A stretch of 64,000 nucleotides of DNA, taken from assembly GCF_008831285.2 (NCBI RefSeq), contig NC_045139.1, forward strand, positions 3,754,704-3,818,703, in the 5' to 3' direction. The notes under the pieces were generated by a model. The model was not told the DNA's origin and did not search any database. It was given only the letters and a program-made list of their open reading frames with translations. How positions within the stretch are numbered: position 1 is the first letter of the stretch; each line of letters opens with the position of its first letter. The position numbers were made by a program, and so were the translations under genes. The DNA comes from Nymphaea colorata. Taxonomy: Eukaryota > Streptophyta > Magnoliopsida > Nymphaeales > Nymphaeaceae. Of the stretch, positions 1 through 64,000 are shown in pieces.

Positions 1-312
1 AGGTCTTATGCATCGATTGATGGTGGAGTTATGTTTCTCCTTTTTACACCATTGGTCAAAAATTTTAAAACATGAAGAAGAAGAAAGCATTGAAGCAGGT
101 CATTACCATGGAGTCTAATGTAATGACAGTCTAAGTGAGAAAAAATTTCAACCATCAACCAGCAAAGTTAGTTTACTTTTGTTTTGGATTGTGTCGCTAC
201 TCTTGAGCAACAAAAATTGCATGATAATCCATGTTTGATTGTGTTACTGAGCATTAAATTCATATTTTAAAGTGTTAAGTATGTAATTTTTGTATATGGC
301 GAATCCTTATAT

Positions 313-928
313 GTTCATTATACAATTGCAAGTATGGTCACCTCAACAAAGTTTGAACGAAAAGTAGAAACCGAACTTCCATTCATTATGTTATTCGTTT
401 CGATGATTTCCTAGTCAATTATTTTGCTCCGAAATTTTGGTCAGATTCATGGAACACTACGCTACAATGTTCTACGGATGTACTTAAGTTTCTAGCAAAC
501 ATTCATACATAGGAGGAATACGTAAAATTTTTAACAAACACTCCTACGCATGTATAGGAGTATGTAATGACCCAAATACCCTTCATAAAATGGAAAAAAA
601 TGGTTTTAAAAACGTTATCTGTTCATTATACAATTGCAAGTATGGTCACCTCAACAAAGTTTGAACGAAAAGTAGAAACCGAACTTCCATTCATTATGTT
701 ATTCGTTTCGATGATTTCCTAGTCAATTATTTTGCTCCGAAATTTTGGACAGATTCATGGAACACTACGCTATAATGTTCTACGGATGTACTTAAGTTTT
801 TAGCAAACATTCACACATAGGAGGAATACGTAAAATTTTTAGCAAACACTCCTACGCATGTATAGGAGTATGTAATGACTCAAATACCCTTCATAAAATG
901 GAAAAGAAGGGTTTTAAAAACGTTAAAA
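313..928. repeat. Internal 308-bp duplication in the leftmost monomer
   Basis: The segment at 313-620 is repeated at 621-928 inside the partial leftmost monomer; every other monomer has it once. The two halves differ at only a few bases. The second copy joins straight after the AAAACGTT motif, where other monomers continue with AAAAGGAGATC. This is a local duplication superimposed on the 1236-bp array. Confidence 0.9.
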
Positions 929-2299
929 GGAGATCATAAAGAATAAAAAGACTAGAAAGTACACGACATTATCAAAAATTTCTAAAATGTCTCAATCCCT
1001 CTGTAAATATCTTGTTATTTGTGGCTTGTTTGCATTTGTGGTTGTCTTTTGTTTTTAGTTTTGGCAATGGCGACTTTGTCTTCTTTTTCTTCATCTGTTG
1101 GGGCTTTCTACGATCACCTATCGCCTCACTTCATGGTGTTTTTGTGTTATTCGATATTTGGTATTTTAGTTTTCGTGATGGTGATTTGGTTTCGCGTTCT
1201 GCGCTCTTTTGTGCTATTGAAGAGTTTGTTTGCTACGGTGAGTTTCTCCTTTTCTTCAGTCCAAGACGTTTCAGTTGGGTTTCTCATCGCTCAGCAATTT
1301 TTGTCCCACAAAAGGTGGTTCAAGAATGTTATCAACAAAGTGACATTGCAGTGTCATGTACTCATTATTTTTTGTCCTTTGCTTCCCAGAAAAAGGCTTA
1401 CGTGATTTTTGTTGTTGCGGCCACTGTGTTCAGGGCAATGTCTTCTATGCCCAAGAATGGCGGCGTTGTTACACTTACAGTGATAAATTGTGTTTTTTTT
1501 TTAAAGTTGCAGTCACTCTTTTGTTGGTTATTCTGATAGCATGGGGTCTTACGCATCGATTGATGGTGGAGTTATGTTTTTCCTTTTTACACCATTGGTC
1601 AAAAATTTTAAAATATGAAGAAGAAGAAAGCGTTGAAGCAGGTCATTACCATGGAGTCTAATATAATGACAGTCTAAGTGAGACAAATTTCAACCATCAA
1701 CCAGCAAAGTTAGTTTACTTTTGTTTTGGAATGTGTGGCTACTCTTGAGCAACAAAAATTGAATGATAATCCATGTTTGATTGTGTTACTGAGCATTAAA
1801 TTCATATTTTAAAGTGTTAAGTACGTAATTTTTGTATACGGCGAATCCTTATCTGTTCATTATACAATTGCAAGTATGGTCACCTCAACAAAGTTTGAAC
1901 GAAAAGTAGAAACCGAACTTCCCTTCATTATGTTATTCGTTTCGATGATTTCCTAGTCAATTATTTTGCTCCGAAATTTTGGTCAGATTCATGGAACACT
2001 ACGCTACAATGTTCTACGGATGTACTTAAGTTTCTAGCAAACATTCATACATAGGAGAAATACGTAAAATTTTTAACAAACACTCTTACGCATGTATAGG
2101 AGTATGTAATGACCCAAATACCCTTCATAAAATGGAAAAGAAGGGTTTTAAAAACGTTAAAAGGAGATCATAAAGAATAAAAAGACTAAAAAGTACACGA
2201 CATTATCAAAATTTCTAAAATGTCTCAATCCCTCTGTAAATATCTTGTTATTTGTGGCTTGTTTGCATTTGTGGTTGTCTTTTGTTTTTAGCTTTGGTA

Positions 2300-2896
2300 A
2301 TGGCGACTTTGTCTTCTTTTTCTTCATCTGTTGGGGCTTTCTACGATCACCTATCGCCTCACTTGATGGTGTTTTTGTGTTATTCGATATTTGGTATTTT
2401 AGTTTTCGTGATGGTGATTTGGTTTCGCGTTCTGCGCTCTTTTGTGCGATTGAAGAGTTTGTTTGCTACGGTGTGTTTCCCTTTTTTTTCAGCCCATGAC
2501 GTTTCAGTTGGGTTTCTCATCGCTCAGCAATTTTTGTCCCAGAAACGACGGTTCAGAATTGTTCTCAACAAAGTGACATTGCAGTGTTATGTACTCATTA
2601 TTCTTGTGTCCTTTGCTTCCCAGGAAAAGGCTTACGTGATTCTTGTTGTTGCGGTCACTGTGTTCAGGGCAATGTCTTCTATGCTCAAGAATGGCGGCGT
2701 TGTTTCACTTACAGTGATAAATTGTGTTCTTTTTTTAAAAGTTGCAGTCGCTCTTTTGTTGGTTATTCTGATAGCATGGGGTCATACGCATCGATTGATG
2801 GTGGAGTTATGTTTTTCCTTTTTACACCATTGGTCAAAAATTTTAAAATATGAAGAAAAAGAAAGCGTTGAAGCAGGTCATTACCATGGAGTCTAA
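2300..2896 (+). other. Recurrent 198-codon open frame in the array monomer (probably not a gene)
   Basis: An ATG-initiated frame of 198 codons begins MATLSSFSSS and ends at a TAA just before the T-rich half stops. Equivalent intact frames lie at 3536-4132, 4772-5368 and 6008-6604. Other copies are broken. The copy starting at 1067 has a frameshift near 1370, the 7189 copy has a TAA near 7268, and the 10897 copy has a TGA at 11099. The copies at 8425 and 9661 have ATT instead of the ATG. The protein would be very hydrophobic with three or four possible membrane spans, but T-rich codons give that by composition alone. Between the 2300 and 3536 copies I count roughly 13 replacement and 5 silent changes, close to neutral expectation. 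Confidence 0.2.
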
Positions 2897-5800
2897 TATA
2901 ATGACAGTCTAAGTGAAAAAAATTTCAACCATCAACCAGCAAAGTTAGTTTACTTTTGTTTTGGAATGTGTGGCTACTCTTGAGCAACAAAAATAGAATG
3001 ATAATCCATGTTTGATTGTGTTACTAAGCATTAAATTCATATTCTAAAGTGTTAAGTAGGTAATTTTTGTATTCGGCGAATCCTTATCTGTTCATTATAC
3101 AATTGCAAGTATGGTCACCTCAACAAAGTTTGAACGAAAAGTAGAAACCGAACTTCCCTTCATTATGTTATTCGTTTCGATGATTTCCCAGTCAATTATT
3201 TTGCTCCGAAATTTTGGTCAGATTCATGGAACACTACGCTACAATGTTCTACGGATGTACTTAAGTTTCTAGCAAACATTCATACATAGGAGGAATACGT
3301 AAAATTTTTAACAAACACTCCTACGCATGTATAGGAGTATGTAATGACCCAAATACCCTTCATAAAATGGAAAAGAAGGGTTTTAAAAACGTTAAAAGGA
3401 GATCATAAAGAATAAAAAGACTAGAAAGTACACGACATTATCAAAAATTTCTAAAATGTCTCAATCCCTCTGTAAATATCTTGTTATTTGTGGCTTGTTT
3501 GCATTTGTGGTTGTCTTTTGTTTTTAGTTTTGGTAATGGCGACTTTGTCTTCTTTTTCTTCATCTATTGGGGCTTTCTACGATCACCTATCGCCTCACTT
3601 GATGGTGTTTTTGTGTTATTCGATATTTGGTATTTTAGTTTTCGTGATGGTGCTTTGGTTTCGCGTTCTACGCTCTTTTGTGCGATTGAAGAGTTTGTTT
3701 GCTACGGTGTGTTTCCCTTTTTCTTCAGTCCATGACGTTTCAGTTGGGTTTCTCATCGCTCAGCAATTTTTGTTCCAGAAACGACGGTTCAGAATTGTTC
3801 TCAACAAAGTGACGTTGCAGTGTTATGTACTCATTATTCTTGTGTCATTTGCTTCCCAGAAAAAGGCTTACGTGGTTCTTGTTGTTGCGGCCACTGTGTT
3901 CAGGGCAATGTCTTCTATGCTCAAGAATGGCGGCGTTGTTTCACTTACAGTGATAAATTCTGTTCTCTTTTTAAAAGTTGCAGTCGCTCTTTTGTTGGTT
4001 ATTGTGATAGCATGGGGTCATACGCATCGATTGATGGTGGAGTTATGTTTTTCCTTTTTACACCGTTGGTCAAAAATTTTAAAATACGAAGAAGAAGAAA
4101 GCGTTGAAGCAGGTCATTACCATGAAGTCTAATGTAATGACAGTCCAAGTCAGAAAAATTCCAACCATCAACCATCAAAGTTAGTTTACTTTTGTTTTGG
4201 AATGTGTGGCTACTCTTGAGCAACAAAAATTGAATGATAATCCATGTTTGATTGTGTTACTGAGCATTAAATTCATATTTTAAAGTGTTAAGTAGGTAAT
4301 TTTTGTATATAGCGAATCCTTATATGTTCATTATACAATTGCAAGTATGGTCACCTCAACAAAGTTTGAACGAAAAGTAGAAACCGAACTTCCCTTCATT
4401 ATGTTATTCGTTTCGATGATTTCCTAGTCAATTATTTTGCTCTGAAATTTTGGTCAGATTCATGGAACACTACGCTACAATGTTCTACGGATGTACTTAA
4501 GTTTCTAGCAAACATTCACACATACGAAGAATACGTAAAATTTTTAGCAAACACTCCTACGCATGTATAGGAGTATGTATTGACTCAAATACCCTTCATA
4601 AAATGGAAAAGAAGGGTTTTAAAAATGTTAAAAGGAGATCATAAAGAATAAAAAGACTAGAAAGTACACGACATTATCAAAAATTTCTAAAATGTCTCAA
4701 TCCCTCTGTAAATATCTTGTTATTTGTGGCTTGTTTGCATTTGTGGTTGTCTTTTGTTTTTAGTTTTGGTAATGGCGACTTTGTCTTCTTTTTCTTCATC
4801 TGTTGGGGCTTTCTACGATCACCTATCGCCTCACTTGATGGTGTTTTTGTGTTATTCGATATTTGGTATTTTAGTTTTCGTGATGGTGATTTGGTTTCGC
4901 GTTCTACGCTCTTTTGTGCGATTGAAGAGTTTGTTTGCTACGGTGTGTTTCCCTTTTTCTTCAGTCCATGACGTTTCAGTTGGGTTTCTCATCGCTCAGC
5001 AATTTTTGTCTCAGAAACGACGGTTCATGATTGTTCTCAACAAAGTAACATTGCAGTGTTATGTACTCATTATTCTTGTGTCCTTTGATTCCCAGAAAAA
5101 GGCTTACGTGATTCTTGTTGTTGCGGCCACTGTGTTCAGGGCAATGTCTTCTATGCCCAAGAATGGCGGCGTTGTTTCACTTACAGTGATAAATTATGTT
5201 CTTTTTTTAAAAGTTGCAGTCGCTCTTTTGTTGGTTATTCTGATAGCATGGGGTCTTACACATCGATTCATGGTGGAGTTATGTTTTTCCTTTTTACACC
5301 ATTGGTCAAAAATTTTAAAATATGAAGAAGAAGAAAGCGTTGAAGCAGGTCATTACCATGGAGTCTAATGTAATGACAGTCTAAGTGAGAAAAATTTCAA
5401 CCATCAACCAGCAAAGTTAGTTTACTTTTGTTTTGGAATGTGTGGCTACTCTTGAGCAACAAAAATTGAATGATAATCCATGTTTGATTGTGTTACTGAG
5501 CATTAAATTCATATTTTAAAGTGTTAAGTTGGTAATTTTTGTATACGGCGAATCCTTATATGTTCATTATACAATTGCAAGTATGGTCACCTCAACAAAG
5601 TTTGAACGAAAAGTAGAAACTGAACTTCCCTTCATTACGTTATTCGTTTCGATGATTTCCTAGTCAATTATTTTGCTCCGAAATTTTGGTCAGATTCATG
5701 GAACACTACGCTACAATGTTCTACGGATGTACTTAAGTTTTTAGCAAACATTCATACATTGGAGGAATACGTAAAATTTTTAACAAACACTCCTACGCAT

Positions 5801-7269
5801 GTATAGGAGTATGTAATGACCCAAATACCCTTCACAAAATGGAAAATAAGGGTTTTAAAAACATTAAAAGGAGATCATAAAGAATAAAAAGACTAGAAAG
5901 TACACGACAGTATCAAAAATTTCTAAAATGTCTCAATCCCTCTGTAAATATCTTATTATTTGTGGCTTGTTTGCATTTGTCGTTGTCATTTGTTTTAAGT
6001 TTTGGTAATGGCAACTTTGTCTTCTTTTTCTTCATCTGTTGGGGCTTTCTACGATCACCTATCGCCTCACTTAATGTTGTTTTTGTGTTATTCGATATTT
6101 GGTATTTTAGTTTTCGTGATGGTGATTTGGTTTCGCGTTCTACGCTCTTTTTTGCGATTGAAGAGTTTGTTTGCTACAGTGTGTTTCCCTTTTTCTTCAG
6201 TCTATGACGTTTCAGTTGGGTTTCTCATCGCTCAGCAATTTTTGTCCCAGAAACGACGGTTCAAAATTGTTCTCAACAAAGTGACATTGCAGTGTTATGT
6301 ACTCATTATTCTTGTGTCCTTTGCTTCCCAGAAAAAGGCTTACGTGGTTCTTGTTGTTGCGGCCACTGTGTTCAGGGCAATGTCTTCTATGCCCAAGAAT
6401 GGCGGCGTTGTTTCACTTACAGTGATAAATTGTGTTCTCTTTTTGAAAGTTGCAGTCGCTCTTTCGTTGGTTATTCTGATAGCATGGGGTCATACGCATC
6501 GATTGATGGTGGAGTTATGTTTTTCCTTTTTACACCGTTGGTCAAAAATTTTAAAATATGAAGAAGAAGAAAGCGTTGAAGGAGGTCATTACCATGAAGT
6601 CTAATGTAATGACAGTCCAAGTGAGAAAAATTCCAACCATCAACCAGCAAAGTTAGTTTACTTTTGTTTTGGAATGTGTGGCTACTCTTGAGCAACAAAA
6701 ATTGAATGATAATCCATGTTTGATTGTGTTACTGAGCATTAAATTCGTATTTTAAAGTGTTAAGTAGGTAATTTTTGTATATGGCGAATCCTTATCTGTT
6801 CATTATACAATTGCAAGTATGGTCACCTCAACAAAGTTTGAACGAAAAGTAGAAACCGAACTTCCCTTCATTATGTTATTCGTTTCGATCATTTCCTAGT
6901 CAATTATTTTGCTCCGAAATTTTGGTCAGATTCATGGAACACTACGCTACAATGTTCTACGGATGTACTTAAGTTTCTAGCAAACATTCATACATAGGAG
7001 GAATACGTAAAATTTTTAACAAACACTCCTACGCATGTATAGGAGTATGTAATGACCCAAATACCCTTCATAAAATGGAAAAGAAGGGTTTTAAAAACGT
7101 TAAAAGGAGATCATAAAGAATAAAAAGACTAGAAAGTACACGATAGTATCAAAAATTTCTAAACTGTCTCAATCCCGCTGTAAATATCTTGTTATTTGTG
7201 GCTTGTTTGCATTTGTGGTTGTCTTTTGTTTTTAGTTTTGGTAATGGCGACTTTGTCTTCTTTTTCTTA

Positions 7270-9842
7270 ATCTGTTGGGGCTTTCTACGATCACCTATCG
7301 CCTCACTTGATGGTGTTTTTGTGTTATTCGATATTTGGTATTTTAGTTTTCGTGATGGTGATTTGGTTTCGCGTTCTGCGCTTTTTTGTGCGATTGAAAA
7401 GTTTGTTTGCTACGGTGTGTTTCCCTTTTTCTTCAGTACAGGACGTTTCAGTTGGGTTTCTCATCGCTCAACAATTTTTGTCCCAGAAACGACGGTTCAG
7501 AATTGTTCTCAACAAAGTGACATTGCAGTGTTATGTACTCATTATTCTTGTGTCCTTTGCTTACCAGAAAAAGGCTTACGTGGTTGTTGTTGTTGCGGCC
7601 ACTGTGTTCAGGGCAATGTCTTCTAGGTCCAAGAATGGCGGCGTTGTTTCACTTACAGTGATAAATTGTGTTCTCTTTTTTATAGTTGCAGTCGCTCTTT
7701 TGTTGGTTATTCTGATAGCATGGGGTCATACGCATCGATTGATGGTGGAGTTATGTTTCTCTTTTTTACACCCTTGGTCAAAAATTTTAAAATATGAAGA
7801 ACAAGAAAGAATTGAAGCAGGTCATTACCATGAAGTCTAATGTAATGACAGTCTAAGTCAGAAAAATTCCAACCATCAACCAGCAAAGTTAGTTTACTTT
7901 TGTTTTGGAATGTGTGGCTACTCTTGAGCAACAAAAATTGAATGATAATCCATGTTTGATTGTGTTACTGAGCATTAAATTCATATTTTAAAGTGTTAAG
8001 TAAGTAATTTTTGTATATGGCGAATCCTTATCTGTTCATTATACAATTGCAAGTATGGTCACCTCAACAAAGTTTGAACGAAAAGTAGATACCGAACTTC
8101 CCTTCATTATGTTATTCGTTTCGATGATTTCCTAGTCAATTATTTTGCTCCAAAATTTTGGTCAAATTCATGGAACACTACGCTACAATGTTCTACGGAT
8201 GTACTTAAGTTTCTAGCAAACATTCATACATAGGAGGAATACGTAAATTTTTTAACAAACACTCCTACGCATGTATAGGAGTATGTAATGACCCAAATAC
8301 CCTTCATAAAATGGAAAAGAAGGGTTTTAAAAACGTTAAAAGGAGATCATAAAGAATAAAAAGACTAGAAAGTACACGACATTATCAAAAATTTCTAAAA
8401 TGTCTCAATCCCTCTGTAAATATCTTGTTATTTGTGGCTTGTTTGCATTTGTGGTTGTCTTTTGTTTTTAGTTTTGGTAATTGCGACTTTGTCTTCTTTT
8501 TCTTCATCTGTTGGGGCTTTCTACGATCACCTATCGCCTCACTTGATGGTGTTTTTGTGTTATTCGATATTTGGTATTTTAGTTTTCGTGATGGTGATTT
8601 GGTTTCGCGTTCTGCGCTTTTTTGTGCGATTGAAAAGTTTGTTTGCTACGGTGTGTTTCCCTTTTTCTTCAGTACAGGACGTTTCAGTTGGGTTTCTCAT
8701 CGCTCAACAATTTTTGTCCCAGAAACGACGGTTCAGAATTGTTCTCAACAAAGTGACATTGCAGTGTTATGTACTCATTATTCTTGTGTCCTTTGCTTAC
8801 CAGAAAAAGGCTTACGTGGTTGTTGTTGTTGCGGCCACTGTGTTCAGGGCAATGTCTTCTAGGTCCAAGAATGGCGGCGTTGTTTCACTTACAGTGATAA
8901 ATTGTGTTCTCTTTTTTATAGTTGCAGTCGCTCTTTTGTTGGTTATTCTGATAGCATGGGGTCATACGCATCGATTGATGGTGGAGTTATGTTTCTCTTT
9001 TTTACACCCTTGGTCAAAAATTTTAAAATATGAAGAACAAGAAAGAATTGAAGCAGGTCATTACCATGAAGTCTAATGTAATGACAGTCTAAGTCAGAAA
9101 AATTCCAACCATCAACCAGCAAAGTTAGTTTACTTTTGTTTTGGAATGTGTGGCTACTCTTGAGCAACAAAAATTGAATGATAATCCATGTTTGATTGTG
9201 TTACTGAGCATTAAATTCATATTTTAAAGTGTTAAGTAAGTAATTTTTGTATATGGCGAATCCTTATCTGTTCATTATACAATTGCAAGTATGGTCACCT
9301 CAACAAAGTTTGAACGAAAAGTAGATACCGAACTTCCCTTCATTATGTTATTCGTTTCGATGATTTCCTAGTCAATTATTTTGCTCCAAAATTTTGGTCA
9401 AATTCATGGAACACTACGCTACAATGTTCTACGGATGTACTTAAGTTTCTAGCAAACATTCATACATAGGAGGAATACGTAAATTTTTTAACAAACACTC
9501 CTACGCATGTATAGGAGTATGTAATGACCCAAATACCCTTCATAAAATGGAAAAGAAGGGTTTTAAAAACGTTAAAAGGAGATCATAAAGAATAAAAAGA
9601 CTAGAAAGTACACGACATTATCAAAAATTTCTAAAATGTCTCAATCCCTCTGTAAATATCTTGTTATTTGTGGCTTGTTTGCATTTGTGGTTGTCTTTTG
9701 TTTTTAGTTTTGGTAATTGCGACTTTGTCTTCTTTTTCTTCATCTGTTGGGGCTTTCTACGATCACCTATCGCCTCACTTGATGGTGTTTTTGTGTTATT
9801 CGATATTTGGTATTTTAGTTTTCGTGATGGTGATTTGGTTTC
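7270..9842. repeat. Two array copies identical over about 1.3 kb
   Basis: By eye, 7270-8606 is identical to 8506-9842, including private variants not seen in other monomers: an AGGTCC in place of ATGCCC, a GTAGATACCG, and an ATTGCG replacing the usual ATGGCG. The shared block crosses the monomer junction. This is what one recent unit-length duplication by unequal crossing-over would leave. Confidence 0.85.
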
Positions 9843-11715
9843 ACGTTCTGCGCTCTTTTGTACGATTGAAGAGTTTGTTTGCTACGGTGTGTTTCCCTTT
9901 TTCTTCAGTCCAGGACGTTTCAGTTGGGTTTCTCATCGCTCAACAATTTTTGTCCCAGAAACGACGGTTCAGAATTGTTCTCAACAAAGTGACATTGCAG
10001 TGTTATGTACTTATTATTCTTGTGTCCTTTGCTTCCCAGAAAAAGGCTTACGTGGTTCTTGTTGTTGCGGCCACTGTGTTCAGGGCAATGTCTTCTATGC
10101 CCAAGAATGGCGGCGTTGTTTCACTTACAGTGATAAATTGTGTTCTCTTTTTGAAAGTTGCAGTCGCTCTTTTGTTGGTTATTCTGATAGCATGGGGTCA
10201 TACGCATCGATTGATGGTTGAGTTATGTTTTTCCTTTTTACACCGTTGGTCAAAAATTTTAAAATATGAAGAAGAAGAAAGCGTTGAAGCAGGTCATTAC
10301 AATGGAGTTTAATGTAATGACAGTCCAAGTCAGAAAAATTCTAACCATCAACCAGCAAAGTTAGTTTACTTTTGTTTTGGAATGTGTGGCTACTCTTGAG
10401 CAACAAAAATTGAATGATAATCCATGTTTGATTGTGTAACTGAGCATTAAATTCATATTTTAAAGTGTTAAGTAGGTAATTTTTGTATATGGCGAATCCT
10501 TATCTGTTCATTATACAATTGCAAGTATGGTCACCTCAACAAAGTTTGAACGAAAAGTAGAAACCGAACTTTCCTTCATTATGTTATTCGTTTCGATGAT
10601 TTCCTAGTCAATTATTTTGCTCCGAAATTTTGGTCAGATTCATGGAACACTACGCTACAATGTTCTACGGATGTACTTAAGTTTCTAGCAAACATTCATA
10701 CATTGGAGGAATACGTAAAATTTTTAACAAACACTCCTACGCATGTATAGGAGTATGTAATGACCCAAATACCCTTCACAAAATGGAAAAGAAGGGTTTT
10801 GAAAACGTTAAAAGGAGATCATAAAGAATAAAAAGACTAGAAAGTACACAACATTATCAAAAATTTCTAAAATGTCTCAATCCCTCTGTAAATATCTTGT
10901 TATTTGTGGCTTGTTTGCATTTGTGGTTGTCTTTTGTTTTTAGTTTTGGTAATGGCGACTTTGTCTTCTTTTTCTTCATCTGTTGGGGCTTTCTACGATC
11001 ACCTATCGCCTCACTTGATGGTGTTTTTGTGTTATTCGATATTTGGTATTTTAGTTTTCGTGATGGTGATTTGGTTTCGCGTTCTGCGCTCTTTTGTGTG
11101 ATTGAAGAGTTTGTTTGCTACGGTGTGTTTCCCTTTTTTTTCAGTCCATGACGTTTCAGTTGGGTTTCTCATCGCTCAGCAATTTTTGTACCAGAAACGA
11201 CGGTTCAGAATTGTTCTCAACAAAGTGACATTGCAGTGTTATGTACTCATTATTCTTGTGTCCTTTGCTTCCCAGAAAAAGGCTTACGTGGTTCTTGTTG
11301 TTGCGGCCACTGTGTTCAGGGCAATGTCTTCTATGCGCAAGAATGGCGGCGTTGTTTCACTTACAGTGATAAATTGTGTTCTCTTTTTGAAAGTTGCAGT
11401 CGCTCTTTTGTTGGTTATTCTGATAGCATGGGGTCATACGCATCGATTCATGGTGGAGTTATGTTTCTCCTTTTTACACCATTGGTCAAAAATTTTAAAA
11501 TATGAAGAACAAGAAAGAATTGAAGCAGGTCATTACCATGAAGTCTAATGTAATGACAGTCCAAGTCAGAAAAATTCCAACCATCAACAAGCAACTTGGT
11601 GGCTTGTGAGGAACTTGAACATTTACTTCACATAATGTTTTCCTTTGTTGATGGACTGATCGGCCTCTCCCGACTAAGCTTGGTCCTTAAAGGCAAGTCC
11701 AGGGGAATGGCAAGG

Positions 11716-11878
11716 AGAGGCTGACAAGGGCTCTGGCCCCACCTCATTTTTTCTTTTAAAAAAAATGAATTCAATATAAAAAAAAAAAATTTAAATGATA
11801 TTTCAGCTCCTATCAAAAATTTGAAACTATAATTCAACCCTCCATAAAAAAATTTTGGCTCCACCCTTGTCACTGTCA
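11716..11878 (-). repeat. Dispersed GAGGTGGGGCC family, copy 1
   Basis: On the minus strand this reads from a GGTGGAGCC-type end, through AT-rich sequence containing GAAATATCAT, to GAGGTGGGGCCAGAGCC. The same order of motifs recurs at 14530, 18903, 47300, 54368 and 63870. The family is short, AT-rich inside and GC-rich at both ends. I cannot assign a transposon class because no clear terminal inverted repeat or target duplication is visible. Confidence 0.6.
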
Positions 11879-11879
11879 C

Positions 11880-12655
11880 TTTTTCATTATTGCATTGAAT
11901 ACATAAAAATGTCATTAAAAACAATATGAAGTTAAAATTACAAATCGATTTTAAAAGAATTTAATAATTAGGATTCTGGCTCATAAAGTTCCAACCTAGG
12001 TGTTAAGAAAATAATGCTACAATACTCATAGGCAACCGTTGAAACTGTCAATCATGCCGGAATAATGAAAGACAAAGTTTCACTGGAGCAGAAAAATCAC
12101 CAATACCAAACAGTGACAATGCTTCTCTTTCATCACCGCACACAACCAAAACCATCAGTAGGTTCCTATCTCAAATAAAGCTTAGCAAAGTATAATAACT
12201 TGAGAGAATCTGTTGATGACAAATGATTGACAATAGATAACACAGTACCCCAAACAGAACTCTTATATAGTTATATTCCTCTCCATGCTCCCCCATATCA
12301 ACTGCAGTAACTTAACGCAAGTCTGACACATGAACATCATGAGCGCTCAAAGGCCAAACTAACTTTGATGAAAGGCAAGGGAAAAGGGAAAATCTGTCCC
12401 CCAGCTGGAAAGGAAGAAGGATGCTTGGCGCATATAAAATTTTTGTTATAGCATTAAAAGTAAAAAGAATTCTTATCATAATTACTTGTATATAAAATTT
12501 GTTGTATTAAATGTAAATCTCCAACATAATTACATCTTTCTCTAATCAATTGATTGGAAAAAAAAGTTCAATTTGATCGGAGTCCATCAATTATGATTCA
12601 CACCTACTTCAACGAAAGTGTTTGGCATTGGTAGAAGCAGAACCGTCTAGCGCAC
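11880..12655. other. Non-genic spacer
   Basis: AT-rich sequence with no open frame of note, no RNA gene that I can see and no clear repeat ends. Confidence 0.5.
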
Positions 12656-13560
12656 TTACTTTGTTGCCATGCCTCGCACCAAGCTTCCTAAAAGGTCTAC
12701 TGTCAAAACCGTCGACTCCAAGGCCTTAGCCGCTAACATGCCGGAATATTCGTTGAAGCCGAAAAAAACGATATGCAGCACTTGCTTGGAAAGGTAGATC
12801 CACACCACAAGCTTCAATATGTACATTAGGCACTCCAAGTTGTGGAGCTCATGTGGACAGTTCAACTCTTCTCTTGAAAAGGTGGAAATAGCTGTCCAAG
12901 TGACGAAAAGGAAGCGAACAAGGAGGTAAGAAAATGGTGGATTCACAAAGTAGAAGACCACCAAGAACGCGTGGGAGCTGATCGCCAGTTGGTGTGGCAG
13001 CACAAGCAAGGCTTCCCATGTTGAGACCATCGACCAAGCACGATCGCACTCCTTAATATGAGAAAGAGAGAGAGAGTTGGTAATTATAGCTATCAAGAAC
13101 AAAAGAAGCACAAAAAATTAAAAAAAAATATGATATCACCGCAAACCTCTGGGCTTCCTGATGGAGGCAGACAGAAAATGAACACAGCCGTTGTTCGCCG
13201 GATGCATATTGTCAAATGGACCATGATCAACATGAAGGACTCGCATAGCATGGCCATCAAGCGGCAACTGTCAGCGGAAATACCGGGGGCAACGTCAAAG
13301 ATATTGAAGCTTTTGAGAAAGCTAGCTACAACAAAGTAGCTGAGAAAAGCGGCTTCACCGCGCCCGGCGGCGATCAGGTAACGGAGTTCCCGAGGTGCGT
13401 CGGGTCTTGGAGAAGCTCGCCAGAGACAAAGGGCCAGCCGCATGGAGGAGAGGTAGCAAACCAGAAGGTAGGCAAGGGGTGCGTTAATGGTGGAGAATAG
13501 CAGCTACAGCGCGTGAATGTAGATCAACAGAATGATGGGAGTCATGATCACTTGTGCTCA
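12656..13560 (-). pseudogene. Possible degraded multi-membrane-span gene, copy A (unrecognised)
   Basis: Two minus-strand reading frames (13443-13093 and 13111-12656) give hydrophobic, exon-like translations that resemble each other. One has an AFL..NPPFSYLLV stretch and the other an equivalent NAPLAYLLV stretch just upstream of 13443. GC content is higher than the surroundings. Frames are broken between the two blocks, with an in-frame stop upstream of the second. No family is recognised. It could be a decayed tandem-domain membrane protein or chance open frames in GC-richer sequence. Confidence 0.22.
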
Positions 13561-14529
13561 GCTCAAATCTGGTCCAAACGGGGTTTGTTAGAAAATGTTC
13601 CAAACTTTTTAAATTTTTTTGAAGTTTATAATCTATAAGACTTTATTATGATATGTCAAAATATGTAAATCCAAGAGCAGGTCCGGTAGATTCTGAACCA
13701 TAAAAACTGCATCCATATCTTTCCAATATTTGGAAAAGAAAGAGCAGAATTTTTAACTTCCAAAAGTTTGAATTTCATATGATGTCACTTTGGCACCTTT
13801 TGGCTTTGTGGAATATGATTCTTTTGTTGAAAAGGAGGAAGTCCAAGTTATAGCAGAATTGCTTAAACAGATTGACAGATTCATACTTATATTGGTCGAT
13901 ATTTTAATAAAAATATAAGTCGATAATATTATATTTTTTAAAGTTGGACTCAAATTGCAAGATAAACCGAAACTCTTTATATTAAGTTGGATCGTATTGG
14001 TTGCGTTAACTCAATTCGAAACTTTACATACGAACGTCAACAGATTGGATTCCAACCAATGCTTACGTATTCGGATTTAAACTCGAATTTAAATAAAAAT
14101 AAAAAACTTTATATCACATCCAAATATAATTTTTTTGATTCATAATCCGAATCTAATCATAGTCCAAATTTTTTATGTTGACATCGAATAAGAATCCAAC
14201 TTTTAAATATTCAAAAAAATTTTAAAAATTTGAAAAATATTTCCTAAGCTAGGAAATTTTCGACCCATCAAGCGGGTCCTAAATGTCTGACATATTTTTA
14301 GGATAGACTCATGGGACCCTTATAGAGGGATGAGTGTTTTGATGCCAAAGTACCTATTAAAAATATAAAAGTGTAAATTCTTGAGGGATCACATAACCTT
14401 TGAGAAAGGGCTAAGCCAGGGCGGCGGCAGAGGCAGGGGCAGGAGACATATCTTTCAGAACCAAGAACGGGATATTCGCATTAGCAGAAGATGTCTCCTG
14501 CTATATAGAGATATCTATATACATGGATC

Positions 14530-14708
14530 CTTGGCCTTTCCCTCTTAAACAAAAAAAAAAAAAAAAATCACATATAAATTTCATGAAATTTATTTGTCTT
14601 ATATAAAAATTTATAAAAGTTATATTTTCGATCCCATTGAAATTTTGACATTATAATTCAACCCCCTTTATAAAAAAAAAAAAAAAAATCTATCTTCACC
14701 CCTGCCTC
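14530..14708 (-). repeat. Dispersed GAGGTGGGGCC family, degraded copy 2
   Basis: Poly-A-rich tracts bracket a GAAATTTTGACATTATAATTC core that matches the centre of the copy at 11716, and the segment ends in CACCCCTGCC. The GAGGTGGGGCC end is poorly preserved. Confidence 0.45.
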
Positions 14709-14817
14709 TCAATAAAGAAAAAAAAAGGAGAAGAGTGCCCATGACGATTGGAGTTTCACGGACATTAATTTGGCTAAGTGCATCAACAACGACCCACCAG
14801 CTAAGGTGGTCCAAACA

Positions 14818-15170
14818 TCAGCCAATGTATACTGTATATGAACTACCGTAGAGGAAAACAATATTTTTTCGACGTTCCTCTGCGATGAAGAACATCAGCG
14901 AACATCTTGAATGGAAAACTTCCACATATGAAGGAAGTAAAAGGTCAACAGCCGCATGATACGAATCAGCCAAATAGCAGCAGAAGAGGCAGGGTTCCAT
15001 TGAGCGGAGAGAAAGAGAGAGACTGTACCTGATCCCTGTATGCTGATCGTCGTCCGCGCGCTGGCCGGCGGGTGCAATCGGGGCGACGTCCGGCGGATGA
15101 CAGTGCTCTTGAAAGAAGCGGCGAGCGGGCTAGACCGTGCTTTCCAGAGCTGCTAAGTCGCGTGAAGAGA
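14818..15170 (-). pseudogene. Possible degraded multi-membrane-span gene, copy B (unrecognised)
   Basis: A GC-rich block at 15040-15170 translates on the minus strand to an LAALESTV stretch followed by a stop. It resembles LAAKALESTVL in the frame ending at 12656. A possible donor site (ATCAG followed by GTACAG) follows, then a hydrophobic stretch around 14950. The resemblance suggests two remnants of one family in the same orientation. The evidence is short matches only. Confidence 0.2.
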
Positions 15171-15744
15171 GAAGGTTGAAGGATGTGATTTTGGATTATT
15201 TTGAATTCTAAGTATTACTGCATTAGTTAAAGATAATATCAAGGGAAGCTAATTTCTTGAGGCGTTTTTATGTTTCTGTTTTGTCTTCCTTTTCATTTGC
15301 TGTATGGAATTCCTCTTTCCATTTGTACCTATAATTTTTTCTCCTTTAAAAGGTACAAAATCTTTTGGACAGCACCAAAGAATTTCCTCTCTTTGTTTCA
15401 CCATTTTCCTTTTTAATTTATGGAAGGGAGAAATTTTTTGTAATTAATTTAAAAATTAAAAAAATCTTCGTCAATCATACACGGCGTTTTGTCCCTTTGA
15501 TCAGCGACAAATGAAAAGAGAGAAAGAGAGAGTGCGGTATTTTTGTAATTAACTTAAGAAGTAAACAAATCTTTACATAATTACTTTCCCTATGTAAAAT
15601 CAATTTTAATAAATCAACATTTTCCATCATAATTTCTTGAGGGGGCTCACCGGTGCGGCAGCGCTAAAGTTTTGTTAATAAATTAAAAGTAAAAAAAAAA
15701 ATCTTCATTTTAACTACTTGTCGTATATAAAATCTTTAACTACA
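15171..15744. other. Non-genic spacer
   Basis: AT-rich sequence with several poly-A and poly-T runs and a GAGAGAAAGAGAGAG tract near 15520. I see no coding frame and no repeat with defined ends. Confidence 0.5.
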
Positions 15745-16664
15745 AGTTCAACTTCCTATCCCTCCTTATGACCATTCGGCCTGTTGTATTCGCTGACATA
15801 CAAGTGAATCCAGACAGAGACAACCAATGTCATAGAACCACTTCAAATCTTCCTCCTACAGAAAATGAATCAGATGAACAAGAAAGCATAAGTGAAATTG
15901 GTTAAACAGAGTCTATTTCTTCTATGGGTTCCAGACATTGAACACCATAAATCCACGAGACAGAACTACGTCCACTTAGGTCCAAAGTCCCACAACGCTT
16001 CCAGAGAAGTGCAACCTCTTGCATAAAGATGCGTCAGAGAATACGGCAACTGTGGAAGATAGCGAATTTCTTGGCACTCGCATATTGAGAGCAGCTGAAG
16101 TCTTGAAAGTTGGCTGATGCATAATGGAAGTTCATCCAAATTGTTGCCGTCTAATATCAGGGCTTCCAGTGATGGCATACTTTCAAAAACAAAGTTAGAT
16201 AGAAGGTCAGAGAAGAATATCCCATCCCAATTTAGGTTCGGAACCAGCAACTTCTGTAAGTTTGCTGGAGTCGGATTTGAACCTCCAGGTTCTCGGAATT
16301 TGAGCCTAACCTGATATACACCGCCCAGTTTTTCAGCAGTCCTTCTAGAGTCCAGTTCCTGCAGATTGGCCAAATCCACGATGGAGTCTCTGCCTTTTAT
16401 TTTTGTGCCTACTATTGACAGATCTTTCAAAGACTCCAATCTGCCGATGAGGCCTGGTATTTCACCAGTAAGCTGCACCTCTCCAAAGACGGCTCCGAAA
16501 GTTTTTTAAGCAGTGCCACCGATTCATGTGGCTTCTTAACTCCAGGATCTTCAGTTGGCCAAGAACCAATTGACCGCAAACCCTTTGCTAAATTTCATAA
16601 CAAAAAATAAATGAAGAATTAGTAACCTGAAAAGGAACTATCATAATTCCTTGCATCTTACCAC
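15745..16664 (-). pseudogene. TNL leucine-rich-repeat fragment, duplicated from the 29-31 kb gene
   Basis: The segment aligns at high identity to the 3' part of the TNL at 22901-33134: part of the fifth exon (15745-15880), part of intron 4, exon 4 and intron 3. Relative to that gene it has three deletions. About 400 bp of intron 4 are missing at the junction near 15912. About 25 bp of exon 4 are missing near 15993. About 300 bp at the start of exon 4 are missing near 16540. A small change near 15800 also shifts the exon 5 frame to a stop. The remaining open stretch (16478-15966, 170 codons) is LRR, with SLEALILDGNNLDELP-type repeats. It is non-functional, but it preserves the uninterrupted copia target site at about 15830. 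Confidence 0.92.
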
Positions 16665-16909
16665 TCCATCAAACTCAAGTGAACTCCTTTAATCTAGGGT
16701 TTCTTTTTCTGATTTTCAAAATTCAAACCAAGGAAAGCGGTCAAGTCCAATAAAGAGTTGGTAAAAGTGCTTAAACAAATCGAGCTGACCGAGTTCGAGC
16801 ACAACTCGACCCGTGTGCAGGGGTCAACACATCTCTCGCTCTGTCTCTCTAAATTAGTGTTTATTTGCCTTCCGTTTCTCTGACCATAGCAAAAAAAATT
16901 TATTCTGCA

Positions 16910-17790
16910 GGTCTTCAAGAAACTGAAGGTCCTAGAGATTACACGTTGTAGTGATGTTGCAATGGCAAATCTGGATTTCTCACTCATGCCGAGCCTAGTG
17001 AAGCTGGTGATTGAGGGGATTGAGTATTCAAGGTATTTTCATCAAATTCCCAAGTCGATTTGGGGGTTTGGGTAGCTTGAATACTTGAGAATTACAGGTG
17101 GGGAAATGAAGGAACTGTTCAGTAGTATCAGTAACTTGAGTTTCCTTCAAACCCTTCACCTTGAAGGCACATGGCTTTCAGAGTTGCCTGAAGGTTTTGG
17201 GGATTTGGCAGCCCTAAGAGAACTCATCCTCTCAGGATGTGCCTTTCTCAAACATCTTCCACAACTTCCATGTTCCCTTCAAACCCTTGACCTTGGAGTT
17301 GCCAGAAAGTTTGGGGGATTTGGCAACCCTAAGAGAGCTCATCCTTTCAGGATGTGTCTCTCCCAACCATCTTCCACAATTTCCACGTTCCCTTCAAAGG
17401 CTTGAGCTTGGAGGATCCAAGCGGCTTTTAGAATTGCCAAAAGGTTTGGGGGATTTGGCAGCCCTAAGGGAACTCATCCTTCGCAACTGTAATGAATTGA
17501 AAGAGATTCCTAGTTCTGTGGTGCAACTAAACCATCTACAGACCCTTATCGTCATTAACTGTTGCGGACTTCGCCGTCTGCCACAATTTCCATCATCTTT
17601 GATCACTCTTGATGCCTATGGGTGTATAAATTTGAGACAGGTCGCAGATATTTCAAACCTACAACATCTAGAGACTTTGAATCTAGATAGATGTGATGTA
17701 CTTGAAGTGGTACCTGGCCTACGCAATTTACAATCCCTAACATTTTTAAGACTGCCATTTCATATTAGTCAGAGGGAGAGGCTCTAGAGT
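16910..17790 (+). pseudogene. TNL-type LRR exon fragment on the opposite strand
   Basis: A plausible acceptor (TTTATTCTGCAG) precedes an exon of TNL-style leucine-rich repeats with motifs such as SFLQTLHLEGTWLSELPEG, DLAALRELILSGC and LQHLETLNLDRCDVLEVV. Two defects break it. An in-frame TAG follows WGFG near 17072. A frame change near 17300 matches loss of about 20 bp from a repeat whose next copy, near 17410, is complete. The frame ends in TAG at 17787. No TIR or NB-ARC sequence is attached. It is more diverged from the 29-kb TNL than the minus-strand fragment beside it, so it derives from another member. Confidence 0.85.
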
Positions 17791-18902
17791 AGAATCTTAT
17801 TGGGGACAGTTGCTTAGTCGCTGGCTGGTTCATTTGAGGACTACTTTTTCCATCACTTCTGTTTTCAGGCTTGAAATTTGGGTGGATTAATATGACATTG
17901 CTTGACTCCACTAATTCTACATTCTTCTATGACTTAAGTTTGCCTCTCTTTCAAAGAAGAAAATAAATTAGATGTTAGATTTATGTCTGAGATTGGTTCA
18001 ACCTTCTTTATCTTGTTCCATTTAGATGGATTTGATGGTCAATTTTCTGGATAATAATGTATTTGAAAGTGGAACTTTTTTACTTGGAAAAGGCTAGTCA
18101 CTATGCAAACATGCCAACAAAAATGAAAAGTGCTACATTATGCTCGCCAACAAAGACCAGTCGAAAAGGAAAAATTGCCAATTATTTAATAATCGATATA
18201 CTTTTTCTTAGAAATTATTGAATATATATATATAAGCTTTAATTAAATTTCTATTAATTTGAGAAAAAAATTATGATTTAGTTGTAGTATATATTGAATA
18301 AGAAAGATCAATTAGATAAAGTTTATCGTCCTAAAGTTAACAGTTAACACAACTTTGATATATTTCACGCTTGTCGTAAGAAATGTTGCTTTTGTTGAAA
18401 AATTATAAGGACTTTATTTTTGCATTAATATGAAATAAAAAAACAAAACAAATTTGCAAGCTTTGCTTTTGTTGAAAAATTATAAGGACTTTATTTTTGC
18501 ATTAATATGAAATAAAAAAATAAAACAAATTTGCAAGCACGACTTTTTAATTGTTAGTAAAACGGTAGGCCGCAAAAGAAAATGTCTCAATATAAAACTT
18601 TATGAATTAGAGGAAATTAAAGAAGGAAAGGAGTAGGAAATTGGAAGTGCTGCTCCTCCCTCTGCCACATCATAGACTCCAAATTTTTTTTTAAAAAAAA
18701 ATCAATGCAAAAAGTTTGTTTATATGTTAGAAATTAATGAAAATAACAGATAGGAAGGAATTGATGAAAACGAAAAAAATTAGAAAAGTGCCTTCAAGTT
18801 TTGAGTATCCTATAAAAACTTTCGAAATATTCTGTGCCATTGCGTAACATTTGCAAATGCGTAACATTTGCAAATACATTTCACCATAGGAAATTAACTT
18901 TG
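17791..18902. other. Non-genic spacer with a 77-bp tandem duplication
   Basis: AT-rich spacer. A 77-bp unit at 18386-18462 is repeated at 18463-18539 with one or two changes. No coding frame was seen. Confidence 0.7.
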
Positions 18903-19098
18903 GTTGAACTCAGGGCGGAGAGAAGGGGGGCTTGGAGGGGCCCCCTCAGATTTTAAAAACGTTAAAATTAAATATATAAATCTAAATTTTAGTTTAATAT
19001 ATATATAAAATTTAAAAAAATTTATTTCCGCCCCTGTTAAAATTTTGAAAGTATAATTTAGTTCCTGCCACAAAAAAATTCTTGACTCTGCCACTAGT
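18903..19098 (-). repeat. Dispersed GAGGTGGGGCC family, copy 3
   Basis: The GGAGGGGCCCCCTCAG end, AT-rich interior, CCGCCCCTG and AAAATTTTGAAAGTATAATT core, and CTTGACTCTGCCACT end appear in the same order and orientation as the copy at 11716. Confidence 0.55.
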
Positions 19099-19461
19099 TA
19101 TACTGATGTACAGATTAAGACAACACCTTAGGAAAAACTCTATACCTTAGGAAAAACTCCATCGGCATGATGACAGCGGCAAAGCCATATATATCCATGG
19201 GCCACGCTGGCTTCTTCTCAGTGCGAGATGATCATCACTCTCGATCTCATTAGGCCCAGAAGAAGGCGAGTCTCACATGGCCGTTGTACTCGTGTTTGAA
19301 TTGCAAACTGCTTGCTTAACATGCTATTCATGTTTATCGGCATATGATAACACATCAATATGCATAAATATATCCTTTCCCTTCTTCAATTAGGTAACCA
19401 ATCCCTTCCCAACTCTTCAATCACCATGGAAAATTGTTTCATCGGGATGTCAGCCTTCCTA

Positions 19462-19875
19462 GTTGGCCCTAGGGATATCTGCACATGAAGTCGAGCTCAA
19501 GTTGGGCCAGCTCAAGGTCGACTCTACTAAGAAAACTCGACTCCAAGTTTGGATGAACTCGAGTCCAGCCAGCTCCATAGAACAGAGTCGAGCTCGACTC
19601 GATGATACAGCGTTGAGCTCAAGCTCGACTCGGTTAACTTGTTTAATTTCTACTCAGCCTGTTGATTGCTACTCTCATTATATTTTGGTATTCATTATGT
19701 AGTCAAGCCGAGCCAAGTTCTTAAAACTAGAACTCCACTCGTTTAACATTTTAGGCATACATTTGAATTGAGCTCGACTTGTTTTATTTTTGAAGAAGTC
19801 AAGCTCGAGTTGAGTTCAGCAAGTTTGAGTCAAGCCCGAGCTAAGTCAACCTGTTGTGCAGCCCCTAGCTGGCCC
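19462..19875. mobile_element. hAT-like MITE, GAGCTCGA family, copy 1
   Basis: The element proper is 19470-19867. It begins TAGGGATATCTGCACA and ends TGTGCAGCCCCTA, which are imperfect terminal inverted repeats. Flanks GTTGGCCC and GCTGGCCC match at 7 of 8 bases, the duplication length expected of hAT elements. The interior is rich in GAGCTCGACTCG-type repeats. No transposase is encoded, so it would depend on one in trans. A second copy lies at 55188-55554. Confidence 0.75.
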
Positions 19876-20166
19876 TGCCACATTAGGGATCACAACAACT
19901 CCACTTTCAGTAAGGAATGCTGCATTGCTGTGTGATGAAAATTACACATTTGAGTTCATTTTTGGCTATAAGAAATGCAGACACTTCTCAGCCACATTAA
20001 CAGTTGCCAGCTTTGCACCTTATGTTTTTGCTTCACATAAGTCAAGAGAATCTTCCTCTGGGATAAAATTAATTTCTTTCCTTGAATGTGCTAGTTCAAT
20101 TCTTGAGATGTAGTGAAGACAACCCAAACCTTTGATTTCTAAGGTTTTGCGTTGCTATGCTTTCAT

Positions 20167-20170
<4 letters not shown>

Positions 20171-20200
<30 letters not shown>
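20171..20200. repeat. (TA)15 microsatellite
   Basis: Uninterrupted TA dinucleotides. Confidence 0.95.
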
Positions 20201-20205
<5 letters not shown>

Positions 20206-20349
20206 AATTGTTATAATGTCATATGCGTAAACCGCGACAAAGTTTGTGCTTTCGATTCCTTTGATATGAATCAGGAATTATTTAACACACTTCTTTAAAG
20301 GGAAAAAAAGAAAACTTGTGAGAGCAAAACTAAGTTTGGCATACTATGC

Positions 20350-22600
20350 TTGTAGAGGTTGCTTCAACCCACATATTAATTTCTTAAGATTACACACAAG
20401 ATAATTGCATGTTTTAGCCAGTCTTGGAGGAAATTTGCATATAAATAAACTTCTACCTTAAATCTCCTTGTAAAAATATTGCAGGCAACAGATAACATGA
20501 TTTTCAAAATATTCATTTTGCAATTGCTACAAAACTAACACTATAATCAAAGCCATAAGTTTGTCTAAATCTCCTAGCAGTGAGTCTAGTATATCTTTTT
20601 AAAGAGCCATCACTATTATATTCACCTTGTAACTCACTTTACAACTAACAACTTCCATCCCTTGAGCCAAAGGAACTATATTCCATGTGTTATTTTTAGA
20701 CTAAGTGCTCGGAGCTCCTCCTTCATGGCCTTGCCTCCACTCCGGAGATCAGTTTACCTCTTTAAATGTTATCTGGTCCTTCTATATGAGAGATATTACC
20801 CAAGAAAGCAACATCGCCGTTTGGCAAATAATCATAAATAATATTATGTCACTCTGTAGGGTGAGATGCAGCTTGAAAATTAACATAATCGTTAATTGAC
20901 TGGGAGAATGTTCATTAAGACCAGACTGTCTAAGAGGTTCTAATCTCAACTTCAATTTGCATGAGTTCCAACACAAACATTTGCAAGACATTGATGGGTT
21001 CAGGTTTGCTTAATTGTCATGGATATTGTTATCGGGTTTTTAACGGTGAGACTTCTCTCGGGTATCTTTGGCAAAGTTTTTCTCAAAAAAATATGAGAAA
21101 AGCACTTGAAAAATTTTAAACAATGAAAAATTCACAAAATTAGGTAAAAATTAAACAAATCTGAAACTAATAAGAAAAACATAAATAAAAAGAGATAAAA
21201 GTGATGAAAAGAATGTTTTAATGATGATAAAACTAGATAAGAGTGATGAAACAAATGTTTAATGATGATAAAAATGATGTTGAATAATTATAGTTTCAGC
21301 TTGAAAAGGAATAAGTGATGATATTACCATTAAAAAGAAGAATGAAAGATAACATGAAATAACACAAAAATAGTGCAGAAAAAATGTGATAAATATGTTT
21401 TCCCTTTTCTTCCAAAATGTCATGATTTTTTCCCTTTTTTATTTTCCTTGTTTTTCTCGTTAATATCATAATAGTTTCGAAAATATTAAGATGTCTGTGA
21501 CACTTTTTCATGATTCACTTTGAGCCTTAGACTTGTAGATCTTTCATAATACAACTTATCTTACATGTCTTAGACATCTCTGGACATATATAATCTTTTC
21601 TTCTATAATTATAGCATCATTGACCTTTTCGTGAATGTGAATGTCCTAAGTAAACAAACCTAATGGCTGAGTGACTCAACTCATTGTTGTTGTGAGCTTG
21701 TTTGTGGAAGAACAGTGTGCAGCCAAAGACTTGCAAATTGCTCAATAATGTGTTTTTTCTTTATAAGGACTTTAGCAAGAGACTTATATTTTTAATCTCC
21801 TATTGGGCAATTGATTGATGATCTAACTAGTAGTAAAAACTGCTTTTACCGGGTGGCTGTTTTTTCATTTTGCTCTCCTTCCTGTTCTGCTTGGAACTGC
21901 CCAAACACATAGTTTCATGCATCACTCCCATGATTCCATGTTTATTTTTTAGTAAATAAAATTATAATTGACTTGCTCTTTCCTGTTGCTTGGAACTAAT
22001 TCAACTTTAGTGCCAAATTGAGTCGAAACTAACTTACAGAAAGTATGGAATTTTTTGAAAAAGTTCATATTTGGATTTGAGGAAGTGCAATTAGCTTAAG
22101 AGAAATCATCCATGGTGAAATATCTACAACCATCATAACACTCAAACTCAAGAGGGTTGACCAAAACATTAGAACCCACCAATTGAAAACGAAACAAGGA
22201 AACACCATCGAACTATGGCCAAAAGCTTTTAGTTACCTTTGACATCTGACAAGCAGTCACACTTGTCACAGACAAAACAAAGTTCTGGAAGCAACTGATT
22301 CAGTGTTTGACTAGATGGGTCCCCAGCTATCTTGTTGCTTTCATCGAGTATGCGAGAAATCAAAGCAATCTTAGCATGAAAGAGCAGACATAATCTTTGA
22401 AGCACAATTCTTTCAGCAATCTTCATCTTACATTGATCCTGAAACACAATCTTGGAAGAAGTAAATAATGACAGACAGTTATGAGTTTTAGTCATTTTGC
22501 TAACCAACAATAAATTGGAGGCAGGATGGGGCATGTATATCACTCTGCTTTCAATTTTAGAATGAAATGTGTAGATCCTTTCCAATCAATTGTAAGATTT
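20350..22600 (-). mobile_element. Decayed Ty1/copia retrotransposon relic
   Basis: Minus-strand reading with many stops and frameshifts still shows copia blocks in the right order. A pre-integrase stretch lies at 22585-22400 (NLLLVSKMTKTHNCL, then IVFQDQCKMKI). An integrase C-terminal stretch lies near 21740-21530, with remnants of the usual cysteine- and glycine-containing motif. A reverse-transcriptase stretch lies near 20770-20420, with EELRAL, then weak QTYG and MNILKI. No LTRs are visible. It is much older than the element at 23675 and belongs to a different copia lineage by its sequence. Confidence 0.75.
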
Positions 22601-22900
22601 GTGATGTCAGCAGTAGTGACTGGATTCTGCACATTTGATAGGCAATATATGGAACCAAACATATTGTCTGATGTGCTGAAGCTAATAATGCAAGAACATT
22701 CATTAGCTTCGACATCCATATCTAGAACTAACTATTTAAGTACTACATATCTTTATTAATTTATAAATCTTGTACCTAATTAGCCAAAGCTATGTGTATT
22801 GAAAGTTAATTTTGAAGATAAACTTTTGTTTGGAAGAGTTCCGTCTGCATTAAAGTTAAAATTCAGTAACTTTACATAATTAATTTGCTGCCAATAAGAA
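22601..22900. other. Presumed 3' flank of the TNL gene
   Basis: AT-rich sequence just downstream of the TNL stop codon on the minus strand. No gene or defined repeat was seen. It probably includes the 3' untranslated region, but I cannot identify a polyadenylation site. Confidence 0.4.
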
Positions 22901-23669
22901 TTAAAGACAAGAAGAACATTCAACAGTGATGGTGAGCTCTGCAAACGGGGGATTGAAATCCGACCAAGCAGTGTTATCCTGTGCAGTTACTCGCAGCACA
23001 GCGGGGTCGCTCCCCAATAACTTGTGTATATCCTCATCCTTCCCAAATTTGGCAGTAAGAAGCTCCGAACTGGTCCTTCCCACATCCTCAGAATCAAGGA
23101 CCTTCGTGGTCTCGAAAACTTGCCTGCCTTCTATCATCACCCTAACGAGTACATGAAAGGGATTACATCCCCCTACGAATTTTGCAAAGTTTAAGACCAT
23201 CTCCTTAATGTAAATTTGACAGTCGCTTGCTGGGGACTTGGGTATCACAAAAGAAACTAACTTTGAATTGGGTATCACAAACTTTTTTTCTCCGCTATTG
23301 ACATGAAACAAATTGCAGGGAAAGTGAAATTGCTTCAGTTGCTTGAACGTTGTTCTCCCAGTGCACCTCGAGCTAAGATCTTGCGGACCAGCATGAACAT
23401 GTATGCTGACGTCTAAATCTCTTATCAGCTTGTACAGTTCATCACCCTCCTCAAGATTGATAGTGTACAAATAGTCGTCAGTCATAAGTTCGAGATCATG
23501 TAGGTAAAAATGAGCAATCCGTGACGACTCAAAGACAATTTGTTGATTCACCACAGCATAAATAAGAACACCTACAGAGTTCAACTTCCTATCCCACCTT
23601 ACGACCATTCGGCCCGTTGAGCAAGACAATCGCTGACATACAGGTGAATCCAGACAGAGACAACCAATG
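22901..23669 (-). pseudogene. TNL exon 5, main part: unrecognised post-LRR domain
   Basis: About 256 codons follow the LRR exon and end at a TAA. The sequence is not leucine-rich repeat. It looks beta-strand-rich, with stretches such as SVGVLIYAVVNQQIVFES, DYLYTINLEEGDELYKLI and AELTITVEC. Many TNLs carry a C-terminal jelly-roll domain (C-JID) after the LRR. This could be a divergent version, but I do not see its usual signature clearly. The reading frame is uninterrupted over the whole length. The piece is now cut off from the rest of the gene by the copia element. Confidence 0.75.
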
Positions 23670-23674
23670 TCATA
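23670..23674. repeat. Copia target-site duplication, left copy
   Basis: TCATA, repeated exactly at 28862-28866. The related unfilled site at about 15830 has TCATA once. Confidence 0.97.
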
Positions 23675-23923
23675 TGTAGAGATACGAACAAGAAGAAGAG
23701 GAAGAGAAGCAATGATCACGATGTAACGTGGAAAACCCTCGACACGAGGGAGAAAAAACCACGAATGAGGAGGAGTTGGTGCCCACTAGCAGCCAGACTC
23801 TCTCTCTCTTAAGATTATCATTAACTCTTAAGGATTAGGGTTACATGACTTAAGTAGAGCCCAAAACGGGCTACAAGGCGGGTCGGGTATGGATCCGGAC
23901 CCGAAACCCACAATCTATCAACA
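23675..23923 (-). repeat. Copia 3' LTR
   Basis: A 249-bp direct repeat of 28613-28861, identical except for G at 23792 in place of A at 28730 (plus strand). On the minus strand it starts TGTTGATAGATTGTGGG and ends in CA. Its first six bases, TGTTGA, supply the last codon and the stop of the polyprotein. Confidence 0.97.
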
Positions 23924-26900
23924 CTCCCCCTCAAGTTGGGCGTACATATCAAACATGCCCAACTTGGATACATTCCTCTCAAATGAAGCTGAAGGAAGAG
24001 CTTTCGTCAGAACATCAGCAGTTTGGTCTTCAGACTTCATGTAAGGTAAGATCAACTCTTTCGCATCAATCCTTTCCCGAATGAAGTGACGATCAATTTC
24101 AACATGTTTTGTTCTGTCGTGAAGTACAGGATTGTTGGCTAAGTTGATTGCAGACTTGTTATCACAATACATCTTCATAGGTCCTTCAATCTCTATTCCA
24201 ATGTCAGTCAACAATATCTTCAACCATAATAACTCTGACACTCCCATAGCAACTGCCCTATATTCTGCCTCTGCACTGGATCTAGAGCAAACATCCTGTC
24301 TCTTGCTCCTCCATACAACAAGGTTTCCTCCCAAGTAGACACAGTACCCTGTAGTGGATCGTCTGGTATCACCACAACCTGCCCAATCCGCATCAGAATA
24401 GCCCTCGATTTCCACAGTCTCTTGTTTCACATACAGGAGTCCCTTACCAGGATTTTTCTTCACGTAGCATAGCACTCTGTCCACAGCCTTCAGATGTGCA
24501 TCGGTTGGCGCATGCATGAATTGGCTCAAAACATTCACCGCAAAGGTGATATCAGGTCTCGTGAGGGTAAGATAAATTAGCTTCCCAACCAAACGTTGAT
24601 ATCTTCCCTTGTCTTCTTCACAGAGAGGCTCTCCATCTCTAAGACTCAACTTGTGCTCAGTGTCAAAAGGGGTAGGAGTAGGTCTACATCCCAATTTACC
24701 AGTTTCTTCCAGCAGGTCTAATGTATATTTCCTTTGGTTTAGTACAAGACCAGTACTAGACCTAACAACCTCCATACCAAGAAAATACCTTAGTTTTCCA
24801 AGATCTTTGAGGTCGAATTCTGTAGCCAGTAACCCTTTTAGCTTGATAATCTCCTCCTCATCATCTCCAGTAACAATCATGTCATCTACGTAGACGAGCA
24901 GGAGAGTAACCTTGCTCTCCTTCTTCTTCACAAACAGAGTGTGATCTCCATTTCCTTGTTTGTATCCATGACGTATCATCACTCTTCTCAGTCGTTCAAA
25001 CCACGCTCTGGGCGATTGCTTAAGGCCATACAATGCCTTTTTCAGCTTACAACACATTTCTGGTTTTTCATATCCTGGAGGCATATGCATATATACTTCT
25101 TCTTCGAGGTCACCATTGAAGAATGCATCAAAGGTTTCCAAGTAATCAATTCCATATTTCTGGCTAAACCCCTTGGCCACAAGTCGAGCTTTATATCTTT
25201 CAACACTCCCATCTGGTTTGTACTTGATGGTATACACCCATTTGGATCCAACTAGGTGAGCGGCTTCAGGAATCTTCACCACTTCCCATGTCAAGTTTCT
25301 TCTTAGGGCATCTATTTCTTCTTTCATTGCATCGGCCCACTTGGAGTCACTTTGAGCTTCAGCGACAGTCCTGGGAATCACAGCCAAAGAAAGAGTAGAA
25401 ACAAAGCACTTGTAATCTTTCCCAAGTCTGGAATAAGAAACAAAATTACCAATGGGGTGTTGAGTACATGACATGACACCCTTTCTCAGGGCAATGGGAA
25501 GATCGTCATTCTTCTTTTCAACCTCATCATGGGTCTCCACGGTCTCCTCGGTAGGACTTGGTTCATCCAGGGAAGGAGTGGCATTGGGATTGGAAGTAGA
25601 TCTAGCATCACAAGTCATCACCTCTGTCCGAGTACCTCGTCTAGAGTAGAACTGTCCAAACAACTGAGGGTCTTCCTTCTCAATGTTATTGTCACCCCTT
25701 TCCTCCTTCTCAGGCACATCAACAGTATTAAGTGATTCTGTTTTCTTGTAGTCCAAAAAATCTATAAACTGAAGTTCCTGTCTCTGAGAATACTCTTCCC
25801 TGCCCACAGACTGCTCCCCCTGAAGAGGATTTGCACCAAAGTAAGAGGCATGTTCCAAGAAGGTAACATCCCTCGTAACATAAGCTCGACCAGTAATAGG
25901 ATCAATACATTTGTATCCTTTTTGCGTAGGGGAGTATCCAACAAAGACACATTTGATAGACCTAGGATCAAGTTTCTTGACATTTGGACTGTGATCATGG
26001 ATAAAACATACACAACCAAAAACACGAGGAGGAAGAGGAAATGGTGGACGACTGCCAGGAAGCAACGAGTGGGGAGTCCTACCATTCAAAACACGACTGG
26101 GCATGCGGTTAATAAGATAGGCACTAGTAAGAACTGCATCACCCCAATAGTGTTTAGGAAGATTTCTCTGAAACAAAAGAGCCCTGGTGACATTAAGAAG
26201 TTGACGATTTTTCCTTTCAGCTACCCCATTTTGAGGGGGGGTGTAACTACAGGATGTCTTGTGAACAATCCCCCGTTGTCTAAGAAACTCCTCAACAGGC
26301 CGACACATGTACTCACGGGCATTATCGGACCTGAAAGTTTTAACATTCGCACCATACTGGGTATGCACAAGAAGAATAAATGTCTCGATGATTCGAGGAA
26401 CCTCGCTGCGGTCTTTTAACAAGTATATAAATGTAGCACGAGAGAAATCATCAATGAAAGTGATAAAATACTGGAAACCTTGACGGGTATGAATGCCCGA
26501 AGGTCCCCATACATCAGAGTGAATCAGAGAAAAAGCTTCATTAGCACAACTAGAAGAAAGAGGGTACGAAGCCCTCACATGTTTGGCAAACTGACAAACA
26601 TCACAAGAAATGGAAGACACATCAAAGGAGGAACACAAGTCTGGAAACAAATGTTTCAAAATCCCAAAAGGTAAATGCCCAAAACGTTCATGCCAGTACA
26701 TAAAAGACTGAAGACAATCTTCTCTTCTCTTATCTGTCTTGCGGATCGCTGTCAACAGAGCAGTAGCCACACGTATGGGAAGACGATATAATCCATCAGA
26801 AGCTAAACCAATCCCAATCCTCTTCCCTGTCACCAAGTCCTGCAAAACACAACGATCGGCAGAGAATATAAGTTCACAATTCAATTCTTTAGTAAGTCTA

Positions 26901-28156
26901 CTGACTGATAAGAGATTTAAAGGAAACTGGAGAACATGTAAAGCGCCCTGCACATGAAATTTGTCCAACAAGGACAGAGTGCCTTCGCCTGCCACACAGG
27001 TAGAGGAACCATCTGCAAGAGAAACACGTTCCCTTCCCGAGGACAACTTATACTCATGAAACAATTTTGGATTACCTGTCATGTGATGAGTAGCACCACT
27101 ATCTACAATCCATTCCCCCACAGAAGAGTTACCTTGATTGCCAATAGCTGCAAGAGCATGATTAGCTGTAGTTCCCTCTGAGGTCTCAGTCTTGTTGACA
27201 TCGAGCCTGCCCAAATAAGCCCTTAGTTCACGAAGCTGGTCAGCAGAAATGGAGACTTTTTCTCCACTAGAGGCTTGCACCTCAGACACGGGCGTTCTCC
27301 CAGTCAAAGATCTCCCTCTGTTCCCCTTCTTTTCTGGATGAAGATCCCAGCAATAATCCACAGTGTGACCTGTCTTCTTGCAGTAAGTGCACCGGCGAAG
27401 AGACCTAGATGGGCCGCCAGGACCACGACTCACGAGAGCAGATCTCTCGTTATAGGGCACAAGTTCCCTCTTCCCTTCTTTTGTAACAAGCCTTCTCTGT
27501 TCTTCCGCTTCAACACAGGAGTACACATCTTCAATACTGGACACCTCCCCTGAATTCAAAATCTGACTTCGAACACCTTCAAACTCATCATTTAAACCTG
27601 CTAAAAATAGGAACACCCTGTTTTCCCATTCATGAGCAACATAAAGCGCCTGATCATGGGGACAATGCCAAGGAATATCAGAATGATAGTCAAGCTCTTC
27701 CCACTTGGCTTTCAAAGCCCCATAGTACTCTGCAACAGACGAGGTCCCTTGTCGAATGCCATAGACTGTCTTCATTACTTGGTAAGTACGAATTGCGGTC
27801 TTCTTTTGGCCATACATTTGCTCGAGGACCACCCACATGTCTCTAGCAGTCTTCTTCCGAAGGATAAGGGGCTGAATATCGGCGGAAACGGAATTGACAA
27901 TCCAAGTTTTCACTTGATTATCCTCAAGAAACCAAGTATGCCACACATCACTTGTTCTTGCTGGTTCGGGGTTGCTCCCATCAATATAGGCCATGCGACC
28001 ACGGCCAGCAATCCCCATGGTCATAGCAGGTGACCACGAGAAATAATTATCCTTGGTGAGGCGAAGAGTGATGACCTGCATGGGAACATTCTCAGTTCTA
28101 AAAGCCCCTATTTCAGTGGGATTGGTGTTGACGGTTGACGAGGAAGAGGCTGCCAT
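23918..28156 (-). CDS. Copia Gag-Pol polyprotein (1412 aa) with a reverse-transcriptase deletion
   Basis: I start at the ATG at 28156 (MAASSSSTVN); the frame is open further upstream without another ATG. The domains are in copia order. Gag is followed by a CX2CX4HX4C zinc knuckle near residue 255. The aspartic protease DSGATHHMTG is near 352. The integrase zinc region is near 490, with DDE residues near 547 (HSDVWGP), 610 (FRSDNAREY) and 643 (GVAERKNR). The reverse transcriptase has YVDD near 1090. RNase H starts near 1257 (GYSDADWAG). At residue 1009 the text jumps from GIDYLETF to DAFFNGDLEEEVYM. Copia enzymes normally have about 30 more residues there, including the motif A aspartate. The deletion keeps frame, so the enzyme is probably inactive. 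Confidence 0.95.
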   Translation of the reverse strand: MAASSSSTVNTNPTEIGAFRTENVPMQVITLRLTKDNYFSWSPAMTMGIAGRGRMAYIDGSNPEPARTSDVWHTWFLEDNQVKTWIVNSVSADIQPLILRKKTARDMWVVLEQMYGQKKTAIRTYQVMKTVYGIRQGTSSVAEYYGALKAKWEELDYHSDIPWHCPHDQALYVAHEWENRVFLFLAGLNDEFEGVRSQILNSGEVSSIEDVYSCVEAEEQRRLVTKEGKRELVPYNERSALVSRGPGGPSRSLRRCTYCKKTGHTVDYCWDLHPEKKGNRGRSLTGRTPVSEVQASSGEKVSISADQLRELRAYLGRLDVNKTETSEGTTANHALAAIGNQGNSSVGEWIVDSGATHHMTGNPKLFHEYKLSSGRERVSLADGSSTCVAGEGTLSLLDKFHVQGALHVLQFPLNLLSVSRLTKELNCELIFSADRCVLQDLVTGKRIGIGLASDGLYRLPIRVATALLTAIRKTDKRREDCLQSFMYWHERFGHLPFGILKHLFPDLCSSFDVSSISCDVCQFAKHVRASYPLSSSCANEAFSLIHSDVWGPSGIHTRQGFQYFITFIDDFSRATFIYLLKDRSEVPRIIETFILLVHTQYGANVKTFRSDNAREYMCRPVEEFLRQRGIVHKTSCSYTPPQNGVAERKNRQLLNVTRALLFQRNLPKHYWGDAVLTSAYLINRMPSRVLNGRTPHSLLPGSRPPFPLPPRVFGCVCFIHDHSPNVKKLDPRSIKCVFVGYSPTQKGYKCIDPITGRAYVTRDVTFLEHASYFGANPLQGEQSVGREEYSQRQELQFIDFLDYKKTESLNTVDVPEKEERGDNNIEKEDPQLFGQFYSRRGTRTEVMTCDARSTSNPNATPSLDEPSPTEETVETHDEVEKKNDDLPIALRKGVMSCTQHPIGNFVSYSRLGKDYKCFVSTLSLAVIPRTVAEAQSDSKWADAMKEEIDALRRNLTWEVVKIPEAAHLVGSKWVYTIKYKPDGSVERYKARLVAKGFSQKYGIDYLETFDAFFNGDLEEEVYMHMPPGYEKPEMCCKLKKALYGLKQSPRAWFERLRRVMIRHGYKQGNGDHTLFVKKKESKVTLLLVYVDDMIVTGDDEEEIIKLKGLLATEFDLKDLGKLRYFLGMEVVRSSTGLVLNQRKYTLDLLEETGKLGCRPTPTPFDTEHKLSLRDGEPLCEEDKGRYQRLVGKLIYLTLTRPDITFAVNVLSQFMHAPTDAHLKAVDRVLCYVKKNPGKGLLYVKQETVEIEGYSDADWAGCGDTRRSTTGYCVYLGGNLVVWRSKRQDVCSRSSAEAEYRAVAMGVSELLWLKILLTDIGIEIEGPMKMYCDNKSAINLANNPVLHDRTKHVEIDRHFIRERIDAKELILPYMKSEDQTADVLTKALPSASFERNVSKLGMFDMYAQLEGEC
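23924..23933 (-). promoter_or_regulatory. Polypurine tract of the copia element
   Basis: On the minus strand TTGAGGGGGAG runs directly into the 3' LTR. This is the usual position and composition for the primer of plus-strand DNA synthesis. Confidence 0.85.
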
Positions 28157-28600
28157 AATCACAGACCAGTAGGCAGCAAGGGCAGCAGGAAGCAATCACA
28201 CGATACAACACCAAAAAACGGACAGAGAGCAGGAAACGGAACCAGGCAAAGCGGCACGGCGCCGGAAAAGGACACGGCGTTGGGCGGAAAAAGACCGCCG
28301 TTGGACAGGTCGTCGTTTGGGCAGGCCGACGCTGGGCGGAAGCGGCTGAACGGGAACGCCGCTGGGCAGGCCGACGCTGGGCGGAAGCGGCTGAACGGGA
28401 ACGCCGCTGGGCAGGGCGTCGCTGGGCGGAAGTAGCGGATTCCTGAGCGGCGCTGATCAGGGCGGCGCTGGGCGGAGACGGCGGCGGGACGACAGACGAC
28501 GCTCGGGCACGAGCGTCGGGCACGGGCGAGACGATGAACAGTGCCGGGCGATTCTCCTCTAACACGGGCAAAAGACAACCAGAAACGCCGGAACTTCACG
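28157..28600 (-). other. Copia 5' leader with GC-rich 45-bp repeats
   Basis: The untranslated leader lies between the primer-binding site and the polyprotein ATG. It is much more GC-rich than the surroundings. A 45-bp unit (GGGCAGGCCGACGCTGGGCG and following) is repeated about 2.4 times at 28320-28432. Open frames through it are by-products of the repeat. Confidence 0.8.
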
Positions 28601-28612
28601 GCTCTGATACCA
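28601..28612 (-). promoter_or_regulatory. Copia primer-binding site, initiator tRNA-Met
   Basis: TGGTATCAGAGC on the minus strand is the standard plant initiator tRNA-Met complement, directly abutting the LTR. Confidence 0.95.
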
Positions 28613-28861
28613 TGTAGAGATACGAACAAGAAGAAGAGGAAGAGAAGCAATGATCACGATGTAACGTGGAAAACCCTCGACACGAGGGAGAAAAAACCAC
28701 GAATGAGGAGGAGTTGGTGCCCACTAGCAACCAGACTCTCTCTCTCTTAAGATTATCATTAACTCTTAAGGATTAGGGTTACATGACTTAAGTAGAGCCC
28801 AAAACGGGCTACAAGGCGGGTCGGGTATGGATCCGGACCCGAAACCCACAATCTATCAACA
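28613..28861 (-). repeat. Copia 5' LTR
   Basis: A 249-bp direct repeat of 23675-23923. It would hold the element's promoter. In the disrupted TNL it would also supply the premature stop to a read-through transcript. Confidence 0.97.
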
Positions 28862-28887
28862 TCATAGAACCACTTCAAATCTTCCTC
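28862..28887 (-). pseudogene. TNL exon 5, first 26 nt
   Basis: The acceptor TTTTCTGTAG is followed by GAG GAA GAT TTG and ends at TATGA, where the copia element begins. It reads EEDLKWFYD in phase 0 with exon 4. The matching uninterrupted sequence is at about 15826-15852 in the duplicated fragment, which confirms continuity with 23669. Confidence 0.9.
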
Positions 28888-29298
28888 CTACAGAAAATGA
28901 ATCAGATGAACAAAAAAGCATAAGTGAAATTGATCAAACAGATTCTTATATGCCGCAAAATCAATGCACTCATTCAATCAATACTTACTTTGCACCCAGT
29001 CAACAGAGTCTAATTAATACAATTCATTACCAATGGTTCATCATTTAACGAGAATCTAGCAAGACTGTATCACTCAAGGGACCGTTTGGTTGGAGGTAAA
29101 TCCCAAAATTACAGGGCCCATTCATTTTAGAAACACCAAAGTGGCGACTACCAATTGACACCTGAGCCTCACAGGGGCCACGGGTTGAGTGGCTCAAATT
29201 TCTGGGTGACTTGCCTAGGTGATGACCCTATCCCAGTTTGAACTGCAAAGGTGCTACACAACTTTCCTCGAGTGGAAAATTTTAAAGAGATTGATTAC

Positions 29299-30333
29299 CT
29301 TTTGGTACGTGATATCAAATTCAGGGCCAAGATGAAAACAACCACTTAGGTCTATTTCTTCTATGGATTCCAGACGTTGAACACCATAAATCCACGAGAC
29401 AGAACTGCATCCTTTTAGGTCCAAAGTCCTCAGGTGCTTTAAGTTTGAAATGTCCCACAACGCTTCCAGAGAAGTGCAACCTCTTGCATGAAGATGCTTC
29501 AGAGAAGACGGCAACTGTGGAAGATAGCGAATTTCTGGGCACTCGCATATTGAGAGCAGCTGAAGTCTTGAAAGTTGGCTGATGCATAATGGAAGTTCAT
29601 CCAAATTGTTGCCGTCTAATATCAGGGCTTCCAGTGATGGCATACTTTCAAAAACAAAGTTAGATAGAAAGTCTGAGAAGAATATCCCATCCCAATTTAT
29701 GTTCGGAACCCGCAACTTCTGTAAGTTTGCTGGAGTCGGATTTGAACCTCCAGGTTCTCGGAATTTTAGCCTAACCTGATATACACCGCCAAGTTTTTCA
29801 GCAGTCCTTCTAGAGTCCAGTTCCTGCAGATTGGCCAAATCCAGGATGGAGTCTCTGCCTTCTATTTGTGTGCCTACTATTGAGAGATCGTTCAAAGACT
29901 CCAATCTGCCCATGAGGCCTGGTAATTTCACCAGTAAGCTGCACCTCTCCAAAGACAGCTTCGATAGTTTTTTAAGCATTGTCACCGATTCAGGTAGCTT
30001 CTTAACTCCAGTTCCCTCAAGTACGAGAACCACTAGTGCTTCCATGTCGCCCATTCGTTCTGGCAAAGATTCAAAGGAGGTGCAGTAAGAAAGATCTAGA
30101 ATTTCCAGAGAGCTCAACTCAGAGGCTTCTGTTGGCAGCTCACGCAGGGATGTACAGTGTATCATGCTCCAGAACTTCAGCGATTTGAGGTGCCTTTTAG
30201 AGGCATGGACTTTCTTCAAATTGCAACAGAAATCAAGTTTCAACCTTATCAAGAATGGGGTACGAGAAAAATCAGGCGTTGAAGTCAGGCAGGTACAGTC
30301 GCTGAGGTCAAGAATATTCAGTTGGCCAAAAAC
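29299..30333 (-). pseudogene. TNL exon 4: leucine-rich repeats (345 codons)
   Basis: The acceptor GGTCAATAG precedes VFGQLNILDLSDC, and the exon ends TYQK before GTAATC. It is fully open. Repeats are of TNL type, for example LRELPTEASELSSLEILDLS, MEALVVLVLEGTGVKKLP and SLEALILDGNNLDELP. They are irregular, with LxxLxxLxL cores and cysteines at LRR turn positions. The 15.7-16.7 kb fragment derives from this exon and its flanks. Confidence 0.93.
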
Positions 30334-30429
30334 CTATTGACCGCAAACCCTTTGTTAAATTTCATAACAAAAAAATAAATAAAGAATTAGTAACCTGAAA
30401 AGGAACTATCATAATTCCTTGCATCTTAC

Positions 30430-30678
30430 CATCCTTGACGGTCCCCACTTTTTGAGCACTCCGAAAATCGAATTGCATCGTGAATTCCGGAAGTTACATG
30501 TCCTGAGCTCTAACCAATTCAGATTTTTAGGAAGGTCCGACAGTATTCCATTTAAGTCGACATCTGATAATTGAAGCAGCCTAAGATTTGGCATTTTTCT
30601 AAAAACATCAGTGCTCATCAAACTACGACCGCAAGGCCGTGAATTCGGCACAATGGCTTCAATATTACTGCACATTTC
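30430..30678 (-). pseudogene. TNL exon 3: NB-LRR linker and first repeats (83 codons)
   Basis: The acceptor TTCATTTTTAG precedes EMCSNIEAIV, and the donor is ATG then GTAAGA. MPNLRLLQLSDVDLNG and LPKNLNWLEL are the usual first LRR motifs after the NB-ARC in TNLs (MxxLRLLxL, then LPxxLxWLxW). It is open and in phase 0 with both neighbours. Confidence 0.88.
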
Positions 30679-31400
30679 CTAAAAATGAAAGAAACGATCA
30701 GCATCATCATTTTCACTCATTTCACTTTATTCAAATCTATTGATTCCCTTGACAACTTGGTCATAAAACTCACTAGAACTAGAAGAACTAGGAGAAAACA
30801 AGCAGAACTGCATGCACCAGTAAATTTTACATGGTCAGAAAAAAACAATTGAGTGGCCACAGAGAGGCGTGTAGACTTTATTAGTAATCAGACACAAGCA
30901 TAACATTTGAGAAAACAAACGCTTCGAGAAATAGCCTGATCATGGGCGGAGGTATATTGGTTAGGAACTTAGGATGAGATTACTCAGTGTTCAACTTTAT
31001 TAAGATACACATATTCACACCAGAATTGCATAACCTAGAAATATGTTCTCTACTAAAGAAAAAGTGTATATAGATCTATAACGTCGCATGAAAGAATATA
31101 CACATTTACGAAAATCTCTAAGCACGAAAGGAACACATATCATCACTGTATGTAACCCGTGGTGCAAGATCTATGAGGACTTCAATTCGCTCAGCTTGAC
31201 CAAAAGTTATTGAAGTTTAAGGAAACTTATCTCTGGCATGCCATGCAAGACTTTGTCTTGCCCTGTTTTCAGGGGAAGATACTACGGCAAGAATTAGTTC
31301 TTTTGGCTTCAGGAAGTCGGAGTGCAACAAAAATACTAGGTTCTACGGAGACGAAATCTTATAGAGGTGTAGAGAATTTTATAGGGTTGAGGAATGTCAC

Positions 31401-32499
31401 CTTGGGATTTTGCAGTACGTATAATATATCATCAGGATCCCACAACCTGCTGCGCGACAAAGGATTTGAAGGGCTTTCTTGCCGAACAATATCTCTACCC
31501 ATGTCTCGGATTAAATCATGCACCTCAAACTCTCCACTGTTACTGTTCATCTTAACAAGAGATTTATGCACAAGGACCTTGACAGATATGTGTGGGAAGA
31601 GCTTGCAGCTTTCCCACATCTGCATCCACGAAGAAGCAAGCAATGTCTAGAAATATGCTTTTTTCTTCTTTGGTAAGTCGATCATAGCTTATTCTTAACT
31701 TTTGCAGAACATTATGATTTGGAGCGCGTGTGAGGTTTTCCAACATTTCTTCCCACTCTGCCACTGTTTGGAGATCAAAGCACAATGAGCCATACACCTC
31801 AAGAGCCAAGGGCAGCCCACCAGCCGCTCGTACCACTTCTATGGAATGTTGTAGATGCTCTTCCGGCGGCTTCTCATTCCTAAAAGCGTGATAACTGAAT
31901 AGCTGAAGGGACTCTTTGTCTTTAAGCAGTTGAATGCTGTAAATTTCATGTCTTCCTAAATCATGCTTGACCAAAAGGCTGTCATCCCTCGTTGTAATGA
32001 GGACCCTGCTTCCTGGTGAAAACCAACTGCGCTTGCCTGCCAACGACTTAAGCTGTCTTTCATCGTCGATGTCATCAAGAACAAGCAATATTTCTTGTGT
32101 GCGACTCTCTGCCTGATCACGTTGATCCCTTGCCCGAGGGCATCATCTATGCTTGTGGACGAGACATCAACTTTGAAGAGGTCGACAATTAGCTTTTTCT
32201 GCAGATCCACGAGGCTGTTGTCTGCTTTGGACCTCTCTGCAATATTAAAAATGAAGCAGCTGTGATCGAAATCACGGTGTAAGCTGTTATAGATGGCCTT
32301 GGCGATGGTTGTTTTGCCGATTCCTCCCATTCCGTGTATGCCCACCAGCCGAACGTCGTTTGCCTCCATGTCTAACAGTCGCATCACGTCCTCCACCTTA
32401 GAATCAACGCCGATGGGATGCTCGGCAATGTTCATGGGGGCACATTTCAGCCGACTGAGGACATCCTTGACGACAACTTGAATGAGCTTCGCTTCGTGC
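31401..32499 (-). pseudogene. TNL exon 2: NB-ARC domain with two frame changes
   Basis: The acceptor AAAATAGCAG precedes GHEAKLIQVV; the donor is CCCAAG then GTGACA. The P-loop GIHGMGGIGKTTIAK, RNBS-B GSRVLITTRDD, GGLPLALEV and FLDIACFF motifs are all present, as is the linker motif HDLIRDMGRDIVRQES. About one base is missing just before the kinase-2 block (LVLDDIDD), near 32090. The frame changes back near 31625, between FLDIACFF and MWESCKLFPH, where roughly nine residues also seem to be missing. The middle 155 or so codons are therefore out of frame with the ends. Assembly error cannot be excluded for the single-base change. Confidence 0.92.
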
Positions 32500-32676
32500 C
32501 TGCTATTTTGCAATAAAAAATCAGCGAAAATTTTCCCCTCAAAAGTTTGAATCAAGAAATCCACTAGACGAAGCCATGCTGGTTTATCATCTCAAGCACG
32601 GACTGGACTGACCACCGGGCAAAAGATGTTCAGCTACTTATCGCAGAAAGAGAGACAGAAAGGGAGAGAAACTTAC

Positions 32677-33134
32677 CCATTTGTCTCAGACAGGAGTTCG
32701 TATCCACAGAGCTCCCCTGCCTTTCTCAATGCACCCCTCCATCCATTCACCGTTTCTTCATTCAATTCCGTGTTCTTCTCGTGCTCCAAGAATGCCGGCT
32801 CGAATGGTCCCGTTTGGTGCCGGACATCCCTCGGCTCCACATCGAAGAAGACAGGGAGTACCAACCGATCGCATTCAACAATCTTGGCGATCTCACGAAG
32901 GCACCATTCGGAATCAGCATAGCGCTTTGAGAAGACAGGAATCAAGATCTCAGAACACTCTATCGTCCCTAGCAGCTCGTCTATTCTTCTCCCCTTATGC
33001 AGTTCTTCACTGTCCAAGAAGGTGGAGATGCCCTTGCCTCTCAGGGCTTCGCAGAGGTGGCCGGTAAAACCCTTTCGAGTGTCTTTCCCTCTGAAGCTTA
33101 AGAACACATCAAATTCGAACGTTGGCCGTGACAA
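32677..33134 (-). pseudogene. TNL exon 1: TIR domain, start codon lost
   Basis: The exon is 152 codons plus two bases, with donor GTAAGT. FDVFLSFRGKDTRKGFTGHL opens the TIR domain, and ADSEWCLREI holds the glutamate that is catalytic in TIR NADases. The codon at the expected start is TTG (33134-33132), followed by SRPTFEF. The frame runs upstream to a TGA without any ATG, and there is no methionine inside the exon. An ATG at about 33199 opens only an 18-codon out-of-frame ORF. An upstream coding exon is possible but unusual for TNLs. Confidence 0.92.
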
Positions 33135-33614
33135 GTCCGCCTTATTTAGCCCAGAATTTAAGGCCTTCCTTCACTTCTCTCTTCCCTTCAACCCCCATGA
33201 GACGAGAGGATCGAGAGGAAGGGGTTCTCTTGCATCAGACCATGAAGTCCCACAGTGTAGAGTTTGAGCGAAAAATTGTTGGAGTAGCGTGACTTCCCTA
33301 TGCTCCACCAAGAAAAGTAGGTGAGAGTTTGCAGTATTTTAAAAATTAAACAAAAAAGATTGACTTTTAAGTTTTTTATTATCATTTTCATCTTTATAAG
33401 AAAAATTGCTGCAGTATTCTGGTCTGAGATTACGATGCATATAACCAGTTTTGAATTGACATTGCATTAAGCTGACTTACAAAAATTAAAGAATACGGTG
33501 TTAGGCACACGCGTGGGATTAGCTGTGGCGTTATGACTAGCATTTCATTCTACCACTTAACATTGAAACTTTTACACGGCTTGCATTTCTTAAGATTAGG
33601 ATACCAGGAATATT

Positions 33615-33857
33615 TCATTCTACCGGAAGCGAAACTGTCACTCTTCTCCCATCCCCCCACAAGATATCAAGTGTACTTACTTTGAGTATTTTGACTGATG
33701 TTCCCCTAAATTTAACTTGTGTATCAATGTTTCTTTCTATAGGATCAACAGTATGCGGCTCAATCCGTTGCATGATGCGAGATGAGATGGAGTTCAAGTG
33801 GATCAAATGCTCTTTATCTGATTCCCCTCTATGGTCAGCATCGTAATCATCATGCAC
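33615..33857 (-). other. Exon-like open frame, unrecognised
   Basis: The minus-strand frame has balanced, protein-like composition (for example ISSRIMQRIEPHTVDPIERN and TQVKFRGTSVKILK), followed by AAAGTAAGTA, a good donor-like site near 33680. No family is recognised and no partner exon was found. It may be a gene fragment. Confidence 0.2.
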
Positions 33858-34099
33858 TTCAACATTTCTATTTTTCTTTTTTCTTTTTTTGATAAATATA
33901 ACTTTTATTTCAATATGAGATTTTGGTTTTGGCTTAATCTTAGATTTTTTTTCTTAAGAAAAAAGGTTTTTGTCTTTAGTATCCAACTTTGTCAAAATTG
34001 GTCCACATGTTAATAAACGATTTTTTTTTTAATTGGGTTGACCTGGTAGAGGACCAAATCAAACAGAGTCAACCTGTTTACCCGGCGATTTTTACATTA

Positions 34100-34240
34100 C
34101 TGTTTTCAGCATTAATAAAAGATAGTTTTGTGCAGTCTAAAACTGATTATTGGATGTTCATATCTTATACACTTGCTATGCTCCTAATTGTGTTAGTGTA
34201 CGTTGACAATCTCATAGTAGCATTAACATTGTATAAGTGC
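34100..34240 (+). mobile_element. Copia reverse-transcriptase scrap
   Basis: DSFVQSKTDYWMFIS followed by LIVLVYVDNLIVA matches the copia segment (F.QSK.DY..F....YVDD.IV). The second catalytic aspartate is replaced by asparagine. Nothing else of an element is visible around it. Confidence 0.7.
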
Positions 34241-34917
34241 ATGGTAGGAAGAATGATCTATTGAACAGTAACATGAACCTATATTATATTTGTATTCTAT
34301 CTGTTTGGGGTAGATAAATGCTGAAGAGGCGAAGTCATAATTTTTTTTTTAATAAGACACTAAATATATAGTTAACAAATTTTTAATTGACTATGGGGAA
34401 GTGGCCCGAATCTTGTGGAACTACCCATATAATTGGCCTTAAGTTCACTTAAATTTTGAACGCTAAACAATGTTTCAAAAAATGGGCTTTGCGGGGCACA
34501 CATCCCACAGAAACCTCACCTGCCTTTGCCCCTACGTGGGTGCGTAAAAACATGTTGTTTGTTCTATTCTTATATGTGCTACTCTCTTTGATCTTTTTAA
34601 GATCATGACACTCAAGTTGAAGGGTATAGCATATCCAGCTTAGGTCCCGACACAATCTATGACCCTGAAGGCAAGAGGGGGATGACCTTTGAATTTTTTT
34701 CAGGTGGTGGGTTGCTCACCTTTTGCTCATATGAAGTAGGTAAATGTAATATTCAACTATACTCCATGTAGACGGTTGATTATTTTTAGTGCTTTGTATT
34801 CCTGGAAGTGTTATCTTCATGAAGGTTCTACATTGACTTCCTATACTTGTCATAAAAAGTTCAAGCATTAAAGAGACATCACCCCGAGACACTAAAAGCA
34901 TGCCCGGTATCCTTCGT

Positions 34918-35049
34918 GGTTGTTTGACAGTCAAAACACTATAAAGATTGAAGCAAATTCATGAAACACCACAACTAAGTGTTTATGAATCTACCTCAAT
35001 TATTAGGGTAGATTCATGGAACACTTGCAAGGTGTTCCACCAAACAACC
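34918..35049. mobile_element. Small foldback MITE
   Basis: It begins GGTTGTTTGAC and ends CCAAACAACCC, with internal inverted pieces (GATTCATGAAACACC-type and AGATTCATGGAACACTTG-type). The ends match the GGTTGTTTGG terminus common among small plant MITEs. The target duplication is unclear. Confidence 0.45.
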
Positions 35050-36359
35050 CCTAGAGGATGGAGCTTCTGTTCTTTTGTTGGGCAGTTAAGATGAAATATT
35101 TTTTCTACTCACTTAACACTGATGTCCCCTAAACATGTTTAGAATGAGAAGCAGCTCACTTAACACTGATGTCCCCTAAACATGTTTAGAATGAGAAGCA
35201 GCCAAGAAAAGGAGATTTCATTGTACTCTACAGGTAGTTACGAGATGAGCCAAGCCTCAAAGTTCCTTTCTATGGTTCTGCATGTCTGAAAACGGCCACA
35301 TACCCTTTCAGGTCGATGAATGTCGATTCTGGTACTAAGCAATCTAATTGTGGTGAATTAGATGTTAAATTTATGTTTTGATGAGTGAATTGAAACTTTC
35401 TTACTTTTATTTTATTTCTTACAGATATATTCAATGATTTATTTTCCTGATAACATATTTGAGAGATAATATTTATCAAGGAGAAAACTAGCGGGATGCA
35501 GTGATGCTCGTAAACATGAGGCGTTTTCCACTTAGCTAGCCAAGGCATTGTACTCAAGGCATCCAGTCAGGGGCAATGACACATGTGGGTTGGTGTGGAC
35601 AATTTTTGCTTAATCTTATATTAATATCTCATGACTATTTAAGTATTTATACTTTGAGTTATCTCTTAAAAACTATAAATTAGTAAGAAACTTCTGGCCC
35701 TGCCTCTGCATCCAATATGAAGGAGTAAGATCTGGAGATAAATATTGTTATCCCTTGGCATAAGTTGGTAGAGATCTCCATACTCTGAACCAATTGTGTT
35801 TCAAAAGAGGAAAATGTTGCCTCTTTCAACAAATTTTGCTTGGAAATGTATAGTTTTAACTGTTCTCATTAACTTGAATAAATTCCTTAGTTTGTTCAAA
35901 TTTCTTAAAAGGATTTTCTTTAATTTTTCTTACTAAAAAATTATTTCAATTTGATTCGAACTCAGCTGATTTTAGAGAGAGGTGGCTGCACTGTAGCTCA
36001 TACATGTGTTACAGGATAATACGTCGGGTACTTGCAATCATAGAAAGGATACGGCGTTGGTCTATTAAAATCATTCTTTTATGTTGCCCCAATGTGGCTA
36101 CTTGCATCATAAGTACATTTATGAATGCTAAAACAAGAGATACTTCTCATTTAACATCGTTTGACACGAATAATGATTTAATTTGTATACGTCGCTCCTC
36201 CAACAGTGTGATACATTGACCATACATGAAGCATCTCAGTGTTTATCGATATTAAATTTGCCACCAATCAAGCTTGCTGCATCGAGAACGATAATTGTCT
36301 CCCAGGTTCTCCTCTCCAATTGAATATTGTTACATGAAGCATGTCGAAGTTTTCTGCTA
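35050..36359. other. Non-genic spacer, including a 47-bp tandem duplication
   Basis: A 47-bp unit at 35108-35154 is repeated exactly at 35155-35201. The stretch 36000-36359 is presumably the 3' untranslated region and flank of the methionine aminopeptidase gene. No other gene was seen. Confidence 0.6.
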
Positions 36360-39300
36360 TCAGCATCTGGTCAAAATCTCAGCACCAGTCCTAGTTATCA
36401 AAATTGTATGCTCACATTGTGCAGCGAGACTGCCATCAGCTGTAAGTGTCGTCCAGTTGTCGTCCCATGTAACACACTCTGTACTTCCCACTGTAAGGAT
36501 TGGTTCTGCAGATCCCAAATTACATGATTTGGTTCAGTAAAATTCAAACCGAGTCACGTTCGGAACACAAAGTTGACATAATTTCGATTATATGGATGAC
36601 AAGTGAAAAGCATGATACGGGGAAGACAGTAAGATGAAGTGGGTGACAGGCCACACCTTCAGATGCTCATTCATTGAAGAAAATGCACGAATGTAGAGTG
36701 ACGTGCTTCAGCTGTGTGTCAACCACTAGCAAGGTTGGTCACTAGCTGGAGAAAGCATAAAAATAGTTGTGCACAAAGGGAATATAGTACAGTGACAAAT
36801 CCAAGCAAGCACATAATGGTACAAGATTGCTCATGTTACATGCAGACATACATGAACACGTGCTCGCACTTGCAGAACACAGTGAAGCACACTGACACAT
36901 TTGACGTGGCTTTGTGAAGCTTAGTGGTGGACAAAACAATTCAGCCCTGAGCTGAATTCAAACTAATATGTTGTTTATTTTGGTTGAGAAGTAATCTTGA
37001 AATACACAACCGAGACTGCTATCAGTTTTTTTGAAGATCTGCAAGAAATAACCGGGCCCTTGCAGTATGGGTATATTGTGAAGGTCTAAGTTGAAACAAT
37101 TGAAACGACACAGAAAGCAAACCTTCTTCAAAACACATATTCCGATACACTAGAATGGCATTACATACCTATGGTAAATGTTTGACCTTCAACCATGCGG
37201 CCAGGTCTGTCATTACCTGCAATTCAGAAGGTTATTGAAGTCAACTCATTTTAAATGCAGGGAACCTATGTCAACCAACGCTCAAACTAATTTTCTGTCA
37301 AAAAAATTAAAAGGAAACAGCAAAAAACTAAAAAGTATCCTTAAAAGGCCATTTGGCCTAGAACTACAAATTCCCCCACAAAAAAGGTATTAATCTTACA
37401 GTCAGCCAGTTGCCGGAATACTCTTCAGAAATGTCATATATTCAAATAAGATTCTCAAGAGGAACTGAAACTTTAGTATAAATCACGTATTAGAAGAAAG
37501 ATGCCAATTTTGAAATAGTTGGATAAATCGATTGTGCCTTACAATTACATGGAACCATCACACGTACAGAAATTTAGCTATTATGGACTTACGGTTATGC
37601 AATATAATCGGCTGACAGTGAAAGATTTGGCCAACACCATGTCCAACAAATCGCTCCACTACATTATAGCCAAATCTTTCTGCATGCTCACTGAAAATTG
37701 AAGGAAAATGTCACTAGTCTACTCTAGCAATGTAGAAGCCGTTGAGCTTGAAAAATCATCAATAAGTAAGAAACTGAGGTAAAATTAAGAAACGATTCTC
37801 TGAAGCAATAGCATCAGCATCTAACACAGGTTTACTGGTTCTAATAATTATTTTTATACCTTCTGATCTTTTAGATCATAATTTCTTGCAGACTTATGTT
37901 CTTGTTACATGAAAACGACATAAGACAACCATCTGTACCTTATCCGTTTCCCGATCTTTTTGAAACTAGCACCGTCTTTGCATACAGAGATGGCTCTGTG
38001 CATGCACTCTTCTGTCACCTATCATACAAAACAATAAAATTATGGAAAGACATTTCACTTATGCCACAATGAAAATGATGGTAACAGTAAAGAAAGAAAC
38101 AAGAAGTTGAGTAAACAGATTGAAGCTTGAGCAAAAATAAAAACTGACTAATAAAACTTCATAAATCATTTGCTCCACTCCAGAGCAGCTTTTGGTTAAC
38201 ACTGGTTCCTTACAGTTGGGTGTTCAGTTTTCACAATAATGTCAAGTTTCCAAATATCCATAATCATGCTTGTTCTGATGTTACTAAAAGTATAACACTC
38301 ATTGTTTGTCCAAATGAGATATGAACTTGGTTTTACATGTCAGGGACGTCAATGAAAATTTTCTTTTTGGATATTTTCTTATTCATCTCTATGTCATGGG
38401 TCATTAACATATTTGTCCCTATATCATATCTATATGTATTTACCAATCCATCACAACCATTTCCTTTAGCATTTCAAATTAGTACTTCAGAATAAAATTT
38501 TCAGCAAAGATTGTTTGTCTTACATGAAATGAGACAATTTCCCCTGTAAAGAGAAAACATGATGTATTAACTAGCAGATGGCATAACACCAAGTTGCTTT
38601 CTACATAACCACAGTAATTTGCTGACTTGTTACAAATAAGGGAAAGATGATCTGTCTTAAAAGTGAAAACATGATGGGTGGGTTTATTAGTCACCATAAG
38701 GTAGAAACAAATTGCTCATTGGCCAATGAATCAAGGATGAATTTGGACAAGCCCCTTCTTCTAAACATTTGTATACAGATTCTGGTCAAATATTGGAAAA
38801 CCAGGTTTACCTCCCTGTAGATCAGGTTCACTACTCCCTACAAAGCAATGCTCTTTTTCTTAGACAACCAAATAATACATGGGCTACCAAAGGTCATTCA
38901 AACAGAAAAACCAGGTTTCCAGTTTGTTACAGGAACCAGGCTTTCTCATTCTGTCATTCTGTCCAATTTATCTAGAAGTAAACAAGAAAGTTTACATGCA
39001 GTCTAGAATCTCCTGAATTGTTCTGTACTTACAAGAAAATTCAAGAGCATTATTTGTTTTTGAAAAAAAAGAAAAAGAAAAAAAAGAAAAAGTCCATCAA
39101 AACTCCAAAATATGGCCACTGCCAAACCAATGGATAACAGTCATGCAAAGCAAAGGCAAAACTGAAAGGGTAAATGTAAATAAAAATGAATGTTCATCTG
39201 AGCCGAAAGGCTCAAGGTTCAGAGCCAAGGCTAGAGCTCAACCTATTGCAAGAAATGACCTGAGATAAAACCTTGACCACCTATCTTTTAGATAAGTTCT

Positions 39301-41328
39301 ACTAAATCGTACCAGAGGAAGAAAAAGGCACAAAAGAACATGAAACCACATTGGTTCTCACATCCTCATCAGAAAGAAAGGTAACTATTGGAGTAAAAAT
39401 ATTACCCGCACAAGGCGCTTAGCAGCTTCATCAACATTTCCACAAAGAAAAGTCTTGGAGGTGTCACCATGATAACCCTATATTTCACTTACAACAAAAC
39501 TTAGTTAATGATTAGCTAAGCAAACATAATGCTTGCATATACATCTTAATTCTCATTCATATTTAGCACATTAAAAGCCAATATCAAACAGATATAGAAA
39601 AAGTAATGACCGCGCCAATTTCTAAAGAGTAAAGATCTTTCATAATTTCAAAAGCAAAATATTCAGATACATGTTTAATAAAAATCAAGGCCATGTTATC
39701 ACATAGACTAAATCAATACTTGGGCTAAGATGATGTCACACAGGAACAACTGCAACATTCTGCAAGTTCTTAATTAAAATGGATGTCAAATCCACCAAAT
39801 TCTCAGATATATAGTTTGATAGCTTGGCCCAACCATATGCTATTGAGCAATGACCATTAATCTAAGCCACATGGGTACGGGTACATGTACAGGTTTTGGG
39901 TTTACGTATGGTGAGGTAGGTACGGGTAAGGCAATTTTAGAAAATCTGGGTACAAGGGTAAGCAGAGTTAAGCATGGGCATCGGGCCAGGCACCTGACGG
40001 GCGACGGGTACCTGGTACTCGGCCCAGGCTCGGGCCAAAAACAAAAAAAGCACCGGTCCGGCCCGATAAGTTATCGGGCCGGCCGAGGTGGGCACGCCTG
40101 CCGATAAGATTTTTTTAATTTTATTTTTATTGATTTTTACATATAATTATAATATTTTATTATGATTAAATTATATTTATATATTATTTTATATTTAAAA
40201 TATATATTTTTAATTTTAACCAGGCCGGGCCCAGGCTTGGGTTTCAGGTGTCGGGCCAGGCTGGGCTGATGCCCAGGCCTAAGCAGAGTGTCTATGTGAA
40301 TATATACATAATACATTATATATATAATAATTCACTAAAATTCTCAAAATTAAAGAAAAATGAGAGGAAAATACAGAATCTAGATGGAAGGGAAGTAAAA
40401 AAGAAGGGAAAAATCAAAATCAAAGCAAAAATTAAGCTTGAAAATATAAATTTTTAAGTTTTAAAATATAGTCGTACATGTGTCGACGCATCTGTGTACC
40501 GACACAGGTACTTGGGCAGATGCCACAGATCGCAAGCAGCTGTATGACTTAGATTAGCTTTCATTCTAATGGATGCTTTCACTAGAAATCCAGCTGATGA
40601 CAATGGTCATAGAGCATACCAGAATATGCATGTTTCTCAACGAGAAAAGTGCATGAGGCTGTCCGCTGTGGTTGTGCAAGGTTCAGACAAGATGCAAAGT
40701 ATTTATTAAAAGTCAATGGAAAGTATCACCAATCACTCTCAGATTAGCACCAAAAACAGAAGATTAAGGCTTCTGCCTTCTGGATATGACAGAATGCTTC
40801 ATCTTATCAGAATGCTAAAGCAGAGGCCTTGTCAGTTTGGCATATAGCTTTGCTTTGACCGCATTATTCCTAAATTCCTAATAGCATTTCTCTTACTCAC
40901 CCTTATTCACACTGTATCTGCATTATCCTTCTTTATATGTATTAATGCTTATCCTTTTCTTTCTTTTACATTAACAAAAATTAATCCATTCTAGAGGCAG
41001 GCCTTTTTCTCATCTTCTCCTCAAAGATAAAACAGGACTTGACCCTACCTGCCTACCACAATGCTTCATTCAGTTGATACTAGCATCTCCTGTACCTATG
41101 AATGAGAAGGATTTCAATCCCATCCTTTAAGATAGATAGAAGCACCTTTACATTGTGTACCATTAAATCTAAAGAAGAAGCCAGTCGCAAGTCTAAAACA
41201 TTTGGCAGGTTGAGCAATAACCACTTTCACAAAAGATCCATGGTATCACACTAATTTTTAGATGCAACTTCTAGATTCTAAATACAATTCTACTTATAGA
41301 TCCATGTAAATAGCAAGCACAATAGAAA

Positions 41329-41368
<40 letters not shown>

Positions 41369-44123
41369 TATCTTTGGAGATCAATCATTAAACATATGTT
41401 ATGGTAGCAGGAAACACTAACCATCTTCACAAAAGCTTAACCATATCATGCCAATTTATTGATGCAGTTTAGGCATTTTAATTACAGATTCACTTGCAGA
41501 ACAACGTAAATTAGGAAGTGAGGCCAAAATTTTCTACATATTGATCATTAACCATCTTGGCAGCAGCAAATATTAACCACCTTCACAAAAGATCCATATC
41601 ATGGTACCGCACCGATATCTTCGCTGCAACTTGTGTATTTTATATACAATTCTGCTTGCAGACCAATGTGATTAACAATGACAGTCAGAGATTTTAGATT
41701 TTGATCATTAACCATTTAGGTAATGGCAGCTGAAAACCAGAAACTACTACTTTAATTGCTGCAGGTCATTTTATTAGTTCAGCCTTTCCAGTGGCAATTT
41801 CATCTCAGAATATAGTCAACATGTTAAACAAGCACAAGAAAGTGGCTGTTTAGCATAACTTAGGCGGGAATAATATAACACATGCAAGTTTTGTACCTTA
41901 AACAGAAAGCAAAACCAGTCACATTTTATGTTGCCAAGCAGCTTGTGCCATCACTCCATTCCAGTCTCAAAGACCAAAAACCACCCTACATGAATGACTT
42001 TTTATGTCTCCAGATTCTATGATAATGCATTCTTAATGATGAGACAATAGCCACTCAACAAATTTCCCAGAGATAGCTAAGACCAATTTGAGAAAATATT
42101 TGCAAGCCCGCAGAAGTATGGAAGACCTAATCAATCATAATTAAAAGCTAAAATTGTTTAGCTGCACTGACCCAAATTGAAAAGAAAGAAAGTACTTCTA
42201 CGCCCAAGTGCATCTCTTTCACAACAAAAATTTTCAATGTCTTTTTAATCTATTACCCTTTAGCTTGTTAAACCCACTATGCTTGTTTCCTACAAGCAGA
42301 GAGATTTGGATTGTCCAATATAAGCAAAATAACTAAAATACAAACTCTTCACAGCCAACAGTTTTTCAGATCAAGCCTACTTGCAGGAATTCCAAAGCTC
42401 CGCTCTTATAGCTGCTATTCAACTCCCCAATTCCATTCTGATAACCCTTCACAAATAATAAACCCATCATCTCATCTATCCTTCTCTGCCCTTTAAGGTG
42501 TCTCAAAAAACAATAATTTTCCTAAAGATACCAAACCACTTGGAGAATCATGAACAACTAGCAGTTTTCTATTGTGATCATCTTTGGATGTTTAGAAGCT
42601 TCAATCACAATTAAATCCTAGTTGCAACAATATGGTCAATTAATGACGTAGGGCGCATTTGATGCACAGGAAAAAGAATGTGCAACAAGAAGGTTTTTTC
42701 AAGATTCTAGGGCTTTTCCGCACAGCATCAAACCCCGAGAAAAAGAAAAGAAGATGACGACAAGTTGGATACATGTGTATGATTCAGTTCCACAGTTCCA
42801 CTAAAGTTGGAATCAGTTATGCAAACATTTAGAAGCAAGCCACTCAAACATTTGTTGCTCCTGTTAAATGCTTTTCAACATAAAAAGAAGGTTCATATTA
42901 CCAGCTGACACGGTGTGCTAGCTTGCCCTAAGAATGTGACTATGGCCTACTATTAACTGGTTGAAACTTAAAAGATATGCTAGAATTTCTTGTGTCTATG
43001 CAAAAAAAACTATAACTCCATTGCACATGTAAATGAAAATTCATTCAAACTTAAAAGATACAAATTTAAGTTCACATGCCTGTTTAACATTGTTAAACAT
43101 TAGTCACGAGGACCTAAAGTACAGATTGCCATGTACAAGTTAATAATTAAAAATGAAAGAACAGAATCTTTACACAATATTATATGACATTCAGTGGAAA
43201 ATTAAAAAATAAATGAAGGAAATGGTTCAGAAACGTACATCCAGATAAACAGTAACATCAATATTAATTATGTCACCATCCTGCAAAATTTCCAGAAGAA
43301 GTTTGTTGAATGTTCAGATGCTACTATTCACACAAGGTCCAAATGAAATGCATAAAGTAAAAACAAATTGTCAGAACCTGTAATTGACGAGAATCTGGTA
43401 TTCCATGGCACATGCACTCATTCACTGATGTACAGACACTCTTTGGAAATCCTCCATAGCCAAGTGGAGAAGGATAAGCCCCAGCATCAATAATCATCTC
43501 ATGCACTGCTTTATCAATTTCATTTGTAGTAACAGAGGGCTGATGAGACCACAAAATTTACATCATACAAGAGTCACCAACACACAAACCAAATTTGTTT
43601 AAGATGCATAGTCTACTAATAGCGTAAAGCACTTTTCTAATAAAGAAGTCTTCGTATGCCAATGTATCACCAAGAGTAACAAAGAACTAACACTGTCCAT
43701 CTTGCTACCCCATGGTTTCAGCATCACCAAAAGTTTTGGTAAAAGCCAAATCACTGTAGTGTTAGTGAGCCTAAGAAAACATAAGTACCTAAGATACATT
43801 AAGCTTGAAGGAACTGGAAATACAACATTATTTATGATTCATCAATTCCTTTAACATTATTGCTCAACTTCTCTTACCAAATATACCTTAAAGATTTAGA
43901 ATACAATTTCAATTATTTTCATCTCTACATTAGCAAATGACTATCAGGAAATAAAATATGATAGGATCTCATCAATCTTGAAAATATTTATGACAACATA
44001 TTCATTTAGAATATTCATGCACATCAAGAATATATCAACTAACTAGAAAAAAACTAGACATGGTAGATATGTAAAACTTGGACGTACATGAAAAGTAGGA
44101 CTAAAGTTATTTTTCGTCATCTT

Positions 44124-44186
<63 letters not shown>

Positions 44187-45308
44187 TGAGTATTCAAGCA
44201 AGACTAAAATCGATCCATGTAAAGGTACCAACTTCTTTCTTAACTCTACTCACCCTGACCATCTTTCCTGCATTTTCCAGTACAACAGCGGCAAGCTTGC
44301 AAGCAGCTCTCATGCGAGCAATGCCCTCACTGTCATGTACTTGTGGTTCACTTGACAGCTCTGGCAACAAAGTTGAGTTAACATAAGGAGGCTTCTGAAT
44401 ATGCTCTGGCACAGGAAGACGAGCAGATACTTTTCCACGTCTTAAAGGTGGTCTTTTTCTCACCTTTCCAGTGGTTTGTAACTCGCGGGACCTGATAACA
44501 TCATAAAACTTTCTTTCTTACAACTAAAAAGCACTTCAACTGGACCAGATTCATTTTTAGTCATTAACTTACATAGGGCGATCATGCAAGCCTCTGCGTT
44601 TGTGCATGTGAATTTGCACTAAATAAGAAAACTCTCGACTTGTGTATCGTTCTATCTCAGTCGGTTCAAACATCATACCTTCTTATGCGCATGGCCTCCT
44701 CTAAGCCTGATAACCTTCTTGAAAAGACAAAAAGACGTTGAGGTACACTTTTATTTCCTGAAATATGAAAAAGTCAAGGACAGAATATAGCAACAACTTG
44801 GAGACAAAAAAGGGCCATGGGAAAAAAAACTCCAAATTTCCAAGTATTTTTTGCACTAAGTGGGAAGAGACCTTGCCTGCTTTCTTAGTTCAGGAACTGG
44901 GTATTAAAACATAACAGGAAAATGCCAACATGAAACTAGCATATATCCAGAAGAAAATTAACAAAACCCAGTGACTCAGACATGAAATTTCCATTAGAGG
45001 AAACTTCATGAAGAAAATTCCTCTTGGGCAAAAAAATGGAAAAAAAAGCAGAAACATAACAGCCACAGGCTAACAACAATCAATGGTTTTAATTGCATCA
45101 TATGCAAGAGGATGGTGGAATTCGGAAGTATCAACTAGTCAAAATTGGAAGGCCTTACAGATTGAACGGCAGGAGCATAGAGAGAGAGAGAGAGCTCACC
45201 GGGAAGAGGACAGGTTCTGAGTTGGATGCCCATAAAGGAGTCTTCAAATGACTGGTGCGGGCCACACGTCATCATCGTGGAGACTAAGTGAGACGGAGAG
45301 GCCGCCAT
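36360..45308 (-). CDS. Type I methionine aminopeptidase, organellar (10 exons, 357 aa)
   Basis: The enzyme removes initiator methionine from nascent proteins using two metal ions. Exons are 45308-45200, 44757-44679, 44491-44254, 43539-43378, 43280-43239, 39477-39406, 38018-37939, 37690-37593, 37216-37169 and 36505-36360. All have GT/AG sites and consistent phases, totalling 1074 nt. All five metal ligands are present: D in NIDVTVY, D in YHGDTS, H in FVGHGVG, E in the split IEPIL and E in CEHTI. The [11 protein letters not shown] and [19 protein letters not shown] blocks match the plant MAP1B/1C/1D group. The first ~60 residues are Ser- and Arg-containing and weakly conserved, consistent with a plastid or mitochondrial transit peptide. 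The chosen ATG, in CCCATGGCGGCC context, is the most upstream in frame. QFEHT is QCEHT here. I cannot tell 1B, 1C and 1D apart. Confidence 0.95.
39865..40540. repeat. Older dispersed repeat hosting the nested MITE
   Basis: GGGTACGGGTACATGTAC on the left and GTGTACCGACACAGGTACTTGGGC on the right look like inverted ends of an older element. The MITE at 39969 was inserted into it. The outer boundaries are approximate. Confidence 0.4.
39960..40289. mobile_element. Mutator-type MITE in intron 5
   Basis: The element is 39969-40280 (312 bp). It starts TAAGCATGGGCATCGGGCC and ends GGGCTGATGCCCAGGCCT, so the inverted ends match at most positions. It is flanked by perfect 9-bp duplications AAGCAGAGT (39960-39968 and 40281-40289), the length made by Mutator-like transposases. 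The ends are GC-rich and the centre is almost pure AT. Confidence 0.85.
41326..41372. repeat. Poly-A plus (TA)n microsatellite
   Basis: About 20 A residues run directly into about 13 TA units. Confidence 0.95.
42651..42736. mobile_element. 86-bp foldback MITE in intron 5
   Basis: GGGCGCATTTGATGC on the left and GCATCAAACCCC on the right, each followed inward by similar GGAAAA and TTTTCCG sequence, make a short inverted-repeat element. The target duplication is not clear. Confidence 0.5.
44129..44181. repeat. (TC)26 microsatellite in intron 3
   Basis: An uninterrupted TC run about 70 bp downstream (on the minus strand) of the exon 3 donor. Confidence 0.95.
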
Positions 45309-46549
45309 GGGAGAGAGAGTGCGAGTTCTTTCCTTCTTCTCGGGAGATAACGAAGCGGGACAAGCGTATGGCGCCCACTCGCACCGATTCCACTATGAAG
45401 CGAGACAATCGAGTTACTCGATACCACCGATTTGCATAGCCTCGGAGATTCAGCATGCTTTGCTTTCAAATTCCGGGTATGGATTGGATAGATCTGAATC
45501 CACGTGTTTGCAAGTACGACCGGGCGTTTGATTTCAATGGGTCCGAATCCGGAACAGAGTTCCAGATTCTTGTATTGGATCTATGTTGAGTTATGCAGAA
45601 CCCTCGGCTTATAGTTTCTTAGACATCAGTTGGTCTCAATTTGAAACATTTATAAAAACAGATCCAAATTCCTTATAGGTTCAAACCCTGAGACCAACTT
45701 GACGTTTGACGGTGCCATCGATCCAGATTTTTGTCCGATCCAATTTGAATAACCATTTTACTGACTGGAACCAAATTCAACTGACACTTCCAAAAAAATT
45801 TCCACCAATCTGGAAATCTGATTGCCACAAATTCATGTCAGATTTTGGTCCTCAACATCCATTGTGGATTTATGGGATCCAGATTGAATCCGCAAGTGAC
45901 CGAATCAGATCAAATCCAGGCACACCTGTTCACATCAAACTACTGTTTTGCTCCTTGAAGCAGAATTACTTCTCCGGTTCACCCTACATCAAATGTTTAA
46001 ATTTTCTTCCATTTTATGATGAAACAAACAGTTCACTGTGCTAAAAGAATTAAATTTTATAATCTATTGATCCATTGAAGATCTTACATCCTCACCATGG
46101 GTTGGTCGTATGCTATGTGGTTCATCCATCTGTAATGTGAATATTGCAGCCTATCAAAAGCACATCAACAATACTCATAATGGTAGTCGTCTATCATGAA
46201 AAGTAATGGAACGGTGGAAATGATGTTTTTGGAAAGGTGACTTTCTCAGATCACATGAACTGCCATGCCTTCCTGCTCTACTGTTAGACACATGTTAAAA
46301 ATTATTAAGATATTGAGTGAGCAAAATGAGTATTTCATGTTAGCACTCTACAAGGGACCGGAAACCTCATCCTTCCTCCTATCTTTTTAGAGTTTAGGTT
46401 TACTTTTGGTGCCTCGGATAAAACGCCCTACTGTGCTTAACTTCCATAACGGTGCTCCTGTTTTATTACACAAGATATTGGTACTTCAAGAATTCAAAAC
46501 GGAGACTGACCACCACCGCCCCTATCCTACCCATTGCACCAACCCCAGT
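45309..46549. other. Upstream region of the methionine aminopeptidase gene, then a dispersed repeat
   Basis: The promoter and 5' leader should lie in about 45309-45480. I see no convincing TATA box. From about 45480 to 45950 the sequence is rich in GGATCCGAATCC and GATCCAAATTC words, like the interior of the element at 48145, and is probably a degraded relative. Confidence 0.45.
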
Positions 46550-46712
46550 GGCGTAGCCACATTGTGACTAGTGTGGGCAAAAGTTCTTTATTTTTAAACG
46601 AGAATCTTGAATATTTATCACTCCATATATATAAGTGTCTCACCAGATTTGAGTATTTTTAAATAAATGGTTAAATGCCCTTCTAGCGAATTTTTCTGAC
46701 TCCGCTACTGAC
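46550..46712. mobile_element. Possible short MITE
   Basis: CAGTGGCGTAGCCA on the left and TGACTCCGCTACTGACC on the right are imperfect inverted ends around an AT-rich interior of about 130 bp. Confidence 0.4.
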
Positions 46713-46879
46713 CAACCCAATCAAAAATTAAAAATTATTAAGGTAGAGATTTTATCTCCTAAAGATAGATCTAACATCAGCAGAGAAAGTATTCAACCTT
46801 TTGCATGATGTCATTATCAATCAAATCACTAATCGCATTGACCGAGCATGCAACTTGAAAATCAACAAGAATTTAATAC

Positions 46880-47028
46880 GCAAATCCAATTTACATGCAA
46901 GTTCCTGTAAACTTGGTCCTATGCCCAACATGGCAATTGCTGGTCTAGAATCAGGCTCATCCATGGTATAAGAATAGGAAGAATAGTTTTCCGAATGAAG
47001 AGAGTCCCAGTTTTGCTGCCATTGTCTC
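46880..47028 (-). other. Exon-like fragment, unrecognised
   Basis: A minus-strand stretch follows an AAGTAAG acceptor-like site and reads PEELRQWQQNWDSLHSENY, then RPAIAMLGIGPSLQELA. A donor-like GTAAATTG follows near 46890. Composition is protein-like. No family is recognised and no further exons were found. Confidence 0.3.
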
Positions 47029-47299
47029 AACTCTTCTGGCTTACTTTACTTTTCAAGGCAACTTAGATGTTGATCAGAATTTCATGGTAACTCAAAATTA
47101 TTCTACTAATTGGATTTACATTTTTAGTAATCTGCATGTTTGAGAAGAAAATCCCTTGAAGACGACCAAGATCAGGTTGCGTGCAGAAAGATGATGATAT
47201 CTGAATGCATATAAAATCTAAATCTGTTTCTTAATTCCAATGCTTGTCCACACTATGCCTAGTCAGACACAAGGGGATTGACATTGTCTGTAGATTGCG

Positions 47300-47475
47300 T
47301 TTGCGGAACGAATAAAAGTTTCGGAATTTTGAGCAGTGCACCGAAATATCATTTTTCAAAATTTTTATATACAACAAATGAATTTCTTTTAAAATTTATA
47401 CATATTTTTTTTAAAAAAAAAATTAAGGTGGGGCCAGAGTCCATTCCGGCCCTACTCTATCCCCTCCCTTGGTCA
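47300..47475 (+). repeat. Dispersed GAGGTGGGGCC family, copy 4
   Basis: A GGAATTTTGA start, CGAAATATCATTTTTCAAAA, an AT-rich stretch and AAGGTGGGGCCAGAGTCCAT appear in the same order as the copy at 54368. Confidence 0.65.
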
Positions 47476-48136
47476 CCTCCTCGTGGCACCTGTAAGGCCC
47501 AAATTGGCCGGTTCGAATCGAATTGGTGACAAATTGGTTTGGTTCAAAAGTCGATTCAAGAGCTCCACATGTTGCCTTTAAAACGATTTTCAAATATATT
47601 AAAATTTTCTTATTTTTATTTTTTTATATTTATTTCTTTAAAAAAAAATTGTTATAATATTTTTCATTGATTCACAGTTGGACTTTAAAACGGTTCTTGC
47701 GACGCTGCATGCTTTTAAGTCTAGTGAACAGCTCGGATGCATGTTTATAAACTGGGCCATGAATTTTTTTATTGCAAAATCTAAATTATAGTTTTAAAAT
47801 TTTAATAATTTCTCAAAATTTTTATATAGGTTAAATTAAAATTTATCCATCCAATGCCTCAGCTGAACCGGTTGCGATTGTGCGAATAATGAATTATCAC
47901 TTATTTAAGAAAAGTAAATGGAAATATGTAGCAAATAATTAAACCACCGGGTGATCTGATTTGCTTCGAGTGAGAATGACGCAAATATACTCAAGCTAAT
48001 GAAATGCATCAGAAGACACACAAAGTTATATGGTTTTCCGATATATGGATGGTAGTCTGCTGAATGAGAAGGATTTAGTACGTTCTCATGGACTGGAATT
48101 TTAGAATCTGTATAAGATTGGATGCAGCTAAAGAGG
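47476..48136. other. Non-genic AT-rich spacer
   Basis: CCGGTTCGAATCGAATTGG near 47510 and AACCGGTTGCGATTG near 47865 may be the ends of another small repeat. No gene was seen. Confidence 0.4.
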
Positions 48137-48606
48137 CACAAAATTAGGGATATAAATAAATCTGATTTGGATCCGAAACGTCTCAAACAAAATCAGATAT
48201 GGAAAAAGAATTTTGCATCCAATTAAAACATTGGATTGGACTCAGATATAAGAGATTGCATCCTATCAGATTTAGATTCAGATTCAGACTTGGATAAATA
48301 TCGCATCAGATTTAATTTTAGATAAACATCCAGTATCCAATGTCTATATACTTTCAAAGTTGGTTCTTAACATATGGTAATGTAGTCTCGAGTCGACTTA
48401 AAATTTGGATTCGGGTTCCGATGTGACATACAGAATCGATACAGATCGGATTCAAATTAAGAAAATGATAGTTAGATTCTGATTCAAATATGATTTTTCT
48501 TCTTTGTATTTGAATCTAAATCCAAATATATGAACCTCGGAAAAAGCAGATATAATTAAAAATACATCTGATTCAATTCCAATCAATTGACAGCCCTACA
48601 CACAAA
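48137..48606. mobile_element. hAT-like MITE, GATTCGGAT-rich type
   Basis: The element proper is 48145-48598. It begins TAGGGATATAAAT and ends ATTGACAGCCCTA, so the ends are TAGGG and CCCTA, like the GAGCTCGA family. Flanks CACAAAAT and CACACAAA match at 6 of 8 bases. The interior is dense in GATTCAGAT and GGATTCAAAT words. No transposase frame is present. Confidence 0.6.
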
Positions 48607-51600
48607 AAAAAAAAAAAGATACTAAAAATGGGAAAGCTCAAGCCTTGGTGGGAAGGTTGCTATCTTTATCCAGGGTCCTCAATTTACTACCGAGGAGCAT
48701 ACGTACTAACTTTATGTCAAATCCAATTTGATATAACAGAGTAAATATTCATTATTCGCATATAGCGTATGATTTGGTACCTTACTGGGCTGGCATTAAT
48801 GAAGGATTATTTGCTAGATGGGGAGCTTATGAAATTCTTCACTGATTGGATCCTGTCTATTCTTGTTATCTTTTTTTCTTTCTTTCTTCTAGAATGGCAA
48901 AGATAAATTGTAATAAAATTCATATTCCTAAACATTTTGGGACTTATTTTCCGCTTTCTGCTAATAATTCCATAAAGAATAAGTTCCAGCTGATTTTTTT
49001 TACGAAAATCTTGGTACATAGCCATTCAACAGTTTCGGCAGAAATTCAGCAAACTTATGTCATTTCATGGTCAGCAGTTCCTGACATGTTTTTGTAAGAC
49101 TACAAGGCAGACCATCCTACCCAAATTCAAGTTCATTATGGCTAAAACAAGTTTGACAGATTTTTTGTTCCCGATTTGGCTAAGTTGGAAGTTCTATCTA
49201 TTTTGGTTAGCCTCAACAACTATGCAAAGTTGCCAACAATGTCATCCCACAAAATGCAGGCAGCAGATCTTCAGAAAGTAAGCTTGAAGAAGTTTGTTCT
49301 TTTATTCATTTTCACTATCTTATTCTTATAATGTGCTGAACTAAGATTATGACTTTGCTTTCATATCTGTGCTTTTTGGATCTTGTCCAACATTTAGATC
49401 AGTTCAGTTTTTATTTTAGCCCCCACTCAGTACTCCTCTTGGTAGCTTTTAACTAAACTATTGGGAGAGTGATCCTCGATTTTCCAGTACTCTCCTGCAA
49501 TTTTCTTGACTTCATTCGGAATCATAGTTTGAGCAGTATAAAAGATAGATTTTCTCCTCCATCATCCCAGCAATATACATCACTTAGGCTCAATTGGAGG
49601 CCTGGAAATAGGAAGAGGATATGGTTTTCCAGGGTCTAGCAGGGCATGTTTTTCAAATTTATGGAGTCACAAACCTCAAAAGTTGTTCATGAGCTCTTCT
49701 AGTTTCCAGGCAGTTTTCTTCCATGTAGAAAACGGAGCTCGAAGAATGAAGTTAACTAAAACACCTCAAAACATTGTGTCGCCAATATATGTACAAGATG
49801 GTACCAAGATGTAGTTTTGAGGATGAAGTTACATTATCAACTCCATCTGCAATGAAATGTTTGACAAGGTTCGCGTGACCAAACATCAAAAGATATTAAG
49901 GAAATCCCTGTTCCCACATTCATCTTTCTTCCCTAGGAAGGACAAGTTCATAAAATGAGAATGGTTAGTCATGGTTTGATTAGTTATCCATCTTGTCTGC
50001 AGAAAAGCAATAATATCTTGTTAAGAATGAAGGTTCCTCCAAAATAAGCTTGTAATTGATGTTTATGGGATTGAGGAGACCTTCCTCTGCCAAAGCCATG
50101 CAAATGGCTTTGAATCCTGGACAGCTAAAATGCACTAGAATCTTAGTGGGTATTGAAAGCAATATAGAAAATTAAGAATGACAATCTGCTACTGTGGTAT
50201 CTGATTCATTTACATCCTTACTGCCTTTCCCACATTAATACGCACTACTCAGCCTCAGTCAAATCCCCGGGCCAAAGTTCACATGGATGACATGAACATC
50301 AGAAGAAGATCAGCATGAATTGCATACCTGAATGGGTTAGAGTGGAAATAGATAGTGATTTGTGCTCCTGTCTACTCTAGTTATTGACACTCCAATAATA
50401 GATATTGCAGCAAACATGAAGAAGTTGTTCTAAAATCCTCTCTCAGTGAATCGAATAGAAAGTGATCATGTCACATTGATTTCCAAGATGTAGGTCTGCT
50501 CAAAGTTTACATTACCAGAGACTCGTCAACTGTGAAGTTTCTATTAGAGATATTGTATGGAAGAACAACTGATATCGTTGGTTTCCATTCATATGACGTT
50601 GGTTTCTGTTCATGGATGAGGAATGATCAACTGAAATATAGTTGCACAAAGTTTGCTCAATTACTTTTTTCAAATCGATTGTTAAAATTCCTTTCAAAAT
50701 TTTAACAAACAGATGTGATCTACATGATTCACGAAGTAAAAATGAGTTATTGAACCAGTCCATTTGATGCCTAGACAAGTTTTTATAAAGGTTGAAGGTC
50801 AACAGTCTAAAATTTCTGAAATTTTGTAGGCATTAAAATCTTATTTGCATGTTGACAAGCATTGATTTCTGAAATGTAATTGCATGAAGATTTGCAAAAG
50901 AACTACACAAAAAGTGTTCAGTTACTGATTTCTGCAATGTAATTACAAAAGGAAAATTCCAATTATGTTCCACCTGATCCTTTTTCTGTAATTATACTTT
51001 GGTAAGGGTCTGTCCACCTAAAATAAGAACACAAACTTCAGATATATCTAACTTCTGTACAGATGCAGATAATTCAGATTCAAAACCACTAAACACATTA
51101 AATGTCAGATGAAAATTAGAAATGGTACGCCAAACATGGAAAAATGCTTGTAAGAGGACCTGAACTTATTTTGCATCGTCACTGACGTTAGAGATATCTT
51201 AATCGTGGAATATGTACATGAAACTTGCATTTTAATCCTCCAGGATAACGCAAGCAACAATGGATAAGTTTTGAATTTCATGACATATTCTGACCACCAA
51301 AGTTGGAGAGCAGGTGACAGAAGAGATTAATACAATGCATTTAAAGTGAAGACTTGGACCAGTTCCCAAACCTACCGCTTTGACACTGGCTTTCCAATGG
51401 CATATTACTGGTAGCACATAGTGGTTGGGTTTCAACTAGGATTTCCTCTTCAGATCAGACGTGCAAAGTGGTCCTGAATTTGGAGGACTTTTATTCATTG
51501 AAGAAGCTATCTCAATTATTGTTCATTAATATTTCTAGGCGTCAAACTTCTTGGCCAAATATATATAGATACAGACTAGGTGAAATGCATCTATCTCTGT

Positions 51601-53465
51601 TTTTGCTCTTAATTTTAAATCAGAGGCATTTGTCATCAAGGAGACTGACAGCTGAGTGCCTTGCTTCCTTGCCTTAGCAAAAGATGATGGCAAGGAACCT
51701 TACCAAGCCATACCTATATGGATGTATGTTTTCCATAAAAAAGAACAAGTTTCATCTAACGAAGACATCATTTACATAAACCTTTAGGTGCAGTTTTTGC
51801 CTCTCCTAAAATGCTGAAAACCCAAAAATATTCAGGGGAAGAAAACTGCTTTATAAAGGATAATTGAAAAGGAAATCATGGTTCTGTCTAGATTGGTGAA
51901 AATCTTGGGGCTAGTTTGATGTGATTCTTAAGAGTTAACTGCTCATTGATAATTTCCGTGCATGAAATTTCTTCACATCCTTGACTTTATTTCACTAGTT
52001 ATTATCTCAAAAGAGAAGACAACTATAATTGTCATCTATGTGGGGGTGCTCCTGTGGAACACAAATCTTTCAAGCAAACTCATTCCAGAAAGGCTGTTCC
52101 CGGCATAAAGTCATTGCCGATTTCACAAGCTATCAGTGATGCCACCTTTAGCAAGTTCAAGCATTGGAGATATTTGTTAGAGTTCCACTCAAACTGTTGC
52201 AATTACGGGTCTTGTCTAATTATTTAGGCAGCAGTAGCCGGAAATAGTTGGTAGATTTCCGCTCTTGTAATTGAATTATTCCGATTAATGTTTCAATAAG
52301 TCAACTGTTCAGGCAACAATGGAAGTTAACATTGTCTGAAACAATAGTACAATGGCTAGTTCCCTGAAGGTCTTCGTTTCCATCAGTTCATAAGTGATAG
52401 AACGACATGATTTGACAGATACCACTCTTACACGCCAACAGAGCTCCAATCGCCTGACCAGGGGGAGAACTTGGACCCTTCAAGTTGATGGACTTCAGCG
52501 ATTCGAAATGCAGGGCATGTCTAATTAGTATAAAATGTAAAGACTTCTTCTAGCTGAAAAGGAGAAAAGTGTTCCACTACTACAAGTTAGAACACAGATC
52601 AGGCCAGGATTCCCTTTAACAAATTGCACTTGGAGTCCCAATCTGATGTATCCCAGTAGATGTGGATGTATTGATCCTTGAGTACTTGGACAGAATATGT
52701 CAAGCTCTGCGGTCCAAAGTCAGATTTTAACTCTTACAATTCCCATATCAAAATATGCAATTATTTAGCCTGGATCAAGTAGAATCAGATCCACAAGTTC
52801 AGTAGATCCTTGGCAAGTTTAAACAAACTTGCAAATATAGGAGATGTACGTAATAGCTTTGAAACCACCAGAAGTTTGAAAGCATCTGTTCTTCTGTTCC
52901 ATAGGCCACTTGTTGATCAGATCATACTGTATATGTCGGCAAATATTTGTTGTTCTTAACTTATGTTGCATAAGATTTTAAATTATAGTGCTATATGCTA
53001 TACCTAAAGCTTCATAAAGGCATGATGATCTAAAATAAGAATGAAGTCATGTTTGGCTTCTGCTTTAGTTATATCCTTACTAAACTATACGAGCAGATCA
53101 TTCAAACCCCCTATCCAGGTGCCTCTTGAATATGGAGATCCCTTTGGGCTATATACATAACAGGTAAGCTCCGTTGTACCACCTTTTGCATCAAATCAAG
53201 GTGTGGGAACAAATGGAACAGTTTATCTTTCTAAATTGAACTATATCATGGAAATACTGAAAATGTCTGTTGCATTATTGATGAAATACCTTGATGAAGA
53301 AAGATTGCACAATTTCTTGCTTATAGTAATCTGATGCTTCAGAAATCCAAGACTGCTTTCTTTTCTGTGTTCTCCTTGGATTTCTTTTTTCCTGAAATAA
53401 TTAATTACAATAGTGACAAATGGGAAAGGGAAAAAGAAAAAAAAGATTTGGAGGTTCCTTTTAGT
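48607..53465. other. Non-genic spacer of 4.9 kb
   Basis: I looked on both strands for exons, transposon motifs and RNA genes and found nothing to support. Base composition is less AT-extreme than in the repeats, so an old transposon or a non-coding transcript is possible. Confidence 0.5.
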
Positions 53466-53683
53466 CCATTTTTTGTCCCCTCATGAAACTGACCTGATAG
53501 GTGCTTCAAGGACAGCTAGGAAAGCAATCCTAGATAATTTGAGTGTCAAACACGCATGAAATTTGGACAAAAAAACAGAAAACAACAAAAAAATATCAAG
53601 GTGAAGATGTTCAAAACAGCAAGAAAGAAGAAAGAATATACTTTGGGCCTTCGGCAGCCTCCTTCCATCCCTGTCCCTCTCTC

Positions 53684-53722
53684 TCTCTGTCTCTCTCTCT
53701 TTCTCTATCTCTCTCTCTCTCT
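53684..53722. repeat. CT-rich microsatellite
   Basis: Interrupted CT run. Confidence 0.85.
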
Positions 53723-53961
53723 CACACATACCATGTGGGTTCAATTTATGTGGTTGATATTCAAGTATCATCTTATCATGGTGCAGAAAAGTCAGCACCG
53801 TTTTTGTTTGGTTCCAAAATCAACACACTAAAGAGACATAAAGTACTAGTCTAAAAAAAAGTCCTGGTTTTCTTTCATGTTTGGAAGATCGAACAGCTTA
53901 TTCCTGGATCAACAGCTTATTCCTAAACTAATTTGGCTAGACAATGGTGTAAGTGACTTTT

Positions 53962-53965
<4 letters not shown>

Positions 53966-53998
<33 letters not shown>
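53966..53998. repeat. (CT)16 microsatellite
   Basis: Uninterrupted CT run followed by a short TATA-rich stretch. Confidence 0.95.
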
Positions 53999-53999
<1 letters not shown>

Positions 54000-54367
54000 G
54001 TACATATATATGTATATATATCACTCACATGGGTACGCATGGACAGATGAATAAACGTTTCTTAGTGAGAAAGATATTGAAAGTTACTTAAAACAACAAG
54101 TTAGAAAGAGTACTCATGAATTCTAATCTCTTACATGTGCTCTCTAGCAAGGAAAAGAAAACTCTCGAGGACTCGAAGTCTCGTATTCTTTTTAGGCTTT
54201 GGGCAAAAGTGGGCACGGAGGATTTTGTTTCATCTCTAGCCATAACTTCAAAGTAGGCCTCATGTTTCTGTCAAATAAGATCCCAAAGTTGAGTTGTTCG
54301 AACACGTAAAGTTTTTGTGCTTTCTATACTTACCTTAATTTTCAAGGGAAAATGACCTAGAGCAGCT

Positions 54368-54556
54368 TGCATGTTAGGAGGAGCGGAGCAAGAAATTTTT
54401 CATAAAGGATACCAAATTAAAGTTTAAAAATTTTGACTAGGGCCGAAATATCATTTTTCAAAAATTTTATATAAAATAAATGATTTTCTAAAATTTACAT
54501 GTCAATTTAAAAAAAAAATTGAGGTGGGGCCAGGGCCATTGGCTCCCCCATGCATG
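54368..54556 (+). repeat. Dispersed GAGGTGGGGCC family, copy 5 (best preserved)
   Basis: AGGAGCGGAGCAAGAAATTT starts the copy, CGAAATATCATTTTTCAAAA lies in the centre, and GAGGTGGGGCCAGGGCCATT ends it. The reverse complement of the copy at 11716 aligns along its whole length. Confidence 0.7.
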
Positions 54557-55179
54557 TTAGGGCCCTATGCCGATTCTGTGAGGGGGTGTTTTGGTCTTTC
54601 TTTAATTTTTCTCTTTCTGCTAACTTTGAGGGTATTCGAGTCATTTTGGGCTCTTCCAGTTGAGCGAGAGGTTAACAATCTACCACTCCGAAGATAGGCC
54701 GGATGACCTCCCCCAGTTCCTCCTACCTACTGGGTCTTGGGCCGCATGCAGGCTTGCCTGCCTGGGCGGGCAGAGGGCTGCCTAGGGGAGCAGCACCTAT
54801 GAGAATCAAATTAAAAAAGTACGTCATTTATGTAAATGTTGCCCCGACCTATGCTACACTCCTTGATGCGAAAATGGTAGATGGCACATCCCCGTTTCGA
54901 TTAAGATGTAGGGCGCAAAATGTAATAGTTGAGAAAAAAGTTGCTGTCATAATATAATGGTTTCAACGATCGAACCAGTAGTTGTGCTTAAAATGATCTT
55001 ATCTGAAAACAAAAGCTGCTGAAATTTTGAACTATAGAAATGAACCTCTTAATTATTCCGTGCTAAGTCCACCTATGAATAGTACAAGATCAATTCTAGA
55101 CTTGTGCAAGTCTCGACAAACAAACAAACATCATGAAATAGACTTGTTGGCATTGATACTTCAATGCAGTTTGGATTCC

Positions 55180-55562
55180 TCAAATGGTAGGGCTGTACAC
55201 GAGCCGAGTCAAGGTCAAGCTCGGTTAGTTTAAAACGATTCAACTAGACTCGTTCATTGCTTGGTTCTAGTTAGTTTCGAGATCGACTCAAGTGACTGAG
55301 TTTCGACTCGAGCTTGGCTCATTTAAGCTCGTTTACCAACTTCCCATTTGACTTGATCTTTTTCCTTGGTTTTAAGATTAGAAAATTATAAAAAAATGAT
55401 AAACTTAAATTACATGAGCTTAGTTGAGTTTAATCAAGTCGAGTTCATGTAACTTGAACTCTGACTCGTTTTTGAGCTCGAATTTTCAGTTAAGCTCGAG
55501 TTAAATTAATCGAGTTTAACCGAGCGAGCGAGTTCAAATCATTATACAGCCCTATAAAAAGG
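55180..55562. mobile_element. hAT-like MITE, GAGCTCGA family, copy 2
   Basis: The element proper is 55188-55554. It begins TAGGGCTGTACACGAGC and ends TTATACAGCCCTA, so ten terminal bases are exactly inverted. Flanks TCAAATGG and TAAAAAGG match at 6 of 8 bases. The interior is full of GAGCTCG and GACTCGAG words, as at 19470. Confidence 0.75.
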
Positions 55563-58188
55563 TGAATACTACATAAAAAATCAAACTCAATCTTTTGAAT
55601 GGGTGAGAAAGAACCCTGCACAAGTTTGAACATGTATAAACTTACATAATTTAACTGCTCAAATTACAGTTGCTCGCATAAAAAAACAGGAACTTATTCT
55701 GCCATCATATCTCGTTGCACATTTTATGTTTCTTGAGCTTTCATTAGCAAAAAGATCATGGCCTACTTATTTTCATATTAATTTATGCACCTAATTAAAA
55801 ACTATGGTGGGTCGAGCCAATCCGAACAAACATGAGCCTGGCCCAAGGTCAACAGTGAACAAGGTCATTTAAAGTAAGTCCCACTTGCACAAAAATAGCC
55901 AGACAACCCATTAAGACCTTTGGGCTAATGTCATAGCACTAAAGGCTGATAGTGATGACCAGTAGCACAGTTAAGTCTTAATCATGGCCACAACTAACAA
56001 CAATGACTCATTCAATGGAGAAAGAAAACTTTGGTCATTCAATTGTCAAACAAGTTATGCGGTAGCAGCGAAATATCACCTGTAAAATCATCCCCAGGTT
56101 GCAACAAACACAGGGCCAAGCTGGTTAAGGGGCACTAGTTATAAAATTTTGAATTTTTAAGGGACACCAATGTGTAAATGAATAAAAATTCCTTGAAATA
56201 TATATCAAAATGAGGAATTTTTCGCGGGCCTGTGTGGCAATTGCCTCCACAGTGCCCACACCTACCCCGACCCCTGAAGAGTTTGATGCTAAAACTGGCA
56301 AGGTCACAAGGTTTAAGGGGGCACACATGGTAAAAAAAATTAGTTTGGGTGGACAAAATGGTCATTTTCCATTTTATGTATATAAAATGAATTTTTGATA
56401 AGTCAGAGGGATCTATGACCCTCCTTAATTATATGTGGCTCCATTCTTAGTGGGTAGTAGGATTCTTCTTCTGGCCTAGTCCAAAATTAATGGAAACTTT
56501 TACCAAAAAAAGAACTACTGCATGATTTAAATGTATATCTGAGACAATTAATCTAAAGATCATGACTGTTGTCATGGGAGAAACTGCCTATGAAAATACA
56601 GTTGGAAATAGGTTCATGGTCTGACCACTTTCCCCAACTGCCGCTCGCGAAAGTAAAACCTCTAACTAACCTCACTAACTCATCTATCCATGGATCAGAC
56701 TCGAGTTTGATATACTCTTAACCATATCCACCTTTTCAGATATTCACATATTCGGACGCAAACATGAAAAAAGAAAAGTTATATCTAAATCTGAATCTAA
56801 AGTCTGATTTTACACTCCAAATCCGATCCAAATGTAAATTTTGAACCGAATCTAGACGATTTTTAAAATATAAAAGTGTTGGATATAGGATATTTCTTTG
56901 AATCTAAGTCTGATCCAAATCCATTTGGATACCTATGTATGTCTCAGTCCGAATCCGAATGAATGTTATTGCTTAAATCTGAATTCGATCCGGTTTCTTA
57001 ATTGGATATTATTATTTTTTTTCACATATGATTGTTTGGGAATGGTTCAGTTGGATATTCAATCCAAATTGTATATATTGACATCCCTATTTTTCACTAC
57101 TTATCCATGACCTGTGTTTGAATGCTTAAGTTATCACTTTACCCAGGCTTGTGGAGTTCTTATGGCTCCTTACTGGTCCAAGTTGAACTTGTATGAGTGC
57201 TACTTGTATCATAATGCAGGCATGAAATGACTTCTGCTACATGCTTCCAGCATACCATCTTCTGATATTGACATTGGGAATGAAGATACATAATATGAGC
57301 CAAATAGTCATTAAAATCTCAGTTGACTGCAATCTTGGTATTATCTCAGAGTTATTGCACCAAACAAACTTCTTTATTTTAGTGGATGAATCATTTCAGT
57401 GTTGTCCTTTTCTTCTTTGCTTGAGTTTAGATGCCACAAATGAATTTCAAATGCTTATATTAAATTAACTGGCTTGATGGTGACTCTGTCTAATCACACC
57501 AAGAAAAGATCTCCATTGCCATTTTCTTTGTAATTATCATTCTTTTGCTTGACTTTCTGTTTATACAGAAAATGGTAAGTTAGTTGCAAATGCGATCCAA
57601 TATCTCTAATTATTTTGCTGTAATTGTTGATTCCTTATCAAAGTTGCAGATAGCTGTGCCTAAACTTTTTGGGAAATTTCAATGGCCTTCCCTGAGGTCA
57701 ATTATCTAAAAAAAGAAGGATTGATAAGATTCAGAATGTCCTTAGTTAATGAATTTTACAGATAAGAGCCTACTTTTTCTACTATTCATTAACCCGGGTT
57801 ATCAACTTAATCAAATTGAACCAAACAGCAATAAAGTTTACTTTTTCTACAGGAAGAACTAGAGTACTTTTTCAACTACTTCAAAGGACATTAATGGTGA
57901 AACTGTGTAGAATTTTCATATTTTCTAAACTGGCAGACTTTAGCATGAGGCTATCATTGGTCATGCTGTGAGCAAATTGTTTAAGGTACTGTTTCATGAT
58001 GACCTTCCTGTAGGTCTTGCTTAAAAGGTGGGAGCTCCCAAATAAGAACATTGTTATGAGAAAGACAGTCACAAGGAGGGAGACGCTGCAGACGGAGTAC
58101 GTTCAACCCGGGTTCTAGTACATAAGCCTGCTAAGTGAACCCAGCAGATTGATGTTGGTCTTGTAAAAATTCTCATTCCTGATCAGCT
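55563..58188. other. Non-genic spacer with degraded repeats
   Basis: From about 56690 to 57092 the sequence is rich in CCGAATC and GATTCGGAC-type words and ends TTGACATCCCTA, like a hAT-type element whose left end is lost. GGGGCACTAGT and GTGGCTCC words near 56130-56440 suggest another old repeat. No gene was seen. Confidence 0.45.
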
Positions 58189-58338
58189 CCTTGAGAAAAT
58201 TGAGCAAGCACATAAACTGCTCATATTCATAGACAATCCAATATACAAGTGAAGTGAACTGAACCTTGAGAAAATTGAGCAAGCACATAAACTGCTCATA
58301 TTCATAGACAATCCAATATATAAGTGAAGAATGCATTC
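58189..58338. repeat. 75-bp tandem duplication
   Basis: A unit beginning CCTTGAGAAAATTGAGCAAG at 58189 is repeated at 58264 with very few changes. Confidence 0.9.
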
Positions 58339-59470
58339 AAAAGACCTTTTGTGTATGTGTGTGTATGTATATATATATATAGGAAAACAGGTAGCTACCA
58401 AACCCTCATGTACCACTAAACTTTGATGAGAATTATGTAGGCCATCAATTCTAATAAAATAGAATGGTAGAGATTAAATTACAAATATAAAAGGCAAGTA
58501 GTTTTTTCAAAAGTCTAAATAACCCTAAAAAATAAAAATAAAAAGTTGAGGGAAAGTCATTTGTTTCCCTCTTTCCTCTCTCTCTCTCTCTCTCTCATCC
58601 TTGAAGGAAATTTCTGACTCTTGAACAAAAGAACTTGCCTTACATATTTGTGACTGAACATGTACTATCTAATCTCCTATAATCAACGGTCTAGATTATT
58701 CATATTATATATATAAATGGTGACTCTAGTTTTTCAGAGTCACTCGATGAATGGTTAAAAAAAAAAAGGAAAAAAATATGATGGGTATTTTTGTTATTTA
58801 ATATTAATTTACACATTTTTTCCTTGTTTTTCTTTCAACCATCCATCTTTATCAAACAGATGGTCCTAATTAGATGGTTAATTAACTCTAAATAACAAGA
58901 GTTATCGTTTACTCACTATATATATATATATATATATAAGTGTGTGTGTCATGGTGTTGTTGCATTATTATATGCAACACCATTTTACCACAAAGTAACA
59001 TTTATCTCCTTCTCTCTACCACCACCTCGTATTACTAGTTTGATGCAACCAATATTTTCACCATAAAATTGACATTTATGTAGTCCTTATCGTTCTCCTG
59101 CTGCTGGTACGATGCTTGGTCTCGTCGCTTTTGTATTCTCCTTTACGAGCAACTTGCTGTACGTGATTATAGACCACCTGCATTGCATTTGATGTCTACC
59201 ACACATTCCAATGGCAAGCACCACCACCTACTCACATCTTCTTGCGCGTTGATAATTAGTTCACCTTCAAAGTCCTCACCAATTGACTTCTTCATGCACT
59301 GTTCTTTAATTAGACATGGAAAACCCGCCATGCTAATTACCTTGATCAAGCTCATCCTGGTAGAGTGAGTCGAGTCGTTACAGTCAAAGCCTGGTTTAAT
59401 TAGACAATGATCAAGTTTATGACCAGCCAACCAATCTTGCATATATAGTCGGTCTAAGCCTATCTACTAC
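58339..59470. other. Non-genic spacer with microsatellites
   Basis: Holds CT repeats near 58577-58597 and TA repeats near 58918-58938. The minus-strand open frame at 59167-59442 has no recognisable motif. Confidence 0.45.
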
Positions 59471-59811
59471 ATATAAACCACTGTCACAAAAAACGAGTAT
59501 AATATAGCAAAACTTAGTCAGCCACATAATATCCATACAAAACACGCCTTGTTAAAAAAATGTCAAAAAATAAAAAACGTGAAAAAATGCATATTATACG
59601 TGTATTATACCTGTTTTTGCGTTTTTTCATATTTTTATGATTTTTTTTATTTTTTAGAATTTTTAGGATTTATTAAATGTTTTAATTTTTTTAAAAATTT
59701 GCTTAGATTTTTCCATTTTATTCTCCCGAGATATATAACTTTGCCGTATTATACCTATTTTTTTCTCTTCGTATAAAACACAGACACTTTTTTTGTGACA
59801 ATAATATAAAC
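59471..59811. mobile_element. MITE with perfect 8-bp target duplication
   Basis: The element proper is 59479-59803 (325 bp). It begins CACTGTCACAAAAAA and ends TTTTTTTGTGACAATA, so TGTCACAAAAAA is inverted at both ends. It is flanked by ATATAAAC on both sides (59471-59478 and 59804-59811). The interior is T-rich with CGTATTATACC-type words that also occur inverted. Its 8-bp duplication points to hAT, though the ends differ from the TAGGG elements in this window. Confidence 0.75.
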
Positions 59812-60239
59812 TGATCATCATTTGGTTGAGTACAATTAATAGATTGATTGAAGCCAAACACGTCGCAATATAAGTTTACTTGCACGTTTATTTACCGAAA
59901 GTATGACAATGTAAGGTAGATTTTGCGGCCGACCAATCCGCGGACAGTGTCTAGACCTACTACAGGGCCCTATGATGAGCTGAAAATGAAAGAGGGGCTG
60001 CATGACCACATGTAAGGCTGCATATCTTCCAAAATCCTAATGACCACTCTTTTGGTTCATACAAAGCAGACACACCAATTATTTTGCTTCTGGTCCACAA
60101 TGAAATTAACCAAATATAGCATCACAATGGAGAATGCATTGCATTTTACTTATTAGAGAAAGTTGATCGAAAGGACAATCTTCTTCCCCCTCTTCACCTA
60201 CCCAACATTCATGGCTTCCAACAGTTGGGGCACCAGCTA

Positions 60240-60447
60240 AGGGAGCATTTATATACCCAAAATCATGGAATTTTAGAATAGAAATTCTCATTTTTTAAGA
60301 AAATGGAATTATTAGACAAACAGGGTATTTTGTCTTCGGGATTAGAAAACTAAAACCTGAAATTTTGATTTCGTTCCATTTTGAGGCAGAATTATGATTC
60401 TGGAATTTTCATTCTTCAATCAAAATTCCAAACCATCGAACACTCGC
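60240..60447. mobile_element. Possible MITE
   Basis: GGGAGCATTTATATACCC on the left and CCATCGAACACTCGCC on the right are weak inverted ends. Internal GGAATTTTAG and AAAATTCCAAA words are also inverted relative to each other. Confidence 0.3.
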
Positions 60448-61106
60448 CAGTGGCTGCCAAATTCCACTGCAATGGTATTGCTTGCAGTAATTTCACATTT
60501 GACCAAGTAAACTAGTGAAATCATGATGAAGAGTCATATTGAGGCCAGTGGAGGCACATGTCCCCCCTTCACCCATTGAAAAGTCCATTGAAGGGACCAG
60601 GTCCAGGGCATCCCCATTAGACCTAGCTCAAGTGCTTCTTGACTTGCATTTCTTGCTCTTCAGTGGTGGAGCCACAAGTGGAGGAGCCTATAGCTAAGGG
60701 TTCTTAATTCCAAATGAGGCTAGCCCTAAGTCCCAGGTATATGAGGTGACCCAATTTGGACGCAAATTGTGCATTGGATTCCAGACCTAGTCAAGTCACA
60801 CGGCAGATTGGTCATCGCACCCACTTCAACACACCAAGTCACATGGATGTCGTCGCACCCACTTCGACACGCCGACACAGTGACCCAGGTACTCAAGGTC
60901 AGACCCAACCCAAAAATGCATTTAAACTTCAAAAAGCATCAACTTTTTCATCAAAAAATTCATTACATTGTGTTAACTTTCCATCGCCCATACCAAAGTT
61001 GTGTCACCAATTCACCACGAATGAAAAATCTTAACTCCGCCACTAATAAAATCCTGGTTCAAAACACATGAAATTCTTTTTTCTTAACAAAAAAGCTTAC
61101 TTTTGT

Positions 61107-61110
<4 letters not shown>

Positions 61111-61145
<35 letters not shown>
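61111..61145. repeat. (TA)17 microsatellite
   Basis: Uninterrupted TA run. Confidence 0.95.
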
Positions 61146-61146
<1 letters not shown>

Positions 61147-61239
61147 CCGGCTTGACCGTATCTTAGTGAAATGAGGCTTTCCAATGGAGACAAAAAAGAA
61201 AAGTAGGCAAGGCAAAACAAGAAGAGCCATTTTCTGGCG

Positions 61240-61510
61240 CGCAACAATTTGAGGTGCTGCCTCGGCGGCCTAAATCTGTCCACTGGCTAAAGGTCACGTG
61301 CTTTGACCCTTACTTTAAAGTCAATGACGGCTACGTCAGATTCCAACGCGTAGGGTGAGGTGCCGAACGATTCTCCGCCGTCGGTTCGTGTGGCGCCGAC
61401 GTGGATGGACGGGCGAGATTGGTCCGTCGCTGGAACTGACGTGGACGCGCGTCGAAACGTCCGTTAAGAGGCTGCTCGCGGGCCCCACTCGGCGGACGCC
61501 ATTCGGGTCA
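61240..61510 (+). promoter_or_regulatory. Putative GC-rich promoter region of the right-edge gene
   Basis: A sharp rise in GC is seen against the AT-rich surroundings, with a CACGTG G-box near 61296, several ACGTCA or GACGTGG words and TTTGACC W-box-like words. These are common in plant promoters. It lies about 1 kb upstream of the strongest exon signals on the plus strand. The orientation is inferred from that exon. Confidence 0.4.
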
Positions 61511-61622
61511 TCGCCATCATCATCATCATCACGGAAGTTATTATCATCATTATCAAGGCCATCGCCATCATGATTTAACCATCATCATCAAGATAAGACC
61601 ATGATGATGATGGGATACTCAC
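61505..61622. repeat. Interrupted ATC/GAT microsatellite
   Basis: CATCATCATC and GATGATGATG runs with interruptions; the two halves are complementary and could fold. Confidence 0.85.
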
Positions 61623-62366
61623 AAAACTACCGTTCTCGAGAAACCAGGGGCGGTTTTTCGTGCCCCCCCCCAACTCCCCGACGGCGTTCGGTTGAGCGGA
61701 TCGGGATACGAAATATATGGGTTCGGACCCAGATCCACAAAATTCATGGCATTGAGGTGGCACTTAAATTGGATAAAAGGATTTAGATCCAAAACAAACA
61801 GTTCAAAGAAACAAGAAAGAAGGAAGCAGATCTCGTGATTTGAGCCGTGGATCCCCAGCCAGACACTCCTCAAAAGTCCAATAGTTGAAAAGTCAGACAA
61901 AATCCTGACTCGGATTGCAAGATCCAGATCCAGTTACTCGGATCCAGGATCCAGTTACCTGCCGACAAGCCTAATTTGGATCCTATGATACACAGGAGAA
62001 AAAGTACAATACTAGGTAAAACCTAAGCTTACCATGGATGGATATGGGACCCATCTGAAAGGGTCCGGAAGTACTGTCGGCTACCGTATCCAGATCATGT
62101 CATAAAGATACAAATTCTTGACATCCACTTGCCCGGGGCTGGGCCCGATCTCCCAACTTGGCCCAAGAACCCTTTTCTTCTTTCCTTCCTTTTCTCTTTT
62201 CCGATCGTTTATCATGTGCTTCTTTCTCAGCTGCTCAATTTTGACAGAGAACATCTGAATTTGGATCTTGTTCTATTTCAAATCTGAGTTCAAACAAGAT
62301 TTTGCTAGGAAAATAGTTCCACTTTTGTGATTAATCAGATTCTTGCTCTGTTTTTTTCTCTTGCAG

Positions 62367-62445
62367 CTGTGGAAGAGCATATCTTTTTCCCTGTAAAGGC
62401 AGGGAGAGACCACTAGATCAGTCTTCTTGCAATGATACTGAGCAG
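62367..62445 (+). CDS. Putative first coding exon of a gene running off the right edge
   Basis: The exon is bounded by a strong acceptor (TTTTTTTCTCTTGCAG) and a perfect donor (AG then GTAAGT). It contains one ATG at 62432 in an AATGA context, giving only MILSR before the splice. The upstream 62170-62350 sequence, pyrimidine-rich with ordinary composition, would be 5' leader and intron. I find no following exon before the window ends, so no product can be named. The coding start is uncertain; it may be an untranslated exon. Confidence 0.4.
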
Positions 62446-63387
62446 GTAAGTTGTTTGTGTGCCACCAAGTTTGAATTCCAAATATTTTAGTTGTGAGATT
62501 GAAAGAAATATTTCAGAAAGCGATTTTTTTTTTCTGATAAAAATACGAAAAGATGGCATAATTTTATTTTATTTTATTTATTTCTTTCCCGTATGAAGGC
62601 TCTTCGGTGCCACAAAACGGGGTAGTTTGGGCTGCACAATGAGTCGAGCCAACTCGAGCTTGACTCAAATTTGTTTGAAAAAAACACTGTACGTTTATAT
62701 GATCCATAAAAAAAAAACATAATATTAAGCGACACACAAACAAATAATTAAATTATATATTTCAATTATATTATACAAGTCTACACTGCCAACATATAGT
62801 GCAACTGGCTCAACTTAATATGTTTTTAAAATCCTAATAAAATTCATGTTTAAAAAAAAAAAAAGTCACCTTCTTCCCCATTGCTTCTTAAAGGTTCAGA
62901 ACTGCAACCATACTAGGTAATGAGATTGCTTTATGCTTCAACTTGTATATAGAACCCACTTCACTTACGGTATAATGTGGGTTTTGAACCAGAGCCATGC
63001 CTTCAACATGCCCCTAAGACTGCCCATTTAGGAAATGCTTCTAGGGACCAATAAAATGGTTTATCTTAATCAAAGTACTTGTAAATATGTTTTACTCACA
63101 GGAAAGGAATGGGGTTGAACTAGCCAAAAATTTTAGAGTAGTCAAGTCATTGGAAAGCAGTAGTCAGACCAATATTCAAATTTGTTAAGGCTAACAAGAT
63201 GATTTGATTTGACTCCAAGGGTCAGCATTCAAAGATCAGCGTTTATATGTTTTCTTGGTCATAAAATCAGATTGGTACATCCAAAAATAATGATTTCTTT
63301 TGTGTGGATGGTTTTCTTTGAAAAAATGGACAAAATAGCCAAACAAAAACAAGAAAGTCATACATTGAAAGGCATACATTGGGCAAC
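62446..63387. other. Presumed intron or spacer, with a fragment of the GAGCTCGA MITE
   Basis: GGGCTGCACAATGAGTCGAGCC at 62629 matches the left end of the hAT-like elements at 19470 and 55188, but no right end was found. No exon was recognised. Confidence 0.45.
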
Positions 63388-63394
63388 CACACAC

Positions 63395-63438
<44 letters not shown>
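63388..63438. repeat. Compound (CA)(TA)(TG) microsatellite
   Basis: ACACACA passes into about nine TA and then about twelve TG units, forming a self-complementary tract. Confidence 0.95.
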
Positions 63439-63869
63439 TAATTGGTTTGTGAGACCATTGGACAAAGGACAAAACCCAGACCCCTGAACATTGATTGTTA
63501 AAATGCTTTTTGTGCATCTAACCTTATAGATATATTATTAACAATGTTTTAATGGGAAACATGAACAAGTTAATCATATTTAAAGTTCAACAATGTTTTA
63601 ATAATTTAAAAAAATATATAGAATATAAAAATCAGTTAATTTTCACAAAAATAACTTGAACTAAGACATGCTCTATATCAAATTTATGTTTATAAACATA
63701 TTAGAACGCTCATATTTTGTTTGAAATAATTTTTAACAAGAATTTAAGGGGGCTGGTTTTTATCTCAGCAAAAGCTCTCTCACACTCTCCTTTTATGGAA
63801 GTCTGCTTGACTATGTCAGGCATCTAGCTTAGGGGAGCACCCAGACTTTGAATAAAGATATGATGATAT

Positions 63870-63945
63870 CTAGTACAAAAAAAAATTTTTGAGGTGGGGC
63901 CAGGGTCCATGCAAGCCTCCCTTGGCTCCACCCCTACCGGCGGGG
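63870..63945 (+). repeat. Dispersed GAGGTGGGGCC family, partial copy 6
   Basis: The right end only: an A-run, then TTTTTGAGGTGGGGCCAGGG, then CTTGGCTCCACCCCT. Confidence 0.6.
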
Positions 63946-64000
63946 CTCGGCAAACCTTGCCTCTCCACTGCTCACGAATCTTATTCTTTTATATATATAT

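Follow-up and report, generated by a model that had tools for sequence, protein, structure and literature searches.

A tandem array of ~1236-bp units in Nymphaea colorata, probably made of decaying copies of a fast-evolving gene

The first 11,588 bp of a 64,000-bp window of Nymphaea colorata DNA are filled by a tandem array of ~1236-bp units, which we regard, at a probability of roughly 0.7, as a tandem array of a duplicated, fast-evolving gene copied together with its flanks, a gene that carries no Pfam name and whose copies are decaying. Since a gene-like frame is found in each block, the units are best read as plant genes that were copied and have partly broken down, not as an unknown satellite. 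A preliminary description of the window had proposed a new long-period satellite; the array is a genuine long-period tandem repeat, but the plain satellite reading is weakened by the gene-like frame and by a relative found outside the array.

Results

Comparison of the first 14 kb of the window with itself gave the highest identity (0.72) at a lag of 1236, followed by lags of 2472, 3708 and 4944, with all the remaining lags at 0.35 or below. A BLASTN search of the window with one unit returned ten other pieces, 93–97.5% identical, all on the plus strand and all within positions 2–11588. The lag peak and the common strand of the BLASTN pieces confirmed that the array is real and runs in a single orientation, as the preliminary description had held, and its expectation that the array begins beyond the window was also correct: the left boundary lies at C2:3753094 (C2 being the contig that holds the window), 1,610 bp outside it. 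The total C2 array thus comprises ~13.2 kb, that is, nine full units and two partial ones (Table 1). Six units measure exactly 1236 bp and one (u1) 1235 bp, and the 1542-bp length of u0 is due to a 308-bp internal tandem duplication. The array and the period reported earlier therefore stand, but an exact 1236-bp step does not describe a series that includes units of 1235, 1542 and 1173 bp; likewise, the array fills the start of the window but ends with the shortened last unit at 11588 rather than at 11594. Pairwise identity among the C2 units was 94.8–99.0% (45 pairs), and the array is A+T-rich (~65%). Head-to-tail, near-identical units, a characteristic of satellites, are thus present in the C2 array.

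Table 1. Array units, their relatives and neighbouring features (window positions unless a contig is named)
Feature	Position	Strand	Remarks
uA, right end	1..222 (remainder left of window, from C2:3753689)	+	frame with one TGA
u0, 1542 bp	223..1764	+	308-bp internal duplication at 307-925; two single-base gaps break frame
u1, 1235 bp	1765..2999	+	intact frame 2300-2896
u2, 1236 bp	3000..4235	+	intact frame 3536-4132
u3, 1236 bp	4236..5471	+	intact frame 4772-5368
u4, 1236 bp	5472..6707	+	ATG frame intact 6008-6604; stop upstream of ATG
u5, 1236 bp	6708..7943	+	frame with early stop
u6, 1236 bp	7944..9179	+	exact recombinant of u7 and u5; isoleucine codon for ATG, otherwise open
u7, 1236 bp	9180..10415	+	isoleucine codon for ATG, otherwise open
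u8, truncated, 1173 bp	10416..11588	+	in-frame stop; right end of array
Exact self-repeat, step 1236, 1337 bp	7270..9842 (7270-8606 = 8506-9842)	+	unequal exchange scar
Two overlapping hydrophobic-peptide frames	12656-13503	-	right of array
TIR-NBS-LRR disease-resistance genes and fragments	15740-17800, 28862-33170		Pfam TIR and LRR matches
Copia-type retrotransposon	23674-28861	-	1425-codon open frame; two 250-bp LTRs 99.6% alike
Distant relative, three repeats	C2:3640.7-3644.0 kb		steps 1492 and 1494 bp
Diverged single copy	C2:3646263-3646766		open 206-codon frame
Second array	C6 ~7711847-7739571	-	own-genome protein search; step 1256

The consensus of u1–u8 contains one long forward frame, at unit positions 477–1133, that measures 218 codons between stops and 198 when counted from its first ATG, with ~640 bp separating successive frames. 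None of 1,000 dinucleotide-shuffled versions of the unit had a frame longer than 202 codons, compared to the 218 codons of the real sequence, and a single one of 3,000 local shuffles reached 218 codons or more (maximum 239). Three-base periodicity was significant in the frame (P = 0.006) but not in the remaining parts of the unit (P = 0.46); as a control, a TIR gene from the same window showed periodicity similar to that of the array frame (P = 0.016). Both the shuffles and the periodicity indicated that the unit holds the gene-like reading frame characteristic of a tandem gene array. The scarcity of A on this strand also leaves a second forward frame of the unit fairly open. Three stretches of the 198-codon product score above the Kyte-Doolittle cut-off commonly used for membrane spans, and the amino acid sequence suggests that the product is probably a small, hydrophobic, membrane-bound protein, with the caveat that T at second codon positions readily yields hydrophobic residues. 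The predicted structure of the unit protein (pLDDT 43) is too weak for use.

Four of the ten C2 copies with the whole frame region, a count that excludes the left partial unit, are intact from the ATG (u1–u4). Pfam returned nothing above its curated cut-offs, the best sub-threshold E-values being 0.056 (a copy from contig C6) and 0.75 (the second frame), and NCBIfam, PHROGs and the PDB sequences contained no match to the unit protein. The earlier statement that the array resembles no known gene family thus holds as far as no named family was found in the libraries searched, but it has to be qualified by the gene-like frame and by the diverged open-frame relative outside the array. The window had no Rfam match at gathering scores and no tRNA, which ruled out an rDNA or tRNA array and bore out the earlier exclusion of rDNA. 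Viral contigs, prokaryote genomes and plasmids were without relatives, as expected for plant sequence, and a search for further copies elsewhere in the window returned none (best E 0.11).

A protein search of the plant's own genome gave 50 matches at E up to 0.01, all of them located in the C2 array, in a second array on contig C6 or in one diverged single copy on C2. The single copy shares 43–47% protein identity with the array frame, and the DNA likeness between them spans unit positions 456–1102, which is about the extent of the frame. Its 166 substitutions over 531 aligned bases introduced no stop codon, compared to 6.1 expected at random (P = 0.0013). All six gaps between the array frame and the single copy have lengths divisible by three, which follows from aligning the two as proteins and was not counted as evidence. 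A homologous open frame outside the array, another characteristic of a tandem gene array, is therefore provided by the single copy. The more distant three-fold relative showed 28–30% amino acid identity to the unit protein (E 2e-6 to 1e-7 with composition correction and the filter off) and an hhalign probability of 96 (E 3.6e-9). The link to this relative is weaker than that to the single copy, since chance likeness arises more easily in hydrophobic proteins and no DNA match was found between the array unit and the three-fold relative. DNA 71–72% like the three-fold relative sits ~1 kb outside one end of the C6 array, suggesting that the C2 and C6 loci both hold the same two branches of the family.

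The C6 array extends over ~28 kb with ~22 units (21 full and two partial), mostly 1256 bp long. The C6 units are 98.1% alike mutually and 91.8% identical to the C2 units; the sole indel between the two consensus sequences, of 20 bp, lies outside the frame, and the C6 consensus retains the ATG and the whole frame. Only one of the 21 full C6 units is intact from the ATG, and the first stop falls at the same codon in eight of them, most simply explained by one change that was then amplified, if the base change is taken to be identical. The count of 21 excludes a partial unit at one end of the array, which holds the frame region with three TAG codons, and a 122-base piece at the other end. A tree of 31 units with midpoint rooting separated the ten C2 units cleanly from the 21 C6 units, indicating that each array was homogenised or expanded independently.

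Substitutions were analysed with u0 and uA excluded. Units u1–u8 of C2 carried 42 protein-altering and 22 silent changes versus 45.4 and 17.3 expected (omega ~0.73, P = 0.11), and the wrong frames gave omega values of 1.96 and 0.89. Comparison of the C2 and C6 consensus sequences gave omega of 0.56 (bootstrap 0.31–1.07), and comparison with the single copy gave 0.89 (0.61–1.29) for C2 and 0.96 (0.64–1.40) for C6. All three bootstrap intervals contain 1, and the evidence on selection is mixed, with no sign of strong present selection among the C2 units, between the arrays or relative to the single copy. The difference between the arrays was larger in the frame (7.9%) than upstream (5.2%) or downstream (2.8%) of it, and variation among the C2 units was slightly higher in the frame (0.111 versus 0.086 changes per site in the rest). 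This pattern fits a fast-evolving or decaying gene that is not strongly constrained.

Such nearly neutral substitution inside the frame would also be expected of an ordinary long-period satellite carrying a long open frame by chance on its T-rich, A-poor strand, an explanation that we consider unlikely. Homogenisation within the arrays is in keeping with it, as is the amplification of broken copies as readily as intact ones, seen in the eight full C6 units with the same first-stop codon. It accounts poorly, however, for a frame that exceeds the shuffles and shows three-base periodicity, and for a diverged open-frame relative whose likeness is limited to about the frame. Very long arrays at high copy number, typical of satellites, were also not what we found: the two arrays of ~13 and 28 kb, as recovered by the own-genome protein search, are a lower bound from this assembly, in which repeats may be collapsed and only candidates were scored, and are far below a megabase satellite.

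The array had a CpG observed/expected ratio of 0.87, higher than those of the TIR gene region (0.73), the retrotransposon (0.62) and the remainder of the window (0.55), and C-to-T changes in the array were ~1.5–1.6 times commoner at CG and CHG than at CHH sites. Both observations fit a young or lightly methylated array. Little CpG depletion is unlike an old methylated repeat and argues against the satellite explanation, but youth alone could account for it.

An array seeded by a transposable element appears improbable. Of the 41 DNA matches in the plant's own genome, 36 include a stretch from within unit positions ~315–472, at 72–84% identity (this search skips common words, listed neither the C2 nor the C6 array and is unfit for copy counting), and a dispersed element carries such a piece: four loci on C4, C16 and C12 (L005–L008), 93–99% alike over ~3.1 kb, contain ~140 bp resembling unit positions 322–472, just upstream of the frame. 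The shared piece nevertheless makes up ~150 bp of the 1236-bp unit, outside the frame, and a scan of three proteins from two forward frames of the unit detected no transposon protein domain. Two further loci, L001 and L003 (C2:3660.7 and 3680.6 kb), hold pieces like unit positions 66–472 with no frame match adjoining and are mutually alike beyond these pieces.

The first half of unit u6 is identical to that of u7 and its second half to that of u5, and no change is private to u6. The resulting exact run at lag 1236 extends over 1337 bp, compared to at most 375 bp across 2,000 simulations that assumed uniform divergence of 3.3%, and one recent unequal exchange that added one unit explains it. 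Exact runs in the C6 array are shorter, reaching 500 bp at a lag of 1256 and 756 bp at a lag of 2512. This single 1337-bp exact duplication might also suggest that the copy count is in part an assembly artefact, which is very improbable given that the other units differ by about 2–5% and that the second array has the same layout.

Several other features were located in the window. The copia-type element is a recent insertion; TCATA was seen by eye at both of its ends as a 5-bp target duplication, and counterparts of its two flanks lie next to each other near 15740–15914, beside an LRR fragment, so that this stretch looks like the empty site of the retrotransposon. Within the TIR-NBS-LRR regions, two stretches share 95.6% identity over 564 bp, and LRR sequence is repeated in tandem, with a 115-bp period, at positions 17181–17413. 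Comparison of the minus-strand hydrophobic-peptide frames with the array frame gave nothing, and the minus-strand frame at 12656–13117 had no Pfam match. Peptides encoded at 43324–44517 on the minus strand resemble exons of a methionine aminopeptidase.

Discussion

The C2 array resembles clustered plant gene families in its head-to-tail copies with flanks, in unequal crossing-over, in the mixture of intact and broken copies and in the diverged relatives nearby. It differs from them in that its units are uniform in length and packed as closely as in a repeat array, and in that the family is without a Pfam name and its coding status is putative. With long-monomer satellites, as described for Vicia faba (PMC5895790), the C2 array shares the period, the A+T-richness and the homogenised head-to-tail units; here, in contrast, two arrays were found, the unit has a gene-like frame and a diverged copy exists outside the arrays. 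A period above 1 kb is unusual, as the preliminary description pointed out, but it is already documented: the Vicia faba paper gives 17 satellite families of 687–2033 bp for that species and cites monomers of more than 5 kilobases (PMC5895790). Our literature search found no paper on a 1236-bp tandem repeat or satellite. With long-period plant satellites already in print, the novelty of the period is modest, and what is of interest is a gene array possibly turning into repeat DNA.

In the gene-array reading that we prefer, each 1236-bp unit would represent a single-exon-like frame of 198 codons with its flanks, copied head to tail, and a protein may have been made from it, now or once. Copy number shifts through unequal crossing-over between whole units, as the exact chimeric unit shows, and the second array of the same unit on C6 was expanded or homogenised separately. 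The arrays persist although most of their copies are losing the frame, so the family may be moving from a gene cluster to repeat DNA. We put forward only tentatively the wider proposal that a fast-evolving membrane-protein family, unnamed in the libraries searched, is turning into satellite DNA, for which the two separately expanded arrays, one with four of ten copies intact and the other with almost all broken, would be the evidence and the single copy the reference.

Views on how satellites arise generally rest on arrays that are old and scrambled. The present genome contains three states for direct comparison: a lone copy, an array that is still partly intact and one in which most copies are broken. 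The analysis also flags an unnamed protein family of a kind that repeat masking could hide.
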